From assembly GCF_023091865.1 (NCBI RefSeq), contig NZ_JAHXDI010000001.1, positions 1,302,001-1,366,000 on the forward strand: DNA of 64,000 nt, written 5' to 3'. Positions 1 through 64,000 of the stretch are shown here, piece by piece (the stretch's first letter is position 1; each line of letters starts with the position of its first letter). The notes below the pieces were generated by a model. That model saw only the letters and a list, made by a program, of their open reading frames with translations. It did not search any database and was not told where the DNA came from. Source of the stretch: Chromohalobacter moromii. Lineage in GTDB: Bacteria; Pseudomonadota; Gammaproteobacteria; Pseudomonadales; Halomonadaceae. The position numbers and the translations under genes are program-made.

Positions 1-1
1 T

Positions 2-307
2 GCCTCGGAATTGCTGGCTTCGTCGCGTTTCACCGAGTTGCTGGTCACGGCTAGTGAGCGCTACGACTTGGTGATCGTCGATTCGCCGCCGGTGCTGGCG
101 GTAACTGATGCCACGGTGATCGGCAAGAGCGTGGGCACGACCCTGATGGTGGCAAGATTCCAGGTTAACCCGCCCAAGGAAGTCGAACTAGCGATGCGGC
201 GTTTGGATACCAGTGGGGTGCGCGTCAAGGGCGCGATACTCAATGGGCTCGAGCGCAAGGCAGCCACGGCGTATACCTACGGCTATTACAACTATTCCTA
301 TCGTTAA
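2..307 (+). CDS. wzc: C-terminal fragment of a Wzc-type tyrosine autokinase
   Basis: The window opens inside this gene; the frame is open from base 2, so the start is missing. The visible part is the end of a bacterial tyrosine (BY) kinase domain: a Walker-B-like stretch LVIVDSPP near residue 25, the DATVIG segment that follows it, and a C-terminus of alternating tyrosines (YTYGYYNYSY). In this family the tyrosine tail is autophosphorylated in trans and controls chain length and export of capsule or exopolysaccharide through the Wza/Wzc machinery at the inner membrane. The glycosyltransferases downstream on the same strand agree with that role. The C-terminus is complete. Confidence 0.85.
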   Translation, partial: ASELLASSRFTELLVTASERYDLVIVDSPPVLAVTDATVIGKSVGTTLMVARFQVNPPKEVELAMRRLDTSGVRVKGAILNGLERKAATAYTYGYYNYSYR

Positions 308-446
308 AAGACGCCTCTGTGCTGACGCCCGGCACTGTTCGGGCGCCTTACGCGCACCACCTTGCTTTGGTTGGGGGCGGGGCGGTTTATACCGTTAGCG
401 TATTTCTTCTAGAAATGGCAAACCTGCCTGGGATGGTATTTGCCAA

Positions 447-1583
447 ATGACGGACGGCGAAATGAAAGACGACTATAAACGGATTGCGGTGTTCCTACCT
501 TCGCTGGCGGGCGGTGGCGCTGAGCGTGTGATGGTAACCCTCGCCAATGGATTCGCGACTCGGGGGGTGCCTGTGGATCTTGTTGTGGTTGCCGCCGAGG
601 GGGCGTATCTGGCGGATGTCTCGCCGCGTGTGCGGCTGGTTGAGCTCGGTGCCTCGCGCGTGCTGTTCAGCTTGCCGGCACTGGTGCGCTATCTACGCCG
701 TGAGCGTCCGTATGCCTTACTCTCGGCGCTCAATCACGCCAACATTATTGCGCTTTGGGCACGCAAGCTGGCCCGTTCGGGGACACGTCTGGTGGTGTCG
801 GAGCGCAATACGCTATCTCGCGATGTGTCGAACAGTCGTTTCAAGCGAGGGTTGCCGTGGTTGATGCGTCTTAGTTATTCCTCAGCGGACGCTATCGTTG
901 CGGTCTCCAGCGGGGTGGCGGATGACCTCGCGCAGACGGCGCGCTTGCCGCGCGAGCGGATCGATGTTGTCTATAACCCCATCAATTCCAACCTGCCTCG
1001 GTTGTCCGAGGCGCCGGTCGTGCATCCCTGGCTGGCCGAGGGCGAGCCGCCGGTGATCGTCGCGGCGGGGCGGCTGACCGTGCAGAAGGACTTCGCCACC
1101 CTGGTCGAGGCCTTCGCGATGGTGCGTCAGACTCATCGCGCCCGGCTGGTGATCCTTGGCGAGGGCGAACTGCGCGCCACGCTCGAGGCTCGTATCGCGG
1201 AACTGGGCATCGCCGAGGATGTAGCCTTGCCCGGCTTCGTGGATAACCCCTATCCGTGGATGCGCAAGTCATCGTTGTTCGTGTTGTCTTCAGCGTGGGA
1301 GGGCTTTTGCAACGTGCTGGCCGAGGCCATGGCTTGCGGCACGCCGGTGGTGAGCACGGATTGTCCCAGTGGCTCGGCAGAGATTCTTGAAGATGGAAAG
1401 TGGGGGCGGCTGGTGCCGGTCGGTGACGCTTCGGCGTTGGCCCGGGCGATGGCCGCGACCCTTAGTGATGAGACTCACCCCGATGTGCGCCACCGTGCCC
1501 GTAGCTTCAATTTGCAGCAGGCGCTTTCCGGCTACCTACACGCGCTGCGGGTGCCTCTGCCGCAAGAGCATCGCTGTGAATGA
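447..1583 (+). CDS. GT4-family glycosyltransferase
   Basis: A 378-residue cytoplasmic glycosyltransferase of the GT-B fold. The N-terminal glycine-rich motif PSLAGGGAERVM (residues ~18-29) is the usual acceptor-side start of GT4 enzymes, and the C-terminal half carries the nucleotide-sugar site with the E-x7-E type motif EGFCNVLAEAMACGTPVV (about residue 285-302). Length is normal for the family. It probably adds one sugar of the repeat unit of the polysaccharide made by this locus; donor and acceptor cannot be told from sequence. It is closely similar in layout to the AT-rich glycosyltransferase at 8644. An internal Met six codons in is an alternative start. Confidence 0.85.
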   Translation: MTDGEMKDDYKRIAVFLPSLAGGGAERVMVTLANGFATRGVPVDLVVVAAEGAYLADVSPRVRLVELGASRVLFSLPALVRYLRRERPYALLSALNHANIIALWARKLARSGTRLVVSERNTLSRDVSNSRFKRGLPWLMRLSYSSADAIVAVSSGVADDLAQTARLPRERIDVVYNPINSNLPRLSEAPVVHPWLAEGEPPVIVAAGRLTVQKDFATLVEAFAMVRQTHRARLVILGEGELRATLEARIAELGIAEDVALPGFVDNPYPWMRKSSLFVLSSAWEGFCNVLAEAMACGTPVVSTDCPSGSAEILEDGKWGRLVPVGDASALARAMAATLSDETHPDVRHRARSFNLQQALSGYLHALRVPLPQEHRCE

Positions 1584-1700
1584 TGCTCAACGCATGCTGG
1601 CATCTGGGCTCGGCTAGGTATTCAAGATTATTTATACGTCATGTGGCGCCAGCCCATTTGAGTTTAGGCGCGTCAGCACTCCCGTAAGTTGAGGCGAGCG

Positions 1701-2690
1701 ATGAAACTACTAATACCTACTGAAGGCTCGTTCGGTTACAAGGCCATGTGTCTGGTCCTGGCGGGTATTTATGCCTGGTTTTTGATGGGGCTGGATGTCG
1801 ATGGTTATCTCGATCGGAAAAATTATCTTATCTATGCCCAGCACTCCGATGAAATTTTCGCCATGTATGCCGCTAGTAGCCTCAAAGCATTTATCACCAA
1901 CGAGCCGGTTTGGCTGCTACTCAATATATGGGCTTCCAAGCATTTCTCACCGGAAGATACGCTGCGCATAATCATTTTTTTCTCATCGTTTTTGATTTCT
2001 TTTCTAGTGTTGAGAAGCTACCCGAAGTACGCTTTTTTCTTGATTCTTTTTATTCTGATGCCTCAGGTATTGAAGAATAATATTATCCACTTACGGCAGG
2101 GAGTAGGGATTACTCTGTTTTTTATCGGCTGGTGGTGTCGTTACTTGCCTTTGCGTATCTTCTTCATCGGGCTGGCACCATTGGTCCATGCATCCTTTTT
2201 CTTCATTGATGCTTTGTTTCTACTCAATGTTGCCTTCTCGACGTTTAGAATTTCGACCGTGTGGCGGATAGTATACACCTTGGGCGTGGGCATTGTACTG
2301 GGAGCATTAGGGATCTGGCTGGCCGGTGCGCTCGGGGCACGACAAGGTGGTAGCGATGAATACAGCGCCATGGGCTCGGGGGGGTCGGGATTAGCATTCC
2401 TCTTCTGGGTCGTGTTCTCCGTGATCTTCTTCATGGAGGGTAAGTCATTTCTCAGGAACAACTTCTTTGCGGCGTCGATTTTAATTTTTTATCTCTCTAC
2501 GTACTTTCTGCTTCCGGTCACGGCACGCGTGTTCGAAAGCGGCATGTTGGTATTGCTGCTGGCATCCCTGGGATTGACGGACTGGCGTCGTTACACAATT
2601 TACGGACTTTATGCCTTTTATTTCTTCATGCAGTGGTATCCGGTTCTTGGAATCCCCGGTTACGGCTGGGCCGCCGAAGGCAGTATGTAA
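1701..2690 (+). CDS. EpsG-like membrane protein, candidate polysaccharide polymerase
   Basis: About 329 residues, mostly hydrophobic, with roughly nine to ten predicted membrane segments. The early YLDRKNYLIY segment and the LRQGVGITLFFIGW stretch resemble the EpsG family, which is thought to act as Wzy-like polymerase of exopolysaccharide repeat units at the inner membrane. No other polymerase candidate of this type lies in the first part of the locus, which supports the role. The ATG at 1701 is preferred over an upstream in-frame TTG at 1689 because GAGGCGAG lies just before it. Base composition is more AT-rich than the flanking genes, as is common for wzy genes. Confidence 0.65.
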   Translation: MKLLIPTEGSFGYKAMCLVLAGIYAWFLMGLDVDGYLDRKNYLIYAQHSDEIFAMYAASSLKAFITNEPVWLLLNIWASKHFSPEDTLRIIIFFSSFLISFLVLRSYPKYAFFLILFILMPQVLKNNIIHLRQGVGITLFFIGWWCRYLPLRIFFIGLAPLVHASFFFIDALFLLNVAFSTFRISTVWRIVYTLGVGIVLGALGIWLAGALGARQGGSDEYSAMGSGGSGLAFLFWVVFSVIFFMEGKSFLRNNFFAASILIFYLSTYFLLPVTARVFESGMLVLLLASLGLTDWRRYTIYGLYAFYFFMQWYPVLGIPGYGWAAEGSM

Positions 2691-2764
2691 TCCTAACTTT
2701 ATAAAACGATAATGCATCGACGTTTCTATTTCAGGGATCGGGCGATTTAAGGGGGGAGGGAGAA

Positions 2765-3727
2765 ATGCAGCGTAATGTCTCGTTAGATGTGCTAAAGCTG
2801 ACATTAGCCGTCATCGTGGTAATTTCACATGCCCAAGTATTAATGGGCTATAGCGATCTGGGGTATCAGCTGACGGTGGAGGGGCTATTTCGGATCGTGG
2901 TGCCGATTTTCATGATGGTTAGCGGTTATTTCTTTATTGGCGTGATTCGCACAAAGTCACTTGCTAGCTGGCTGAAAAAAGTAGTGCCGATGTATCTCTT
3001 CTGGATGCTGGTGTATGTGTATTTCTGGCTTGATATTCCGGCGGCGAACTTGCATGAGGTTTTGAGATTACTGCGTGTTGCGGTCATGGGTTATCACCAT
3101 CTGTGGTTTCTCTCGGCACTGATTGGGGCTGCCATCTTACTGTACATGCTGCGCAATTACTCTATGAAAGTCCTTCTGGTATCGGCGGTGATGCTCTATG
3201 GCATAGGCGTTTCCTTGATGTATGCCGGTAATTACGATCTATTTTCCGGCAGCATGCTAGATGCGCTGCTCCTTGAAGGTTGGCCCTATCGCAACTTCTT
3301 GTTTTTTGGCTTCCCTTTCTTCTGTATCGGATATCTGTTGCGGTCTTGGGAAGGGATACGTCAGCTAGATCGCCGTTATTACGCGATCTGGAGCCTGGTG
3401 GGCATGCTCTTGCTGCTGGGGGAATCCTATCTCAATTATGTCAGTCTCGAAGGGCTGCCACATTTCGATATGTATCTGAGCCTCCTGGTCTTTTGCCCTG
3501 GTCTTTTCTTGTGGGTGTCGTCGCTTCATGTCCCTGGTGACAGTACCTCCCTAGCGTATTACGCGACAGCGCTGTACTTCATTCATCCGCTTTTCATCTC
3601 GTTGTTCGAGGCGCTCTCCTATCGGCCCGGCAACATGCTGGCGTTGTTGGCACTGGCGTCGTCGCTGCTTGCCGTGATGCTGCTCAAGGGAAGCCGCAAG
3701 CGCTTGGGATTTGCCTTCGGTGGGTGA
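2765..3727 (+). CDS. Acyltransferase 3 family membrane protein
   Basis: A 320-residue protein with about ten membrane segments. The start RNVSLDVLKLTLAVIVVISH contains the His of the family and is followed by FRIVVPIFMMVSGYFF, the pattern of the acyltransferase 3 (OafA/WecH/NodX) family. Such enzymes move acetyl or succinyl groups across the inner membrane onto surface sugars. A strong GGGGGGAGG-like ribosome site just before 2765 fixes the start. It sits between the polymerase candidate and a glycosyltransferase, so it probably decorates the repeat unit. The acyl group and target sugar are unknown. Confidence 0.8.
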   Translation: MQRNVSLDVLKLTLAVIVVISHAQVLMGYSDLGYQLTVEGLFRIVVPIFMMVSGYFFIGVIRTKSLASWLKKVVPMYLFWMLVYVYFWLDIPAANLHEVLRLLRVAVMGYHHLWFLSALIGAAILLYMLRNYSMKVLLVSAVMLYGIGVSLMYAGNYDLFSGSMLDALLLEGWPYRNFLFFGFPFFCIGYLLRSWEGIRQLDRRYYAIWSLVGMLLLLGESYLNYVSLEGLPHFDMYLSLLVFCPGLFLWVSSLHVPGDSTSLAYYATALYFIHPLFISLFEALSYRPGNMLALLALASSLLAVMLLKGSRKRLGFAFGG

Positions 3728-3808
3728 GGCAGCCACCGAATCGCTGGCGCTTGTTCAAGATCATATCCGCTATGCCCGAGCGCTGTCGGGCATCGGCCAC
3801 TCGAGAGG

Positions 3809-4966
3809 ATGCAATCGCTTATGCTAGCCAAACCGCTGAAGGTCTTACATGTCATCACCGGCTTGACCGATGGTGGTGCCGAGGACTCGCTCTACCAGCT
3901 TTGCAATAACGATCGCCACAACGTTCATCGTGTAGTGTGCCTGATGGACGCCGGACAATACGGACCACGTTTCGAGGCGGCGGGGGTCGAGGTCGTGTAT
4001 CTGCATATGCCGCCAGGCCGCGTGACGTTCTCGGGCCTGTGGCGCTTGTGGCGGACCCTGCGTGAACTCCGGCCAGATGTGGTGCAGACGTGGATGTACC
4101 ACGCCAACCTGGTGGGCGGGGTCATGGCGCGGTTAGCGGGCGTCAAGGCTATTTGCTGGGGAATCCATAACAGCAACCTGATGCCGGGGGTTACCAAGCG
4201 CAGCACGATCTGGGTCGCCAAGGCCTGCGGGGCGTTATCCCGCGTGGTGCCGAGCCGCATCGTGAGCTGTTCGCAACATGCGGTGGAAGTGCATCGCCAG
4301 CTACGTTATGCGGCCATGAAATTCGTGGTCGTGCCCAATGGCTACAATCTACTGCTACTGACCCCCGATGCCGAGGCCAGGGCGCGTGTGCGCCAGGAGT
4401 GGGGGCTCGATGATGATATGCCGCTACTCGGCATGGTGGCTCGCTTCGATCCGCTGAAGGATCATGCCAACTTGATCGCCGCCTTGGCGCAGCTCAAGGG
4501 GCTGGGCTGGGACTTTCGGTGTGCGTTGATCGGCGAGGAGGTGGATGCCGATAACGCTGAACTGGTCCAGCTATTGGAGGATTACGGCGTACGCGAACGG
4601 GTACTGTTAGTAGGGCGACGTAGCGATATTCCTGCGGTGATGAACGCGCTCGATGTGCATGTGCTGTCGTCGCTTAGTGAGGCATTCCCTAATGTGTTGT
4701 CCGAGGCAATGGCCTGCGGCACGCCGTGTGTGTCCACCGATGTCGGCGATGCTGCCTTTATCGTTGGCGATACCGGTTGGATAGTTCCACCCAGCGATCC
4801 TTCGGCCTTGGCAGATCATCTAGCTATGGCACTTGATGAATACGCGGAGGTACCAGCGTGGCAAGCGCGTAAGCAGCGCGCGCATCAACGGGTCGTCGAT
4901 TCCTTCAGCGTACAGCGCATGATCGACGGTTATAGTGCTTCTTGGCATCAGGTGTGCCACGTATGA
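3809..4966 (+). CDS. GT4-family glycosyltransferase
   Basis: About 385 residues with the GT-B architecture. The N-terminal VLHVITGLTDGGAE motif and the C-terminal SLSEAFPNVLSEAMACGTP motif mark a GT4 retaining glycosyltransferase. Two starts are possible: ATG 3809, which abuts GAGAGG, and ATG 3821, twelve bases after it; the second gives the more typical N-terminus MLAKPLKVLHVI. The stop overlaps the start of the polysaccharide deacetylase (ATGA at 4963), so the two are probably co-translated and may act on the same repeat unit. Sugar specificity is not readable. Confidence 0.85.
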   Translation: MQSLMLAKPLKVLHVITGLTDGGAEDSLYQLCNNDRHNVHRVVCLMDAGQYGPRFEAAGVEVVYLHMPPGRVTFSGLWRLWRTLRELRPDVVQTWMYHANLVGGVMARLAGVKAICWGIHNSNLMPGVTKRSTIWVAKACGALSRVVPSRIVSCSQHAVEVHRQLRYAAMKFVVVPNGYNLLLLTPDAEARARVRQEWGLDDDMPLLGMVARFDPLKDHANLIAALAQLKGLGWDFRCALIGEEVDADNAELVQLLEDYGVRERVLLVGRRSDIPAVMNALDVHVLSSLSEAFPNVLSEAMACGTPCVSTDVGDAAFIVGDTGWIVPPSDPSALADHLAMALDEYAEVPAWQARKQRAHQRVVDSFSVQRMIDGYSASWHQVCHV

Positions 4967-5997
4967 ATGCTAATTGGATGACCCGTTTGGCGCGCGCCGA
5001 AGGCGAACCGCTGCGTCCGCCGGCCTTTGTGATTTCGCTGGACTTCGAATTGCACTGGGGCATGTCGGATATCGTGACCACGCCAGAGCACCCTTATATG
5101 CGGCAATTGCTCGGCGCACGCCGTGCTGTACCGGCGATACTTGATCTTTTCCGTGAACGCCATATCCGCGCGACCTGGGCCACGGTGGGCTATCTGTTCG
5201 CCGAGGATCGCGAAACATTGACGCGTTTCTCGCCTGTTAGACGTCCACACTATGCCAATCCGGCACGTGATAACTATCGGCAGGAGATCGGTGACGACGA
5301 GGCAAGCGACCCACTGCATTACGCGCGCTCCCTGATCGATCTGATTGCGCAAACGCCAGGCCAGGAAATCGCTTCACATACCTTCTCGCATTATTACTGC
5401 TATGAAGAGGGTCAGACACCGGATGACTTCAAGGCCGATCTCGCGGCGGCAATGGCCATCGCCAAGCACGCCGGACACCAGCCGAGTTCATTGGTTTTGC
5501 CGCGCAATCAGGTCGACGAGGCCTATTTGGAACCAATGCGCGAGGCGGGCTTTCGTTGCTATCGCGGCAATCCACAGCGTGCGGGGTTCCAACGAAAGTA
5601 TCACGATGCTGCGCCGACTCGTGCACTGCGACTGATGGATAGCTACGTCAATCTGACCGGGCACCACGGCATCAAATGGCACGATCTAAAGGGCGACCCG
5701 CTGAATATTCCTGCCAGTATGTTTCTGCGTCCGCGTCGTGGGATACCGCAACTGAATGCCTTGCGACTTAGACGCATCAAGAAGGCGATGCGCCGTGCCG
5801 CCAAGCGTGGCGAGATATTTCATCTTTGGTGGCATCCACACAACTTCGGCCTGGCTACCGATGCCCATCTGCGTGACCTCGCCGCCATCATCGGTTATTT
5901 CCAGGTTCTTTCCATCGAATACGGTATGCGCTCGATGTCGATGAACGATGTACTGACGCGTCAGGAGCAGGCCTCGGTGACAGCCCCATTGACCTAG
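4963..5997 (+). CDS. Polysaccharide deacetylase (NodB-homology) family protein
   Basis: A 344-residue member of the CDA1/NodB family. SLDFELHWG near residue 25 gives the catalytic Asp pair region, SHTFSHYY (about residue 145) the H-x3-H metal-binding motif, and HLWWHPHNFG near residue 285 the late catalytic His. The family removes N- or O-acetyl groups from amino-sugar polymers or lipid-linked intermediates. No signal peptide is visible, so action on a lipid-linked or nucleotide-linked precursor in the cytoplasm is more likely than on exported polymer. ATG 4963 overlaps the preceding stop by four bases; a TTG at 4942 is less likely. Confidence 0.85.
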   Translation: MNANWMTRLARAEGEPLRPPAFVISLDFELHWGMSDIVTTPEHPYMRQLLGARRAVPAILDLFRERHIRATWATVGYLFAEDRETLTRFSPVRRPHYANPARDNYRQEIGDDEASDPLHYARSLIDLIAQTPGQEIASHTFSHYYCYEEGQTPDDFKADLAAAMAIAKHAGHQPSSLVLPRNQVDEAYLEPMREAGFRCYRGNPQRAGFQRKYHDAAPTRALRLMDSYVNLTGHHGIKWHDLKGDPLNIPASMFLRPRRGIPQLNALRLRRIKKAMRRAAKRGEIFHLWWHPHNFGLATDAHLRDLAAIIGYFQVLSIEYGMRSMSMNDVLTRQEQASVTAPLT

Positions 5998-6103
5998 CTT
6001 CCTAGGCGCTAGCCATCCACGCACCACTTGCCTTCACGACATTTGATCACTGCTTTTGATGACTACTTACCGACGCGCTTTAGCGCGAGGGCCGGGGGGC
6101 TTT

Positions 6104-6187
6104 GTCTTCAAAAACAAGTCTTCAAAAACAAGTCTTCAAAAACAAGTCTTCAACAAACGGGCCTTCAAGAGCGGACCTTCAAAACGT
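6104..6187 (+). repeat. Six-unit 14-bp tandem repeat
   Basis: Directly repeated 14-mers: three perfect copies of gtcttcaaaaacaa (6104-6145) followed by three degraded copies, each keeping a CTTCAA core. The array lies in the leader between the deacetylase and the glycosyltransferase start at 6226 and ends about 25 bases before the ribosome site. A short inverted repeat CGCGCT-TT-AGCGCG (6074-6087) stands just upstream. It is not a CRISPR (no spacers). Confidence 0.9.
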
Positions 6188-6225
6188 GCCCCGCAGATGA
6201 TCTCCACTGCAGAGGAGTTGTTTCC

Positions 6226-7371
6226 ATGAACGATAAAACGATTGTGCTGGTTTCCAACACGTCCTGGTCTCTCTACAACTTCTGCCAGGGATTTTTGAGG
6301 GCGCTAGAGAGGCGCGGTTTTCGTGTGGTGTGTCTGGTGCCCAACGACGACTATTCGCAACGCTTGCTCGATGAATTCGGCGTCACCCTGCGAAGCATGC
6401 CCATGGACGGCAAGAGCACCGCCCCTGCGCGGGAGGGGAAGTGCCTGTTCTGGCTGTATGGGCAGTTGCGCGCGCTGCGTCCCGCCTTTGTTTTCAACTT
6501 CACGGTCAAGGCGAACATCTATGCGGGATTAGCGTGCCGCGCTCTGAGAATTCCGTATGCCAATACCGTCACCGGCTTGGGGACGGCTTTCCTGCATGAC
6601 AGTCACTTATTCCGCCAAGTTCGACGGCTCTATGGCGTGGCCAATGCCGGGGCGAACAGGGTGTTTTTCCTCAACCCGGATGACCGCGAGGTCTTTGAGC
6701 GCCAAGGCATGTTGCAAAAAGTCGACTGGGGGATGTTGCCGGGCGCGGGGGTTGATGTAACGCGCTTTGCGTTTACACCGCTGCCTCAGGAAGGGCCCTT
6801 CACCTTTGTATTGATCGCACGGCTGCTGGGCGACAAGGGTGTGCGCGAGTACGTCGCGGCGGCCGTGCAGGTGCGTAGGGAAAATCCCGAAACACGATTT
6901 TTGATCGTCGGGCCCAAGGGTGTCAGCAATCGCACGGCAATTGATGACGACGAGATCGAGGCTTGGCACGAGCGGGGTGTCGTCGAATATGTCGGCGCCC
7001 AGGACGACGTGCGTCCCTGGCTCGCCCAGTCCCATGTGTTGGTATTGCCGTCCTACCGTGAAGGCTTACCGACCACCGTATTGGAGGCGGGCGCGATGGG
7101 GAGGCCAACTATCGCCACTGATGTGCCGGGATGTCGCCATGCCGTGGCCGATGGAGAAACCGGTTGGTTGTGCCGCGTCAAGGACGTCGAGTCGCTGGCG
7201 GCGCGTATGCGCGCGTGCCTGGTAATGACGCCGTGGGCGCTTTCCCGCGTAGGAGTAGCAGCGCGCCGGCGTGCGGAGAAAGAGTTCTCGCAGGACATCG
7301 TCGTAATGGGATACCTGGCCTGCCTGGAAAGCGGCCTGATGAGTCACCAACGCGTAAAAATGGAGGCATGA
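6226..7371 (+). CDS. GT4-family glycosyltransferase, PglA-like
   Basis: About 381 residues from ATG 6226, which follows AGAGGAG at a good distance; longer readings would translate the tandem repeat and are rejected. The N-terminus VSNTSWSLYNFCQGFLRAL, the central TVTGLGTAF and GAGVDVTRF, and the donor-site region REGLPTTVLEAGAMGRPTIA are typical of PglA/WbpX-type GT4 enzymes that add HexNAc residues to undecaprenyl-diphosphate-linked sugars. The stop overlaps the galE start region (ATGATG at 7368), so transfer and UDP-sugar supply are coupled. Confidence 0.85.
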   Translation: MNDKTIVLVSNTSWSLYNFCQGFLRALERRGFRVVCLVPNDDYSQRLLDEFGVTLRSMPMDGKSTAPAREGKCLFWLYGQLRALRPAFVFNFTVKANIYAGLACRALRIPYANTVTGLGTAFLHDSHLFRQVRRLYGVANAGANRVFFLNPDDREVFERQGMLQKVDWGMLPGAGVDVTRFAFTPLPQEGPFTFVLIARLLGDKGVREYVAAAVQVRRENPETRFLIVGPKGVSNRTAIDDDEIEAWHERGVVEYVGAQDDVRPWLAQSHVLVLPSYREGLPTTVLEAGAMGRPTIATDVPGCRHAVADGETGWLCRVKDVESLAARMRACLVMTPWALSRVGVAARRRAEKEFSQDIVVMGYLACLESGLMSHQRVKMEA

Positions 7372-8492
7372 TGACGATTTTAGTGACAGGCGGCGCAGGC
7401 TACATCGGCTCGCATATGGTGCTGAGGCTCATAGAGGCCGGCCACGACGTGGCCGTGATCGACAACCTCTGTAATGCCTCGCGTGAGTCGCTGGAGCGCG
7501 TCTCACAGTTGACCGGCAAAGAAGTTGTCTTCATCGAGGGCGACATACGCGACCGTTCGCTATTGGATTACGTCTTTGCGGATTTCGAGATCAGCGATGT
7601 GTTGCACTTTGCTGGGCTCAAATCCGTGGGAGAAAGCGTCAACGAGCCATTGGCGTATTTCGAGAACAATGTAGCGGGAACCATCACGCTGTGTCAGGCC
7701 ATGACGGCGGCGGGGGTCTTCCGACTGGTGTTCAGTTCTTCGGCGACGGTGTACGGCGATGCCACGCGCATGCCGTTGAGCGAAAGCGCGCCCACCGGAC
7801 AGCCGACCAACGCCTACGGACATTCCAAGCTGATGGTCGAAGAGGTGCTGCGGAAGCTGGCGCGGTCTGACCCACGCTGGTCGATCGCACTGCTGCGCTA
7901 CTTCAATCCCGTGGGTGCGCATCCCAGCGGGCTCATCGGAGAGGACCCATCGGGCAAGCCCAATAACCTGCTGCCGTTTATCTCCCAAGTGGCAATCGGG
8001 CGACTACCGGCGCTATCGGTCTTCGGCGATGACTATCCGACGCCGGACGGTACTGGCGTGCGCGACTATATCCATGTCATGGATCTGGTCGAGGGACATC
8101 TGGCGGCGATGCGCGTATTGACAGACCGTTCAGGGGCGAATGTCTGGAACTTGGGAACCGGTCAGGGGTATTCCGTGCTCGAAATGGTGCGCGCTTTCGA
8201 GATGATCTCGCAGCGTGATGTGGCGTATCGCATCGTGCCGCGCCGCGATGGGGATATCGCCGAATGCTGGGCCGATGCCTCGCTGGCAGCAAATGAGTTG
8301 GGTTGGAAGGCTCAGCGTGGTCTGACCGAGATGATCACCGATACCTGGCGCTGGCAGTCGAACAATCCCGAAGGCTATCCAAGCAAACGCGTGGTGAGAC
8401 GTGACAGCCTCGGCAAGCCCGCCGGCGTGGCCAATGCCTTGCCGAAGATCTACCTCATTGATACCGCACGCGCCAACCGCGCTGCCTCGTAA
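7371..8492 (+). CDS. galE: UDP-glucose 4-epimerase
   Basis: Extended SDR epimerase that interconverts UDP-Glc and UDP-Gal (or the GlcNAc/GalNAc pair). The NAD-binding GGAGYIGSHMV is at residues 7-17, the catalytic Ser region is SSSATVYGD and the Y-x3-K motif is YGHSK. The 373-residue product exceeds the usual ~338 residues: after the normal end near WRWQSNNPEGY it has about 35 extra residues. Both ATG 7368 and 7371 are possible; GGAGG at 7362 suits 7371. It overlaps the previous glycosyltransferase and probably provides its donor. Confidence 0.93.
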   Translation: MTILVTGGAGYIGSHMVLRLIEAGHDVAVIDNLCNASRESLERVSQLTGKEVVFIEGDIRDRSLLDYVFADFEISDVLHFAGLKSVGESVNEPLAYFENNVAGTITLCQAMTAAGVFRLVFSSSATVYGDATRMPLSESAPTGQPTNAYGHSKLMVEEVLRKLARSDPRWSIALLRYFNPVGAHPSGLIGEDPSGKPNNLLPFISQVAIGRLPALSVFGDDYPTPDGTGVRDYIHVMDLVEGHLAAMRVLTDRSGANVWNLGTGQGYSVLEMVRAFEMISQRDVAYRIVPRRDGDIAECWADASLAANELGWKAQRGLTEMITDTWRWQSNNPEGYPSKRVVRRDSLGKPAGVANALPKIYLIDTARANRAAS

Positions 8493-8643
8493 CGACCTAA
8501 CCAGAGAAGACCAGGCGTGGCCATCCAGCCACGCTCTAATACTTGTAGTTCGTGTTGTCTGAATAGCTCGTGTTGCATGAATAGTGACGCCTTCCCATAG
8601 GTGAGGTGGGCTTTTGATGCTATACAAAGTAAAGGAATAAGTC

Positions 8644-9738
8644 GTGAAGATTTGTATTGTTACACCCTCGTTTTCAGGAGGAGGGGCCGAAAGGATAGCT
8701 GTCAATTTGGCAAATTTTTACGCTAAAAACGGGTTGGATGTCTGTCTAGTTGTTTTTGATGGAGTCGGTCCATATCGTAGGCAAATAAATAGCTCCATAA
8801 AGTTGATTGATCTTAATGTTAAACGGTTGCGCTATAATGCTTGGTTGAAGTTGAGAAAAGCCATAAAAGATGAATCTCCAGAATATATTCTATCTGTTAT
8901 GAGAGGCGCAAATATCTTCGTCGGGCTATCTCTTCCAATAATTAATAATATAAGAGTTACGTTTCGTGAAGCTAATACAATGGAAGCTTTCAGACGTATA
9001 CCCTGGCGTCGCAGGTTGATTCATAAACTTCTCATGAAGTTTTCCTATCGACGTGCTGATATTGTTATTGCAAACTCTATGGACACCAAAAAAGACCTGA
9101 TAGTTAATAAGATAGTCCAAGAAAGCCATGTGGAAGTTATTGGTAATCCGGTGATTAATGATGATTTAAATGAAAAGGCTGGAGATGTTTTATGTCATGA
9201 GTGGTTGTCTTCCCCTGATGTTCGTGTTGTTTTGCACGTTGGTCGTCTTGATGTCCAAAAAAACCAAGCGCTTTTGTTAAATGCATTTTCTTTGGCTGTC
9301 AAATCGGTTCCTGATCTTAAGCTTGTCATTCTTGGAGAAGGTGAAGAAAAGAAGAATTTAGAAAAGCTATCAAGTGAGCTGGGTGTTGAGGATAATGTTG
9401 ATTTTGTTGCCTTCCAAGATAATCCCTATCCGTATTACAAGGCGGCAGATTTATTTGTTTTGTCTTCTGACTGGGAAGGGTTCGGAAATGTAATAGTAGA
9501 AGCATTGGCATGTGGTACGCCCGTTATTAGTACGGATTGTCCCGGTGGTCCAAGGACCATACTTGCTGATGGCAAGTATGGCGTATTAGTACCTTGTGGT
9601 GATGCAGAACGACTTTCATTGGAAATGGTTAACCATATAAATAATGTGGGCGCGTGGAACTTTGAAGAACTTAAGAAGCGTGCCAATGAGTTTACAGTTG
9701 AAGCTGTTGCAAAAAAATATTTGGAAGCAAGCCGTTAA
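8644..9738 (+). CDS. GT4-family glycosyltransferase (AT-rich)
   Basis: A 364-residue GT4 enzyme starting with a GTG at 8644 after AAAGGAATAA. The N-terminal TPSFSGGGAERIAVNLANFY and the C-terminal DWEGFGNVIVEALACGTPVI motifs are clear, and the product resembles the GC-rich glycosyltransferase at 447 along its length. Codon use is strikingly AT-rich compared with galE just upstream, which marks the start of an imported block that runs through the flippase and the asparagine-synthase-like gene. Specificity is unknown. Confidence 0.85.
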   Translation: MKICIVTPSFSGGGAERIAVNLANFYAKNGLDVCLVVFDGVGPYRRQINSSIKLIDLNVKRLRYNAWLKLRKAIKDESPEYILSVMRGANIFVGLSLPIINNIRVTFREANTMEAFRRIPWRRRLIHKLLMKFSYRRADIVIANSMDTKKDLIVNKIVQESHVEVIGNPVINDDLNEKAGDVLCHEWLSSPDVRVVLHVGRLDVQKNQALLLNAFSLAVKSVPDLKLVILGEGEEKKNLEKLSSELGVEDNVDFVAFQDNPYPYYKAADLFVLSSDWEGFGNVIVEALACGTPVISTDCPGGPRTILADGKYGVLVPCGDAERLSLEMVNHINNVGAWNFEELKKRANEFTVEAVAKKYLEASR

Positions 9739-9748
9739 ATTATTGATT

Positions 9749-9961
9749 TTATGCTCTTGAATGACTGAGCAGGCTGTCTGCCGGTTCAGTTCTTGTGATT
9801 CGCTCTTCGTTCAGCTCGATACGGACAGAGCCGCTGTAGGCGGTGTCCAAAGCCAGTACTTCACATATGGCGAGTGACTCTCCTGAGGCGTGTTTTGGTG
9901 GACATGCTGATTCTACAAGATAAAAAAATCGGTACCTTCTTTTCTTTCTCGGCCCAGTGGG
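9749..9961 (-). pseudogene. Possible C-terminal coding remnant, unidentified
   Basis: The gap between the glycosyltransferase and the flippase contains a minus-strand frame of about 70 codons with no ATG, ending in a TAA at 9749-9751. It would encode a protein-like stretch with segments such as RKKRRYRFFYLVES, SGESLAICEVLALDTA and GSVRIELNEERITRTE. Its composition differs from the AT-rich genes on both sides. It may be the tail of a gene or transposase displaced when the AT-rich block arrived; I do not recognise the family and it may be chance. Confidence 0.25.
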
Positions 9962-9987
9962 TCAAACGGGCTTTCTGATAGGCAGAG

Positions 9988-11316
9988 ATGTGCATGCTGA
10001 ATCTAGTTATTACATTGCGACAGAAAACCCATGAAGTATGGCGCAGCCGCTTTGTAAGAAGTGTTGCGGTGGTTGCCACCGGAACGGCAGGAGCGCAGGC
10101 GATCACGATGGCTTTTTCACCGCTGATTACTCGCCTTTATGGTCCTGAAGCATACGGTGTGCAAGGTACTTTTATTGCAATATTGGGTGTGGCAACTCCT
10201 TTCAGTGCTCTTGCCTATCCGATTTCTGTCGTTTTGCCACGACGAGATGAAGAAGCCATTGGGCTTCTACGATTGAGTGCCTATATCTCCGTCTTTATTG
10301 CGACCTTAATAGCGGTTGGCTTGTGGTTATGGGGTGCTGTAGCTATTTCGCTGTTGGAAATAGAGAGCGTGGGAAAGTTGATCTACTTGCTACCCGTAGC
10401 GATATTATTCGCTGCTTGGATGCAGATGGCTCAGCAGTGGTTGATACGCAAAAAAGAATTCGGAGTGATTGCTCGTTCCGCCTTAGCTAATTCCGGACTA
10501 CTGAATAGTGCCAGGGCCTTGCTTGGCTTCGTTCACCCCACCGGCGCTGTACTCATTGTGTTGGCATCTTTGGGAAGTGTATTGCACGCATTGCTGATGT
10601 GGATAGGAATTCGGAAGCGCACTACGATAAATCGCAGTGAACCTTTAGAGGCCCCCAACCTGGGCATCATCGAACTGGCCCATCGCCATCGCGATTTCCC
10701 ACTGTACCGGGCTCCACAGATTACGATCAACGCCGCATCGCAAAGTTTACCAGTGTTGATGTTGGCTGCTTTCTTTGGTCCGTCCACTGCAGGATTCTAC
10801 ATGCTCAGCACAATGGTGATGGGGATGCCAACTACTTTGATTGGAATGGCAGTTAGCGATGTTTTTTATGCGCGAATAACGGAAGCGGCACATAATGGCG
10901 AGAGTCTTTCTAGACACATTTTACGAGCTACAGGTGTGCTAGCTGCAATTGGCATCGTGCCCTTTTCAATTGTTGTATTGTTTGGCCCTTGGCTATTTAG
11001 TTTGGTGTTTGGAGCTGAGTGGGGTGTGGCGGGAGAATATGCTCGATGGTTGGCTTTTTTCTTCTTTTTTAATTTAGCCAATAAGCCAAGCAACGCTGCA
11101 GTTCCTATTTTGGGTATTCAGCGTGGCTTGCTTTTTTATGAGGTCTTGAGCACCGGTGGTAAAGTTTCTGGTTTTTTGCTCGGATTCTATTGGCTAAATA
11201 GCGACATCTGGGCAGTCGCAATATTTTCTATCATTGGTATTTTTGCTTATAGCGGAGTGATGCTGTGGATTTATTTGTGTGCGGTGAGGTGGGACCGTGA
11301 TGCAAGAATCAGTTAA
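9988..11316 (+). CDS. Wzx-type polysaccharide flippase
   Basis: A 442-residue integral membrane protein with about 12 predicted transmembrane segments, of the polysaccharide transporter (PST/MOP) family. The N-terminal GTAGAQAITMAFSPLITRLYGPEAYG motif region (here quoted in part: FSPLITRLYGPEAYG) is typical of RfbX/Wzx proteins, which flip undecaprenyl-diphosphate-linked repeat units to the periplasm. A second Met at 9994 is an alternative start. It lies in the AT-rich block and is the only clear Wzx in the window, so with the Wzc kinase and the EpsG-like polymerase it completes a Wzx/Wzy-dependent system. Confidence 0.85.
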   Translation: MCMLNLVITLRQKTHEVWRSRFVRSVAVVATGTAGAQAITMAFSPLITRLYGPEAYGVQGTFIAILGVATPFSALAYPISVVLPRRDEEAIGLLRLSAYISVFIATLIAVGLWLWGAVAISLLEIESVGKLIYLLPVAILFAAWMQMAQQWLIRKKEFGVIARSALANSGLLNSARALLGFVHPTGAVLIVLASLGSVLHALLMWIGIRKRTTINRSEPLEAPNLGIIELAHRHRDFPLYRAPQITINAASQSLPVLMLAAFFGPSTAGFYMLSTMVMGMPTTLIGMAVSDVFYARITEAAHNGESLSRHILRATGVLAAIGIVPFSIVVLFGPWLFSLVFGAEWGVAGEYARWLAFFFFFNLANKPSNAAVPILGIQRGLLFYEVLSTGGKVSGFLLGFYWLNSDIWAVAIFSIIGIFAYSGVMLWIYLCAVRWDRDARIS

Positions 11317-11429
11317 TAAGCCGTGCTCTTGAGTATCGAGATAAGTTTATGGTCTTCCGGTGACCAACGATCTATAGGGGGTAACCCTAAATTAAAGTAA
11401 TAAGTGTAGCATCAACAAGGAGAAGTTCC

Positions 11430-13199
11430 ATGTCCAAAGTGTTATACGCTTGCAGCCGAAACTCTGGTTTCAATGCCAGTACCAAAGAAAAGCTATATGA
11501 TGTTTGCAATCATCTTGTCCCGGATAATATTGCGGTACCTAAACCTCATGTAGTACGTGTCGAAGATGATTTGGCATATGCTGTATGCATGGATAGTGGT
11601 GCCCTCCAAGAGTCGGGAGGGAGCTTGCTTCTGGGGTTTCTGTATGAAAAAAACAAAGTGAGTTGGGATAAGCCTAAAACATGCTATCCAGATGGTAATT
11701 ATGCCTTGTTTAGGGTCGATGAGGACGAGATTGAAGTGGTTAGCGATTGTGTTGGGACTAGAACGGTCTGGTATTACCATGATGAAGAGGTATTTATTGC
11801 ATCAACGTCGCAACGCGCAATAATTATGTTCCTTGGTGCATTTGAATTTGATGAGAGAGTGATTCCGTGGATGCTGTCGACAGGCTCGTTGGGTCCGCAG
11901 TTTTCTTGGGATAAAAGCATTAAGCGCCTGCCGGTCGATAGTTATTTGTCGCTTGAAAAGAAATCATGGCGTGCCTCTATCACCCAAAGACCTATTAATT
12001 TTTCCGTGGTTAATCGTAAGAGGGAAGGTCATAGAAGAGTATTGACTGATGCGATTAGTCAAACTATGGAGTCTCTTGATGGTATTGACTTTGAGCGATG
12101 GGTGCTACCGCTGTCCGGGGGGTATGATAGTCGCGGGATATTGTTATTTATAAAAAATACAATAGGGGCTCCAGATAATCTGAAAACGATAACATGGGGC
12201 TTAGAGAAATCTCAGTATGAAAAATACAATGATGCCTATGTGGCTAAGGAGCTAGCACACTCTGTGGGAGTTCAGCATAAATACTATCATACAGATATTT
12301 CTCCCGAGCCACTCGAGGTGGTTTTCGATCGATTCCTTTTTTGCAGTGAAGGTCGTGTTGATCATATTGCTGGGTACATGGATGGTATGGATATCTGGAA
12401 GCAGCTCCATGACGAAGGAGTAGACGGGACAATTAGAGGAGATGAAAGTTTTGGAGAGTTGCCTGCTTCATCAGAATTAGATGTCAGGAACTTAGTTGGT
12501 CTTGGATTGTGTTGCGACTACAAGAATTTATCGCAATTTACTGAAGATTTTGCGCCTTTCCATCAAGAGGTTCCGGTTGAGTTGCATAAAAAAGAGGGGG
12601 AAACGCTTTATGCATGGCGGGATAGAGTCCACCAAGAATATCGTATGCCAACCGTGTTTGCTGCATTGTCAGATATCAAGTTTTCGTATTTGGAAGAGAT
12701 TAACCCCTTGCTTTCCAGGTCAATTCTGAGTGTTGTTAGAAGCTTGCCTGATGACCTCAGAGAAGACAAGTGTTTGTTTAAGAGTATAGTTGAGTCTATG
12801 GAGGGGGGTGTTCCATTTGCCCTTAAAAGCGCAAATGCTAATCCTAAAGACATACTCCGCGAGAAAGGGTGTGTCGATCTTATGAAATCAGAGATAAATA
12901 GTAGTTATTCAGCTGGCTTGTTCGGCCCTGATTTTGCAAATAGAGTTATCAGTGAAATAAAAGTTGGAAATGATGGGTCGAGAAGATGGGGTGTGAAAGG
13001 ACTGGTGAGTTCGCTTTTACCTGCCTCCATAAAAAGCCGGCTGCGTAAAACGGTAGTTCGCCGATCAGTCGATGGCAACGTTCTTGCATTTAGAGTTTTT
13101 ATGATTATAAAAATGCATAAAATGTTGACCTCTGACGCTTCGAGAGCGGCTAACTTTCAACGCCGTGCAACAGACGAGGCACGCGCTACTATTAGTTAA
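11430..13199 (+). CDS. Asparagine-synthase-like amidotransferase in a polysaccharide locus
   Basis: A 589-residue protein whose central part has the ATP-pyrophosphatase P-loop LSGGYDSRG (about residue 228) of the asparagine synthase C-terminal domain. The first ~200 residues resemble the glutaminase-side fold in length and position, but the start is MSKVLYACS, without the catalytic Cys2 of glutamine-hydrolysing enzymes, so it probably uses ammonia or another amine, or performs a different adenylation. AAGGAGAAG precedes the ATG. In glycan clusters such proteins amidate uronic acids or join amino acids to sugars; that role here is an inference. AT-rich, unlike the downstream genes. Confidence 0.75.
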   Translation: MSKVLYACSRNSGFNASTKEKLYDVCNHLVPDNIAVPKPHVVRVEDDLAYAVCMDSGALQESGGSLLLGFLYEKNKVSWDKPKTCYPDGNYALFRVDEDEIEVVSDCVGTRTVWYYHDEEVFIASTSQRAIIMFLGAFEFDERVIPWMLSTGSLGPQFSWDKSIKRLPVDSYLSLEKKSWRASITQRPINFSVVNRKREGHRRVLTDAISQTMESLDGIDFERWVLPLSGGYDSRGILLFIKNTIGAPDNLKTITWGLEKSQYEKYNDAYVAKELAHSVGVQHKYYHTDISPEPLEVVFDRFLFCSEGRVDHIAGYMDGMDIWKQLHDEGVDGTIRGDESFGELPASSELDVRNLVGLGLCCDYKNLSQFTEDFAPFHQEVPVELHKKEGETLYAWRDRVHQEYRMPTVFAALSDIKFSYLEEINPLLSRSILSVVRSLPDDLREDKCLFKSIVESMEGGVPFALKSANANPKDILREKGCVDLMKSEINSSYSAGLFGPDFANRVISEIKVGNDGSRRWGVKGLVSSLLPASIKSRLRKTVVRRSVDGNVLAFRVFMIIKMHKMLTSDASRAANFQRRATDEARATIS

Positions 13200-13372
13200 A
13201 ATTCTAGTTCAAGACTCTCTTTTAATATGCCGGGGGGAGGTGGTCTGCTTTATAAAGCTCCGGCGATTCGGTTTCGCGCAATGATAACGAGGCTATTGTG
13301 AGCGGATTTCTAGAAGTTCGGGGTCGGTTGAACAAGAGGGCAAGTCAATGTCTCGTCGCAGGGGTTTTATAT

Positions 13373-14245
13373 ATGCGTTCGGTCATAAAGCTGGTAAGGC
13401 CACACCAGTACCTCAAGAATGGTTTTGTGCTAGTCGGGCCGTTATTTGCCCATCAGTGGGATCTCTTCACACTCTCTCAAGCACTGTTGGCTTTCTTGGC
13501 CTTCTGCTGCATGGCGAGTGCGGTGTATGTACTCAACGACATCATGGACATCGAGGCGGATCGAGCCCACCCGGTGAAGTGTCGTCGTCCCTTGCCGAGT
13601 GGTGCCATTTCCACACGTGTGGCCAAACGACTGCTTGGTGGGTTGATAGCCGCATCGATGTTGCTGGCACTGTTGGTTAGCGGCTGGGTCGCTCTGTTTG
13701 TGGCAACCTACTTTGTCATCAACATCTTTTACTCCTGGCGCCTCAAGCACATCGTGATCCTCGATGTATTCTTGATCTCGTCTGGCTTCATGCTGCGGAT
13801 TCTGGCTGGCACGGTGGGGTTAGGCATCGCGCCATCTGCGTGGCTGCTGCTGTGCGGTTTGATGGTCACGCTGTTTCTGGGCTTCTCCAAGCGACGCGCC
13901 GAACTACTGATGCTTGAGAGTAACGAGCACTGCAACGGAGGGCTGACCCGACGTGTATTGGATGACTATAGCCCGGCCATGCTCGAGCAGTTCATCGCTG
14001 TCACGGCTGCATGCACGGTGCTTGCCTACGGCCTCTATACTGTGTCCCCGAAGACGATCGCCCTACATGGCAGTGATGGATTGATCTACACCTTACCCTT
14101 CGTGGTGTATGGCATCTTTCGTTATCTTTACCTGCTGCATCAAAAGTCCAAAGGCAATGATACGGCCAAAGACCTGGTTATCGACCGCCATCTGTTGGCC
14201 ACGGTCGTGGGCTGGGTGGGGTCGACTCTGTGGGTCCTAACATGA
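13373..14245 (+). CDS. UbiA-family polyprenyl-phosphate phosphoribosyltransferase candidate
   Basis: About 290 residues with eight to nine membrane segments. The first Asp-rich motif NDIMDIEADRAHPVKCRRPL (residues ~58-77) is that of UbiA prenyltransferases, in the N-D-x3-D-x3-D-R-x-HP form seen in decaprenyl-phosphate 5-phosphoribosyltransferase (Rv3806c type), which joins PRPP and polyprenyl phosphate. A second Asp-containing loop, LEQFIAV with nearby LDDYSP, fits motif two. The DprE1- and DprE2-like genes downstream strongly favour this over quinone synthesis. ATG 13373 gives the normal N-terminus MRSVIKLVRPHQYLKNG; an upstream GTG at 13298 would add 25 residues. The stop overlaps the next start (ATGA 14242). 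Confidence 0.82.
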   Translation: MRSVIKLVRPHQYLKNGFVLVGPLFAHQWDLFTLSQALLAFLAFCCMASAVYVLNDIMDIEADRAHPVKCRRPLPSGAISTRVAKRLLGGLIAASMLLALLVSGWVALFVATYFVINIFYSWRLKHIVILDVFLISSGFMLRILAGTVGLGIAPSAWLLLCGLMVTLFLGFSKRRAELLMLESNEHCNGGLTRRVLDDYSPAMLEQFIAVTAACTVLAYGLYTVSPKTIALHGSDGLIYTLPFVVYGIFRYLYLLHQKSKGNDTAKDLVIDRHLLATVVGWVGSTLWVLT

Positions 14246-15213
14246 CGGCGGCAGTGAGTTACCTGGAAGGGTGGCGGCTGCGGGCGCTGATCCTCTCCAT
14301 CGTGGCCGCCACCGCCGGCTATTTGGCGTTTTCCCTGTGGGGAGGCTGGAATGAGGTGGTAGCCGCCTTCGTGCAGATTGGCCTGGTAGGCACGCTGATC
14401 GCCCTGATCTTGTCGCTGATGAACTACGCCCTGCGGTTCTGTCGCTGGCAGCTCTACTTGTCGCAGCTGGGGCATCGCGTAGCCTGGCCGCCGAGTCTGC
14501 GAATCTATCTCAGTGGCTTTGCCCTGACCACCACGCCCGGTAAGGCGGGGGAGGCTTTCAGGGGCGTACTCCTCAAGCAGCGCGGGGTACCGTTCCCGGT
14601 GACCTTCGCTGCCTTCATCAGCGAGCGACTTTCCGACCTCGTTGCCATCGTGCTGCTCACACTGGTGGGGCTGGCCCAATACCCCCAGGCGCGGAGCATT
14701 GTGCTTGCCGGGGTACTGGGGATCGTGGTGGTGCTGGCTTGCCTGTCGAGCAAGACCCTGCTGGACCGGCTGCATCGTTGGGCCTCGGCTCGCCAGGGCA
14801 AGCTGATGGCTTTGGTTACCCATGTCAGCGAGATGCTGGGGGGCGCGCGCCGCTGCCATCGCCCCGACCTTCTAGGCATAGCCACCGTGATCAGCGTGAT
14901 TGCTTGGGGGGCGGAGGCGCTGGCTTTCTATTGGATGCTGGGCTGGCTCGATGCCGACATCTCGCTGTCGTTCGCCATCTTCGTTTATGCGCTGTCGATG
15001 CTGGCCGGCGCCCTGAGTTTCCTACCGGGCGGTCTGGGGAGCGCTGAAGCGGTGATGGTCTCGCTGCTGGTCCTCAAGGGCATGACTATGCCCGTCGCCA
15101 TCGCGGCGACCGTATTCATTCGCCTGGCAACGCTGTGGTTTGCCGTACTAATCGGCCTGGTGGCCTTGATCCGCAGCCGTCATGGTGAAGCGCCTGCGGA
15201 GGAGACCGCATGA
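14242..15213 (+). CDS. UPF0104 / LPG-synthase-TM-like membrane protein, flippase candidate
   Basis: 323 residues, about eight to nine membrane segments, with the family pattern NYALRFCRWQLYL, GKAGEAFRGVLLKQRG and FLPGGLGSAEAVM. The family (PF03706: AglD, MprF membrane domain, UPF0104) is implicated in handling or flipping isoprenoid-linked or lipid substrates. ATG 14242 overlaps the UbiA stop, and its own stop overlaps the oxidase start (ATGA 15210). Position between the phosphoribosyltransferase and the epimerase pair suggests it moves the polyprenyl-phospho-pentose across the inner membrane; that is inference. An in-frame GTG at 14230 is less likely. Confidence 0.75.
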   Translation: MTAAVSYLEGWRLRALILSIVAATAGYLAFSLWGGWNEVVAAFVQIGLVGTLIALILSLMNYALRFCRWQLYLSQLGHRVAWPPSLRIYLSGFALTTTPGKAGEAFRGVLLKQRGVPFPVTFAAFISERLSDLVAIVLLTLVGLAQYPQARSIVLAGVLGIVVVLACLSSKTLLDRLHRWASARQGKLMALVTHVSEMLGGARRCHRPDLLGIATVISVIAWGAEALAFYWMLGWLDADISLSFAIFVYALSMLAGALSFLPGGLGSAEAVMVSLLVLKGMTMPVAIAATVFIRLATLWFAVLIGLVALIRSRHGEAPAEETA

Positions 15214-16511
15214 CCGCACCACGTTCATGGAACCGTCTGCCGCGTGTGGCTCCCGACGCCGTCCATGCGTTAACCCAACGCTACGCTGGCGTGCCGGATG
15301 GTTTGCCAAGGCCATTACTGGCCCATGGTAATGGGCGTAGCTATGGCGATGTGTGCCTGACCGAACAGGGCACGCTGCTGCTTACCCGAGGGCTCGACCG
15401 CTTTATCGAATTTGACCCGCAGCAGGGGATACTGCGCTGTGAGGCAGGCGTCACCCTAGCCGAGCTCCTCGCACTGGTGGTGCCCCAAGGCTGGTTCTTG
15501 CCCAGCACGCCGGGGACGCGCTTGGCCACGGTGGGTGGTGCCGTGGCCAACGACGTGCATGGCAAGAACCACCATGCCGTAGGCAGCTTCGGCCATCACG
15601 TGCGCGCCCTGGAGCTGTGGCGCAGCGATGGCAGCATTATTGCGTGCCGGCCCGAGGACGACAACGGCTGGTTTTCGGCGACTATCGGCGGGCTGGGCCT
15701 GACTGGGCTGATTCGCTGGGTCGAGCTGCAGCTGATGCCTATCCAGAACCCCTGGATGTGGGTCGAGTCACAGCGCTTCGCCAATCTCGACGAGTTTTGG
15801 GCACTCAACCGTCGTGCTGAGGCCCGCTGGCCCTATACCGTGGCCTGGATCGACTGCTTGGCCAAAGGCAAGGCGCAGGGCCGGGGGATATTGCTGGCCG
15901 GCCAGCATGCGGCGGCACAGGCTGAGCTGCCGACGTTCAAGGAAAGCGGCAAGCGGATCCCCGTCGATCCACCATTCTCGTTGGTCAATGGGCTGAGCCT
16001 GCGCGCCTTCAATACTCTTTATTACCGGCAGCCAGTCAAGCCCCAGGGGGCGCTGACTCATTATGTGCCGTACTTCTACCCGCTGGATGCCATTCAAGGT
16101 TGGAACCGCATTTATGGGCGGCGTGGTTTCTACCAGTACCAGTGCGTGATTCCGCCCCGCGAGGCCGAGGCCGCTACCGCGGCGCTGCTCGATACCATCG
16201 CCAGGCGCGGGGAGGGGTCGTTTCTTGCCGTGCTCAAGACCTTCGGTCGTAAGCCGTCGCTGGGCATGCTCTCGTTTCCGCGCCCCGGCACCACTTTGGC
16301 CCTGGACTTTCCCAATCGGGGCGACAAGACCCTGCGCCTTCTCGAGGAGTTGGATGCCATCGTGCGCGAGGCCGGTGGCACCCTCTACCCCGGCAAGGAC
16401 GCCCGTATGCCGGCGAGCTTGTTTCAGGCTGGCTATCCCCAATGGGAAGCCTTCAGCGCTTACGTCGATCCCGGCTTTTCTTCCCGTTTCTGGCAGCGAG
16501 TGACCCCATGA
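15210..16511 (+). CDS. DprE1-like FAD-dependent polyprenyl-phosphoribose 2'-oxidase
   Basis: A 433-residue VAO-type flavoprotein. The N-terminal half has HGNGRSYGD (residues ~36-44), PSTPGTRLATVGGAVAND and HGKNHHAVGSFGHHV, the FAD-binding signature of DprE1; the C-terminal half has the substrate-domain sequences FYQYQCVIP and TLYPGKDARM with the conserved active-site Lys. Known DprE1 oxidises decaprenyl-phosphoryl-ribose at C2'. At the place of the benzothiazinone-reactive Cys387 of Mycobacterium tuberculosis DprE1 (before DFP) this protein has Ala364, by my alignment from memory. Start and stop both overlap neighbours by four bases. Confidence 0.88.
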   Translation: MTAPRSWNRLPRVAPDAVHALTQRYAGVPDGLPRPLLAHGNGRSYGDVCLTEQGTLLLTRGLDRFIEFDPQQGILRCEAGVTLAELLALVVPQGWFLPSTPGTRLATVGGAVANDVHGKNHHAVGSFGHHVRALELWRSDGSIIACRPEDDNGWFSATIGGLGLTGLIRWVELQLMPIQNPWMWVESQRFANLDEFWALNRRAEARWPYTVAWIDCLAKGKAQGRGILLAGQHAAAQAELPTFKESGKRIPVDPPFSLVNGLSLRAFNTLYYRQPVKPQGALTHYVPYFYPLDAIQGWNRIYGRRGFYQYQCVIPPREAEAATAALLDTIARRGEGSFLAVLKTFGRKPSLGMLSFPRPGTTLALDFPNRGDKTLRLLEELDAIVREAGGTLYPGKDARMPASLFQAGYPQWEAFSAYVDPGFSSRFWQRVTP

Positions 16512-17263
16512 ACTCTCTTAATCGTGTGATCCTCTTTGGGGCGACGTCCGCCATTGCCGAGCAGACCGCCCGGCAACTGGTTGCCCAGGGCGCCTCCCTC
16601 TACTGCGTGGGACGCAACCGCGACAAGCTGATGGCGCTTATTGATGATCTCAAGGTAAGGGCCAGCGACCACCAGCAAATCGATGGGGATGTGGCCGATC
16701 TGACCGACAGCGATCAGCATGCTCGGCTTATTGACGCTGGTGAACGAGCGCTGGGCGGCATCGATGGCGTGCTGATTGCCCACGGCACTCTGCCGAACCA
16801 GCAGGCCTGCCAGGCGGATGTTACCCAGACACGCCAGGAGATCGAGACCAACGCCCTGAGCGTGATCAGTCTGCTGACCCTGCTGGCCAACCGCCTCGAG
16901 CAGCAGCAGTACGGCGTGATCGCCGTGATCAGCTCGGTAGCCGGCGATCGGGGGCGGCAGAGCAACTATGTCTATGGCGCCGCCAAGGGCATGGTCACGT
17001 TGTTTCTCCAGGGCCTACGCAACCGGCTGGCCAAGAGCAATGTCGACGTGGTGACCATCAAGCCCGGTTTTGTCGATACCCCTATGACCGCCGAGCTCGA
17101 TAAGGGTGGGCCGCTGTGGGCCAAGCCCGAACAGATCGCCAAGGGCATCATCAAGGCCATGCAGAAGGGCAAGGGCGAAGTGTACCTGCCATGGTTCTGG
17201 TGGGGCATCATGCTGATCATCAAGCATATCCCTGAAGCTATCTTCAAACGGATGTCGTTATGA
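16508..17263 (+). CDS. DprE2-like SDR, polyprenyl-phospho-2-ketopentose reductase
   Basis: A 251-residue short-chain dehydrogenase. The cofactor motif is LFGATSAIAEQTARQL (residues ~7-22), AHGTLPNQ replaces the usual NNAG, ISSVAGDRGR carries the catalytic Ser and YVYGAAKG the Tyr-x3-Lys. The VKPGFVDTPMT segment and the C-terminal membrane-proximal WGIMLIIKHIP tail are as in DprE2, which reduces the 2'-keto intermediate to the arabino form using NAD(P)H. ATG 16508 overlaps the oxidase stop; its stop overlaps the HAD phosphatase start. With its partner it would convert polyprenyl-phospho-ribose to polyprenyl-phospho-arabinose. Confidence 0.87.
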   Translation: MNSLNRVILFGATSAIAEQTARQLVAQGASLYCVGRNRDKLMALIDDLKVRASDHQQIDGDVADLTDSDQHARLIDAGERALGGIDGVLIAHGTLPNQQACQADVTQTRQEIETNALSVISLLTLLANRLEQQQYGVIAVISSVAGDRGRQSNYVYGAAKGMVTLFLQGLRNRLAKSNVDVVTIKPGFVDTPMTAELDKGGPLWAKPEQIAKGIIKAMQKGKGEVYLPWFWWGIMLIIKHIPEAIFKRMSL

Positions 17264-17898
17264 ATCAGTTTCCTGAGTTCGATGCTCGTCCCGTCGCGTT
17301 TTTTGACTTCGATGGAACCTTGACGACCGGTGATACGTTGATGCCGTTTCTCAAGTTTGTCGTCGGCACACCGGCCTACTATGGCAAGCTTTCGCTGCTG
17401 AGCCCGGTACTCGGTGCTTATTATGCGAAGCTACTGCGTAACGACATCGCCAAGCAAATCGTGCTCAAACAGTACTTAGGGGGGTACCACATTGATGAGC
17501 TCTTTACACTTGGAGAGCGTTTCAGTGAAGAGGTGATCCCCACCATGCTGCGCCCAGAAGGCATGGAGCGTCTCAGATGGCACCAGGCCCAAGGCCATGA
17601 GTGCGTGCTGGTGAGTGCCTCGATGAATGTTTACCTGACGTCTTGGGCTAAGCGAGAGCATTTTTCGGAGGTTATCTGCACAGCGCTAGAAGTTGGCAAG
17701 AAGGGCCATGTCTCAGGGAGGATTCAGGGAAAGAATTGTCATGGGGAAGAGAAGGTTAGGCGAATAGTTCTTTCTAATTTTAATAGTAGAAGATTGACAT
17801 ATGCGTATGGGGACTCTAAGGGGGACTTGCCTATGCTTAAGTTGGTAGATCATGGGTTTGTTTTCGAAAGGGGAGTTTTTTCTGTTTCTTCTGTTTAG
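17260..17898 (+). CDS. HAD-IB family phosphatase
   Basis: A 212-residue HAD-superfamily subfamily IB hydrolase. The nucleophile motif is FFDFDGTLTTGD (residues ~14-25), motif II is VLVSASMN and motif IV is YGDSKGDLPML. Family members (SerB-like, PGP/CicA type) remove phosphate from small molecules or lipid-linked sugars. Placed in frame with the arabinose cassette, it is the natural candidate for dephosphorylating polyprenyl-phospho-5-phosphoribose, the step otherwise missing. Composition changes inside the gene: GC-rich until about 17690, AT-rich after it, as if two alleles recombined within the coding sequence while keeping the frame. Confidence 0.82.
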   Translation: MNQFPEFDARPVAFFDFDGTLTTGDTLMPFLKFVVGTPAYYGKLSLLSPVLGAYYAKLLRNDIAKQIVLKQYLGGYHIDELFTLGERFSEEVIPTMLRPEGMERLRWHQAQGHECVLVSASMNVYLTSWAKREHFSEVICTALEVGKKGHVSGRIQGKNCHGEEKVRRIVLSNFNSRRLTYAYGDSKGDLPMLKLVDHGFVFERGVFSVSSV

Positions 17899-17907
17899 GT
17901 GGGAAGA

Positions 17908-19128
17908 ATGGATATTAAAACAAATGCTTGGGGTGTTAGGGATGCCGGGAAAATAAGTTTTTTCCTGGGATGCTCTATGGTGGCGCTGATTGTCTGGATC
18001 AGATCGAATCCCTATCTTTTCATAAATGGAACGAGTTACTTAAGCAATTGGAATTACACTCATTACCTTTTTAATTATGACGATGGATTTGTAAAGAGAG
18101 GGGTTGTCGGGGATTTTCTCAAGACCCTTGTGGGCCATGTTTCATATGACTTTGTGAGCTTTGTCTCATATGTATCCCTCGGGGGGCTTTCCTTTTTGTT
18201 TTTGTTGTTTTTTTCTAAAGCTTACATAGGTCATGGGGAGAGGTTTGGTGCCTTTTTGCTCATGGTCTTTGCTGCTGCTTCGCCTGCGACTTTGCAGCAC
18301 TTTGCTTTCGATGTTGGAAGGTTTGATCTGATTATATACATGATTTTTATATTGATTGTTTTGTCAATAAATTTTTTGGCTGAAAGGAGTGTTTACGTAA
18401 CTTTTGCTATTGTTGTTGCAGGGCTTTCTTTGTCAGTCTTAGTGCATGAGGCTGCACTTTTTATGATACTGCCTCTTTCCCTTGTTTTTTGGAACTACAT
18501 CGACTCCTCCAGAAAGGGTGTTGTTTTGCAAGGTCTTGCTTTTGTAGTTATATTTTTCATTACGTTTTTGGTTTCTACGCATGGAGAGTATAGTGCGCTT
18601 GGGTTCGAAGATCATCTGGAAGCCTTGAGAAGTATTTATGGTGATAGAGTGGTGAGTAGTTCTCTTGTTGTTATTCATCACTCTTCTCTTGAGGAAAATG
18701 TTAGTAGGACAATAAGGCTTGGACTTAGCTTCCCACGCTTGGTGCATCATGGAGCTCTTGTTTTCTTTATGATGCCTTTTATGTATATGATGTATAAGCT
18801 TTACATGTCAATGCGTGGCCAGATTGATTTAAAGGTTAAGCTTATTTTTATAGCGTCGTTATCCCCTTTGGCCCTTTATCCCTTGGGGCAAGATCATTTT
18901 AGGTGGTGGTCATTGACTATAACAAATATTATACTGGCAATATGCTTTATTGTGTTGCGAGATAAAGTCGTTCGAGATGGTGTGCTGTCATTTCTCGAAG
19001 ATAGGGTGAAGCTGGTTTCCTTTGTTGTATTGTTTGGCCTTGTTTCTGGTCCTTTGTGTGTTACAGAAAGCTTTGATGTGGTTGTATATACAGCAAAATT
19101 TGTGGGATCTGTTATGCCTAAGTTATAG
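17908..19128 (+). CDS. Multi-spanning membrane protein, candidate glycosyltransferase or polymerase
   Basis: About 406 residues, strongly AT-rich, with roughly ten membrane segments. Soluble hallmarks are the early YLFNYDDGFVKRGVVGDFL and LVHEAALFM, and LGQDHFRWWSL near residue 335. I do not recognise a named family with certainty; the DDGFVKRG/VHE/DHFRWW pattern recurs in polysaccharide loci of unknown function and the topology fits a GT-C-like enzyme that uses a polyprenyl-phospho-sugar. Coming directly after the arabinose cassette, it could be the transferase that consumes polyprenyl-phospho-arabinofuranose. ATG 17908 follows AGGTGG; a GTG at 17899 is an alternative. Confidence 0.6.
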   Translation: MDIKTNAWGVRDAGKISFFLGCSMVALIVWIRSNPYLFINGTSYLSNWNYTHYLFNYDDGFVKRGVVGDFLKTLVGHVSYDFVSFVSYVSLGGLSFLFLLFFSKAYIGHGERFGAFLLMVFAAASPATLQHFAFDVGRFDLIIYMIFILIVLSINFLAERSVYVTFAIVVAGLSLSVLVHEAALFMILPLSLVFWNYIDSSRKGVVLQGLAFVVIFFITFLVSTHGEYSALGFEDHLEALRSIYGDRVVSSSLVVIHHSSLEENVSRTIRLGLSFPRLVHHGALVFFMMPFMYMMYKLYMSMRGQIDLKVKLIFIASLSPLALYPLGQDHFRWWSLTITNIILAICFIVLRDKVVRDGVLSFLEDRVKLVSFVVLFGLVSGPLCVTESFDVVVYTAKFVGSVMPKL

Positions 19129-19203
19129 AGTAACTGCAGCACTCGTAGTGTTCATACTCGATTATCTTGGCGGACATCTTACCTTCAACCGTGTCTGCCC
19201 CTG

Positions 19204-19235
19204 ACGCCGGTGCCCTTGTGCACCGGCGTTTTTTT
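19204..19235 (+). terminator. Rho-independent terminator closing the polysaccharide locus
   Basis: A perfect 10-bp stem ACGCCGGTGC / GCACCGGCGT with a six-base loop (19214-19219) followed by a run of seven T. It stands about 75 bases after the last gene of the locus. Confidence 0.93.
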
Positions 19236-19369
19236 ATGCCTTGGCGGTTCGAGCGCATGCCTGCCACAACGCTCATGCAATGGGACGAATCGGTGGTGGG
19301 GGCTCAATCGGTGGCACGGGGTTTGCTCACTGAAGCCGCTGGGATACGCTTGTCGCCTACCACTAAATA

Positions 19370-19723
19370 ATGACGCGGGGCCGGCGAGGCACAATGCGAA
19401 TATGGCCGAATCGCATGAGACGACTACTCAAGACATTGCTACCCAAGACACTGCTGGGGCGTTTGATCCTGGGCACCGGAGTGGGCTGGAGTGTGTTGGT
19501 CATCGCCATCCTGTGGGTATCGCTGCGTGGCGGTAGCGGTCTCGCCGAGGAGATCAATCGGGCGCATCTGAACTACGAGGCTTCGCTGATCGCGCGCAAC
19601 ATTCAGCAATCCATTTCGTTGCGCCTTGATACGCTTAAAAGCATTGCCACCTCGCAAGCGGGGGTATTGCAGGGCGATGTGCCGCTGGCCGAGGACGCGA
19701 TAACGATGTGCAGGCACGTTTGA
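19370..19723 (+). pseudogene. 5' part of a frameshifted sensor diguanylate cyclase
   Basis: This frame encodes a basic N-terminus, a membrane segment (LILGTGVGWSVLVIAILWV, about residues 31-49) and the start of a periplasmic Cache-type sensor helix (IARNIQQSISLRLDTLKSI), then stops 15 bases into the next frame. The following frame carries on the same protein: at about 19699 a shift of one base backwards would read DNDVQARLSDH directly onto this part. No slippery heptamer is visible at the site. Either the gene is broken in this strain or a base is missing from the sequence. Confidence 0.75.
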
Positions 19724-21423
19724 GCGACCACACGGCGCTGCTGGAGCTGTTCGATTCGGCATTCGTTGTCGATGCCGAGGGGAATGTCAGGGGCTTCACG
19801 CCGTCGTTGCCGGGCGCTGTGGGCTTGAACGTGGCCGACCGCGAGTATTTTCGCTTCGTTCGGGAAGTAGGGCGTCCCTTCGTGGGGCGTCCGATCATCA
19901 GTAAACTCCACGATAGTCGCCCGCTGGTGGTGATGGGGGTCCCGCTGACGGATGCGCAGGGCCGTTTTGCCGGCATGCTGGGCGGTGTAGTCAATCTGCG
20001 CGATGGACGCTTCTTCCTTGATTTGCGTAGCTTGCGCATCGGCGAGGAGGGGTATGCGGTGTTGATGACCAGCGATGGTACGGTGCTCAGCCACCCCGAT
20101 AGTTCCCTTGTCATGCAGCATGTCCCTTCCACGCTGGAGAGTCCGGTGCTGTCGCAGGCACTGGATGGTTGGCAGGGCACCGGTACCGGTCGTCTCATCA
20201 ACGGCGAACCGGCGTTGATGAGTTATCACCAAGTCTGGGAACCGGGCTGGGTGGTGGGTGTCTTCCTGCCGCAACGCCAGACGCATCAACCGATTATCGA
20301 TTACGTGCGCCGCCAATGGTGGGTGGCCGTGGCCGTCGTGCTGTCGATGCTGCCTTTGTTGTGGTGGTTGCTGCATTTAGGGCTCTCACCGTTGCGGCGC
20401 CTGGCGCGTCAGATCGCACAAGTGGGGCGCGGGGATATTGCCCGTATTTCCTTGGATACATCGCTGGAGGAGCTGCGGCGTATCGCCCATACCTTCAATA
20501 GCGTGGAGTACGAGCGCAGTCGCGAGCGCGCGGAGCGACGCAGCCGCCAAGCCTATCTGGATGCGGTATTGAGTTCGTCGCCGTTGCCGATGTTCCTGGC
20601 CGATATCGAGGGTCGGATTAGTTACGTCAATCCCGCCTTGGAAGCCTTGACGGGGCTTTCAGCGGCGTCGTTCCGGCATCGCGCCTGGTTGCGTCGTCTG
20701 CATCCCGAGGATCGCTCGGTGCTATTTGCGCTGTGGCGCGACGCGGTGGATGGCGGTCACGAACTGCATCGCCAGTTGCGCTTTGAGTGCGGCGATAGAG
20801 CAATGATGTGGCTGGAGCTTTACACCAGTCAGGTCAAGAACGGTGAAAAGCCGCAAGGCGTGGTGGGCTTCATCAAGGACATCACCCATCTGCGCGAGCA
20901 GCAGAAGCGCCAACTCTGGGAGGCAGAGCACGACCCGCTCACCGGGCTGCTCAATCGACGCGGTTTCGAACGACGTCTCGACGAGACCTACCGGCGTTTC
21001 CGCGAACATGGCGAAACGGCGTCGTTGATTCTCTTCGACCTGGATAGTTTCAAGCCGATCAACGATGAGGGCGGTCATGCCTTGGGCGATGAAATGCTGC
21101 GCGAGATCGCTCGTTGTCTGGAAGGTTGTGTGCGTCGTGATGACCACTTAGCGCGCCTGGGCGGCGATGAATTCGCCATTCTGCTGCCTGGGTGTGGCAA
21201 TCCACAGGCCATACGCATCGCCGAGCAGGTTCGCCATGCCGTAAGCGAGTTGTCGGTGCTGAGTAAGGACAAGCGCTACCGTGTCACCGCGAGCCTGGGC
21301 ATTTCATGCTTGGGTCCCGATGATAGCGACGCCCAGGCGATGGTGACGCGTGCCGATACCGCAAGTTATGACGCCAAGGCCAAAGGCAAGAACCGCATGA
21401 TGAACGACGCGCGTTGCGAATGA
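19708..21423 (+). CDS. Cache-PAS-GGDEF diguanylate cyclase (lacks its N-terminus through a frameshift)
   Basis: 571 residues in the frame that continues the broken 5' part. Order: rest of a dCache sensor domain (about 1-190, with DREYFRFVREVGRPFVG), a membrane segment WWVAVAVVLSMLPLLWWLL (~205-223), a HAMP-like linker, a PAS domain (~288-400, ADIEGRISYVNPALEAL) and a GGDEF domain (~410-565). The active motif RLGGDEFAILLPG is intact, and RRDD five residues before it is a complete RxxD inhibitory site, so the enzyme would make c-di-GMP and be feedback-inhibited. Translated from ATG 19708 alone it would lack the first membrane anchor. Confidence 0.85.
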   Translation: MQARLSDHTALLELFDSAFVVDAEGNVRGFTPSLPGAVGLNVADREYFRFVREVGRPFVGRPIISKLHDSRPLVVMGVPLTDAQGRFAGMLGGVVNLRDGRFFLDLRSLRIGEEGYAVLMTSDGTVLSHPDSSLVMQHVPSTLESPVLSQALDGWQGTGTGRLINGEPALMSYHQVWEPGWVVGVFLPQRQTHQPIIDYVRRQWWVAVAVVLSMLPLLWWLLHLGLSPLRRLARQIAQVGRGDIARISLDTSLEELRRIAHTFNSVEYERSRERAERRSRQAYLDAVLSSSPLPMFLADIEGRISYVNPALEALTGLSAASFRHRAWLRRLHPEDRSVLFALWRDAVDGGHELHRQLRFECGDRAMMWLELYTSQVKNGEKPQGVVGFIKDITHLREQQKRQLWEAEHDPLTGLLNRRGFERRLDETYRRFREHGETASLILFDLDSFKPINDEGGHALGDEMLREIARCLEGCVRRDDHLARLGGDEFAILLPGCGNPQAIRIAEQVRHAVSELSVLSKDKRYRVTASLGISCLGPDDSDAQAMVTRADTASYDAKAKGKNRMMNDARCE

Positions 21424-21466
21424 TGTCGCGCCTTTATACGCAACACGAACGAGGAACGACGAGAAG

Positions 21467-22711
21467 ATGAAGCACGATACTCTGGTGTTAGGCGCGGGCA
21501 TGGTAGGCGTTGGCGTGGCGTATCATCTGGCGCGGCGTGGTCGCCGGGTGGGGCTGGTGGATCGACGCTCACCGGGTCGTGAAACCTCCTACGGTAATGC
21601 CGGCCTCATCCAGCGTGAAGCGGTGGCGCCGCATGCCTTTCCGCGTGATATGCACACGCTGTGGCGTGTGTTGGGTAACCAGGGCGTGGATATTCGCTAT
21701 ACACCGCGTGGCGTGATGCAGGCGGGGCGTGCCCTGTGGCAGTACTGGCAGAACAGCGCGCCTGAGTCCTATGCGCGGATCGTTCCCGAATATGCCTCGC
21801 TGATCGAGCTGTCGATCACGACGCATGCGGAGATGATCGAGGCATCGGGCGCCGAGGCAGTGATCCGCCGCGACGGATGGATGGAAGTCTTTCGCACGCC
21901 GAAGGCGCTGGAGACGCGCTTCAGTGAGGTGCGGGCGTTGGGCGAGCGTTTCGGCCTGGCGCATGAGACCTTGGATGCGAGTGAATTGCGTGAGCGTGAG
22001 CCCGATCTGGATGCTCAGGCCATCGGCGCCGTGCATTGGCGGGATTCCTGGAGCGCGGCCGACCCTGGCGCGTTGGTGGCGGCCTACGCGCGGGCTTTCG
22101 AGGCCGAGGGCGGAGAATGCCTGCAAGGCGAGATTCAGGCGATTGCACGCCATGGCGAGGGCTGGCGCGTGACGACGGACGCCGGCACCTTCGAGGCACG
22201 CGATATCGTACTCGCGTTGGGGCCCTGGGCGGATGAGTGGCTGACGACGCTAGGGTATCGCCTGCCGCTGTTCGTGAAGCGTGGCTATCACATGCATTAC
22301 GCCACGCGTGACGAGACGACATTGCAGCATTGGTTGCTGGATGCCGAGACCGGCTATCTGCTGTCGCCGATGCGTGCGGGCATTCGTCTGACCACTGGTG
22401 CGGAGCTGGCGCCGCGCGATGCGCCACCGGGTTATGCGCAGCTCGAGGCCGCGGAAACGTCTGCGCGTGGTTTGTTCCCGCTCGGGCAGCGTCTCGAGTC
22501 GCGTCCCTGGAAAGGCGCACGTCCGTGCACGCCGGACATGAAGCCCATCATCGGCCCGGCGCCACGCCATAAGGGGTTATGGTTCGCCCTCGGTCATGCC
22601 CATCAGGGCTTCACGCTGGGACCGGCGACCGGGCAACTCCTTGCCTCGATGATGGAAGGTGAGGTGCCGGCCATCGAAATGGAGCCCTTCAGCGCTGAGC
22701 GTTTCCTGTAA
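21467..22711 (+). CDS. DadA-like FAD-dependent amino-acid oxidoreductase
   Basis: A 414-residue DAO-family flavoprotein. LVLGAGMVGVGVAYHL (residues ~6-21) is the FAD dinucleotide-binding motif, SYGNAGLIQ follows it as in D-amino acid dehydrogenase, and TPDMKPIIGPAPRHKGLWFA with HAHQGFTLGP is the usual C-terminal flavin-contact region. The probable reaction is oxidative deamination of a D-amino acid or demethylation of a related imino acid, with electrons passed to the quinone pool. It precedes an amino-acid-type binding protein and a chemoreceptor on the same strand. Exact substrate unknown. Confidence 0.82.
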   Translation: MKHDTLVLGAGMVGVGVAYHLARRGRRVGLVDRRSPGRETSYGNAGLIQREAVAPHAFPRDMHTLWRVLGNQGVDIRYTPRGVMQAGRALWQYWQNSAPESYARIVPEYASLIELSITTHAEMIEASGAEAVIRRDGWMEVFRTPKALETRFSEVRALGERFGLAHETLDASELREREPDLDAQAIGAVHWRDSWSAADPGALVAAYARAFEAEGGECLQGEIQAIARHGEGWRVTTDAGTFEARDIVLALGPWADEWLTTLGYRLPLFVKRGYHMHYATRDETTLQHWLLDAETGYLLSPMRAGIRLTTGAELAPRDAPPGYAQLEAAETSARGLFPLGQRLESRPWKGARPCTPDMKPIIGPAPRHKGLWFALGHAHQGFTLGPATGQLLASMMEGEVPAIEMEPFSAERFL

Positions 22712-22871
22712 CTTTTGCTGTAACGCCCAACGTCTTCCTGTGAAGCTCAATGCTGAGCCGGGCTGCTCGATTCAACTTTTCTGAATCACTGCCGATAGTG
22801 TCTGCATCATCGTCGCGGGCGAGCCGATAAGCCCCGCGTTCGCGTGCATCACTATAAAGAGGCAGGGATAC

Positions 22872-24143
22872 ATGAAGGTTCATTGCAGGTGGCTGGCGGG
22901 CCTAGGGTCGCCAGTGCGTGTGGCGTCGTTGGTGAGAGTGGCGTCATTGATGAGAGTGGCGTCGTTGGTGAATGTGGCGTCGCTGATGAGCGTCGTGTCT
23001 CTCGCGTTGCTGGCGACGCCGTCCATGGCGGAGGTCAAGGTCGGGATGGTCGCGCCCTTCAGCGGGTCGGCGTCATCGCTTGGCAAGGGGATGCGCCAGG
23101 GCATAGAGGCGCGTTTCGCCGAGGCCAACGAGTCGGGCGGTGTGAATGGCGAGACGCTGACGTTGGTGACACGCGATGACGGTTATGAGCCGTTGCGTTC
23201 GGCCAAGGCGACACGCGAGCTTCTGGAAGACGACGATATATTGGCGATGCTGGGCAATGTCGGCACGCCCACCGCAATCGTCAACCTGCCCATCCTGCTC
23301 GACCACGAGATGCCGCTGATCGGGGCGTTCACCGGCAGCGGCGTCTTGCGTCAGTCCCCGCCGGATCGCTATGTCTTTAACTATCGCGCGAGTTACGCCC
23401 AGGAAACCGCGACGATGATCGAAGGTTTGCTGTTGGCCGGCATTGCCCCCGAGGAGATCGCCTTTTTTACTCAGGCCGATGGTTACGGCGATGCCGGTTA
23501 TCAGGGCGCGCTGCGCTCGTTGGCCAACCATGGCTATTCTCATCCCGAACGCTTGGCGCATGGGCGCTATACGCGCGGCACGCGTAACGTTCATCGCGGG
23601 CTCGCCAATGTCTTGCAGGCGCCCGTCACGCCGCGTGCGGTGATCATCGTGGGCACCTACGGACCGGCGGCGGATTTCATCCGCGAGGCTCGCAAGGATC
23701 TGCCCAATGCGTTGTTTCTCAATGTCTCCTTCGTGGGTAGTCAGGCGCTACTCGATGAGCTGGGCGATGCCGCCGAGGACGTGATCGTCACCCAAGTGGT
23801 GCCGCCTTACGAATCTGATTTGCCGGGCGTGAAGGCGTACCGCGAGGCACTGCAAGCCGAGGATGCGAGCGCTGACGAGAATTTTGTCTCTCTGGAAGGG
23901 TATCTGGCGGCGTCGTTGTTCATCAAAGGGCTCGATGCGGCCGGGGCCGATGCCGACCGCGAGGCGCTCGTCGATGGCTTGGAAGGTTTGGGCGACATCG
24001 ATCTCGGTCTTGGCAAGTCACTGACGTTGGGCCCCAAGGATCATCAAGCGAGCAATTCCGTGTGGACAACGCGTATTCACGACGGCCAATTCGAACCCGT
24101 CGATTGGTTCACCCTGCTCGATGATGTCGCGGCCAAGGAGTAA
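22872..24143 (+). CDS. Periplasmic Leu/Ile/Val-type ligand-binding protein
   Basis: A 423-residue type-I periplasmic binding protein (Peripla_BP_6, LivJ-like). The signal peptide is unusually long (about 53 residues) because it contains four in-frame copies of a VASL-x-x hexapeptide; cleavage is likely after ATPSMA. The mature part starts EVKVGMVAPFSGSASSLGKG and has RDDGYEP and TGSGVLRQ. No permease or ATPase genes are adjacent; instead a chemoreceptor begins four bases after the stop. It therefore probably delivers a ligand to that receptor rather than, or as well as, feeding a transporter. Confidence 0.82.
   Translation: MKVHCRWLAGLGSPVRVASLVRVASLMRVASLVNVASLMSVVSLALLATPSMAEVKVGMVAPFSGSASSLGKGMRQGIEARFAEANESGGVNGETLTLVTRDDGYEPLRSAKATRELLEDDDILAMLGNVGTPTAIVNLPILLDHEMPLIGAFTGSGVLRQSPPDRYVFNYRASYAQETATMIEGLLLAGIAPEEIAFFTQADGYGDAGYQGALRSLANHGYSHPERLAHGRYTRGTRNVHRGLANVLQAPVTPRAVIIVGTYGPAADFIREARKDLPNALFLNVSFVGSQALLDELGDAAEDVIVTQVVPPYESDLPGVKAYREALQAEDASADENFVSLEGYLAASLFIKGLDAAGADADREALVDGLEGLGDIDLGLGKSLTLGPKDHQASNSVWTTRIHDGQFEPVDWFTLLDDVAAKE
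22920..22991 (+). repeat. Four-copy 18-bp tandem repeat in a signal-peptide coding region
   Basis: Four consecutive 18-bp units of the form gtggcgtcgttggtgaga (22920, 22938, 22956, 22974) with two to four differences between copies, plus a fifth degraded unit at 22992. Each encodes VASL followed by two variable residues, so copy changes lengthen the hydrophobic core in frame. Confidence 0.92.
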
Positions 24144-24147
24144 CCCC

Positions 24148-26268
24148 ATGAAAAAGAGTTTGAGCCTACGGGCGATGTTGATCGGGTTGTTCGTGGCCGC
24201 GGTGCTCGGCGCGGTGATTCCGGCGGCGGCCGGATTTTTGTCCAACCAGCGGTTGATCGAGGCGCAGCATCTATTCACCGACGAGATATTGCCTCAGCAG
24301 GCGGCCAGTCGTGACATGAGCGATGCGCTGACGCGTTATCGCCAGCGCCAGTCGGGCCTGTTGGCCGCCGACAGCGAGGCTGACTTCGGGGGGGTGGTCG
24401 ATCAGGCCGAGGCCGATGCAGCCTTCACGGCGGGACGTGAACGGCTCGCCACCTTGATCGGCGACGATAATCAGGCGTTGTTCGAGACACTGGATAGCGA
24501 CTACGCCGACTTGCGCCAGGCCGATACCGCGCTGGAAGAAGTGCGGCGCGAAGATGTGGCGCTGACCGCCTCCATGCGCGCGCGTATCGCCGAGATGCAA
24601 GACAAGATCGGCGAAGTATTGACCGACGCCGAATCGATGGCGGGACGTGCGACTCTCGAGGATGTGCGTCAGCAACGCGCCCTGATCCGGCGCATCCAGT
24701 CGATGCAGGACGATGGGCTGTCGATGGTGCCGATCTCGATGCTCGATACGCTGACGGAGCGGCGTGCCAACATCGCCGGACTCAGCGGTGACGTACAGAT
24801 GCTGGTGGCGCAGTTGGCCGATCAAGGGCGTCAACTGATGCAGGTCGATAGCCACGATGCGTTGGTCGATCTGCGCTATAACCAGATCGCCCAGCAGATT
24901 TCGCGCATTCATCAGGCGTTGGCGAGTATCGAGGGCGCGGTCGGGGCGACGCCGGCCCAGCAGCAAAGTGCCGGTCAGTTGGAAGATGTCGTGACCGAAC
25001 TGAACGAATTGATGCTGACGGGCGATAACGCCGTTTATGCATTGCGCGACCGTCAGCTTGGCTTGCGCGAGCGCTCTCAACAGGCCTTGACTGGCGTTGC
25101 CCAGGCGATGGATGGCATGGCCGAGAGCCTGGAGCGCGTCGAAGCCTATGCGACCGAGCGCGCCGATGAGGCCGCCGAACAAGCCGCCGCGACAGCGCAG
25201 GCCGGCCGCGTATTGCAGCTTGTCGTATTGCTGATCGTGATCGTGATTCTGGCGGCGGTGGGCTGGCGCGTGATGACCCGCGTACTCAAGCCTATCGGTG
25301 AAATGCGTCGCCAGATGGAAAGCATTAGCGGAGCGGCGGGACAAACCGGTGACCTGTCGATGCGTTTGAAGGTGCGCCATGGCGATGAAATCGGCCATAC
25401 CGCGCAGGCCTTCAATCAGATGATGGTGACCTTCGAGCGGCTGATTGCGCAGATTCGCGACGGGGCCGAGTCGGTGGCGTCCAGCAGTCGTCAGATCGCC
25501 TCCGGCAATCAGGATCTGGCGCAACGTACCGACGAGCAGTCTTCGTCGCTGGCCGAAACGGCGGCGAGCCTCGAGGAAATCACCGCGACCGTGAAGCAAA
25601 CTGCCGACTATGCCCACCAGGCGCGCGACATGAGCCATGGGGTCGGTCAGCGCGCCCGTGAAGCGGGCGACGTGGGTGATCGGACGCATAGCGCGATGCA
25701 GGAGATTCGCGAATCCAGTGCCAAGATTTCCACGATCGTCGAGGCGATCGACTCCATTGCCTTCCAGACCAATCTGCTGGCCTTGAACGCCTCGGTGGAA
25801 GCGGCCCGCGCCGGTGAGCACGGTCGTGGTTTCGCCGTCGTCGCCGAGGAAGTGCGTCGTCTTGCCAGCCGTAGTGCCGATGAGGCCGAGCAGATTCGCC
25901 ACTTGGTCAAGGACAGCGTGGCCAAGGTGGGTGAGGGCGCTAACCTGGTCGAAGAGACGGGAGGGCATTTGCGCGAGATCGTCGATAGCGTCGACAAGGT
26001 ATCGCAGTTCGTCTCCGAAATCGCCGAGGCCACGCAAGAGCAGTCGACGGGGATCGACCAGATCAATCAGGCGATTGCTCAGCTCGACCAGGTGACCCAG
26101 CAGAATGCCTCGCTGGTGCAGGAAGCCTCCTCGGCCAGCCTGTCGCTGGACGAACGGGCCAACGACATGCATGTGCTGGTGGGACGCTTCAAGGTGAGCG
26201 ATTCGGCCTACTCGGAAGACGACGCCACGGACGACAGCGCCTCGCCCAAGGCGTTACCCGCAACGTGA
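24148..26268 (+). CDS. Methyl-accepting chemotaxis protein
   Basis: About 706 residues. TM1 is LRAMLIGLFVAAVLGAVIP, then a helical periplasmic sensor domain (~30-355), TM2 LQLVVLLIVIVILAAVGW, a HAMP domain ending near KVRHGDEIGHTAQAFNQMM, and the cytoplasmic hairpin with IDSIAFQTNLLALNASVEAA and GRGFAVVAEEVRRLA that docks CheA and CheW. The C-terminus ends ALPAT without a CheR-binding pentapeptide. AAGGAG before ATG 24148 fixes the start, five bases after the binding-protein stop. It likely senses the ligand-loaded binding protein encoded just before it. Confidence 0.92.
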   Translation: MKKSLSLRAMLIGLFVAAVLGAVIPAAAGFLSNQRLIEAQHLFTDEILPQQAASRDMSDALTRYRQRQSGLLAADSEADFGGVVDQAEADAAFTAGRERLATLIGDDNQALFETLDSDYADLRQADTALEEVRREDVALTASMRARIAEMQDKIGEVLTDAESMAGRATLEDVRQQRALIRRIQSMQDDGLSMVPISMLDTLTERRANIAGLSGDVQMLVAQLADQGRQLMQVDSHDALVDLRYNQIAQQISRIHQALASIEGAVGATPAQQQSAGQLEDVVTELNELMLTGDNAVYALRDRQLGLRERSQQALTGVAQAMDGMAESLERVEAYATERADEAAEQAAATAQAGRVLQLVVLLIVIVILAAVGWRVMTRVLKPIGEMRRQMESISGAAGQTGDLSMRLKVRHGDEIGHTAQAFNQMMVTFERLIAQIRDGAESVASSSRQIASGNQDLAQRTDEQSSSLAETAASLEEITATVKQTADYAHQARDMSHGVGQRAREAGDVGDRTHSAMQEIRESSAKISTIVEAIDSIAFQTNLLALNASVEAARAGEHGRGFAVVAEEVRRLASRSADEAEQIRHLVKDSVAKVGEGANLVEETGGHLREIVDSVDKVSQFVSEIAEATQEQSTGIDQINQAIAQLDQVTQQNASLVQEASSASLSLDERANDMHVLVGRFKVSDSAYSEDDATDDSASPKALPAT

Positions 26269-26301
26269 TCGTAGCTTGCCAGCCCCGTCCGGGCTGGCAT
26301 G

Positions 26302-26340
26302 AAAAACGCCTTCACTGCCTAGCGCGGTGAAGGCGTTTTT
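26302..26340. terminator. Bidirectional terminator between convergent genes
   Basis: A 14-bp perfect stem AAAAACGCCTTCAC / GTGAAGGCGTTTTT with an 11-base loop, with T tracts in both directions, between the chemoreceptor (+) and the lactonase gene (-). A second 8-bp hairpin, GCCAGCCC / GGGCTGGC, lies just before it at 26278-26298. Confidence 0.92.
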
Positions 26341-26383
26341 GGTGATACCGAAGAACGCTGATGCATTGGCTTAGCGGTGAGGC

Positions 26384-27274
26384 TTAGCGAAGAGCGCCGA
26401 AGGTTCCAGCAAGCAAGCCTTGTGCTTGAGTGTCGATGGCGAATAGCGCACCGGCATCGGGTTGCGCCGCGAGCGCTGCATCGTCGAGCCCCTTGCGTGC
26501 GGTGGTGATGTAGAGAGTGGAAAGGTCGGGGCCACCGAAGGTGCAACTGGTGATGTTGGCGACGGGCATGGGGATTTCTTCGCGCAGTTGGCCTTGGCTA
26601 TCGAATATGCTGATACGCCAGCCGCCGAATTGGCAGACCCAGAGGTTGCCGTCGCGGTCGGTGGTCATGCCGTCGGGGCAGCCTTGATCCTGGGGGATGC
26701 GGATGAAGGGTTCACGGTCCGAAAGGTTGCCATGTTCATCCACGGCGAATCGATAGATGAGGCGTTCCAACGTGTCGGTGTGGTAGAGCCAATCCCCCTG
26801 AGGTGAGAGCACCGGGCCGTTGGTGACGGTGTATCCGCTGTCTTGGCGTTGGCAGTCGCCGTCGAGACGCACGCGATAGAGCGAGCCGCTAGTGTGGCCC
26901 TCGGCGTCGTCCATGGTGCCGCACCATAGCGTGCCGCTGGTATCGACGACGGCATCGTTGAAGCGGTTTCCGGGAAGCTCAGGCTCGGGGGTGAGCCACT
27001 TTTCGAGCGTACCTTCGGGCAGTTGAAGACGCGCGATGGCGTGTCGTAGCGTGACGATGAACCCACCTTCGGCGTGACGATGCACGCTAGTGATTTCCTC
27101 GTCGAACGACCACTGGCGCACGTTACCGCCGGCTAGACACTGGAGCTGGTGGCCTTTGATATCCACCCAGTAAAGCGCTTGTTCCGTGTCGTCCCATAGC
27201 GGCCCTTCGCCGAGGATGTTGTGGGCCGGATGGACGACGCGCGGTGTTGCCTGCGGAGCTATGAGTGTAGGCAT
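26384..27274 (-). CDS. SMP-30/gluconolactonase family sugar lactonase (xylonolactonase candidate)
   Basis: A 296-residue six-bladed beta-propeller lactonase. HNILGEGPLWDD (residues ~18-29) holds the metal-binding Glu, GNRFNDAVVD the central Asn/Asp and CPDGMTTDRDGNLWVCQF the catalytic Asp region. It hydrolyses aldonolactones to aldonates. Its neighbours are a sugar porter and a D-xylose dehydrogenase homologue, so xylono- or arabinonolactone is the likely substrate. The start at 27274 follows CAGGAGGTCACG; a reading 18 codons longer has no ribosome site. Confidence 0.85.
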   Translation of the reverse strand: MPTLIAPQATPRVVHPAHNILGEGPLWDDTEQALYWVDIKGHQLQCLAGGNVRQWSFDEEITSVHRHAEGGFIVTLRHAIARLQLPEGTLEKWLTPEPELPGNRFNDAVVDTSGTLWCGTMDDAEGHTSGSLYRVRLDGDCQRQDSGYTVTNGPVLSPQGDWLYHTDTLERLIYRFAVDEHGNLSDREPFIRIPQDQGCPDGMTTDRDGNLWVCQFGGWRISIFDSQGQLREEIPMPVANITSCTFGGPDLSTLYITTARKGLDDAALAAQPDAGALFAIDTQAQGLLAGTFGALR

Positions 27275-27291
27275 CGTGACCTCCTGGGGCC

Positions 27292-27331
27292 AAAAACAAA
27301 AAACCGGTGTCGGAGTTTCCTCCGACACCGG
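27292..27331 (-). terminator. Rho-independent terminator after the sugar porter
   Basis: Read on the minus strand: stem CCGGTGTCGGAG, loop GAAA, stem CTCCGACACCGG, then TTTTTTGTTTTT. It separates the porter gene from the lactonase gene downstream, so the lactonase probably depends on read-through or its own promoter. Confidence 0.93.
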
Positions 27332-27342
27332 AATAATGGCAA

Positions 27343-28749
27343 TTATGCGTAAGCCATGTCTTCGAGTTCACGTCCCTTCGTTTCGCGGACGAATTTGATG
27401 ACGAAGAAGATCGAGATGACCGCGCAAATGGCATAGAAGCTGTAAGCACCGGTCAGGCCGATGGAGGCGAGCATGATCGGGAAGGTCATGGTGATGGCGA
27501 AGTTACTGACCCACTGGAACAGACCGGCGACGGCGAGCCCTGAGCCACGTACCTGGTTGGGGAACATCTCGCCGAGCATGACCCACATCACCGGGCCCCA
27601 GGAGCTGTTGAAGAAGAACACATAGGCGTTGGCAGCGATCAGCGCGAGCACGCCGTTGCTATCGGAGAGCTTCAGGCTACCATCGACCATTTCGGCGGTG
27701 GAGAAAGCATAGACGAGAATGGCGAGCGTGATGGCCATACCGACGGAACCGCCCCACAGCAGCGGCTTACGTCCAATACGGTCGATCAAGGCGATGGCGC
27801 CGAAGCAGGCTGCGATACTCACCGCGCCACTGATGACGTTGATCAGCAAGGCATCGCCTTCGGAGAAGCCCACGGCTTGCCAGAGGACGGCACCGTAATA
27901 GAAGACGACGTTGATCCCCACCAATTGTTGGAACACGGCCAAGCCGATCCCGACCCAGACCAAGTTGATTACCTTGCCGGTCTTGGGATTGATCAAGTCG
28001 CTAAAGCGTGGCTTGCGCTGCTCGGATAGAGAGTCGCGGATTTGAGCCAGGCGCTCTTTGGCGTCGCTTTCGTTATAGATCATGTGCAGCACGTGTTCGG
28101 CACGATCGTCGCGACGCGCGCTGACCAGATAGCGCGGGCTTTCCGGAATGAATAACAGCGCCACCAGGAAGATCGTCGCGGGGATCAGTTCCATCCAGAA
28201 CATCCAGCGCCAAGCGGTAAAGCCGAACCACAATTCGGAGGTGGAGCCCCCGGCGACGTTGGCCAGCAAGTAGTTATTCAAAAACGAGAAGAAAAGCCCC
28301 GAGATGATGGCGACTTGCTGGATGGTAGCGAGGCGTCCACGCAGGTGTGCGGGAGCGATTTCGCTGATGTAGGCCGGTGCCATGACACTCGCGGCACCCA
28401 CGGCCAAGCCACCCAGGATGCGATAGATGACGAATTCCAGTGAGCCACCGGCGACACCCGAGCCCCAGGCGCTGACGATGAAGAAGATGGCGGCAACGAG
28501 CAGGAGAGTGCGACGCCCGTATTTATCAGCCAGCCCCCCAGCAAAGAACGCACCCACCGCACAACCCAGCAGCATGGACGCGACATTGAAACCGGTGCCG
28601 ACGCTGTCGGAATTGAACGAAGATTGCAGGCCGTCGACGGTGCCATTGATGACCCCACTGTCGAAGCCGAACAGGAAGCCGCCTATGGCGGCGACACAGC
28701 ATGTTAAAAAGACAATCAGTGAACGTTGCGAATCGCTGTATGTTGGCAT
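27343..28749 (-). CDS. MFS sugar:proton symporter (sugar porter family)
   Basis: 468 residues, 12 membrane segments. Family signatures are GGFLFGFDSGVINGT (TM1), DKYGRRTLLL and DRIGRKPLLWGG after TM2 and TM8, RILGGLAVGAASVMAPAYIS (TM4), PESPRYLVS after TM6 and FQQLVGINVVFYYG in TM7. These place it with XylE, GalP and AraE-type transporters. Adjacent xylose dehydrogenase and lactonase genes point to D-xylose, L-arabinose or a related sugar as the substrate. It is followed by a strong terminator. Confidence 0.92.
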   Translation of the reverse strand: MPTYSDSQRSLIVFLTCCVAAIGGFLFGFDSGVINGTVDGLQSSFNSDSVGTGFNVASMLLGCAVGAFFAGGLADKYGRRTLLLVAAIFFIVSAWGSGVAGGSLEFVIYRILGGLAVGAASVMAPAYISEIAPAHLRGRLATIQQVAIISGLFFSFLNNYLLANVAGGSTSELWFGFTAWRWMFWMELIPATIFLVALLFIPESPRYLVSARRDDRAEHVLHMIYNESDAKERLAQIRDSLSEQRKPRFSDLINPKTGKVINLVWVGIGLAVFQQLVGINVVFYYGAVLWQAVGFSEGDALLINVISGAVSIAACFGAIALIDRIGRKPLLWGGSVGMAITLAILVYAFSTAEMVDGSLKLSDSNGVLALIAANAYVFFFNSSWGPVMWVMLGEMFPNQVRGSGLAVAGLFQWVSNFAITMTFPIMLASIGLTGAYSFYAICAVISIFFVIKFVRETKGRELEDMAYA

Positions 28750-28795
28750 GGTGTGCTCCGTTGTTGTTAATGGCGTGGGCGCCAGTGGCTAGGGA

Positions 28796-29533
28796 TTACA
28801 TCCAGCCGGCATCGACCCAGTAGTTGTGAGCGGTACAGGCAGCGGCGTCATCCGAGGCCAGGAACAGCGCCATCGCGGCCACGTGATGCGGATGAATACG
28901 TACCTTGAGCTTTTGCTCTTCGACGATCTGCGCCTCGTCCTCGGGGCTATACCAACGTGATTGACGCGGTGTCTTGACGTTGCCGGGGATGATGCAGTTG
29001 ACACGGATTCCGTCGCTGCCTAGATCGCTCGCCAGGGCTCGAGTCAGGCCTTCGATACCGGCTTTGGCGGTTTCGTAGAGCAGCATGTCGGGCTGCCCCA
29101 GATGCCAGCTGATCGACCCCAGGTTGATGATCGCCCCCTGGCCTTGACGACGCATGGCGGGGGCCACTTCACGAGCGGCGAGCACCAGGTGGCGCAGGTT
29201 GACGTTCATGCGGTCTTCCCAGTACTCGGGTGTGATGTCCTCGAGCTTGTGACGGTCGTCGTTGGCGGCGTTGTTGATCAGCACGTCGACGTGACCGATG
29301 TCGCTCAGCGTGGCGCGGAGCTGGTCGGGCTGGGTCAGGTCGCAGTAGTGGAAATGCGGCGCACCACTGCATTTATCGACCAGTTCGTTGGCGAGCGCCT
29401 CAGCGACATCCAGGAAATGGACGTTCGCGCCCTGGTTTACGAAGGCCTCGACCAAACCGGCGCCGATGCCGGAGCCGCCACCGGTGATGACGACCGTCTT
29501 GTCCTTGAGGCTGGGGTAAATTGCGGAACTCAT
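28796..29533 (-). CDS. xylB: NAD-dependent D-xylose 1-dehydrogenase (Caulobacter XylB type)
   Basis: A 245-residue SDR. The N-terminus MSSAIYPSLKDKTVVITGGG, VDVLINNAANDDRHKLEDIT, the Ser region LGSISWHLGQPD, the YETAK catalytic motif and the end YWVDAGWM match my memory of Caulobacter crescentus XylB (xylose dehydrogenase, not xylulokinase). It oxidises the aldose at C1 to the lactone, first step of the Weimberg/Dahms route. Gap to the porter downstream is 46 bases, so they are probably one transcript. An 8+8 bp palindrome lies 54 bases upstream of its start. L-arabinose or D-galactose as substrate cannot be excluded. Confidence 0.88.
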   Translation of the reverse strand: MSSAIYPSLKDKTVVITGGGSGIGAGLVEAFVNQGANVHFLDVAEALANELVDKCSGAPHFHYCDLTQPDQLRATLSDIGHVDVLINNAANDDRHKLEDITPEYWEDRMNVNLRHLVLAAREVAPAMRRQGQGAIINLGSISWHLGQPDMLLYETAKAGIEGLTRALASDLGSDGIRVNCIIPGNVKTPRQSRWYSPEDEAQIVEEQKLKVRIHPHHVAAMALFLASDDAAACTAHNYWVDAGWM

Positions 29534-29861
29534 GCAGGACCTCTATCGCATTGGGAGCGAGCTGTCTTTAGGCGATCTTTCATGCTTTAGTTAATAGATT
29601 TAACTAAGTGGATGATCGTTCAGAGAGGCGATGATTTCCATGCGACGATAGTCATACGCTTTACTGAGAGAAGACTAGGGGCATCACACGAAGCGGGAAT
29701 TCCTCGACAAGGGCGACAGCGCATCGGCTGCGATAGAGGCTGGTACTTTATGAAAACGCTGGCGATGCATTGTCAATTTCGTTGCGCCACGGCGGCGAAG
29801 GGCAATAATTTGTTATATTGCGGAACTCGATCCGCATTTCAGCGAGGCACCTTTTATTGCC
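29534..29861. promoter_or_regulatory. Divergent xylB/ROK intergenic region with candidate operator
   Basis: 328 bases without a gene between xylB (-) and the ROK regulator (+). At 29587-29607 is the perfect inverted repeat TTAGTTAA-N5-TTAACTAA. Its TTAGTT half-sites resemble operators of XylR/NagC-type ROK repressors. The rest shows no clear open frame; an AT-rich patch, ataatttgttatattg, at about 29804 may belong to the regulator's promoter. Confidence 0.7.
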
Positions 29862-31052
29862 ATGGTTAGTACCTTTGCCCCTCAAGCCGCCGGTGATCTC
29901 AATTTTCTCAAGAAGCTCAATCGCAGCTCGATTCTAGGGACCGTGCGCCGTTATCCCGGCGCGACACGTGCCGATATCGCGGCGCATACGCAGCTGACCA
30001 AGGCCACCGTGGGGGGCGTGGTGCAAGCGCTGCTGGAGCGCGGCTGGCTGCGGGAAGGTGAGTTGCAGCCACGGGGCGGCGGGCGTCCGGGGCGGGCCCT
30101 GTATCTGGACGACGCCCATCATGTGCTGTTGGGGGCGGATATCGGCGTAAGGGGATTACGTGTCGTGGCATGCACGCTGGGCGGCGAGGTGCTTCTGCAG
30201 CGTTATGTCACCGAGGCGCCCACGACCCCCGAGGAAACGGCAACGCGCTTGGCCGAGATGTTGCGCGTCCTGCGCGACGATCCCGTCATCGTCGATCGGC
30301 ACTGCTTGGGTTTGGGTGTGACGGTGCCGGGGCCGGTCGCCCCGGAGCAGCCCATCCTACGGCTCGCGCCCAATCTAGGGTGGATCGATGTCGCTTTCCT
30401 TGAGGTGCTTCGCCCGCACCTGCCGGACCTCGACGGTGCCTGGCTTCTGGATAACGAAGCCAACGCCGCGGCCTTCGGCGAGTTCTACTTCCATGACGGT
30501 ATCCCACCGGAATCCATCGTCTATATCAGCGCTGGAAGCGGTATCGGTAGCGGCCTTGTCACTGGCGACAATTACCCTCTCGTGCCGCGTGGCATACAGG
30601 GACTGGTGGGCGAGATCGGTCACACCATCGTGCAGCCGGGGGGACTTTATTGCCACTGTGGCAATCGCGGCTGTGCTGAAACCCTGGTCAGTGGTTGGGC
30701 GATTCGCGCCGCGCTGGGTATCGCCGATACCGAGGACCTGGAAGCGGCGATAGCGGCGCGGGGCGACGACCCCGACGTCAATGCTGTCCTGCGGCGTGCC
30801 GGTGAAGCCTTGGGGACTCTCATGCTCAATCTGCATCACACGCTCAACCCAGCCATGTTGGTACTCGGCGGATCGCTAATGCATCTAGGCGAGCGGCTCA
30901 TCGCCCCGGCGCTGGCCTATTTCGAAGCCCACCAGAATGACTTGCTGCGAGGGACGCAGCGCGTCCCCGTCAAGGTCATTCACGACAGTACCTTCACCGC
31001 CGCGCGGGGAGCCGCCGCCCAGGTCATGGCCAAGGCGGCGCTGGAGGCGTGA
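29862..31052 (+). CDS. ROK-family transcriptional repressor (XylR type)
   Basis: 396 residues: a winged helix at ~15-75 ([39 protein letters not shown]) followed by an actin-like ROK domain with [45 protein letters not shown] and the zinc-binding [11 protein letters not shown]. This is the layout of Bacillus XylR and NagC/Mlc. It is divergent from the xylose dehydrogenase operon with a candidate operator between, so it most likely represses that operon until pentose is present. Confidence 0.9.
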
Positions 31053-31077
31053 GTCTGGTTGTTCCGCGTTCAGCAAA

Positions 31078-31121
31078 GTGCCCGTGTTAAAAAAGTGCCC
31101 GTGTTAAAAAGTGCCTGTGTT
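31078..31121 (+). repeat. Three-copy short direct repeat in a convergent gap
   Basis: GTGCCCGTGTT at 31078 and 31095 and GTGCCTGTGTT at 31111, joined by runs of A. The array fills most of the gap between the ROK gene and the end of the TRAP large subunit gene; no terminator hairpin is visible there. Confidence 0.75.
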
Positions 31122-32404
31122 CAGAAAATCACGTTGGGTAATGCCATCGATACGGCAGGCACGAAGGTCACGATCAACAGTATGCCGACCAAGAGCAGCC
31201 AATAAGGCATGATGGCGCGAATAAAATCGGGCACTTTCACGCCGGTGATGCTGCAGGTGGTGAACATCACCGTCCCAAGGGGCGGGGTGATCGTGCCGAT
31301 GGAGGCATTGAGGATGAAGATGATCCCGAAATGCACCGGGTCGATGCCGAACTGTGCCGCCACGGGTGCCAGCAGGGGGGACAGCACGATGAGAATGGCG
31401 TTGCCTTCCAGGAACATGCCCAGCACCAGCAGGATGACATTGGCGAGCAACAGGAACGCCACCGCGCTGCCCACCTGGGACGAGAGCAGCATGGCGATGT
31501 CCTGAGGAATGTGCTCCCAGGTTAGAAAGCGCGCGAATCCCGACGCCACGGCGATGATGAACAGCACGTTGACCGAGGCGAACAGCGACTCCCGCGTGGC
31601 CACCGCGACGCTGCCCACGTTCATTTCCTTGTAGACGAACATTCCCACGATCAAGGCATATAGCACGGCCATGGCGCCGGCTTCGGTCGGTGTGAAGACG
31701 CCGACACGTATGCCGCCGATGACCACGACCGGCAACAGCAAGGCGATGATGCCGGCGCGCGTCACGCTGACCCATTCACGCCGCGAGACCCGCTCCTTGC
31801 GCGGCGGTTGGTAGCCCAGCCGACGGCACTGACGCGATACCAGCAGCATCATGCACACCGCCATCAGCACCCCGGGCACCACGCCGGCCAGGAACAGGCG
31901 GCCGATGGAGACGTTGTTGACGTAGCCGTAGACGATCAGCGCGATCCCCGGCGGAATGGTCGAGGTCACTAGCGAGGAGGCGGCGGTGACGGCGGTGGAG
32001 AACGGCTTGGGATAGCCGCTGGCCGTCATGCTGGGTACGAGCAGCTTGGCGTTCATGGCGGCATCGGCGATGTTGGAACCGGAGAGCCCACCCATGAAGG
32101 TGCTCAGCAGCACGTTGGCTTGCGCCAGTCCGCCGTGCAGGCGTCGGGTCATGAGCTCGGCCAGCTTGAGCAGGCGGTCGGTGATGCCGGAGTGGTTCAT
32201 GAACACCCCCGCCATGATGAAGAACGGGATCGCCAGCAGCGAGATGGACTCCAGCCCCCCGGCCAGGCGCTGAATCAGCAGCATGGTGGGCTGGTCGGCA
32301 CCGAACAGGAAATACAGGAACGTCGACAGAAACAGTGCGAAGGCGACGGGGGTGCCCAGCACGAAAAGAAGCAACAGCGCTGCGAGTGCTATGCCTACGG
32401 CCAT
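31121..32404 (-). CDS. dctM: TRAP transporter large membrane subunit (DctM)
   Basis: 427 residues, about 12 to 13 membrane segments, of the DctM/IT superfamily. LAIPFFIMAGVFMNHSG, the NIADAAMNAKLLVPSM loop, STIPPGIALIVYGYV and LNASIGTITPPLGTVMF are family signatures. It forms the sodium-driven channel that accepts substrate from the DctP binding protein. It ends an operon dctP-dctQ-dctM read leftward. Because uxaB, uxaA and lgoD homologues precede it on the same strand, the cargo is probably a hexonate such as L-galactonate or D-altronate, or a hexuronate. Confidence 0.92.
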   Translation of the reverse strand: MAVGIALAALLLLFVLGTPVAFALFLSTFLYFLFGADQPTMLLIQRLAGGLESISLLAIPFFIMAGVFMNHSGITDRLLKLAELMTRRLHGGLAQANVLLSTFMGGLSGSNIADAAMNAKLLVPSMTASGYPKPFSTAVTAASSLVTSTIPPGIALIVYGYVNNVSIGRLFLAGVVPGVLMAVCMMLLVSRQCRRLGYQPPRKERVSRREWVSVTRAGIIALLLPVVVIGGIRVGVFTPTEAGAMAVLYALIVGMFVYKEMNVGSVAVATRESLFASVNVLFIIAVASGFARFLTWEHIPQDIAMLLSSQVGSAVAFLLLANVILLVLGMFLEGNAILIVLSPLLAPVAAQFGIDPVHFGIIFILNASIGTITPPLGTVMFTTCSITGVKVPDFIRAIMPYWLLLVGILLIVTFVPAVSMALPNVIF

Positions 32405-32416
32405 GGGTAGTATCCT

Positions 32417-32884
32417 TTAGGTATCGCGAGCCAGTCGGACGAGGCAGTGGTAGGCCATGATGACGGCACTGACCGGAATGGCGACGTGAATCCACATGTA
32501 CGGGATCTGCAGCATGGGCGTGCTGCGGAAATTGGAGTAGGGCAACAGTTGCAGCCCCCAGTAGCCGAGCACGATGGCGGCGATCAGCACCATGCCGACG
32601 TTGAAGAGACGGTCGTTCCAGCGGGCGAGCGACGCCGGCAGGTTTTCCGACAGCATGCCGATGAGCACGTGTTCGTTACGCCGCACCAAGGCGCTGGCGC
32701 CGAGAAAGGTGGCCCATACCATGAGTAGCTGCAGGACCTCCTCGGTCCAGGCCAGCGGGGTGTTGAAGATATAACGCATGAAGATGTTGCTGATGGCGAC
32801 GAGAAAGATCGCGAAGAGCGCCGCGCTGGCCAACACTTCATCGAGGCGCATGATGCGGTCGATCCAATGGAATACGCGTTTCAT
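32417..32884 (-). CDS. dctQ: TRAP transporter small membrane subunit (DctQ)
   Basis: 155 residues with four membrane segments. MRYIFNTPLAWTEEVLQLLMVWATFLGA is the DctQ signature region (quoted in part: NTPLAWTEEVLQLLMVW), followed by RRNEHV. It pairs with DctM in the inner membrane. ATG 32884 gives MKRVFHWIDRIMRLDE; a Met six codons earlier is possible. It lies 12 bases before dctM and about 95 bases after dctP, with a strong hairpin in that gap. Confidence 0.9.
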   Translation of the reverse strand: MKRVFHWIDRIMRLDEVLASAALFAIFLVAISNIFMRYIFNTPLAWTEEVLQLLMVWATFLGASALVRRNEHVLIGMLSENLPASLARWNDRLFNVGMVLIAAIVLGYWGLQLLPYSNFRSTPMLQIPYMWIHVAIPVSAVIMAYHCLVRLARDT

Positions 32885-32936
32885 TTGAGACTCCTCGGTC
32901 ACGGCAATTCACGGTGTTGCCGTGCGTGATACGCGT

Positions 32937-32966
32937 GCCGGCGCCACAGGCTTGTGTGGCGCCGGC
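32937..32966 (-). promoter_or_regulatory. Intercistronic hairpin between dctP and dctQ
   Basis: A perfect 12-bp stem GCCGGCGCCACA / TGTGGCGCCGGC with a six-base loop, just downstream of the binding-protein stop and with no T tract. Such hairpins protect the 3' end of an abundant binding-protein message from decay and give less of the membrane subunits. A matching element occurs in the second TRAP operon. Confidence 0.75.
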
Positions 32967-32979
32967 GGTCGGTCAACGC

Positions 32980-33966
32980 TTATCCGTTGATGATCTGGCG
33001 AACCTGTTCGTACAGGCCGTCGCTCCACTGCGGGAAGGCAGCAGGGATCTGCTCAGCGGCGCGTTCGCGGAACGGCTGTGTATCCACCTCGTGGACCTCG
33101 ACACCGGCATCCTTGAGCTGCTGCAGGGCGACGTCGCTCTGCTTCTCGACCAGTTCACGAAGATGCGCGGCCATGTCCTGCCCGGTCTCGGTCAGGATCT
33201 GGCGGTTTTCCTCGCTGAGCTGGTCCCAGAACGCCTTGCCGGTGACGAACGGCGCCACGGTGTTCATGTGGCCGGTCAGGTTGAGGTGCTTGACGACTTC
33301 GTGGAACTTGCCGCCGAACAAGACTGGTGTGGGATTCTCGACCCCGTCGACCATGCCCTGGGCCAGCGCCGGATAGACGTCGCCCAGCGACATGGGCGTG
33401 GGCGTGGCGCCCATAGAGCGAATGGCCTCGACGTACATCGGCGAGTTCTGCACGCGGATCTTCACGCCGTCGAGTTCCTCGGGTGTGGTGGCAGGCTCGC
33501 GTGAAAGCAGGTGGCGCGTGCCGTACACGGTGTTGGGAATGACGATGTGATAACCGGCTTCCTCGACCTTCTGGCTCTGTTCGGCGAACCACTCGGAGTC
33601 GAAGACCTTGAGCTTGTCGTCGAAGCTGTCGGCCAGATAGGGCGCATCGAGTACCGACAGGTCGGGCACCGAACTCATGAAGTTGCTGTAGGCGGTGATG
33701 GTGATGATCAGCGAGCCGAAACGCGCCTGTTCCATGACGTCGGTCTCGGAGCCGAGCTGGCTGGCGGGGAACGCGCTGAGCGTGAGTTCGCCGTCGCTGG
33801 CCTGCTCGACGTTTTCCGCCCATTCCTTGACGGCCACATCGACCGGCTCGCCCGGCTGGTTGCCATAGGCGACGCGGATCTCGGTGGCGGCCTGGGCGAG
33901 GTTCAGGCTGCCGAGGCCGGCGATGGAGAGGCTGGTGGCGATGAGCGTGAGTTTCTTGAAACGCAT
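32980..33966 (-). CDS. dctP: TRAP transporter substrate-binding protein (DctP)
   Basis: 328 residues with a signal peptide ending SLNLAQA before ATEIRVAYGNQP. The family hallmarks are LDGVKIRVQNSPMYVEAIRSMG (Arg that binds substrate carboxylate; quoted part IRVQNSPMYVEAIRSMG), TPMSLGDVYPALAQGMVDG and the NPTPVL segment. Carboxylate substrates are typical. AAGGAG before the ATG fixes the start. Sitting directly after the uxaB-like gene, it suggests uptake of the sugar acid consumed by the LgoD/UxaB/UxaA enzymes. Confidence 0.92.
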   Translation of the reverse strand: MRFKKLTLIATSLSIAGLGSLNLAQAATEIRVAYGNQPGEPVDVAVKEWAENVEQASDGELTLSAFPASQLGSETDVMEQARFGSLIITITAYSNFMSSVPDLSVLDAPYLADSFDDKLKVFDSEWFAEQSQKVEEAGYHIVIPNTVYGTRHLLSREPATTPEELDGVKIRVQNSPMYVEAIRSMGATPTPMSLGDVYPALAQGMVDGVENPTPVLFGGKFHEVVKHLNLTGHMNTVAPFVTGKAFWDQLSEENRQILTETGQDMAAHLRELVEKQSDVALQQLKDAGVEVHEVDTQPFRERAAEQIPAAFPQWSDGLYEQVRQIING

Positions 33967-34004
33967 TGTCGTGCTCCTTGGTTGTTGTCGGTCGTGCGGT
34001 CGGG

Positions 34005-35141
34005 TTACCGGGAATGCGTCGTGGATTGAGCGCTCGATATGGCGTCATCGAGTCGCGGCGTGGCGATGCCTCGTCGGCGCGCCGATTCGACCACGGGTTG
34101 CAGGCGTCGCTGGCACTTCGTGGCGTGGTGCTGGGCGATGTCCTGCAGGGCGTGGTCGAGATAAGGGTTGGCGAAACGCTCGAGCGTGGCGTCGCGATAG
34201 GCCTCGATAGAGGGCCGCTCGAGGTGTTCCGCCAGGGTGGGCAGTACTTCGTCGTCGAGCACCTGGCGCAGTTCCGCCGCCCATGCCGGGTCGTCCATGA
34301 CCTCGCGCACGAAGCGGATGTGCGATCGAGGCTCGTGCTGCCAGCGGTGGACGAGATAGGTATGCGCCAGATTGAGGATGTGCAGCTTGCGCATCTCGTA
34401 GGGGGCCAGGGAGGTCACGCGCTGCACGTCGGGATGCCGGCAGGGCAGTTCGAGGCCGGGCTGGTCCTCGATGGCCCAGAGCGCATACGGCTCGGCGACG
34501 GCACCCACCGGTTCCAGGGCCGCCGAGACGATGCGGTCGACGAGGGTGTTGGCCCATAGACAGCGGGTCGTCAGCCAGGTGTCGAAGTCGGCATCGGCGT
34601 AGTCGCGCTGCGCCAGTTCCCGCACCAGGGCCAGGAGCTGCTCGCCGTTGCGGCTGACCAGCTCGCAGGGCAGCACGGTGAGGCCCTCGCGTCCCGCGCG
34701 GTAGCGCGCGTGCAGCAGCTTGGCGAGCTTGCCCGGAAAGCTTTGCGGCACCGATGCCAGGGCGCTGTCGTCATCGACGCGGTAGCCGCTGTCGCCGGTG
34801 TTGGACACCACGAAACGGGCGTGCTCGACGACGTGTCGTTCCAGCGCGTCCCACTGTTCGTCGGCGATCCAGCAGCCGGCGATGCTGGTGACGGTCTCGC
34901 GGGTGTCGATGTCGCGGCCGTCGCGACGGCCGCGAATCGCCAGGGGGTACTGCCGGTGCGTGTCCAGGTCGCGGGCCTTTTGCTTGCCGGCCTCGCGCGG
35001 CGAGGTCTGGACCACGAGGATGCCGTCGCGCGTGTGGCCGGCCTCTCTCGAGGCGTGCACGAACGCGGCCACGTGGCCCAGCAGGAAGCGGCTGGTGCCA
35101 AACTGCACGATGCCGGCCTCGGCGAGCGTTGGCGCTGTCAC
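34005..35141 (-). CDS. uxaB: Mannitol-dehydrogenase-family tagaturonate reductase (UxaB-like)
   Basis: 378 residues of the polyol-specific long-chain dehydrogenase family. IVQFGTSRFLLGHV near the start is the NAD-binding region, SNTGDSGYR and the LPCELVSRNGEQL and KLHILNLAHTYL segments are the catalytic region including the conserved Lys and His. UxaB interconverts D-tagaturonate and D-altronate. GTG 35141 overlaps the uxaA stop (GTGA), so the two are translationally coupled; longer readings would run into uxaA. About 100 residues shorter than E. coli UxaB, so a fructuronate- or arabinitol-type substrate is possible. Confidence 0.8.
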   Translation of the reverse strand: MTAPTLAEAGIVQFGTSRFLLGHVAAFVHASREAGHTRDGILVVQTSPREAGKQKARDLDTHRQYPLAIRGRRDGRDIDTRETVTSIAGCWIADEQWDALERHVVEHARFVVSNTGDSGYRVDDDSALASVPQSFPGKLAKLLHARYRAGREGLTVLPCELVSRNGEQLLALVRELAQRDYADADFDTWLTTRCLWANTLVDRIVSAALEPVGAVAEPYALWAIEDQPGLELPCRHPDVQRVTSLAPYEMRKLHILNLAHTYLVHRWQHEPRSHIRFVREVMDDPAWAAELRQVLDDEVLPTLAEHLERPSIEAYRDATLERFANPYLDHALQDIAQHHATKCQRRLQPVVESARRRGIATPRLDDAISSAQSTTHSR

Positions 35142-36778
35142 AGGGAGACTCCGCGTTTCCAGGGAATGAAATCGAGCTGCGAGAGGCGCATGGCCTTGGT
35201 GCGGTAACGCCCCGAGGCGGTGTCGATGCACAGGCGCAGGAGTTCGTCGGCGAGCTCGGCGATATCCGCCTCGCCGCGAATGATGGGCCCGGCGTCGAAG
35301 TCGATGACATCGTGCATGCGCTGCGCCAGCTCGCTGTTGCTGGCGAGCTTCAGGACCGGCGTGACGGGGTTGCCGGTGGGCGTGCCGAGGCCGGTGGTGA
35401 ACATCACCAGATTGGCGCCGGAGCCGACCAGGGCGGTGGTGGACTCGACGTCGTTGCCCGGCGAGCAGAGCAGGTTGAGGCCCTTGCGCACCTGGGGCTC
35501 GGTGTAGTCCAGGACATCGACGATGGGGCTGTCGCCGCCTTTCTTGGCCGCGCCGGCGGACTTCATGGCGTCGGTGATTAGGCCGTCGCGAATGTTGCCG
35601 GGCGAGGGATTCATCGAGAAATGCGCGCCCACCGAGGCGGCGTGACGCTGGTAGGCCTCCATGAGCTGCCGAAAGCGCGAGGCCGTGGCGTCATCGCGGC
35701 AGCGCGCCACCAGTTCGTGTTCGACACCGCACAGCTCGGGGAACTCGCTCAGGATGCCGCTGCCGCCCAGCGCCGCCAGGCGGTCGATGACGGCGCCCAC
35801 CAGCGGATTGGCCGAAAGCCCGGAGAAGCCGTCGGAGCCGCCGCATTCCACGCCGATGGTGAGCTCGGACAGCGGCGCCGGGCGCCGTTCGACGGCGTTG
35901 GCGACCTTGAGACCGTCGAAGATGCTGCCCAGTGCCTGGCGAATCAGCTCGGGCTCCGTGTCGGTGGCCTGCTGCTCGAAATAGTGAACGGGGCGCAGGC
36001 CTTCGGGGTCGCGCTTGGCCACCGCCTCCTTGAGCATCTCGATCTGGGCCTTCTGGCATCCCAGGCTAAGCACCGTGGCGCCGGCCACGTTGGGATGGCA
36101 GATGTAGCCGGCGAGAAGTTGGCACAGCGCCTGAGCATCGTCGTCGGTACCGCCGCAGCCCAGCGTGTGAGTCAGAAAGCGCACGCCGTCGACGTTCGGG
36201 AACAGGGACGCGTCGGGCGTCGCGGCCGGCGCCGCCTGCGCATCGCCGTGGAGCATGCGGCGGGCCATGTGCTTGTAATCCCGGTAGGGGTCGTCGCCGA
36301 TGGCATCCTCGACGCACTGGCGCAGTACCTCGATGTTGCGGTTCTCGCAGAACACCAGGGGCACGACCAGCCAGTGGTTGGCGGTGCCCACGCGCCCGTC
36401 GGGGCGGTGGTAGCCGTCGAAGGTCTGCCCGGTGAAGGCGCTGACGTCCGGGGCATCCCACTGCGCGCGGCAGCCCTGGGGCTCGGCGTCGGCGGTGGCG
36501 TGTTCGACGTTGGCCGTGGTGATGGCGGCGCCTGCGGCGATGGGCTCAACGACACGTCCCACGGTCACGCCATACATCACGATGAGTTCATCGGGTTGCA
36601 TGGCGTGCAACGTGAACTTGTGTTTGTGCTGTACGGCTTCGGACAGACACAGGCGGTGGCCGTTGTCGTCGATCTCCATGCCTTCGGGCAAGTCGCGCAG
36701 TGCAACACGCACGTTGTCGTGGGCATGGACACGCAGACTGCGCTGCTGAAGCTGGTCGGAGACGATGGTCTGGGTCAT
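35138..36778 (-). CDS. uxaA: Altronate dehydratase (UxaA family)
   Basis: 546 residues: an N-terminal SAF domain (~10-95, VRVALRDLPEGMEI ... VMYGVTVGRV) fused to the GarD/UxaA catalytic domain starting FDGYHRPDGRVGTANHW. THTLGCGGTDDDA, LSLGCQKAQIEML, ECGGSDGFSGLSANP and NPSPGNIRDGL hold the conserved Cys and acidic residues of the metal site. It dehydrates D-altronate to 2-keto-3-deoxy-gluconate. Start overlaps the LgoD stop and its own stop overlaps uxaB, giving a tight lgoD-uxaA-uxaB block. It is clearly diverged from the second family member at 46879. Confidence 0.88.
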   Translation of the reverse strand: MTQTIVSDQLQQRSLRVHAHDNVRVALRDLPEGMEIDDNGHRLCLSEAVQHKHKFTLHAMQPDELIVMYGVTVGRVVEPIAAGAAITTANVEHATADAEPQGCRAQWDAPDVSAFTGQTFDGYHRPDGRVGTANHWLVVPLVFCENRNIEVLRQCVEDAIGDDPYRDYKHMARRMLHGDAQAAPAATPDASLFPNVDGVRFLTHTLGCGGTDDDAQALCQLLAGYICHPNVAGATVLSLGCQKAQIEMLKEAVAKRDPEGLRPVHYFEQQATDTEPELIRQALGSIFDGLKVANAVERRPAPLSELTIGVECGGSDGFSGLSANPLVGAVIDRLAALGGSGILSEFPELCGVEHELVARCRDDATASRFRQLMEAYQRHAASVGAHFSMNPSPGNIRDGLITDAMKSAGAAKKGGDSPIVDVLDYTEPQVRKGLNLLCSPGNDVESTTALVGSGANLVMFTTGLGTPTGNPVTPVLKLASNSELAQRMHDVIDFDAGPIIRGEADIAELADELLRLCIDTASGRYRTKAMRLSQLDFIPWKRGVSL

Positions 36779-37824
36779 GCCGAGCGACCTCCATCAGCGG
36801 TGGCATCATCGAACGTCACCATCGCTTTGATGACGCCGGTCGCCGGGTCGCACCACTGCGGCATCAACGAGGGAAGGTCGGTATAACGGCTGCGATGCGT
36901 GATCATTGCCGTCGACTGCAGGCGGCCTTCTTCCATCAGGCGGGCCACCGTCTCGAAGTCTTCACGCGTGGCATTGCGGCTGCCCAGTAGGCTGAGCTCG
37001 CGCTTGTGGAAGTCAGGATCGTTGAAGGTGATGTCGGCCTTGACCACGCTCACCAGCACGTAGCGACCGCCATGGCCGGCAAAATCGAAGCCGCGATTCA
37101 TGGCGGCGGGATTGCCCGTGGCGTCGAATACGACATCGGCCAGGGCGCCGTCATTGTGACGCTCGATGGCAGCTTCCACGTCGTCGTCCAGCGCGTGCAG
37201 CACACCATCCACACCTAACGTGTCGCGGCAGAAGGCCAGGCGGTCGCGGTTGGTGTCCACCACCAGCACCCGCGCTCCACGGCTCTGGGCGATTTGCACG
37301 ATGCCGATGCCGATTGGCCCGGCGCCGACCACTACGGCCAGCTCGTCGGCTTCGATGCCGCTGCGGCGCACGGCGTGCGCGCCGATGGAAAGGCACTCGA
37401 CCAGCGCCAGCTGTTCGGCGTCGAGAGTGCTCGAGGTGACCAGGTGATCCATGGGCACGCTGAGATACTCCGCCATGCCGCCATCGCGATGTACGCCGAT
37501 GACCTGCATGTGCTGGCAGCAATTGGTCTTGCCCTGACGGCAGGCGCGGCATTCACCGCAATGCAGATAGGGGATCACGTAGGCGCTGTGACCGACGAGC
37601 GCCTCGTCGACGCCTTCCCCGACGTCGACGATATCGCCGGACAGCTCGTGGCCCAGCACGCGGGGATAGGTGAAGTAGGGCTGATTGCCGCCATAGGCGT
37701 GGATGTCGGTACCGCAAATACCCACGCGACGAATCCTGAGCATGGCCTCGCCGGGCGCGCACTGCGGCTCGGGCACGTCGCGCAGTTCCATGTGTCGGGG
37801 TTGGGTACAGACAAGCGTTTGCAT
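36775..37824 (-). CDS. lgoD: Zinc-dependent L-galactonate 5-dehydrogenase (LgoD-like)
   Basis: 349 residues of the medium-chain alcohol dehydrogenase family. VGICGTDIHAYGGNQPYFTYPRVLGHE carries the catalytic zinc ligands (quoted here only by Cys/His of GICGTDIH and GHE), CGECRACRQGKTNCC the structural zinc cysteines and VVGAGPIGIGIVQIA the NAD site. The GGNQP, VIGVHRDGG and LGSRNATREDF segments match what I remember of E. coli LgoD/YjjN. Reaction: L-galactonate to D-tagaturonate. With UxaB and UxaA this gives L-galactonate to 2-keto-3-deoxy-gluconate. Start 37824 follows GAAGGA. Confidence 0.85.
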   Translation of the reverse strand: MQTLVCTQPRHMELRDVPEPQCAPGEAMLRIRRVGICGTDIHAYGGNQPYFTYPRVLGHELSGDIVDVGEGVDEALVGHSAYVIPYLHCGECRACRQGKTNCCQHMQVIGVHRDGGMAEYLSVPMDHLVTSSTLDAEQLALVECLSIGAHAVRRSGIEADELAVVVGAGPIGIGIVQIAQSRGARVLVVDTNRDRLAFCRDTLGVDGVLHALDDDVEAAIERHNDGALADVVFDATGNPAAMNRGFDFAGHGGRYVLVSVVKADITFNDPDFHKRELSLLGSRNATREDFETVARLMEEGRLQSTAMITHRSRYTDLPSLMPQWCDPATGVIKAMVTFDDATADGGRSA

Positions 37825-37854
37825 AAGGGTTCCTTCGCGCATCGCCAGGCAGGA

Positions 37855-37903
37855 TGGTCAGGCCAGTCACCTAGCGGTCTTTTGATCTAGAGGTCAGGCC
37901 AAT
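37855..37903 (-). promoter_or_regulatory. Candidate operator pair upstream of lgoD
   Basis: Two related imperfect palindromes: TGGTCAGGCCA (37855-37865) and GATCTAGAGGTCAGGCCAAT (37884-37903). The second matches 16 of 20 positions with the element at 39781-39800. The TTGGYC-N-GRCCAA core resembles the TTGGT..ACCAA sites bound by FCD-type GntR regulators such as UxuR, ExuR and LldR. A related TTGGTCTAAC lies at 37986. Confidence 0.6.
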
Positions 37904-38043
37904 TGGCTAACAAGATGCCCAAGCGATGGACCTGACTTCAAGCGTTGTAGTAGCAACCAGGGCTAGACATAGGTCGTGGTCGTCTTTGGTCTAACGCCAC
38001 GCTATGAGGGCCGAGACCGCCGCGTGGGCGGTCTCTGGCGCGA

Positions 38044-38886
38044 TCACGCCTGTTTGGTGCGCTGGCACTGCTCGCCGAGGCCTTCGATGCCCAGGCGCAT
38101 GGTCTGGCCGGACTTGAGGAAGACCTGCGGCTTCTGTCCGGCGCCGACGCCCGGCGGTGTGCCGGTGGAGATGACATCGCCGGGCTGCAGGCTCATGAAG
38201 CGGCTCAGGTAGGCGACCAGGTAGGGGATCTGATAGACCATGGTGCGGCTGTTGCCGTCCTGATAACGCTTGCCGTCGACTTCCAGCCACATGTCGAGCG
38301 ACTGGGGATCGACGATCTCGTCCCGAGTGACCAGCCAGGGGCCGAGCGGGCCGAAGGTGTCGCAGCCCTTGCCCTTGTCCCAGCTGCCGCTGCGCTCGAG
38401 CTGGAATTCCCGCTCGGAGACGTCGTTGATCACGCAGTAGCCGGCCACGTGGTTCATGGCATCGGCTTCGTCGATGTAGCGTCCGCCCTTGCCGATGACG
38501 ACACCCAGCTCGACCTCCCAGTCGGTCTTTTGCGAGTCGCGGGGGATCTCCACGTCATCGTTGGGACCGCAGATGGCGCTGGTCCACTTGTTGAAGACCA
38601 CCGGTTCCGGCGGCACCTCGGCGCCGGTCTCCGCCGCATGGTCGGAGTAGTTGAGGCCGATGCAGATGAACTTGCCGACTCGACCCACGCAGGGCCCCAG
38701 ACGCGTCCCTTCGGGGACTTCCGGCAGGCTCTCGTGATCGGCTTGGGCGATGCGCGCCAGGGCGGTGTCATCGAGCGACTCGCCGGCGACGTCCTGGATC
38801 AGCGACGAGAGGTCGCGAATCTTGCCGTTGGCATCCAGCAGGCCGGGCTTTTCCTGGCCCGGAGGGCCGAAGCGTAGCAGTTTCAT
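38044..38886 (-). CDS. FAH-family hydrolase, 2,4-diketo-3-deoxy-L-fuconate hydrolase candidate
   Basis: 280 residues of the fumarylacetoacetase family. The N-terminus MKLLRFGPPGQEKPGLLDANG, the CIGLNYSDHAAETG and PVVFNKWTSAICGPNDD segments and the DWEVELGVVIGKGGRYI motif with the metal-binding Glu-x-Glu are typical of the L-fucose, L-rhamnose and L-arabinose type-III pathway hydrolases. It would split 2,4-diketo-3-deoxy-L-fuconate to pyruvate and lactate. The SDR just upstream would make its substrate, and the fuconate dehydratase lies 6 kb away. Confidence 0.82.
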   Translation of the reverse strand: MKLLRFGPPGQEKPGLLDANGKIRDLSSLIQDVAGESLDDTALARIAQADHESLPEVPEGTRLGPCVGRVGKFICIGLNYSDHAAETGAEVPPEPVVFNKWTSAICGPNDDVEIPRDSQKTDWEVELGVVIGKGGRYIDEADAMNHVAGYCVINDVSEREFQLERSGSWDKGKGCDTFGPLGPWLVTRDEIVDPQSLDMWLEVDGKRYQDGNSRTMVYQIPYLVAYLSRFMSLQPGDVISTGTPPGVGAGQKPQVFLKSGQTMRLGIEGLGEQCQRTKQA

Positions 38887-38986
38887 GCGATTTCCTTTTA
38901 TGTACCACGTTAGTGAGTTGAGACTGATGGTCAGCGAGCACCAGCGCTGCGCCGGTGTCGGGGCGCTGCGGGCGATCGCGCCGCGA

Positions 38987-39727
38987 TCAGTTGGCCCAGC
39001 CGCCGTCGATCAGCTGCGCGGTGCCGGTGATGAACGCTGCTTCGTCGGAGGCGAGAAACGTCGCCAGCGCGGCGATCTCTTCCGGTTTTCCGAGCCGCCC
39101 CATGGGCTGGCGGTCGATGAAGTCCTGAAACACCGCGGCCTTGTCGCGCCCCTGTTGTTGGGCTTGGGCCTCAATGCGCTGATGCAGCGAAGGCGATTCG
39201 ACAGTGCCGGGGCAGATGGCATTGCAGCGGATGCCTTGCGTCATGTAGTCGGCGGCCACCGACTTGGTCAAGCCGATGACGGCGGCCTTGGTGGTGCCGT
39301 AGGCGAAGCGGTTGGGGATACCTTTGATGCTGGATGCCAGAGAAGCCATGTTGACGATACTGCCGCCGCCTCGATTGAGCATGCCGGGGAGGAAGGCCTG
39401 AATCATATGGAACATGGCGGTCACGTTGAGGCCGAAGCTGCGCTCCCAAGTGGTGTCGTCGCATTCGAGTATCGAGCCGCCCGGCACCATGCCGGCACAG
39501 TTGAAGAGGATATCGATACCGCCGATCTCGTCGGCCAGCGTCTCGATGTCGGCGTGCCGGGTGACGTCCAGCCGGTGTACCCGGACGTCGTCGAGGTCGT
39601 CGAGCAGGCCGGGGTCGATGTCGGTGGCGATGACGCTGGCGCCCTCGGCGAGAAAGCGCTCCACCGTGGCGCGGCCGATGCCCTGTCCCGCGGCGGTGAC
39701 CAGTGCGGTCTTGTGTTGAAGTCTCAT
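38987..39727 (-). CDS. SDR, 2-keto-3-deoxy-L-fuconate 4-dehydrogenase candidate
   Basis: 246 residues, classical SDR. LVTAAGQGIGRATVERF binds NAD, FNCAGMVPGGSI replaces NNAG, NMASLASSIKGIPNRFAYGTTK carries Ser, Tyr and Lys (quoted part: ASSIKGIPNRFAYGTTK), and the CPGTVESPSL and PMGRLGKPEEIAALATFL segments resemble BDH2/DHRS6-like enzymes and the bacterial 2-keto-3-deoxy-L-fuconate dehydrogenases. It lies 100 bases before the FAH hydrolase on the same strand. Start 39727 gives the standard MRLQHKTALVTAAG; longer readings are unlikely. Confidence 0.82.
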   Translation of the reverse strand: MRLQHKTALVTAAGQGIGRATVERFLAEGASVIATDIDPGLLDDLDDVRVHRLDVTRHADIETLADEIGGIDILFNCAGMVPGGSILECDDTTWERSFGLNVTAMFHMIQAFLPGMLNRGGGSIVNMASLASSIKGIPNRFAYGTTKAAVIGLTKSVAADYMTQGIRCNAICPGTVESPSLHQRIEAQAQQQGRDKAAVFQDFIDRQPMGRLGKPEEIAALATFLASDEAAFITGTAQLIDGGWAN

Positions 39728-39780
39728 GGTGTGGCGAATCCCTGCTGAACGTGGGAACATAGCGCGGCCAGCCATTCGAA

Positions 39781-39800
39781 GATCCAGAGGCCTGACCAAT
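39781..39800. promoter_or_regulatory. Candidate operator between the SDR gene and the FCD regulator
   Basis: GATCCAGAGGCCTGACCAAT, 16 of 20 identical to the element upstream of lgoD, and an imperfect palindrome around GGCCTGACC. It stands 54 bases before the SDR start and 89 before the regulator start, the right place to control both divergent genes. Confidence 0.6.
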
Positions 39801-39888
39801 GGTCGAGCCATCATCTACTGGGCTAGGTCTCGGCGGCAAGTCAATTGCCATCAACTTTAGTCGCAACGCGGTGCGGAGAGACGACGCG

Positions 39889-40644
39889 ATGCCGATTCAA
39901 ACCATTCGCTCACAACGCCTGTATCGGCAGATCGCCGATCAGTTGCAACAACTGATTCGTGACGGTGAGTTTCCCCCGGGGGCACTATTACCTCCCGAGC
40001 GGGATTTGGCGCAGCAACTGGGTGTCAGCCGCGCCTCGGTGCGTGAGGCGCTGATCGCGCTGGAAGTCGTGGGCATCGTCGAGGTGCGCGTGGGGCATGG
40101 GGTGTTGGTAAAGGAAGTCGATGCCATGCCGCCGGGCTCGGTGATGCAGGCCGCGGCTCGCAAGGAACCGTGGGCGCTCGATCCTGAGTTCACCAGTGAG
40201 ATCGAACTCAATCTCGACGAGGAAATACCGCCGTTTTCCCTATTGCAGGCGCGGCGTTATCTGGAACCAGAGAATGCGGCCCTGGCGGCGATGAACGCCA
40301 GTGACGAGGACCTTAGTGCCATACGCGCGGCGTTGGAGCGCAACATTTACGATAACAACCACGGTGGGGGAAACCTGGCGGGGGACCGATTGCTGCACAT
40401 CCGCATCGCCGAAGCCTCGGGCAACGCGGCCTATGCGCTGTTGATCAAGCACCTGCTGGGCCACCAGTACGGAGTCATGTTCCGGCGCCTGCAGGAATTG
40501 TTCATGGAAACCGGTATGCCACAGCGCTCGCAGGAGGATCACGAGCGCCTGGTGGCAGCGATCGAGGCGCGTGACCCGGCGGCGGCACGCCAGGCCATGG
40601 AAGTCCACCTCGATCATGTACTGCGGGTGTTTTTCGCGGAGTAG
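39889..40644 (+). CDS. GntR-family (FCD subfamily) transcriptional regulator
   Basis: 251 residues. Winged helix at ~8-75 with RLYRQIADQLQQLIRDGEFP, LPPERDLAQQLGVSRASVRE and GHGVLVKE, then an all-helical FCD ligand domain with LQARRYLEPENAALAAMNAS, HIRIAEASGNAAYALLIKHL and the final HL-x-HV metal-binding region. This is the FadR/UxuR/LldR layout. It is divergent from the SDR/hydrolase genes and faces a candidate operator shared with lgoD, so it probably controls the L-fuconate and L-galactonate genes. ATG 39889 follows GCGGAGAG. Confidence 0.9.
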   Translation: MPIQTIRSQRLYRQIADQLQQLIRDGEFPPGALLPPERDLAQQLGVSRASVREALIALEVVGIVEVRVGHGVLVKEVDAMPPGSVMQAAARKEPWALDPEFTSEIELNLDEEIPPFSLLQARRYLEPENAALAAMNASDEDLSAIRAALERNIYDNNHGGGNLAGDRLLHIRIAEASGNAAYALLIKHLLGHQYGVMFRRLQELFMETGMPQRSQEDHERLVAAIEARDPAAARQAMEVHLDHVLRVFFAE

Positions 40645-40679
40645 TGGTCGTGTCTACCCGATATCGGGCTTTCCCGAGA

Positions 40680-42101
40680 TCAACGCGGCAGAATGCGGCC
40701 GGCTGCCATTAGTCCCTCTGGGTCGAAGAGGTGCTTGAGACCTTTCAAGAGCTCGTACTCGGTCTCGCCCAAATCCTCGAGGAAAGGTACCTGTTTGACG
40801 CGCCCGATGCCGTGCTCGGCACTGATGCTGCCATGGTGCGCATCGACGAGATCGAACAAGACCTCTTCCAGCTCATGTAATAGCGCCTTCTTGGCCTCGA
40901 GATCGAGACTCGCGGGCGGTAGGAGGTTGAAGTGGAGGTTTCCGTCGCCGATGTGGCCGTAGGCGATGACCTGTGTCTCCGGCGAGCGCTGGGCCATGGC
41001 GTGATTGGCGGCGTCACAGAACGCCGTCAACGACGAAATGGGCAGCGAGATATCGGTGCGCAGGTGTTCGCCACGCATCTGCTGGCCTTCCAGCATGCTC
41101 TCACGAATCTGCCATAGTTGCGCTGCCTGCGTCTCGCTGCTAGCGAGTACGCCATCCAACACATGCTCCTGCTCCGAGCCCGTCTCGAAGAGATGCTCGA
41201 TCATCGTATCGAGATCCGCCGGGCCACTGGCCGAGACTTCCATCAAGACATAGACCGGATGCGCTTCGTCGAGTGGGTCGGGGAGGTCGGGCGCCGCTTC
41301 GAAAGCCAGTTCCATGCATACGCGAGGAATCAACTCGAACGCCGAGAGCAGGTCGCAGCAACTACGGCGTGCCTGAGCGTACAGCGCCAAAGCCGAGGCG
41401 ACATCGGGCACCGCGATCAGTGCGGTGCGACTCGTCTGCGGCCGAGGCGCGAGCTTGAGCACAGCGCCGGTGACGATGCCCAGCGTGCCTTCGGCACCGA
41501 TGAACAACTGCTTGAGGTCGTAACCGCGGTTGTCCTTATGCAGGGCATGCATGCCGTTCCACAGGCGACCGTCGGGCAGCACGACCTCGAGCCCGAGCAC
41601 CAACTGGCGCATCATGCCGTAGCGCAACACATTGAGCCCGCCGGCGTTGGTGGAGACGTTGCCGCCTATCTGACAACTTCCTTGTGCGCCGAGAGCGAGC
41701 GGGAAGTAGCAATCCGCCTCTTCGGCGGCATCCTTGACGTTTTGCAGGATGCAGCCGCTATCGACGCTCATGCTGAAGTTGATGGGATCGAGATGCCGAA
41801 TCCGATTAAGCCGCTCGAGGCTGATCATTAGTTCGCCGCGCTCGGGATCGGGTTGCGCGCCGCCGACAAGACCTGAATGGCCTCCCTGCGCCACCATGGG
41901 AATCTGGTGACGATGACAGAACGCGACGATGTCGGCGACCTGTTCGGGGGTTCTGGGACGGGCGATCATCCAGGGATCGCCGCCTTTGTCGCCGGCCCAG
42001 TCGGTGGTGTAGCGAGCAAACTCCGTGGGGTCGTCGATGACCCCGCTAGCGCCCAGCAGCTCGGTCAGAAAACGATGTAGCTCGGCGGTATCGATCGGCA
42101 T
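40680..42101 (-). CDS. FAD-linked D-2-hydroxyacid (D-lactate/2-hydroxyglutarate) dehydrogenase
   Basis: About 473 residues of the GlcD/Dld FAD-linked oxidase family. PMVAQGGHSGLVGGAQPD and GSCQIGGNVSTNAGGLNVLRYG are the PCMH-type FAD site (quoted in part), and YGHIGDGNLHFNLLPP plus EHGIGRVK are the C-terminal cap and metal-binding motifs. It oxidises D-2-hydroxyacids to 2-oxoacids with electrons to a flavoprotein or quinone. Downstream of the TRAP genes in the same orientation (two-base gap), it could consume the lactate released by the hydrolase at 38044. Start 42101 or 42125 is possible. Confidence 0.85.
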   Translation of the reverse strand: MPIDTAELHRFLTELLGASGVIDDPTEFARYTTDWAGDKGGDPWMIARPRTPEQVADIVAFCHRHQIPMVAQGGHSGLVGGAQPDPERGELMISLERLNRIRHLDPINFSMSVDSGCILQNVKDAAEEADCYFPLALGAQGSCQIGGNVSTNAGGLNVLRYGMMRQLVLGLEVVLPDGRLWNGMHALHKDNRGYDLKQLFIGAEGTLGIVTGAVLKLAPRPQTSRTALIAVPDVASALALYAQARRSCCDLLSAFELIPRVCMELAFEAAPDLPDPLDEAHPVYVLMEVSASGPADLDTMIEHLFETGSEQEHVLDGVLASSETQAAQLWQIRESMLEGQQMRGEHLRTDISLPISSLTAFCDAANHAMAQRSPETQVIAYGHIGDGNLHFNLLPPASLDLEAKKALLHELEEVLFDLVDAHHGSISAEHGIGRVKQVPFLEDLGETEYELLKGLKHLFDPEGLMAAGRILPR

Positions 42102-42126
42102 CGTATCGTCTCGTTGTCCTTTCATG

Positions 42127-43383
42127 TCACTTGTACCAGAGCACCAGGCCGGGGAAGGCCAGGAACGCGATGAGCAGCGCGATCAGCGTGAAGTAGTAGG
42201 GCAGCAGGCTCTTGACCAGTTCTTCGAGCTTGACCTTGCCGACCCCGCAGCCGACATAGAGTACGGTGCCCACTGGCGGTGTGATCAGGCCGATCCCGAG
42301 TACGAACGACATCAGGACGCCGAAGTAGACCGGGTCGATGCCAAGCTTGACCACCACGGGCGTCATCAACGGCGCCAGAATGACCATGGCCGGTGTGAGG
42401 TCCATGAAGAAGCCCACGACCAACAGGAACAGCGTCAGAATACCCAGAATGAAGTACTTGTTCTGGGATAGCTCCGAGAGCATGACGACGATCTGCTGTG
42501 GAATCAGATTGGCGGTCAAAAGCCACGCCAGGACGCTGGCAAATGCCAGCAACAGTAGGACGACCCCGGTCAAACGGCCGGTGGAAACGCACAGGGCGAA
42601 GAAGCTTTTCAAGGTGAGGCTTCGATACACGAACATCGAGACCACCACGGCGTACAGCAGGGCGATCGCGGCGCTTTCAGTGGGCGTGAAGACACCGCTC
42701 AAGATCCCGCCGACGATGATGATCGGCAGCAGCAACGCGAGTACCGAGTCCTTGAGGGCGGCGATCAGTTCCTTGAAGTCGAACGGCTGCGCGGAGCCGG
42801 TCTTCTTGGACTGGAAATACGTCGCCATGGCGAGGCCCATGGTGATCAGAATCCCCGGTACGATACCTGCCATGAACAGCTGCGAAATCGAGGTGCCGGT
42901 CACGACCCCGAAGAGAATCATCGGGATGGACGGTGGAATGATGATGCCGACCACCGAAGCGGCGACGACGATGGCGGTGGCGCGCGGCCCCGAATAGCCG
43001 TGTTGCTTCATGGGGTTGATCATCATGCTGCCCACCGCGGAGGCGTCCGCCACGGCGGAGCCGCTGATGCCGCCGAAGAACATCGACGTCAATACGGTCA
43101 CCTGGCCCAGACCGCCGGCGACGAAACCGACCATGGCACTGGCTAGACGTACAAGACGCTTGGCGATGCCGCCCGAACTCATGACTTCGCCAACGAGGAT
43201 GAATAGAGGAATGGCCAGCAAGGGGAATGAATCAAGCCCGTTGACGGCTTCCGATACTAGCGAGGAGAGGCCGTAGTCGGCGAAGTGAAAGATGAACAGG
43301 CAGATCGCGGCCAGGCCAAACGAGATCGGCATGCCGATCACGATGCAGGCGAACAGCCCTAAGAGAATGCTCCATAGGATCAT
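42127..43383 (-). CDS. dctM: TRAP transporter large membrane subunit (DctM), second system
   Basis: 418 residues, about 12 membrane segments. Signatures are LLAIPLFILVGEVMSSGGIAKRL (quoted part LLAIPLFILVGEVM), GGISGSAVADASAVGSMMI, IIPPSIPMILFGVVTG and LVTPPVG-like LITPPVGTVLYVGCG. The start overlaps the dctQ stop by four bases (ATGA at 43380-43383), so the subunits are made together. Diverged from the DctM at 31121, so the two systems have different cargo. The L-fuconate dehydratase gene next to this operon suggests L-fuconate or a similar 6-deoxy sugar acid. Confidence 0.92.
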   Translation of the reverse strand: MILWSILLGLFACIVIGMPISFGLAAICLFIFHFADYGLSSLVSEAVNGLDSFPLLAIPLFILVGEVMSSGGIAKRLVRLASAMVGFVAGGLGQVTVLTSMFFGGISGSAVADASAVGSMMINPMKQHGYSGPRATAIVVAASVVGIIIPPSIPMILFGVVTGTSISQLFMAGIVPGILITMGLAMATYFQSKKTGSAQPFDFKELIAALKDSVLALLLPIIIVGGILSGVFTPTESAAIALLYAVVVSMFVYRSLTLKSFFALCVSTGRLTGVVLLLLAFASVLAWLLTANLIPQQIVVMLSELSQNKYFILGILTLFLLVVGFFMDLTPAMVILAPLMTPVVVKLGIDPVYFGVLMSFVLGIGLITPPVGTVLYVGCGVGKVKLEELVKSLLPYYFTLIALLIAFLAFPGLVLWYK

Positions 43384-43862
43384 GCCGCACCTCGCTTGAA
43401 GACTTTATAGAGAAAAATGGTGTTACCGATGATGGTGAGTACTGCCATGACCACCATCGCGCTATAGAGGACGGTCTTGGAAATGCCCAGGAAGGGGGTC
43501 GTCCCCACATAGCCTGAAATGATGTTGTTGAAACCGAGGAAGATACTGATGCACACGGCATAGATGATCGCTGCTGCAAGCAAGGCGAAAATCTTCTGCA
43601 GTATGGGAGGCGCCTTGTCCTTGAATAAGGTCACGGCGACGTGTTCGTTGGTTAGACTGGCGATGCCCGCACCGAGTAGCACTATCCAGATGAAGAACAA
43701 GCGTGAGATTTCCGCTGCCCAGGCAAAGGAGTAGCTGAATAAGAAGCGTCCGAAGACGTTCATCGAGACGGTAACGACCACGCCAATGACGAGGAGCCCG
43801 ATGATGACGTCCAATCCGCTTATCAGCTTGTTCAAGTAGGCGTTACCCGAACGTGACTTCAT
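43380..43862 (-). CDS. dctQ: TRAP transporter small membrane subunit (DctQ), second system
   Basis: 160 residues with four membrane segments. The core FGRFLFSYSFAWAAEISRLFF with IVLLGAGIASLTNEHVAV is the DctQ signature (quoted in pieces). GGAGG precedes ATG 43862. It overlaps dctM by four bases and follows dctP by about 100 bases that hold a stable hairpin. Confidence 0.9.
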   Translation of the reverse strand: MKSRSGNAYLNKLISGLDVIIGLLVIGVVVTVSMNVFGRFLFSYSFAWAAEISRLFFIWIVLLGAGIASLTNEHVAVTLFKDKAPPILQKIFALLAAAIIYAVCISIFLGFNNIISGYVGTTPFLGISKTVLYSAMVVMAVLTIIGNTIFLYKVFKRGAA

Positions 43863-43904
43863 GAAGCCTCCAAGGAGGGGATGCTTATCGTGTTGATGCC
43901 AAAA

Positions 43905-43934
43905 GCAGGGAAGGGCGTGGCCGACCTTCCCTGC
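43905..43934 (-). promoter_or_regulatory. Intercistronic hairpin between dctP and dctQ, second TRAP operon
   Basis: Perfect 10-bp stem GCAGGGAAGG / CCTTCCCTGC with a ten-base loop, lacking a T tract, placed between the binding-protein stop and dctQ. It parallels the hairpin at 32937-32966, although the sequences are unrelated. Confidence 0.75.
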
Positions 43935-43963
43935 GTACGTGTGTTACTGAGGATGTGTGGTGC

Positions 43964-45034
43964 TTATTCTTGCTCTTGTGCCTGCTGCACCTGCTCGCGG
44001 ATATTGTCGATCAGCTCGCCGCCGATCTCATCGCGCCAATCTTCATAGACCGGTTCCAGTTTCTCCTGGAAGACCTTGACTTGCTCGGGGCTCAGTTCGG
44101 TGATCTGCATGCCTGAATCTTTCAGGTCCTGCTTGATCTGGTCGTTCAGCGTACGGCTTACGTGGCGCTGGTAATCGCCCATCTTGGTAGCCGCGTCGCG
44201 CAGGAGTTGCTGATAGTCTTCCGGTAGACGGTCCCAGAAGCGTGCAGAGACCAAGGTAATGAACGGCGTATAAACGTGGTTGGTTTCAGTGGCGTAGTCC
44301 TGAACTTCGTTGAACTTGGACGACTCGATGGTAATCCAGGGGTTTTCCTGGCCATCGACGACACCTTGCTCAAGCGCCGTGAACAGTTCCGCGAAGGACA
44401 TCGGCGTGGGATTGGCGCCCAGTGTCCGCCAGATATCAAGGTGGAGATCGTTTTCCATGGTGCGGATCTTCAGACCATCGAGATCTTCCGGCTTTTCGAC
44501 GGGATGCTGACTGTTGGTCAACTGGCGATAGCCATTCTCGCCCCAGCCGATGGCGACCAGTCCCTGAGAGGACGCATCTTCCAGCATTTGTTGGCCGATT
44601 TCGCCATCCAGCACGGCATCCGCCATTTCCGGCTGTGGGAACAGGAACGGCAGATCGAATACGGCGAACTGCGGGAACATGTTCACGAGCGGTGAGGTGG
44701 ACGGCATGGTCATTTCCAGCGTGCCGGCCTGGAGTGCGCTGGTGGCTTCGCGGTCATCGCCTAGCTGCGCACCGGGGAAGAGATCCACTTGGATGTGCCC
44801 GTCACTACGTTGTTCGACGATCTTCTCGAAGTACTCGAGGCCGCGGTATTGCGCGCCGGATTCCGTAGTACCGATGCTGAATTTGATCTTGAAGTCGCCA
44901 TCGGCTTGAACCTTGTCGCCTGTGACGTCGGGCAGCGCGGGCATTTCGGTCGCCGCGGAGGCGCTCAGTGCGGTCAAGCCGAGAAAGGCGCCGCCGACGA
45001 CCGAAACAAAGCGTGTCGTTGTGGTTGTTGTCAT
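43964..45034 (-). CDS. dctP: TRAP transporter substrate-binding protein (DctP), second system
   Basis: 356 residues. The signal peptide TTTTTTRFVSVVGGAFLGL ends near LSASAATEM. Mature-part hallmarks are FSIGTTESGAQYRGLEYF, LDGLKIRTMENDLHLDIWRT with the carboxylate-binding Arg, PMSFAELFTALEQGVVDGQE and NPWITIESSKFNEVQ. CAGGAGGACAAG precedes the ATG. A palindrome ATGTTGAACAT stands at 45180-45190 in the promoter gap. Sugar-acid cargo is inferred from the neighbouring dehydratase. Confidence 0.92.
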   Translation of the reverse strand: MTTTTTTRFVSVVGGAFLGLTALSASAATEMPALPDVTGDKVQADGDFKIKFSIGTTESGAQYRGLEYFEKIVEQRSDGHIQVDLFPGAQLGDDREATSALQAGTLEMTMPSTSPLVNMFPQFAVFDLPFLFPQPEMADAVLDGEIGQQMLEDASSQGLVAIGWGENGYRQLTNSQHPVEKPEDLDGLKIRTMENDLHLDIWRTLGANPTPMSFAELFTALEQGVVDGQENPWITIESSKFNEVQDYATETNHVYTPFITLVSARFWDRLPEDYQQLLRDAATKMGDYQRHVSRTLNDQIKQDLKDSGMQITELSPEQVKVFQEKLEPVYEDWRDEIGGELIDNIREQVQQAQEQE

Positions 45035-45240
45035 CTTGTCCTCCTGGAACTGATGGTTAGTGCTGGCATGTGTGTCACGAATGACACCGGTATCATCGCG
45101 ACCTGCACCAAAAACCCTTGCCTACTGATGGGTCGCGCGATGTCTACGGCAGAGTGTGTGTCTGCTCTTGAGCATCTTAATGTTGAACATACACCTAGAT
45201 GCCCCCCGTTGAGACTTCATCGTTAGTCGTAGATGGCCAA

Positions 45241-46557
45241 TTAATTTTCGTTGGAAGCCGCATGCCAGGCCTCTCCCTCGGGGTAGCGATGACGTTCGAG
45301 AGAGTCGTCATGCATGGTGATGCTGTAGCCGGGAGCTTCGGGTACCTGATAGCGGCCACGTTCAATGCGTACCGGATCGACGAAATGCTCATGAAGATGG
45401 TCGACGTATTCGAGGATGCGGCCGTCCAGCGAGCCGGAGACGGCGATATAGTCGAACAGTGAGATGTGCTGCGTGTACTCGCACAGCCCCACGCCACCGC
45501 CGTGCGGGCAGACCGGCACATCAAACTTGGCGGCCATCAGCAGCACCAGGATCACTTCGTTGAGTCCACCCAGCCGCGCGGCATCGATCTGGCAATAGTC
45601 GATGGCCTCGGCCTGCAATAGCTGCTTGAACATTACGCGGTTATGGCAGTGCTCGCCGGTGGCGACACCCATGGGGTCGAGACGACGACGAATTTCGGCA
45701 TGGCCGAGGATGTCGTCCGGGCTGGTGGGCTCCTCGATCCATAATGGATCGAATTCCGCCAGGTCGCGCATATTGGCGATGGCTTCGTCCACGTCCCACA
45801 TCTGGTTGGCGTCCATCATCAACTCGCGGTCCCAGCCGATTTCGTCGCGCAGTATGCGGGCGCGTTGGCGATCCTCCTCGAGGTTGCCGCCGACCTTCTG
45901 CTTGAAATGCGTCCAGCCTTCGGCCAGCGCTTCGCGCGCCAGGCGCCGCATCTTGTCCTCGGAGTAGCCGAGCCAGCCGGCGGAAGTGGTATACCCGGGA
46001 TAGCCCTCGGCGCGCATATGGGCTTCGCGCTCGCCTTTGCCGGCTTCCTTGCGCTTGAGTAGGGCGATGGCTTCTTGCGGCGTCAGCGCGTCGGTGACGA
46101 AACGGAAGTCCAGGCAGCGGACCAGTTGCTCGGGGGACATGTCCGCCAGCAGCTTCCAGACCGGTTTGCCTTCGCGCTTGGCCCATAGATCCCATACGGC
46201 GTTGACGATGGCCGCCGCCGCCAGGTGCATGACGCCCTTTTCCGGTCCCAGCCAACGCAGTTGGCTATCACCACTGGTGAGATCGCGCCAGAAGGTGCCC
46301 ATATCGGCGGTTATCGCGTCGAGATCGCGCCCCACAATACGCGAGGCCAACGCCTCGACGCCCTTGACGCAGACATCGTTGCCGCGCCCGATGGTAAAGG
46401 TCAGGCCATGGCCTTGATGGTCATCGTCGGCATCGGTGGTGAGGGTCACGTAGGTGGCCGAATAATCCGGCGCTGCGTTCATGGCGTCCGAGCCGTCGAG
46501 CTGCCGCGAGGTGGGGAAGCGAATATCACGCGCTTGCAGGTGGGTAATCGTGGTCAT
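45241..46557 (-). CDS. L-fuconate dehydratase (enolase superfamily)
   Basis: 438 residues of the mandelate-racemase subgroup of enolases. The N-terminal capping domain has TSRQLDGSDAMNAAPDYSA, the barrel has the acid/base Lys in THFKQKVGG, metal ligands in MMDANQMWD, WIEEPTSPDD and ATGEHCHNR, and the His region CPHGGGVGLCEY; these and the order match L-fuconate dehydratase of Xanthomonas and human ENOSF1. It dehydrates L-fuconate (often L-galactonate and D-arabinonate too) to 2-keto-3-deoxy acids. It feeds the SDR and hydrolase at 38-40 kb. Confidence 0.9.
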   Translation of the reverse strand: MTTITHLQARDIRFPTSRQLDGSDAMNAAPDYSATYVTLTTDADDDHQGHGLTFTIGRGNDVCVKGVEALASRIVGRDLDAITADMGTFWRDLTSGDSQLRWLGPEKGVMHLAAAAIVNAVWDLWAKREGKPVWKLLADMSPEQLVRCLDFRFVTDALTPQEAIALLKRKEAGKGEREAHMRAEGYPGYTTSAGWLGYSEDKMRRLAREALAEGWTHFKQKVGGNLEEDRQRARILRDEIGWDRELMMDANQMWDVDEAIANMRDLAEFDPLWIEEPTSPDDILGHAEIRRRLDPMGVATGEHCHNRVMFKQLLQAEAIDYCQIDAARLGGLNEVILVLLMAAKFDVPVCPHGGGVGLCEYTQHISLFDYIAVSGSLDGRILEYVDHLHEHFVDPVRIERGRYQVPEAPGYSITMHDDSLERHRYPEGEAWHAASNEN

Positions 46558-46878
46558 GATCTAGGGTCCTGAAGAGAGAGCGGTCTGCGCCGCGTCAACG
46601 AGTGTTTTCAGGATCAGACTAAGGCGAACCATCAATAACAGGCCAATCGCAATTTTATTGTGGCGATTTCTTCTAGTTATCGCGTGATGCGAGGGCTCGC
46701 GGGGCTGCTCATGGTGCGTTAAGATTTTAATTGAACATTGTGTGCAATATTCAATATTGTGACGTTGGTCTAATCGACGTTTTCCGATCGGCGTCTGAGA
46801 GTAGATTTAGAAGCAATGTCCCGAAACCGATGCGTCCCACCGTGGCGGCGAGGCGTGTCCTTGTTACCGAGGTCCATC
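46558..46878. promoter_or_regulatory. Divergent promoter region with an element shared with tctC
   Basis: 321 bases without a gene between the fuconate dehydratase (-) and the second GarD/UxaA-type dehydratase (+). At 46735-46753 it has ACATTGTGTGCAATATTCA, followed eleven bases on by TTGGTCTA (46765-46772). The same two blocks with near-identical spacing occur before tctC (54609-54647). ATTG-N4-CAAT is a short palindrome typical of GntR operators. A half-site CAGGCCAAT resembling the lgoD operator is at 46639. Confidence 0.65.
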
Positions 46879-48408
46879 ATGCAGCTCATCAATACGACAC
46901 CGTCGGTCATCCGACTCAATGCGACCGATAACGTGGGGGTCGCCACGCGTGCCGTGCCGGAAGGCCTGCCGCTCGGCGTCGACGAGTGCGTGGCACGTCA
47001 CAATATCGATGCCGGACACAAGGTGGCGCTGACACCGCTCGCTGAGGGAGACAACGTCATCAAGTACGGCCAGGTCATCGGCCGGGCGAGCCGCGATATC
47101 GACGTCGGCGAACACGTGCATACTCATAATCTTGCCATGCTCGAGCGCGATACGGCGCTGGAGGGCTTCGAGCCTTTTCCGCGCACGCCGGTAAGTGATT
47201 CGGAGCGCACCTTCATGGGCTATCACCGCCCCAATGGTCAGGTGGGCACGCGCAACTACATCGGTATTCTGTCGACCGTGAATTGTTCGGCGACCGTGGC
47301 CAAGGTCGCTGCTGAACGGCTCAATGCGGAGGGTGAAATCGCGGCATTGGGGTTTGATGGGCTGGTGCCGATTACCCACGGTTCGGGCTGTGCGATGAAT
47401 ACCGAGTCCGAGGGGTTTGCATTTCTCGAGCGCGTCATCGCAGGCTATGCGCGGCATCCCAACTTCGCGCACGTGGTAATCATCGGGTTGGGCTGCGAGA
47501 CCAACCAGGTCAAGCAACTGGTGGAAAAGTCGGGGCTGGAAGAGGCCGGGCGTCTGGCCTACTTCAACATTCAGCAGGTCGGCGGCACGCGCGCCAGCAT
47601 CCAGATGGCCTGCGACAAGGTGCTGGACATGGCGCGCAGCCATGAACGCGATGAGCGACGTCCCGCGCCGCTCCATCACTTGAGCGTGGCGCTGCAATGC
47701 GGTGGCTCGGACGGATACTCGGGTATCACCGCCAATCCGGCGCTGGGACATGCCGCCGATTTGATCGTGCGCCACGGGGGGAGTGCGATCTTGAGCGAAA
47801 CGCCGGAGATCTATGGCGCCGAGCATCTGTTGCTGGACCGCGCGGTGAATGTGGACGTCGCGCGTAAGCTGCTGGCACGTATCGCCTGGTGGAAGCACTA
47901 CACCGAGATCAACGGTGCGGAACTCAATAATAACCCTTCGCCGGGCAATAAGGCCGGCGGGCTGTCGACGATTCTGGAAAAGTCGTTGGGCGCGGTGGCA
48001 AAGGGGGGCTCGTCGAGCCTGAACGATGTACTCGAATACGCCGAACCGCTCAAGGTGCCGGGCTTCAATTTCATGGATAGTCCCGGTTATGACCCGGTCT
48101 CGGTCACCGGACAGATCGCCTCGGGGGCGACCGTGGTCTGCTTCACCACCGGGCGTGGCTCGGTCTCTGGCTTCAAGCCAGCGCCGTGCCTCAAGTTGGC
48201 CACCAACACGCACATGTATGAGACCATGCAGGAGGATATGGATCTCAACTGCGGCGCCATCATCGACGGTGACGTTTCGGTGGAGGAAATGGGTGAGGCG
48301 ATCTTCGAACGGATCGTCGCCGTTGCGTCCGGAGATACCAGTGCTAGCGAGTCGCTGGGCTATGGCAGCAATGAGTTCGTGCCCTGGATGGTCGGCGCGA
48401 TCACCTGA
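46879..48408 (+). CDS. GarD/UxaA-family sugar-acid dehydratase, substrate unassigned
   Basis: 509 residues: SAF domain (~10-90, NVGVATRAVPEGLPLG ... KYGQVIGRASRDI) plus catalytic domain beginning FMGYHRPNGQVGTRNYIGI. Metal-site regions THGSGCAMNTESEG, IIGLGCETNQVKQL, LQCGGSDGYSGITANPALGH and NNNPSPGNKAGGLST are intact. The family dehydrates altronate or galactarate. Compared with the UxaA at 35138 it is closer in layout to galactarate dehydratase, but no 5-keto-4-deoxyglucarate aldolase is in the window. GAGG before ATG 46879 supports the start. A regulator follows 79 bases later on the same strand. Confidence 0.82.
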   Translation: MQLINTTPSVIRLNATDNVGVATRAVPEGLPLGVDECVARHNIDAGHKVALTPLAEGDNVIKYGQVIGRASRDIDVGEHVHTHNLAMLERDTALEGFEPFPRTPVSDSERTFMGYHRPNGQVGTRNYIGILSTVNCSATVAKVAAERLNAEGEIAALGFDGLVPITHGSGCAMNTESEGFAFLERVIAGYARHPNFAHVVIIGLGCETNQVKQLVEKSGLEEAGRLAYFNIQQVGGTRASIQMACDKVLDMARSHERDERRPAPLHHLSVALQCGGSDGYSGITANPALGHAADLIVRHGGSAILSETPEIYGAEHLLLDRAVNVDVARKLLARIAWWKHYTEINGAELNNNPSPGNKAGGLSTILEKSLGAVAKGGSSSLNDVLEYAEPLKVPGFNFMDSPGYDPVSVTGQIASGATVVCFTTGRGSVSGFKPAPCLKLATNTHMYETMQEDMDLNCGAIIDGDVSVEEMGEAIFERIVAVASGDTSASESLGYGSNEFVPWMVGAIT

Positions 48409-48487
48409 CGGACACTGCATTTCCATCACGTTCAAGGGCACTCGAACCGCGCGTGCGCGCACTAATCGGGGGGAGTACGACAGCCGC

Positions 48488-49456
48488 ATGGCCAGATCGT
48501 TGAAGGATCAACTTTATCGGGTAGTCCGCGAGGCCATCGAGGATGGGCGTCTCGAGCCGGGATTGGTGCTGCTGGAAGGCCATCTCGCCGAGCATTTCGC
48601 AATGAGCCGATCGCCGGTACGCCAGACGTTGGCTCGCCTTCACGAGGAAGGGCGCATCTGTCGCTTCGAAGGGCGCGGCTACCAAGTGGGGACGCAACCC
48701 GGCGATGCGGTGCGCCGCTCGTTGGGTCAGGGCGATTTTCGCGCTTCGCGTATCGAGCGCACGGATACCTGGCGTGCGCATGCCGAAAGCGTAGAGCGCG
48801 ACGTGGTGCTGTGTTCGATGAAAGGGCGCTTCGAACTCAATGAACTGCAACTGGCGCGTTCGTTGGCGGTGAGTCGGACCCTGACGCATCGTATCCTGCT
48901 GTATCTGCAGAGCATCGGTGTGGTGGAGAAGGTCAAGTACAGCAGTTGGACGGTGGTGCCGCTGGACGATACGCGCTTGCACGATCTTTACCAGGCACGG
49001 CGTCAGTTGGAGCCGTTTATGATGACCCGTGCTGCCGAGACGTTGAGCGACGCGGATATACAGCGTTATCTGACGCGCTTGGACGATGCCGCGCGCGATT
49101 ACCCCAAGGTGCCCAGCGCATTGCTCGATGCCCTCGAGAACGATCTGCACCACGAGGCACTGATGCGCGGTAACAATGCCGAAATCATGACCATGTTGCG
49201 TCGCACACGCCCGATTCTATTGATCAGCAAGCACCTATTGGGCTCGTCGATCGAATTGCCCAGCGTGGCGCCATTCTTCGACGAACACCGCCATGTGTTC
49301 GAAAAAGCGCGTGCCCGTCGCGGCGAAGATGCAGGGCGCGCTCTCGAAGAACATTTGGCGCGCTCCGAATCCCAGGTGCAGACGCGCCTCAGCGACTTCC
49401 GCGAGGCCGGTGCCATTGAAGTGCCGGACTATCTGCGCGAGGTCGCGCCTTCCTGA
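48488..49456 (+). CDS. GntR-type regulator with two tandem winged helices
   Basis: 322 residues. A first GntR winged helix spans ~5-68 (LKDQLYRVVREAIEDGRLEP, LAEHFAMSRSPVRQTLARLH, GRGYQVG). A second helix-turn-helix-like unit follows at ~98-158 (ELNELQLARSLAVSRTLTHR, LQSIGVVEKVKYSSWTVVP). The rest is an FCD-like helical domain (LYQARRQLEPFMMTRAAETL, LHHEALMRGNNAEIMTMLRR, FDEHRHVFEKARAR). Usual family members have one winged helix and about 230-250 residues. It probably controls the dehydratase before it and the tct operon. Confidence 0.82.
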   Translation: MARSLKDQLYRVVREAIEDGRLEPGLVLLEGHLAEHFAMSRSPVRQTLARLHEEGRICRFEGRGYQVGTQPGDAVRRSLGQGDFRASRIERTDTWRAHAESVERDVVLCSMKGRFELNELQLARSLAVSRTLTHRILLYLQSIGVVEKVKYSSWTVVPLDDTRLHDLYQARRQLEPFMMTRAAETLSDADIQRYLTRLDDAARDYPKVPSALLDALENDLHHEALMRGNNAEIMTMLRRTRPILLISKHLLGSSIELPSVAPFFDEHRHVFEKARARRGEDAGRALEEHLARSESQVQTRLSDFREAGAIEVPDYLREVAPS

Positions 49457-49476
49457 GTGCGCGACAAAACAAACGC

Positions 49477-49570
49477 CTGGAGCAGGTTTTCGCAAGGGCG
49501 CTATAAACCCTTCCCTGGGCGCTACTTTCGCCATCCTGTCGAAAGACCCTTGCTCCAACCTGCTCCCAGC
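49477..49570. repeat. Long imperfect inverted repeat in a convergent gap
   Basis: CTGGAGCAGGTT (49477-49488) pairs with AACCTGCTCCCAG (49557-49569) across about 70 bases that include two similar GGGCGCTA-containing segments (gggcgctataaaccc and gggcgctactttcgcc). It sits between the regulator and a convergent dehydrogenase gene. The layout resembles extragenic palindromic repeat families; whether copies exist elsewhere cannot be seen here. Confidence 0.6.
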
Positions 49571-49588
49571 GTGAGGGCTCGGTGTCGA

Positions 49589-50479
49589 TCAGCTCGGGCG
49601 TTCGCCGTTGCGCCGGCGCAGCTCGCGGATCAGGGCGCTGTGGTCCAAATCGCCGTCGCCGTGCGAGACCATATCGGCGAACAAGCCATCCACCAGACGG
49701 GATACCGGAAGCTCGAGTGACAGCTCATCCGCGAGCGCTTGGGCGGTTTGCGTGTCCTTCCATTGCCATTTGGCGGGTCCGCCGGGACGGAAATCTTCCT
49801 TTAGCATGCGTTCGCCGTGGACTTGAAGGATCGTCGAGTCGGCGAAGCCGCCCAGCAAGGCCTCGCGCACTTTGCCGGGGTCGGCACCGCCGCGTTCGGC
49901 GAGCAGCAAGGCTTCGGCCACGGTGGCGATGGTGTTGGCGACGATCGTCTGATTGGCGAGTTTAGCGAGTTGGCCACTCCCCGCGGGGCCGACGTGCACG
50001 TCGCGACCGAGGTGTGAAAAAAGCGCTCGTGCCCGAGCATGGGTGGCCGCTTCGCCGCCGACCATGATCGCTAGCGTGCCGTCGATGGCGCCACGTTCGC
50101 CACCGGACACCGGTGCATCCAGATAGCCGACACCCGCTGCCTCGGCGGCCTGGGCCTGGCTCCTGGCCGTCTCGACCGGGATCGAACTCATCACCACTAG
50201 AATTGCACCGGGTGCCATGTGGGCGATCACGCCGTCGTCGCCTAGCAAGATGTCATCGCATACCGGTCCCGAGCTGAGCATGACCATGATGAGATCGGCG
50301 TCGGTGGCGGTATCGTTCGCCGATGGGGCGATTTCGATACCGTGCTCGCGCAGTGTCTCTGTCTTGTCGGGCGTACGATTCCAGGCGCGGACTCGATGTC
50401 CCGCCTCGGCGAGGCGGCGGGCCATCGGCGCGCCCATGAGGCCAGTGCCGATGACACCGATGGTATTGATGTCGTGCAT
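49589..50479 (-). CDS. Beta-hydroxyacid dehydrogenase (GarR/3-hydroxyisobutyrate dehydrogenase family)
   Basis: 296 residues. IGVIGTGLMGAPMARRLAEA (NAD(P) site, residues ~6-25), VMSSIPVETARSQAQAA, DAPVSGGERGAIDGTLAIMV and GQLAKLANQTIVANTIA with the catalytic Lys are the family motifs. Members reduce tartronate semialdehyde or oxidise 3-hydroxyisobutyrate, L-threonate and similar acids. Start 50479 follows GAGGTAAGC. It closes a leftward run tctC-tctB-tctA-Ldh2-this gene. Tartronate semialdehyde reduction would fit a galactarate-type route, but the needed aldolase is absent here. Confidence 0.85.
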   Translation of the reverse strand: MHDINTIGVIGTGLMGAPMARRLAEAGHRVRAWNRTPDKTETLREHGIEIAPSANDTATDADLIMVMLSSGPVCDDILLGDDGVIAHMAPGAILVVMSSIPVETARSQAQAAEAAGVGYLDAPVSGGERGAIDGTLAIMVGGEAATHARARALFSHLGRDVHVGPAGSGQLAKLANQTIVANTIATVAEALLLAERGGADPGKVREALLGGFADSTILQVHGERMLKEDFRPGGPAKWQWKDTQTAQALADELSLELPVSRLVDGLFADMVSHGDGDLDHSALIRELRRRNGERPS

Positions 50480-50498
50480 GCGCTTACCTCGTGTCATT

Positions 50499-51566
50499 TC
50501 ATAACCCCAGTGTGCGACTCAATGAGCCGCCCGCTAGCGTCGAGTCGGCGACGGCCTGACGTAACGAGTCGACGACGTCATCGGGCAGGGGAATTCCCTC
50601 ACGTAGATACCGCTGACGTTTGGCAAGTCCGGATTGGCCGGGTAGACGGACCGCGACATCGGGATCGGCGCGCTCGGCATCGAGACAGCGCTGGGTGAGG
50701 AAGTCGGTTTCCTCGACGAAGGCATCGGTGCCGCCGAAGCGCGCTGGATCGATGACCATCACCGTGGCCGAGGCGCCCCATTGCGTGGGAGCGTCCTTGC
50801 GCCCGAAACCGCCGAGAGCCGAGGTCAGCGCCTCGACCATCAGTCCCAGGGCGAATCCCTTGTGGCCGAAGGCTTGCCCCCCGAGTGGCAGAATGCTGCC
50901 GGGCGGGGTGGTGAAGAAGTCCTCGGGGTCGTCACTGGCCGTTCCTCGGTTGGTGAGGATGGCCGGGTGCGCGAGCTTGCCGCCTGCGGCGCGTGTCTTG
51001 TTGACGGTGCCGTTGGTGATGCTCGACATGCTGACATCGATCAGCATGGGGTTGTCGCGACCCGGAATGCCGATCGCCAGTGGGTTCGGCGTGTACACAG
51101 CCGTTACGCCGCCATAGGGGGCGACTGACGCCACTGCGGGGTCTGAGCTGAGCACGATGGGCACCAGGTCGCGTTCGACGAGGGGGCGCAGATAGGCCGC
51201 CAGGCAGGCGATGTGGTGGGAGCGCTTGAGCGTGACGATGCCGATGCCAAAGCCCTCGGCCGCTTTTCGTGCATGTTCCAGCGCGCGCCTGACCAGGTAT
51301 GGCCCCAACACATAATGCCCATCGATCGCGGCGGCCACGGGGCTGCTTTCCGTCATCTCGAGTGCATCGGGGTTGCCGCTTGCTTTACCGGCCTTGAGGT
51401 CCTTGAGATAACCGTGCGCGAGCTTGATGCCATGTGTGTGGTGGCCGAGAAGATCGCCCTCGACCAGCACGTCGGCGGTGATGTCGGCGACCTCTCGATG
51501 TGCACCGGCCTCCTCGAAGAGGGCCGTCAAGAGCTCATGGAGGTGTTCAGGGGAGTAGGTGGTCAT
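50499..51566 (-). CDS. Malate/L-lactate dehydrogenase family (Ldh2) oxidoreductase
   Basis: 355 residues. DLLGHHTHGIKLAHGYLKDL with the active-site His, KRSHHIACLAAYL, NPLAIGIPGRDNPMLIDVSMS and GFALGLMVEALTSALGG are typical of the Ldh2/ComC/YlbC family, NAD(P)-dependent dehydrogenases of 2-hydroxyacids (malate, L-lactate, (R)-sulfolactate, ureidoglycolate) or cyclic imines. ATG 51566 follows GAGGA and overlaps the tctA stop (ATGA). Coupled synthesis with a tripartite transporter suggests it acts first on the imported acid. Confidence 0.85.
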   Translation of the reverse strand: MTTYSPEHLHELLTALFEEAGAHREVADITADVLVEGDLLGHHTHGIKLAHGYLKDLKAGKASGNPDALEMTESSPVAAAIDGHYVLGPYLVRRALEHARKAAEGFGIGIVTLKRSHHIACLAAYLRPLVERDLVPIVLSSDPAVASVAPYGGVTAVYTPNPLAIGIPGRDNPMLIDVSMSSITNGTVNKTRAAGGKLAHPAILTNRGTASDDPEDFFTTPPGSILPLGGQAFGHKGFALGLMVEALTSALGGFGRKDAPTQWGASATVMVIDPARFGGTDAFVEETDFLTQRCLDAERADPDVAVRLPGQSGLAKRQRYLREGIPLPDDVVDSLRQAVADSTLAGGSLSRTLGL

Positions 51567-53071
51567 GGCGTCCTCGGGGATTGGGGAGCGCCGCGATAAC
51601 GGCGATAGAGACGAATGAATAACGGCAGGAACCAGATCAGGATGACCATGGCGCCCAGGCTCGCGCTGATCGGGCGCGAGAAGAAGCTGAGCAGGTCGCC
51701 GTTGCTCTTGAGCATCGAGCTCATGAAGTTGTTCTCCAGCGTGCCGCCGAGTACCAGACCCAGAATGGCTGGGGCCATGGGGAAGTCGTTGCGTGCCAGA
51801 ATGAACGCGACCGAGCCGGTGATCAGCATGATCCAGACATCGGTAATCGTATTGTTGATGGCAAAGGCCCCGACGATGCAGAAGCATAAAATGATCGGCA
51901 TCAATATCTTGCGCGGAGTCAGTATGAAGACCTTGGCCGAGCGAATGGCGATATAGCCAATGGGCAGCATGATCAAGTTGGCGATGAAGAACACGATGAA
52001 TAGGGCATAGATGAGCCCGCCGCCGTCCATGAAGATGGTCGGCCCGGGGTTCATGCCTTTCATGTACAGCACGCCGATGACGATGGCGGTGATCGAATCG
52101 CCGGGAATGCCGAACACCAGTGCCGGCACCCAGGCGCCGCTGATGCCGGAATTGTTGGCCGAGCTGGCGTCGACGATGCCCTCGATGTGGCCGGTGCCGT
52201 AGGCGTCCCGGTTTTTCGACCGGCTCTTGCCCATGGCATAGGAAATCCAGGCCGCGATATCGGCACCGGCGCCGGGCAGCGCGCCGATCAGGGTGCCGGT
52301 CGAGCTCCCGCGAAGCAGGTTGCGCCAGTAGCGCTTGAGGTGCTTGGGAACGCTGCTGAAGACCTCGTCCTTATGCACGGCGGGGACGTTGCGGCCCTCG
52401 TTGCGCGAGCCGTAGAACATCATTAGCTCGTTGAGCGCGAACATGCCGATCATCACGGGGATGAAATTGACGCCGGCCATCAAGTCCGGGATGCCGAACG
52501 TGAAGCGTGGGGCACCGCTCATCATATCGAGCCCGACGGTGGAAAGCAGCAGGCCCACCAGCAGCGACAGGAAGGCCTTGGTCTTGGACCCGATGGAAAT
52601 GAAGATCGAGCAGCTCAGACCCAGCAGGGCCAGCCAGAAATACTCGAACGAGCTGAACTTGAGCGCGACCTCGGCGAGCGAAGGTGACACGAAAACCAGC
52701 ACCAGCGTGCCGAACAGCCCGCCAAACATCGAGCACACCAAGTTAGTACCCAGCGTTTCGCGCGCGCGCCCTTGTCGTGCCAGCTGATGCGATTCGCCGA
52801 CATAGGCGGCCGAGGCGGGCGTACCGGGAATATTGAGATAGGTGCCGGGAATGTCGCCGGCAAAAATAGCCATCGCCGAGGTAGTGACGATCGCCGCGAT
52901 GGCGGGCGTCGGGTCCATGTAAAAGGTGATGGGCACCAGTAGCGCGACGGCCATGGTGGCGGTCAGCCCGGGCACTGCGCCCACGAATACGCCGAAAATG
53001 GCCGCGCCGGCGATCACCAGCAGCGTCTGGAAATTGAAGACCAGCGCCAGGCCTTGCAGAAATGCATCCAT
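51563..53071 (-). CDS. tctA: Tripartite tricarboxylate transporter large membrane subunit (TctA)
   Basis: 502 residues, about 11-12 membrane segments. Family hallmarks are VGAVPGLTATMAVALLVPIT near residue 30, GDIPGTYLNIPGTPASAA, GALPGAGADIAAWISYAMGK and GFGIPGDS-like LVFGIPGDSITAIVIGVL. TctA forms the carboxylate channel in the inner membrane. It lies three bases after tctB and overlaps the following Ldh2-type gene by four. Substrate is unknown. Confidence 0.93.
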   Translation of the reverse strand: MDAFLQGLALVFNFQTLLVIAGAAIFGVFVGAVPGLTATMAVALLVPITFYMDPTPAIAAIVTTSAMAIFAGDIPGTYLNIPGTPASAAYVGESHQLARQGRARETLGTNLVCSMFGGLFGTLVLVFVSPSLAEVALKFSSFEYFWLALLGLSCSIFISIGSKTKAFLSLLVGLLLSTVGLDMMSGAPRFTFGIPDLMAGVNFIPVMIGMFALNELMMFYGSRNEGRNVPAVHKDEVFSSVPKHLKRYWRNLLRGSSTGTLIGALPGAGADIAAWISYAMGKSRSKNRDAYGTGHIEGIVDASSANNSGISGAWVPALVFGIPGDSITAIVIGVLYMKGMNPGPTIFMDGGGLIYALFIVFFIANLIMLPIGYIAIRSAKVFILTPRKILMPIILCFCIVGAFAINNTITDVWIMLITGSVAFILARNDFPMAPAILGLVLGGTLENNFMSSMLKSNGDLLSFFSRPISASLGAMVILIWFLPLFIRLYRRYRGAPQSPRTP

Positions 53072-53074
53072 GGC

Positions 53075-53542
53075 TTACCCCCAGATGCTCATGAGGCCCT
53101 CGGGGAGGGGAATGAGCAGGTAACGAGAGAACAAGAGATCGACGATCAGCGCCGCGACGAGGGAAACGCCAAGTGCCAGCAGAGGCGGTGTGCGCCGTGC
53201 CAGCATCAATACGAACATGACCAGGGCGAGGCTGAGCAGGGCGCCCAGCCACTCGCTGGTGAGAATATAGAAAACGATGGCCAGGGCGGGCAGCAGCGAG
53301 AGCAGCGTGTTGCGCAGCTGCTCACGCTCCATGCGCCAGGTCATACCGTGTCCGATGCCCTTGAGTGCCCCGACATGACTGATTGCGAGTATCAGACCGC
53401 CAATCATGAACCCTCCCCCGATGAGGGAGGGAAACAGTGAAGGCCCATACTGCAGGCTCGGCATGGTGGGGAACTGCTGGGCCACGAGATAGACGATAGC
53501 GCCCGCTGCCATGAACGCGAGGCCGAGGAGGAAGTCTTTCAT
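53075..53542 (-). CDS. tctB: Tripartite tricarboxylate transporter small membrane subunit (TctB)
   Basis: 155 residues with four membrane segments: DFLLGLAFMAAGAIVYLVAQ, LIGGGFMIGGLILAIS, LLSLLPALAIVFYILTSEWL with LLSLALVMFVLMLA, and LGVSLVAALIVDLLFSRY. The short length, the segment between helix one and two (PTMPSLQYGPSLFP) and position between tctC and tctA identify it as TctB. Confidence 0.9.
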   Translation of the reverse strand: MKDFLLGLAFMAAGAIVYLVAQQFPTMPSLQYGPSLFPSLIGGGFMIGGLILAISHVGALKGIGHGMTWRMEREQLRNTLLSLLPALAIVFYILTSEWLGALLSLALVMFVLMLARRTPPLLALGVSLVAALIVDLLFSRYLLIPLPEGLMSIWG

Positions 53543-53555
53543 CGTGGCCTCCCGG

Positions 53556-54533
53556 CTATTTGGCCAAACCGACTTGTTCGACGATCTTGCCGAAGCGCTC
53601 GTCCATGTCCGCCATCAGTTGGCCGAACTCCTCGGCGTTGCGCCATTCGGTCCCGAAGCCTTGCTTGGCCATGAACCCTTGGTAGGTATCGCTGTTGTAA
53701 GCGGCTTCCAGCGCGTCTTCCAGCGTCGAGACGATCTCGGGATCCATGCCTTTGGGACCTGCGATGCCACGCCATTCGCCGATCTGATAGTCGCTGCCGA
53801 TGGCCTCCTGGACCGTGGGGACGTCGGGGAAACTATCCAGGCGTTCGGGTGCCATGATCCCCAGGCTGTTGGCACGTCCGGCTTCTATCATCGAACGGCC
53901 TTCGGGCACTGAGCTGGGCACGATGTCGATGCCGCCGGCGGCGAGTTCGGTCATGGCGGGCGCCGCGCCTTGGCTGGGAATCCAGGTGACGCGGTCGGGT
54001 TCCATGCCTTGGTCCATCAAGAAGCCGGCGAATGCCAGGTGCCAGACGCCCCCTTGGCCGGTACCGGAGGCGGTGTAAGTGCCCTTGGGTTGTTCGCCTA
54101 CGGTTTTGACCAGGTCTTCGAGGTCATCGAAGGGACCATCGGCGGCCACTTGAACGCCCGCGTAGTCGTAGTTGATCTGTGCGATGGGCGTGTAATCCCG
54201 ATAGGTCAGGTCGGTGAGGCCTTGCCAATGCATCATGTTGATCTCACCCGTCACCAACCCGAGCGTGTAACCGTCGGGATTGGCGCGGGCGATGGCGCTG
54301 TGGCCTACCACGCCGCTCCCGCCGGTGCGGTTGACGACGTTGACCGTCGCGCCGAGTTCTTCTTCCAGCGCCTTGCCGATGGTGCGCGCGGTGGCATCGG
54401 TACCGCCGCCGGCGGCCCACGGTACGATGATAGTGATGGGTTTTTCGGGGTAGTCGGCGAGAGCCGGTCCGGCGATGGCGGTAAGCAGGACGGCGATGCT
54501 GGCGAGTCCGGCTTTATTGTGCAGTTTGAGCAT
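53556..54533 (-). CDS. tctC: Tripartite tricarboxylate transporter binding protein (TctC)
   Basis: 325 residues with a signal peptide ending GPALA before DYPEKPITIIVPWAAGGGTD, the standard Bug/TctC start. NRTGGSGVVGHSAIARANPD and the late EAAYNSDTYQGFMAKQGF are also typical. The periplasmic protein passes its carboxylate ligand to TctAB. It starts the leftward operon tctC-tctB-tctA-Ldh2-dehydrogenase. Its promoter holds the two-block element also found at 46.7 kb. Confidence 0.93.
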   Translation of the reverse strand: MLKLHNKAGLASIAVLLTAIAGPALADYPEKPITIIVPWAAGGGTDATARTIGKALEEELGATVNVVNRTGGSGVVGHSAIARANPDGYTLGLVTGEINMMHWQGLTDLTYRDYTPIAQINYDYAGVQVAADGPFDDLEDLVKTVGEQPKGTYTASGTGQGGVWHLAFAGFLMDQGMEPDRVTWIPSQGAAPAMTELAAGGIDIVPSSVPEGRSMIEAGRANSLGIMAPERLDSFPDVPTVQEAIGSDYQIGEWRGIAGPKGMDPEIVSTLEDALEAAYNSDTYQGFMAKQGFGTEWRNAEEFGQLMADMDERFGKIVEQVGLAK

Positions 54534-54608
54534 GATCGATCCTTGTTATTGGCGTGTCATGAAGTGTTGTCGTGCACGGGATGCGTCTTTCAAGTTAGTT
54601 CTTAATGT

Positions 54609-54647
54609 ACATTGTGCGCAATATTCATTTATCTAGACTTTGGTCTA
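54609..54647. promoter_or_regulatory. tctC promoter element shared with the 46.7 kb divergent promoter
   Basis: ACATTGTGCGCAATATTCA (54609-54627) followed by TTGGTCTA (54640-54647). Only one base of the first block differs from the copy at 46735, and the spacer is 12 instead of 11 bases. It lies 76 bases upstream of the tctC start, in the same orientation with respect to leftward genes as at 46.7 kb. Confidence 0.7.
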
Positions 54648-54704
54648 CCGGGTAGGTTGAATCTCCTCTTTTTTCAGTTAGTTAAATTTCTTTAAAAGCG
54701 ATCT

Positions 54705-55838
54705 TCATAGCGCCTCCAAGAGCATGCGCTGAAAATCGTCATGCGTTGGGGCACGCGGATTGGTGGCAGTGGAATGGTCTTCCAGCGCCCACTGGGCAAC
54801 CGGTGCCAGACGTTCGCGCGTGACGCCCAGGTCGCTCAAACGCATGGGCAAGCCCAGGTCGATGTTGAGCTGGGTGAAGGCCTCGACGACATCCGTGCCG
54901 GGGGCTAACCCCATGGCATCGCGTAGCCGGGCGAACTTGTCGCCGCAATGGTCCTGGTTGAAGCGCAGTACGATGGGCATTAGCAAGGCATTGAGCGTGC
55001 CGTGGTGGAGCTTCAGATCGTGAAAGCCGCCCAGGGCGTGGGAAAGAGAGTGCACCGCGCCGAGACCTTTCTGGAACGCCAAAGCGCCTTGCGTGGCGGC
55101 CATCAACATCTCTCGGCGTGCTTCTAGGTTGCTACCATCGTTGACGGCAGTGCGGATATAGCGCGTGGCGCGTTGCAATCCATCCAGGGCGATGGCATCG
55201 GCGGGTGGGTTGAAGCGCGGACTGAGGAACGTCTCGACACAATGCGCGATGGCGTCCATGCCGGTGGCGGCGGTCAGGTGCGCCGGTAGCGATAGCGTCA
55301 GCAGTGGATCGCAGATCGCCACGTCGGGAATCAGATGCGGCGAGAGGAAGCCGAGCTTACGTTCATCGCGCATGCTGATCAGGGCGGCGCGTCCAACCTC
55401 GCTACCCGTTCCCGCCGTGGTGGGAATCGCCACCAATGGCAGCACCTGGCTGCTGATATGGGCGGCACCGCCCTCAATCATCGCATATTGCCGCAATGGC
55501 GCGGGATGGCTGGCCAGCAGGGCGACCCCCTTGGCGAGATCGATGCTCGAACCGCCGCCCAGGGCGACGATGCCGTCGCAAGCATGCTCGCGGAAACAGG
55601 CGACGGCGTCTTCGATGGCGACCTCGGTGGGGTTGGCGGGCGTGCCGTCGTAAACCGGGACTGGACGTGTACCGCCGATGGCCTCTTGAACGCGTGTGAC
55701 CAGTCCGCTGGCGGTGAGCCCGGCATCGGTCACGATCAAGGGTGTGGCGACACCGAGCTGTGCCAATTCGTCGGCGAGATCGTCCAGGGCATCGTCGCCG
55801 AAGCGTATCTTGGTGAGGTAGTTGATGATCGAACTCAT
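54705..55838 (-). CDS. Iron-containing alcohol dehydrogenase family protein
   Basis: 377 residues of the group III alcohol dehydrogenase family. IVALGGGSSIDLAKGVALL (NAD site, ~residue 93-111), VAIPTTAGTGSEVGRAALI and the metal-binding His set in GMDAIAHCVETFLSP and GAVHSLSHALGGFHDLKLHHG are present. Members oxidise primary alcohols, glycerol or 4-hydroxybutyrate, or reduce maleylacetate. It is followed by tctC on the same strand but a 170-base promoter gap separates them. Divergent from a LysR gene, which may control it. Confidence 0.88.
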   Translation of the reverse strand: MSSIINYLTKIRFGDDALDDLADELAQLGVATPLIVTDAGLTASGLVTRVQEAIGGTRPVPVYDGTPANPTEVAIEDAVACFREHACDGIVALGGGSSIDLAKGVALLASHPAPLRQYAMIEGGAAHISSQVLPLVAIPTTAGTGSEVGRAALISMRDERKLGFLSPHLIPDVAICDPLLTLSLPAHLTAATGMDAIAHCVETFLSPRFNPPADAIALDGLQRATRYIRTAVNDGSNLEARREMLMAATQGALAFQKGLGAVHSLSHALGGFHDLKLHHGTLNALLMPIVLRFNQDHCGDKFARLRDAMGLAPGTDVVEAFTQLNIDLGLPMRLSDLGVTRERLAPVAQWALEDHSTATNPRAPTHDDFQRMLLEAL

Positions 55839-55915
55839 GGCGGACTCCTTGTGACCTTGGCATTGCCAAGGCGGGAATTGTTGTTAGCGTTTCGCTCAGG
55901 CTATGGCCGCATTGA

Positions 55916-55951
55916 AATCACAATCCAATCGAAGTTTATGGCATTGTGATT
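55916..55951. promoter_or_regulatory. Inverted repeat between the iron-ADH and LysR genes
   Basis: Perfect 9-bp arms AATCACAAT (55916-55924) and ATTGTGATT (55943-55951), 18 bases apart, in the divergent gap. ATTGTGAT is dyadic and AT-rich as in LysR-type activator sites; it ends 27 bases before the LysR start. Confidence 0.65.
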
Positions 55952-55977
55952 CGTTCTGGTTATCAGGAAGGGCGATC

Positions 55978-56952
55978 ATGACGGCGGGCAAGCTTTCACA
56001 TGCACATCTGTGTGCCTGGTTGCGTTTCAAACATCTGATGTTGCTGACCACCTTGGCCGAGAGCCGCAACATGCATGCCACGGCGCGGGTCATGCATCTG
56101 AGTCAGCCGGCGGCGAGCAAGATGTTGCGCGACCTGGAGACTTATTTCGGGTTCGCGCTTTTCGAACGCTTGCCGCGGGCCATGCAGCCCACCGAGCTGG
56201 GCGAGCAGGTCATTCGCCATGCGTGGATCCTGCTCAATGACATGGAACGTCTGGTGGATGACATCAATGATCTGCGTGAAGGGGGCTATGGCCAACTGCT
56301 GATCGGCGCCATCGCCGCTGCCGCGCCGGAAATCCTGCCGGCGGCGATTGCACGGCTCAAACGTGATCGGCCACGCTTATCGGTAAGCCTACAGGAGCAA
56401 ACCAGCGATCGCTTGTTGCTCGAACTCGAGCACAAGCGCCTCGATGTCGTCATCGGACGTTTGACGCATGTCAGTCAGCACAATTTGTTCGATTTCGAGC
56501 CGTTGCTGGATGAACCGCTGCGGGTCGTGGTGCGTCGCGATCATCCTTTGACGCGACTTGGTCACGCCCCGGGATTGGACGAACTGAGCCACTGGCCGTG
56601 GATACTGCATCCGTTGTCGAGCCCCATGCGTGGCGTATTCGAGTCGGCCCTGGCGGAAGAGGGCATCGCCACGCCGGCCAATGTGGTCGAAACCACTTCG
56701 ATTCAGGCAACCCTGCAATTGCTGCAATCCTCGGACATGCTGGCGGTATTGCCGCGTTCGGTGATGCGACGACCGCTGGCGGGCGGGCAATACGTCGTGC
56801 TCGAACGTGTGATCGGCAAGCCGCTGGACTACTACGGCATCATTACGCGTCGTCAAGAGCCACACTCCGTGGCCGCCGACGAGTTGATCGCTCATCTGCG
56901 GCAGTTGGCCAGTGAGGCGCTGTTACCGGCGGATGTCACGACCGACACCTAA
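55978..56952 (+). CDS. LysR-family transcriptional regulator
   Basis: 324 residues. N-terminal winged helix with LRFKHLMLLTTLAESRNMHA and LSQPAASKMLRDLETYFGFA, then the periplasmic-binding-like effector domain (~95-315; LLIGAIAAAAPEILPAAIAR, VVVRRDHPLTRLG). The helix-turn-helix is of the GbpR/galactose-binding regulator style (RNMHATARVMHLSQPAAS). CAGGAAGG before ATG 55978 sets the start. Divergent from the iron alcohol dehydrogenase; probable regulator of it or of the SDR gene downstream. Confidence 0.88.
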   Translation: MTAGKLSHAHLCAWLRFKHLMLLTTLAESRNMHATARVMHLSQPAASKMLRDLETYFGFALFERLPRAMQPTELGEQVIRHAWILLNDMERLVDDINDLREGGYGQLLIGAIAAAAPEILPAAIARLKRDRPRLSVSLQEQTSDRLLLELEHKRLDVVIGRLTHVSQHNLFDFEPLLDEPLRVVVRRDHPLTRLGHAPGLDELSHWPWILHPLSSPMRGVFESALAEEGIATPANVVETTSIQATLQLLQSSDMLAVLPRSVMRRPLAGGQYVVLERVIGKPLDYYGIITRRQEPHSVAADELIAHLRQLASEALLPADVTTDT

Positions 56953-57054
56953 GTCTAATGCCCGGGGACGCGACGATCTGAAATCCTAGACGGACAATCT
57001 GTGTGATGTATGACAGCGCGTGCATGGCACGTTCTAGCGTTCAAGGAGATCACG

Positions 57055-57822
57055 ATGTTCGATGAATTGCAGGGTAAGCGTGTGCTGGTCACGGGGGCGA
57101 GCACAGGGATCGGGGCCGCCGTTGCTCAGCGTTTCGGTGCGCTCGGCGCGCATATCGCCGTTCACTACAACGCCAGCGAAGCCCCAGCGCGACAAGTGGC
57201 CGAGGCGATCGAACGCGATGGCGGCAAGGCGTTCACACTGCAACAGGATGTCAGTACCGCCGAAGGAGCGGTCGCCGTCGTCGATCGGGCCGTCGCGCAA
57301 TTGGGCGGTCTGGACATTTTGATCAATAACGCCGGCGACATGCTGGGACGCGTACCGGCGGGTGATATCGAGGCCGAGCATTACGCGCGGGTCATGGATC
57401 TCAACGTCCGCTCGGTGACGCTGGCGACGCGCGCGGCCATCGCGCATTTCCGCCGCCAGGGCGAGGGCGGCAAGATCATTAACACCACCTCGGTGGCGGC
57501 ACGCAATGGCGGTGGTCCCGGCGCGTCGTTGTATGCGTCGGCCAAGGCGTTCGTGAGTTCGTTCACACGGGGCATGGCCAAGGAACTCGCGGCGGACAAT
57601 ATTCGCGTCAATGCCGTCGCGCCCGGGGTCATCGTCACGCCGTTCCACGACCGACACAGCAGCGACGCTCAGCTCGAGACCATGCGTGGCGGTATTCCCA
57701 TGGGACGGCTCGGCACACCCGAGGAGTGCGTGGGGGCGTTCTTGTTCCTGGCCACCGATGCCTTGAGCGGTTATGTCACCGGCCAGATCGTCGAGGTCAA
57801 TGGCGGGCAGTTGATGCCCTAG
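57055..57822 (+). CDS. Short-chain dehydrogenase/reductase
   Basis: 255 residues, classical SDR. VLVTGASTGIGAAVAQRFG is the cofactor site, ILINNAGDMLGR the NNAG motif, NTTSVAARNGG the Ser and YASAK the Tyr-x3-Lys. AAGGAG at 57043 fixes ATG 57055; earlier in-frame Met codons lack such a site. Lies 100 bases after the LysR gene on the same strand. It resembles glucose/galactitol-type dehydrogenases but substrate cannot be given. It is the last gene of the catabolic island. Confidence 0.85.
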   Translation: MFDELQGKRVLVTGASTGIGAAVAQRFGALGAHIAVHYNASEAPARQVAEAIERDGGKAFTLQQDVSTAEGAVAVVDRAVAQLGGLDILINNAGDMLGRVPAGDIEAEHYARVMDLNVRSVTLATRAAIAHFRRQGEGGKIINTTSVAARNGGGPGASLYASAKAFVSSFTRGMAKELAADNIRVNAVAPGVIVTPFHDRHSSDAQLETMRGGIPMGRLGTPEECVGAFLFLATDALSGYVTGQIVEVNGGQLMP

Positions 57823-57862
57823 GCACTATCTGAAAAGTGTCTGCGCTTGCCCATACGGCGTT

Positions 57863-57921
57863 AAAAATCGGCTCAAGGTGCTCATTTACAACGCGTAAAC
57901 TCCGCCCTTTCGCCGATTTTT
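57863..57921. repeat. Structured extragenic palindrome
   Basis: Perfect 10-bp arms AAAAATCGGC (57863-57872) and GCCGATTTTT (57912-57921) enclose an inner 5-bp stem TTTAC / GTAAA. The 246-base gap between the SDR and the next gene otherwise shows no frame I would call a gene. The CTCATTTACAACGCGTAAAC loop is reminiscent of extragenic repeats seen in other gammaproteobacteria. Confidence 0.6.
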
Positions 57922-58068
57922 GCCTTGTCTGACCTTCGCTCGCCGACTTTGCAGACAGCGCCTGATTCGATGCGTTGAGACGCAGGCATCGGCCCACGCG
58001 GTGCCTGAACCGCGAGGCCATCGCTGGTATCCTTGTCGCTATTCCTCTTCGAAAGATAACGGGATGCC

Positions 58069-58530
58069 ATGGCCTCGCTTTCTTTATTTCTTTCCATCCT
58101 GATTTCTGCGGTGGCGTTGACGGCTGCTTTCACCATGCTGGTTTATCGCTGGATGGGGCGGCGTGCCTCGTCTTCTAAGCCACGCGGGAAGTCACGTGAC
58201 AAGAATGCTGCGTCCAAGCGTTCCAATGCCGCCTCACGCAAAGGGTCTTCTCGGGCCAGCGCCAAGACGCAGAAGTCGTCTCCCTCCCGGCCTCGATTGT
58301 CGTTCCTGCGCTTGCCGACGTGGCTGCGTGCCAGCCTGCCGTTGGGCATGATGCTGACGTTGATTGCGGCCGTGGGGCAGTTGGCGTTGCAGGGCATGCA
58401 CAATGCGCATCAGGTGGCTGCGAACGATCCGCGCTTGCCGTCGCTGGAAAACGTGCTCGACGGTATTTCATTGCTTGCCTTGATGCTCTTGTTCGTGGGT
58501 ATCGTCGCCTGGCTTGCGCCTCGTCAATGA
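58069..58530 (+). CDS. Small membrane protein of unknown function
   Basis: 153 residues, not recognised. An N-terminal membrane segment (LSLFLSILISAVALTAAFTM), a very basic, Ser-rich linker of about 60 residues with many Lys/Arg (for example SKPRGKSRDKNAASKRSNAA), then two further membrane segments near LGMMLTLIAAVGQLAL and ISLLALMLLFVGIVAWLA. The charged linker would lie in the cytoplasm. Base use is like the neighbours. Read in the same direction as the UDP-sugar genes that follow; no functional link is evident. Confidence 0.6.
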   Translation: MASLSLFLSILISAVALTAAFTMLVYRWMGRRASSSKPRGKSRDKNAASKRSNAASRKGSSRASAKTQKSSPSRPRLSFLRLPTWLRASLPLGMMLTLIAAVGQLALQGMHNAHQVAANDPRLPSLENVLDGISLLALMLLFVGIVAWLAPRQ

Positions 58531-58605
58531 AGCGCGATGCATGGATCGGCGCGCCCCAAGCGCCATGCTATAGTGCGCGCCATCACAGGAGAGACCGGTA
58601 ACCCC

Positions 58606-59607
58606 ATGAATATTCTGATTACGGGCATGGCCGGGTTCATCGGTCATGCCGTGGCCAAGCGCCTGGCGGCCGATGGCCACACCATCGTCGGCATCGACAA
58701 TCTAAACGATTACTACGACGTGGCGCTCAAGCAGGCGCGCCTCGACGATCTGGCCGCGTATCCCAATGTGCGCTTCGAGTGCATCGATCTTGCCGATCAG
58801 GCGGCCATGCAAGCGCTCTTCGCCGGTGAGCGCTTCGAGCGAGTGATTCATCTCGCCGCGCAGGCCGGCGTGCGCTACTCGCTCGACAACCCGCATGTCT
58901 ACGCGCAGGCCAATCTCGTCGGCCACCTCAACGTGCTGGAAGGCTGCCGCCATCAGCAAGTGCCGCATCTGATCTATGCCTCGTCGAGCTCGGTATACGG
59001 ACAGAATGCGCATGTGCCGTTCTCGACCGCCGACGCCGTGGATCACCCCATCAGCCTCTACGCCGCGACCAAGAAGTCCAATGAGCTGATGACGCACAGC
59101 TACGCCCACTTGTACGGCATTCCCTCCACGGGGCTTCGCTTCTTCACCGTTTATGGTCCGTGGGGACGCCCGGACATGGCGATGTTCAAGTTTACTCGGG
59201 CGATTCTTGCCGGCGAACCGCTGCCGATCTTCAACCACGGCGATCTATCGCGGGATTTCACCTATATCGACGATATCGTCGAGGGCGTGGTCCGCATTCA
59301 GGACGTAATTCCCCAGGCCGATACCGAACGGCAAGCGACGGCGCCGGATCAAAGTACCGCGCCGTTCGCACTCTATAATATTGGCCATGGGAGCCCCGTG
59401 GCATTGATGGATTTCGTGCGCGCCCTGGAGCGCGTGACCGGGCGCACCGCGCAATGCGATTATCAACCCATGCAGCCGGGTGACGTGCCGCGTACCTGGG
59501 CGGATACCGAGGCCCTTTTCGACGCGGTCGATTACCGTCCGACGGTCGGCGTCGAGGAAGGCGTGGCACGCTTCGTCGACTGGTATCGCGCGTTCTATCA
59601 CGTTTGA
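58606..59607 (+). CDS. UDP-glucuronate 4-epimerase (NAD-dependent epimerase)
   Basis: 333 residues, extended SDR. MNILITGMAGFIGHAVAKRL has the GxxGxxG motif, HLAAQAGVRYSLDNPHVYAQ and YASSSSVYGQNAHVPF carry the Ser/Thr region and SLYAATKKSNELM the Tyr-x3-Lys; DRP-like FTVYGPWGRPDMAMFKFT and HGDLSRDFTYIDDI are typical of GlcA 4-epimerases (LspL, Cap1J). It converts UDP-GlcA to UDP-GalA. AGGAGAGACC precedes ATG 58606. The UDP-glucose dehydrogenase that makes its substrate follows 63 bases later. Confidence 0.88.
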   Translation: MNILITGMAGFIGHAVAKRLAADGHTIVGIDNLNDYYDVALKQARLDDLAAYPNVRFECIDLADQAAMQALFAGERFERVIHLAAQAGVRYSLDNPHVYAQANLVGHLNVLEGCRHQQVPHLIYASSSSVYGQNAHVPFSTADAVDHPISLYAATKKSNELMTHSYAHLYGIPSTGLRFFTVYGPWGRPDMAMFKFTRAILAGEPLPIFNHGDLSRDFTYIDDIVEGVVRIQDVIPQADTERQATAPDQSTAPFALYNIGHGSPVALMDFVRALERVTGRTAQCDYQPMQPGDVPRTWADTEALFDAVDYRPTVGVEEGVARFVDWYRAFYHV

Positions 59608-59670
59608 TGCCCACTCGGGCTTGACGCCCACGCTTTTTTTGATGACATGACACGTAAAGGACAACACACG

Positions 59671-61011
59671 ATGAAGATCAGTATCTTCGGCACGGGATAC
59701 GTGGGCCTGGTCACCGGAACCTGCCTGGCGGACGTGGGGCACGAGGTCATGTGCATGGACGTCGATGCCGACAAGATCGCGCGCCTCGAACGCGGCGAGA
59801 TCCCCATCTACGAGCCGGGACTCGACGCCATGGTGCGTCGCAATGTCGAGGAAGGACGCCTGCGTTTCACCACCGATGTGGCGTTCGCCGTCGATTTCGC
59901 ACCGCTGCAGTTCATCGCCGTGGGTACGCCACCCGACGAAGACGGTAGTGCCGATCTGCAATATGTGCTGACCGTGGCGCGCAGCATCGGCCAATACATG
60001 CGCGACGACAAGGTCGTCGTCGACAAGTCGACCGTGCCAGTGGGGACGGCGGACAAGGTGCGCGGTGCCGTACAGGGCGAGCTCGACGCGCGGGGCGCTG
60101 CGCTCACCGTCGATGTCTGCTCCAACCCGGAATTCCTCAAGGAAGGCGCTGCCATCGAGGACTTCACCCATGGCGCGCGGATCATCGTCGGTACCGATGC
60201 CGAACGTGTACGCGATATCATGCGCGAGTGCTACGGTCCTTATAACCGCCACCATGAAAAGTTGATGTTCATGGATATCCGTAGCGCCGAGCTGACCAAG
60301 TACGCCGCCAACGCCATGCTGGCCACCAAGATCAGCTTCATGAACGAGATCGCCAATCTTGCCGAGCGCCTGGGTGCCGATATCGAGCAGATCCGTCGCG
60401 GCATCGGCAGCGACCCTCGCATCGGCTATCACTTCATCTATCCCGGTTGCGGTTATGGCGGTTCGTGCTTCCCCAAGGACGTACAGGCGTTGGCGAGAAC
60501 CGCCGGTGAGATCGGGTATCGCGCCGAACTGCTCGAGGCCGTGGAAGGTGTCAACCAGCGCCAGAAAGCCACGCTCTTCGCTAAGCTTTCCCAGGCCTTC
60601 GATGGTGATCTAACGGGCAAGACGGTCGCCGTGTGGGGACTGGCCTTCAAGCCGAATACCGACGATATGCGCGAAGCGCCCAGTCGTGCCTTGATGGAGT
60701 CGCTATGGGCGGCGGGGGCACGCGTTCAAGCTTTCGATCCGGAAGCCATGAACGAGTGCCGCCGGATTTACGGTCAGCGCGACGACCTCGCCCTTGTCGA
60801 GAATCGCGAGCAAGCCGTGGAAGGAGCCGACGCCTTGGTGATCTGCACCGAGTGGAAGACATTTCGTAGCATCGATTTCGGCTGGCTCAAAGAGACGCTG
60901 CGCATGCCGGTGGTGATCGATGGGCGTAATCTGTTCGACCCGCAGGCGGTCAAGCGCGCGGGCTTGCTTTACTTCGCCGTAGGTCGGGGAGACTCACTCC
61001 AGTCGGCGTGA
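59671..61011 (+). CDS. ugd: UDP-glucose 6-dehydrogenase
   Basis: 446 residues. [20 protein letters not shown] is the NAD site, [11 protein letters not shown] and [14 protein letters not shown] the central motifs, [20 protein letters not shown] the dimer helix and [16 protein letters not shown] contains the catalytic Cys; the C-terminal domain has [17 protein letters not shown]. It oxidises UDP-Glc twice to UDP-GlcA. Forms a pair with the epimerase before it and likely supplies UDP-GlcA and UDP-GalA to the surface polysaccharide. A terminator follows. Confidence 0.95.
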
Positions 61012-61047
61012 CCGGATCAGTGCAATATACGAGTCAGTGAGATATGC

Positions 61048-61074
61048 AAACGGCGCCTCTTGAGGCGCCGTTTT
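61048..61074 (+). terminator. Rho-independent terminator after ugd
   Basis: Stem CGGCGCCTC / GAGGCGCCG with flanking A-T pairs, TT loop and a TTTT tract, in the gap between ugd (+) and the convergent yeiH-like gene. Confidence 0.9.
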
Positions 61075-61085
61075 GCGTTGCGGAT

Positions 61086-62084
61086 TCAGCGCATGAGCCA
61101 AGGTGTTATCAACCCGCCGCCGATCAACAGGAGCACGAACATCATTAATGCCAGCAGGAAGGGTTTGATTCCCAGAGCGCGGAGTTTCTCTAATCGTGTT
61201 TCATATCCCAGTGCGGCCATGGCCATCGCTAGGGTGATTTGCCCGCTCGTCACGAGCCCCTGATGCAAGGGAGCGGGCAGAGCCACGATGCTATTGAGGA
61301 CTACCATGGCGAGAAAGCCGAAGGCGAACCAAGGAATGACGAGCGAACCTCGGGTTGCCGGGAATTCACCGTCGCGAACCTGACGGCGATGCCACCACTG
61401 CCCGATCACTAGCAGAAAGGGTACTAGTAGCATGACGCGTACCAGCTTGACGATCACTGCGTTGGTTAGCGCTTCGGGCCCGATTGCATCGCCGACGGCT
61501 ACCACCTGGGCGACTTCGTGTACGGTGGCGCCAATATAGATGCCAAATAGGCCCTCGTGCATCTGCGTAAGAGGGTAGATCAGCGGATAGACTAGAATCG
61601 ATAGCGAACCGAACAGTACGACGGTAGCCACCGCCATTGATGTAGCGGCGGGACGAGCACGAATCATGCTTTCGGTAGCCAGGATTGCGGCGGCTCCGCA
61701 GATCGCGCTACCGGCGCTTGTCAGTAAGGCGGTGTCGCGGTCGAGCTTTAGTATTTGCGTGCCGATCAGATAGCCAGTCACCAAAACGACGCTTACCACA
61801 AGGACATCAAGCGCGATGATGGCTGGCCCTAGCCCCACGATCTGCTGCAAGGTCAGTGAAAAGCCGAATAATACGATGCCGGCACGTAATAGATGGCGGG
61901 TAGCGAACTGGAGTCCTGGTGCCACGCCAGACAAGCGTCGCGCCAGGGGTAAATTACCTACCATCAGTCCTAGCAATAAGGTGAACACTAGCGGACTGAC
62001 ACCGCTCGAGGCGATGCCTGGCAATCTAGCCATGGCGAACCCGCCTAGCGTCAAAGCGATGCATACACTTAGCCCCTGCCACAT
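61086..62084 (-). CDS. yeiH: YeiH/UPF0324 family membrane protein
   Basis: 332 residues, about ten to eleven membrane segments. LVFTLLLGLMVGNL, RAGIVLFGFSLTLQQI, TSAGSAICGAAAILATESMI and IGATVHEVAQVVAVGDAIG are clear UPF0324 (YeiH, PSE-type transporter) motifs. Function is uncertain: family members have been linked to sulfate/sulfite or organic anion export. ATG 62084 follows AGAGGAAAC. Divergent from a YeiE-like LysR regulator, the same pairing as in enterobacteria. Confidence 0.88.
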   Translation of the reverse strand: MWQGLSVCIALTLGGFAMARLPGIASSGVSPLVFTLLLGLMVGNLPLARRLSGVAPGLQFATRHLLRAGIVLFGFSLTLQQIVGLGPAIIALDVLVVSVVLVTGYLIGTQILKLDRDTALLTSAGSAICGAAAILATESMIRARPAATSMAVATVVLFGSLSILVYPLIYPLTQMHEGLFGIYIGATVHEVAQVVAVGDAIGPEALTNAVIVKLVRVMLLVPFLLVIGQWWHRRQVRDGEFPATRGSLVIPWFAFGFLAMVVLNSIVALPAPLHQGLVTSGQITLAMAMAALGYETRLEKLRALGIKPFLLALMMFVLLLIGGGLITPWLMR

Positions 62085-62142
62085 GATGTTTCCTCTCGAA
62101 TGCCGATGAGGAGGACAGGGTAAGCGTGCATCGTGTAACCTA

Positions 62143-62162
62143 ATATCGAGTAATAACGATAT
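62143..62162. promoter_or_regulatory. Inverted repeat between yeiH- and yeiE-like genes
   Basis: ATATCG (62143-62148) and CGATAT (62157-62162), spaced by eight bases, in the 98-base divergent gap, 21 bases before the LysR start. A plausible LysR binding site. Confidence 0.5.
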
Positions 62163-62182
62163 GCCATTTAAGTAAATTCGAT

Positions 62183-63082
62183 ATGACATCCAAGGTAACG
62201 TTCCGCCAACTCGATGTATTTGTGAATGTGGCACGCGCTGGTTCTGTGAGTGCCGCCTCTCAGCGCCTGCATCTTTCACAGTCGGCGAGCAGTCAGGCAT
62301 TGAGCGATCTTGAGTACCAGCTTGACGTAGCGCTGTTCGAGCGTCTCGGGCGTCGTCTGGTGCTCAACGATGCCGGCCGGCGGTTATTACCACAGGCTGA
62401 GCAGTTGTTAGAAGGGTTAACGGTACTGGTGGAAACGGCGCGTGAGCCGCAAGGGGCATTACGCGGGCGTTTGCAAGTGTCGGCTAGTGCCACCGTGGGT
62501 ACTTATCTGTTGCCGCAGCTGGCGGGTAGCTTTAGCGAGTCTCATCCGGAGACGGACCTCCAACTACGGCTGCGTAATACGCAAGGCGTGATCGACGACT
62601 TATTGCAATACGACGCCGACCTCGGCCTGGTGGAAGGGCAGTGTACGGAACCGCGTCTGTCCAGTGAGTTCTGGTGTCGCGACGAGATGGTGATTGTCTG
62701 TGCGCCGACACAGCGTTTCGCTGCTCAGTCGCGGTTGTCGCCTGAGGATCTGCAGGCCGCCGAATGGATCTTGAGAGAGGGTGGTTCGGGGTCTCGCGCG
62801 ATCTTCGAAGCGGCGATTCGGCCTCATGTAGCGCGCTTGCGGGTACGCATGGAACTCGACCAACATGAGGCCATCAAGCAGGCCGTGCGGGCTGGCCTCG
62901 GCCTTGGTTGTTTGTCGAGGCTCAGTGTGGCGGGCGAACTCGAACGCGGCGAACTCGTCGCACTGGAGACTCCACTACATCTGGTCCGTGACTTCTCGTT
63001 ATTGTGGCATCCTGAGCGTTATCGCAGCCCGTTATGGCAGGCGTTCAAGGTATTTCTTCAGGACGCGAGCTCAATTGTGTAA
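62183..63082 (+). CDS. yeiE: LysR-family regulator, YeiE-like
   Basis: 299 residues. Winged helix VTFRQLDVFVNVARAGSVSA with LHLSQSASSQALSDLEYQLD, then the effector domain (VSASATVGTYLLPQLAGSF, LREGGSGSRAIFEAAI, LGLGCLSRLSVAGELERGEL). Layout and the GSGSR segment match YeiE/CysB-like regulators of inorganic sulfur and sulfite tolerance. Divergent from the yeiH-like gene, which it most likely controls. Confidence 0.87.
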   Translation: MTSKVTFRQLDVFVNVARAGSVSAASQRLHLSQSASSQALSDLEYQLDVALFERLGRRLVLNDAGRRLLPQAEQLLEGLTVLVETAREPQGALRGRLQVSASATVGTYLLPQLAGSFSESHPETDLQLRLRNTQGVIDDLLQYDADLGLVEGQCTEPRLSSEFWCRDEMVIVCAPTQRFAAQSRLSPEDLQAAEWILREGGSGSRAIFEAAIRPHVARLRVRMELDQHEAIKQAVRAGLGLGCLSRLSVAGELERGELVALETPLHLVRDFSLLWHPERYRSPLWQAFKVFLQDASSIV

Positions 63083-63091
63083 GGCGTATCG

Positions 63092-63868
63092 TTACTTCGC
63101 CAAGGCTTCGAACTGCGGCAGCACGGTCTCCTTGAGGAAGGGGCGGTAGTGCGCTTCGGTGACGGTGATGGGCGCGGCATCCATGCGGGCGATGGCGTCG
63201 GCCAGCGCCGTTTCGTCTTCAAGCGGGACCAAGAAAGCGGCGAGTTCTCCCGAGAGTATTTCGCGCGGACCGGAGGGACAGTCGACGCTGACCACGGGCG
63301 TTCCCAGCAGCAGCGATTCGATGAGCGCGCGTGGTAGCCCTTCGGCGTCCGAGGTCAGGATCAAGGCCTTGGCGTTGCGAATGAACGGGTAGGGGTTGGT
63401 TTGATAGCCCGGCAGGATAACGCGTTCGGCGAGTCCCATGTCTTCTATCATCGCGCGAAGATTGGCTTCTTCATCGCCCTTACCCTTGCCCAACAGGACC
63501 AGCGGGGTCGTCACGCCGCTGGTTTTATAGGCGCGCAGCAAGCGGTCATGGCGCTTGCGGGCTTCAAACGTGCCGACATTGATCAGGTACTCGCCGTCCG
63601 GCACTGGCGCCGATTCCTCGGCCATGCGCAGGAAGGGCTCTCGCTCGTAAGGATTGTAGATAGCGCGAATCTCGGCGGGTTGGAGGCCGATGACGTTGAG
63701 CAAGTTATCCTTGACGCCCTGTGAGACAGCGACGACGTTGCGTCCACTATAGAAGCGATGCACCTTGTTGAAGGCTTTGGTGCGCTGGGCCGGACTGCGC
63801 GCCATCGAATGCCGTGGAGTCGGCGTGGCCCTCAACCCCTTCAATCCGTTGGGGTCACTGCTGGCCAT
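63092..63868 (-). CDS. GT4-family glycosyltransferase, apparently missing its N-terminus
   Basis: Readable product of up to 258 residues. Recognisable GT4 sequence begins around RFYSGRNVVAVSQGVKDNLL (residue ~39) and runs through YLINVGTFEARKRHDRLL, VILPGYQTNPYPFI and SDAEGLPRALIESLLLGTPVVSVDCPSG (quoted part AEGLPRALIESLLLGTPVVS). The acceptor-side domain (about 110-120 residues) is lacking: upstream the frame closes at a TAA near 63930 and the + strand looks coding instead. I read this as a truncated copy, possibly broken by recombination. Confidence 0.7.
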   Translation of the reverse strand: MASSDPNGLKGLRATPTPRHSMARSPAQRTKAFNKVHRFYSGRNVVAVSQGVKDNLLNVIGLQPAEIRAIYNPYEREPFLRMAEESAPVPDGEYLINVGTFEARKRHDRLLRAYKTSGVTTPLVLLGKGKGDEEANLRAMIEDMGLAERVILPGYQTNPYPFIRNAKALILTSDAEGLPRALIESLLLGTPVVSVDCPSGPREILSGELAAFLVPLEDETALADAIARMDAAPITVTEAHYRPFLKETVLPQFEALAK

Positions 63869-64000
63869 GGAACATCTCGACCGGGGCGAGTCCGGTGCGG
63901 ATTACTTTCGCCGCCAGGAAGAAGAAGCACGCTTGGCGTTCCTGCAACGCGTCTGTGACGACGCCGTGGCCCTGATTCGTCACGGCTACTATCATCGCGA
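63753..64000 (+). CDS. 5' part of an unidentified protein, running off the window
   Basis: A + strand frame open from the TAG at 63750 to the end of the window, with GC-rich third positions. It encodes segments such as GVGVALNPFNPLGSLLAMEH and YFRRQEEEARLAFLQRVCDD, the latter an amphipathic charged helix. Candidate starts are GTG 63825 and ATG 63867. The first part overlaps the truncated glycosyltransferase on the other strand. I do not recognise the family. Confidence 0.4.

Follow-up and report, generated by a model that had tools for sequence, protein, structure and literature searches.

The six genes that follow an exopolysaccharide locus in Chromohalobacter moromii raise the question of whether this bacterium makes a lipid-linked D-arabinofuranose (D-Araf) and attaches it to its polysaccharide. 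They lie in a stretch of 64,000 nucleotides that was analysed as a whole and is called the window here. The mycobacterial pathway to decaprenyl-phospho-D-arabinofuranose, with Rv3806c, DprE1 and DprE2, draws on the same three enzyme families as the window. A D-Araf donor pathway has also been described for Gram-negative bacteria, including one serving Pseudomonas pilins, and DprE1/DprE2 homologues are reported from clusters for Araf-containing glycans in a paper that calls the strategy widespread (Kelly et al., 2024; PMC11127046). The features of the window, with the evidence for each, are:

1-11316, + strand: backbone exopolysaccharide locus, from the end of wzc to Wzx (ORFs, Pfam)
11430-13199, + strand: asparagine-synthase-like gene adjoining the cassette (weak NCBIfam match only)
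13373-14245, + strand: predicted UbiA-superfamily polyprenyl-phosphate 5-phosphoribosyltransferase (profile, PDB match, tree)
14230-15213, + strand: UPF0104 (PF03706) membrane protein, candidate flippase (profile scores)
15210-16511, + strand: DprE1-like FAD oxidase (PDB matches, tree)
16508-17263, + strand: DprE2-like SDR reductase (profile, best PDB match)
17260-17898, + strand: HAD-IB phosphatase (TIGR01490, profile-profile comparison)
17899-19128, + strand: multi-spanning protein of an unnamed family, G, candidate arabinofuranosyltransferase (co-occurrence with DprE1)

The gene set proposed in the earlier note, UbiA, UPF0104, DprE1-like, DprE2-like and HAD followed by a multi-spanning protein, is present as open reading frames at these positions. 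The five core genes belong to PF01040, PF03706, PF01565, PF00106 and PF12710 respectively. Also found were the four ATGA overlaps that it described (UbiA/UPF0104, UPF0104/DprE1, DprE1/DprE2 and DprE2/HAD), the first only if UPF0104 starts at the alternative ATG at 14242. The HAD and last genes do not overlap; the HAD frame stops with TAG and the GTG of the next frame stands at the following base. The backbone locus comprises the wzc end, glycosyltransferases, an EpsG-like protein (below cut-off), an acyltransferase, a deacetylase-like protein, an epimerase and Wzx, and the genes for Wza, Wzc and a sugar-phosphate transferase lie just upstream of the window. The asparagine-synthase-like gene, which occurs in all five cassette-bearing genomes of the genus and in cassette-less G064, is probably part of the polysaccharide locus and outside the donor pathway.

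The reading considered likely here is that the five-gene core makes polyprenyl-phospho-D-arabinofuranose, that the UPF0104 protein would bring this lipid-linked donor across to the periplasmic side, and that G would transfer D-Araf onto the exopolysaccharide of the backbone locus immediately upstream. The cassette would then be an accessory decoration module with a constant core and an exchangeable final membrane protein. The first enzyme is predicted to convert PRPP and polyprenyl phosphate to polyprenyl-phospho-ribose 5-phosphate. PF01040 is common to the whole UbiA superfamily, and so broad a match would also suit an operon for a prenyltransferase of the quinone or heme type, with no more than a resemblance to the arabinose pathway. 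This is extremely improbable: the protein passes the NCBIfam decaprenyl-phosphate phosphoribosyltransferase profile NF008977 (266.9 bits, cut-off 234) against 29.1 and 32.4 bits for the quinone and heme synthase profiles. In the tree, it joins Rv3806c at 99/100 support with eight quinone-type paralogues outside, on a long Rv3806c branch for which the tool gave a long-branch warning. The grouping with quinone or heme enzymes that the earlier note had named as counter-evidence was thus not seen. The best PDB match, 8j8j (E 2e-32), is Mycobacterium tuberculosis Rv3806c according to PMC11127046. An NDxxD motif is present, NDIMD aligning with NDVRD of Rv3806c, and N55 and D59 correspond to N73 and D77, which are described as Mg-binding (PMC10994848).

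For the HAD protein, the predicted role, removal of the 5-phosphate from polyprenyl-phospho-ribose 5-phosphate, is supported by the existence of HAD-UbiA fusions and by the characterised fusion ORF15, which makes lipid-phospho-ribose in vitro (PMC11127046). The window protein passes TIGR01490 (148.3 bits, cut-off 98.3) and carries a DFDGT motif at residue 16. Of 80 DprE1 loci, eight lacked a UbiA domain above 50 bits and were dropped; 59 of the remaining 72 encode a UbiA with a diverged HAD-type extension. Profile-profile comparison linked the HAD to the N-terminal domain of these fusions (hhalign probability 96.1%, E 3.2e-9, 22% identity); a plain profile search gave no link above 15 bits between the two. 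The stand-alone and fused HAD types are only distantly related, and the two fusion proteins that were scanned gave NF006088. A single-sequence structure model of the HAD (mean pLDDT 32.9) was discarded. In the fusion loci of Xanthomonas, Lysobacter, Corallococcus and others, the fused protein adjoins DprE1 and mostly DprE2 too, and UPF0104, where present, mostly precedes UbiA; in the window the phosphatase is a separate gene and UPF0104 is the second gene. In mycobacteria the 5-phosphatase is Rv3807c, which is not a HAD protein (PMC11127046).

The third and fourth enzymes are predicted to oxidize polyprenyl-phospho-ribose at C2 and to convert the 2-keto intermediate to the D-arabinose form respectively. 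The oxidase scored 343.9 bits against the NCBIfam equivalog NF053785 (cut-off 500) and is therefore filed as DprE1-like, outside the equivalog. Its nine best PDB matches are all DprE1 or decaprenylphosphoryl-ribose oxidase (E 2.6e-69). In the tree it falls on one side with mycobacterial DprE1 (99/99), apart from the other FAD oxidases of its own genome, and not outside the DprE1 clade, the other outcome that had been named as counting against the pathway; two of the five outside rows are at zero distance and probably one gene, and the matching oxidase locus L002 contributed no row. Equivalents of the catalytic active-site residues Y60, H132, K134 and K418 of DprE1 are invariant in 21 of 21 aligned rows; C387 is replaced by Ala, and the residue at N385 is likewise unlike that of the mycobacterial enzyme. 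The reductase also stays below its equivalog (NF053786, 162.1 bits, cut-off 250) and passes NF005489, an SDR family without a named function (310.1 bits, cut-off 267). Its best PDB match is 21gq_C, a decaprenylphosphoryl-2-keto-erythro-pentose reductase (E 2.3e-27; runner-up 2.5e-17).

The two scores below the equivalog cut-offs and the changed residues at C387 and N385 would fit a different lipid-linked pentofuranose, either D-ribose or an epimer arising from altered DprE1/DprE2 specificity, and UbiA-HAD systems for ribose and xylose do exist (PMC11127046). Such a product is improbable in view of the four invariant residues, the solved DprE2 as best match of the reductase and the placing of DprE1/DprE2 homologues in Araf-glycan clusters (Kelly et al., PMC11127046). 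The profile check that the earlier note had suggested for the six proteins placed UbiA and PF03706 over their cut-offs, with DprE1 and DprE2 homologous but below theirs. Its proposed donor pathway is upheld by the UbiA score and tree, by the oxidase tree and, for the HAD, by the fusions and ORF15; synthesis of polyprenyl-phospho-D-arabinofuranose by the cassette is very likely.

A flippase role for UPF0104 is plausible. The protein passes PF03706 (160.9 bits, gathering cut-off 33.4) and the flippase-like family TIGR00374 (101.9 bits, cut-off 43.2). It is the second gene in 19 of the 19 listed loci with a stand-alone UbiA, a count that includes both L049 and L132, which have the same gene layout and are otherwise taken as one record (G083). 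Directly upstream of fused HAD-UbiA, it occurs in only 20 of 59 loci (hand count from the table). In the mycobacterial pathway its place is taken by Rv3789, of the SMR family (PMC11127046). No MATE-family flippase was found by Pfam among the six cassette proteins, the PF03706 protein being present instead. In its treatment of the systems compared, PMC11127046 offers no direct evidence for their flippases. The upstream Wzx was also considered as donor flippase. It is the less likely choice, since the Wzx behind wzc is a different one in the cassette-bearing G093, and G075 has a Wzx at this place even though it lacks the cassette; this gene varies between genomes irrespective of the cassette.

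The order UbiA-UPF0104-DprE1-DprE2-HAD was found in the window and in 10 of the 11 other genomes fetched from the family, the exception, G007, having the fused HAD-UbiA type (UbiA 33%). Five records from outside the family, L050-L053 and L057, have this order too; in L057 the UbiA and UPF0104 genes are 1.7 kb apart. Locus positions rely on tblastn, and some ORF starts are mechanically too long. This recurrence indicates that the gene set is not due to chance. At class level, the count for NF008977 at 116 bits or more was 80 of 369 (hand count from the table), and DprE1 occurs in 58 of the 293 genomes of the order. Thus, the description of the cassette as unusual in the earlier note does not hold, the pathway being published for Gram-negatives and common. 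On plasmids, 101 records gave a UbiA match and 83 a DprE1 match, none of them reaching 60% identity; no UbiA relative was found in viral contigs, and no G relative in viral contigs or plasmids.

Within the genus the cassette is present in 5 of 10 genomes, and most of the backbone locus, leaving the deacetylase-like gene aside, is common to the cassette-less members. G075 and G085 have no ORF above 180 aa between the epimerase gene and a GGDEF gene, so that the backbone locus also occurs on its own. G041 and G100, with a contig edge at the locus, were counted as cassette-less from the UbiA search only, and the stretch fetched from G053 starts at the first glycosyltransferase, with wza and wzc outside. 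Judged by its position in these genomes, the cassette is an accessory addition to an exopolysaccharide locus that is otherwise shared. The glycosyltransferase and epimerase genes ahead of it are the same in all five cassette-bearing genomes, which argues for the adjacent exopolysaccharide as acceptor. A pilin, lipopolysaccharide or another glycan is a rather unlikely alternative, suggested by the different neighbourhoods of the five-gene unit outside the genus and by Pseudomonas paraeruginosa, in which the D-Araf donor serves type IV pilins (PMC12369383).

The gene behind the phosphatase differs between genomes, forming nine groups that share no BLAST similarity with one another, and the donor core is constant. 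Profile comparison found no relation between G and two other slot groups (probability about 0.1%), nor between those two groups themselves. Both of them contain a GDE motif and were yet unlinked, so that the comparison is a weak one and gives no evidence of unlike folds. Among 66 DprE1 loci that include DprE2 and extend far enough beyond it, 15 had a membrane-rich ORF at most 2.5 kb behind DprE2; these 15 include L049 and L051-L053 of the split type and L055, which is spurious. In L050 and L057, no membrane protein stands directly behind the HAD gene of the five-gene core.

The G protein itself matched no Pfam or NCBIfam family at E 0.001, and neither protein nor family had a PDB match or a convincing Pfam or NCBIfam match. 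All nine G carriers among the 293 genomes of the order have DprE1 (hypergeometric 2.7e-7), as do the seven outside its own genus (7.1e-6). At genus level, all five G-carrying genera besides its own have DprE1 against 34 of 117 (p 0.0017, a value resting on five genera). As a control, 8 of 21 carriers of the polysaccharide flippase Wzx have DprE1, the 21 being found in 189 genomes and their DprE1 status assuming the same 293-genome set; a second control, EpsG, was uninformative (2/293). An acidic residue in the first loop of G (position 61) occurs in 10 of 12 rows and is not invariant, a point against the transferase reading. H183, E184, D332 and R335 of G are invariant.

The donor could also be made for a transferase encoded elsewhere, with G serving another function such as polymerase or extra flippase. 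Searches of Pfam, NCBIfam and PDB gave no detectable relation of G to any known glycosyltransferase. In addition, the cassettes of the G carriers G001, G137, G145 and G249 include a further membrane protein, which in G249 is a PMT_2 protein over cut-off; therefore, G may share the transferase role or have only a minor part in it. This alternative is possible though on the unlikely side, since G is the sole candidate in the slot behind HAD in G000, G025 and G093 and co-occurs with DprE1 even where the two are unlinked. Distant G relatives in G181, G204, G232, G269, G288 and G311 have no adjacent cassette in the regions fetched, which counts against the main reading. In G269, the neighbour of G resembles a terminal beta-(1->2)-arabinofuranosyltransferase (E 7.4e-8, with a score well short of the cut-off), which speaks for a transferase role. 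G is regarded as a good candidate for an arabinofuranosyltransferase family that has no name so far. The fuller proposal is evenly balanced: that G is a new family of D-arabinofuranosyltransferases using polyprenyl-phospho-D-arabinofuranose, in a cartridge slot where unrelated transferases replace one another while the donor core stays constant and UPF0104 serves as donor flippase, creating new surface glycans.

Among known systems, the three-component pentofuranose systems of Citrobacter youngae O1/O2 share a UbiA-type synthase, a HAD phosphatase, a flippase and a membrane transferase, and decorate a finished backbone (PMC11127046), as is likewise proposed for the window. The synthase and phosphatase by which such systems are recognized are both present here, the HAD being diverged from the fused type. 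Unlike in C. youngae, the phosphatase of the window is a separate gene and the flippase candidate is UPF0104, not MATE. The C. youngae prototype transferase belongs to GT136 (GT-C). G is multi-spanning and gave no profile match in the Pfam, NCBIfam and PDB searches. Pseudomonas PSPA7_6245-6251 with TfpW likewise represents Gram-negative D-Araf donor synthesis, located on a genomic island (PMC12369383, PMC11127046). There the acceptor is the type IV pilin, and tfpW is found at the pilin locus and not together with the donor genes; the likeness is drawn from published descriptions (PMC12369383, PMC11127046). In contrast to the mycobacterial pathway, the cassette of the window is accessory, and no solved chain matches its last protein in sequence.

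The donor chemistry is already known and widespread; new are the accessory status in the genus, the nine-group slot and the link of family G to DprE1. Sister genomes with one and the same exopolysaccharide locus, some bearing the D-arabinose cassette and some lacking it, constitute a natural experiment, as does a constant donor core beside differing membrane proteins. The constant UPF0104 gene is a testable flippase candidate. If G is the transferase, its genome-wide link to DprE1 would assign a substrate to an unnamed family, and further arabinofuranosyltransferases could be sought through the slot.

All six open reading frames of the cassette were found where the earlier note had placed them in the window (1302001-1366000 of contig 1; genome of 3.47 Mb):

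13373-19128, + strand: cassette of UbiA, UPF0104, DprE1-like, DprE2-like and HAD genes and a last membrane protein gene
15210-16511, + strand: DprE1-like gene
17899-19128, + strand: last membrane protein gene (family G)

The ATGA overlaps that it described were confirmed at four junctions; the last gene abuts without overlap. The UbiA protein matched PF01040 in Pfam and, in NCBIfam, passed the cut-off of 234 bits for decaprenyl-phosphate phosphoribosyltransferase (NF008977, 266.9 bits); it scored 29.1 bits against UbiA_proteo and 32.4 bits against heme o synthase. Its closest solved chain was 8j8j (E 2e-32), the Mycobacterium tuberculosis enzyme (available text of PMC11127046). Asn73 and Asp77, which hold a Mg ion in that enzyme (excerpt of PMC10994848), have conserved equivalents in the window protein. 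The second protein matched PF03706 (160.9 bits) and TIGR00374 (101.9 bits); a flippase role was proposed for the UPF0104 family by reason of MprF (excerpt of PMC5898192). The DprE1-like protein scored 343.9 bits against NF053785, under the cut-off of 500, and its top nine solved chains were every one named DprE1. Similarly, the DprE2-like protein scored 162.1 bits against NF053786, under the cut-off of 250, with DprE2 of entry 21gq as closest solved chain. The HAD protein exceeded the TIGR01490 cut-off. GC content is 64% in the UPF0104 and DprE1 genes, drops to 49% in HAD and reaches 40% in G, as would fit an exchanged cassette end.

Contrary to the refuting case named in the earlier note, a 36-row UbiA tree including Rv3806c placed eight quinone-type paralogues from family genomes outside the Rv3806c grouping. 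The window UbiA and eleven other stand-alone cassette proteins formed one group (97/98 support), which then joined Rv3806c (99/100), whose branch is long enough that long-branch joining is possible. The oxidase likewise lay within the DprE1 side: in a 26-row tree, 20 DprE1-like proteins, including that of the window, grouped with mycobacterial DprE1 (99/99) against five other oxidases of the window's genome, two of them probably one gene. Equivalents of Y60, H132, K134 and K418 are identical in all 21 DprE1 rows. In all 20 non-mycobacterial proteins, the window's included, C387 is replaced by Ala and N385 by Thr; Cys387 is the residue attacked by covalent benzothiazinones. In addition, 37 plasmid records of Rhizobium carried DprE1-like genes, which may serve surface glycans or Nod factors with arabinose, the latter known from Azorhizobium.

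Synthesis of the D-arabinofuranose donor in Gram-negative bacteria has been described for Pseudomonas PA7/Pa5196 (Harvey, 2011, as excerpted via PMC12369383). In its available text, Kelly et al. (2024; PMC11127046) described systems for side chains of ribofuranose and xylofuranose that combine UbiA/HAD, a flippase and GT-C, reported DprE1/E2 homologues in arabinofuranose clusters and termed the strategy widespread. Given these precedents, the window cassette is a further case of an already described pathway. It very probably makes polyprenyl-phospho-D-arabinofuranose; this grading, like those for flippase, transferase and acceptor below, is a judgement. Open-literature searches combining Halomonas, arabinofuranose and polysaccharide, or UPF0104 and the lipid-linked arabinose pathway, apparently returned no description of the window's instance.

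Among the best 80 of 536 confirmed DprE1 relatives, 72 loci contained a UbiA domain, which in 59 of the 72 carried an N-terminal extension of at least 180 residues; the DLDGT motif was present in over 90% of the aligned extensions. Searched directly, the stand-alone HAD profile reached none of the extensions at 15 bits, but profile-profile alignment with hhalign linked the two at a probability of 96.1% (E 3.2e-9, 22% identity). ORF15, the Citrobacter youngae fusion, forms farnesyl-P-ribose from PRPP, and without its HAD Asp18 a phosphorylated product appears while some dephosphorylation persists (available text of PMC11127046). The window thus carries the split form of a usually fused pair.

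The order UbiA-UPF0104-DprE1-DprE2-HAD was found by tblastn in 10 of 11 other genomes fetched from the family (G001, G012, G025, G029, G053, G083, G092, G093, G137 and G145); the eleventh, G007, is of the fused type. It recurred in fetched loci L050, L051, L052, L053 and, with a gap of 1.7 kb, L057; L048, L054 and L056 had its first four genes only. Within the genus, identity was 94–99% for UbiA to DprE2, 82–90% for HAD and 81–84% for G where present. The proteins in the slot behind HAD formed nine groups with no mutual BLAST similarity at E 1e-3.

Slot protein groups and their carriers
Group 1: G, in the window, G025 and G093
Group 2: 390/426-aa protein, in G001 and G053
Group 3: G083
Group 4: G092
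Group 5: G012 and L053
Group 6: G029
Group 7: G137 and G145
Group 8: L051
Group 9: L052 and a G249 protein, the latter behind UPF0104

No membrane protein stood immediately behind HAD in L050 and L057. Several non-G slot proteins have their first hydrophobic stretch followed by an acidic-aromatic motif, a trait of GT-C enzymes, and two passed the PMT_2 cut-off. In G001 (L128, 6216-8831) two slot proteins stand in tandem, the 390-aa form of the protein that has 426 aa in G053, and then G, perhaps a trace of a recent swap. Beside the cassette in G137 and G145, but on the other strand, lies a G relative 39–40% identical to that of the window; in G249 G lies within a rearranged cassette.

G and 11 relatives could be aligned over about 400 residues, with Y60, G63, R67, H134, H183, E184, D332 and R335 invariant. 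No member had a convincing Pfam or NCBIfam match (best E 0.027), and no solved chain matched the family. Among 293 genomes of the order, G occurred in nine and DprE1 (E <=1e-40) in 58; all nine G carriers had DprE1 (hypergeometric 2.7e-7), as did 7/7 outside the genus (7.1e-6) and, by genus, 5/5 against 34 of 117 overall (0.0017). As a control, relatives of the window Wzx occurred in 21 of 189 order genomes, eight of the 21 with DprE1. In a class sample of 369 genomes, G was found besides the own genome in G534, G611 and G752, all three with a phosphoribosyltransferase match of at least 140 bits (background 80/369 at 116 bits or more). Contrary to the pattern, G752 had no DprE1 match, G611 a weaker one (182 bits), and G181 had DprE1 without a phosphoribosyltransferase-type UbiA match. 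No distant G gene lay beside a cassette within the regions fetched. In G269 (L145, 7572-10385) a G relative lies directly behind a 525-aa protein that weakly matched a terminal beta-(1->2)-arabinofuranosyltransferase (E 7.4e-8, well under the cut-off). In G232 (L142, 9029-12408) a MATE-family transporter is separated by one gene from a G relative; flippases of this type serve the pentofuranose system of Citrobacter, although a drug exporter is equally possible. From these observations G is likely to use lipid-linked arabinose, and it is a reasonable candidate for the arabinofuranosyltransferase.

Wza, Wzc and a sugar-phosphate transferase are encoded upstream of the window. Ten genus genomes were compared, anchored on a downstream gene (21467-22711). 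The order wza, wzc, glycosyltransferase, EpsG-like gene, acyltransferase, glycosyltransferases and epimerase is common to cassette-bearing (window, G001, G025, G093, and G053 from the first glycosyltransferase onward) and cassette-less genomes (G075, G085, G064). Between the epimerase and GGDEF genes, G075 and G085 had no ORF above 180 aa; in G064 this interval contained an ORF of 251 aa besides an asparagine-synthase-like gene. Searches of G041 and G100, whose anchor regions end at contig edges, found no cassette UbiA. The asparagine-synthase-like gene (11430-13199; 589 aa, no Pfam match) adjoins the cassette in five genus genomes and occurs also in cassette-less G064; as a guess, its product may convert a sugar acid in the polysaccharide to the amide. 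A pair of low-GC genes for a glycosyltransferase and Wzx (8644-11316) was present in G000 (the window's genome), G001 and G025 only; set against the other Wzx in G093 and G075, it represents exchange inside one locus. Wzx varies among genomes, a different one standing behind wzc in cassette-bearing G093 and cassette-less G075, which leaves UPF0104 as the constant candidate, somewhat favoured, for flippase of the lipid-linked donor. Since the backbone locus occurs without the cassette, the cassette may be read as a decoration module of the exopolysaccharide locus. The exopolysaccharide is probably the acceptor of the arabinofuranose.
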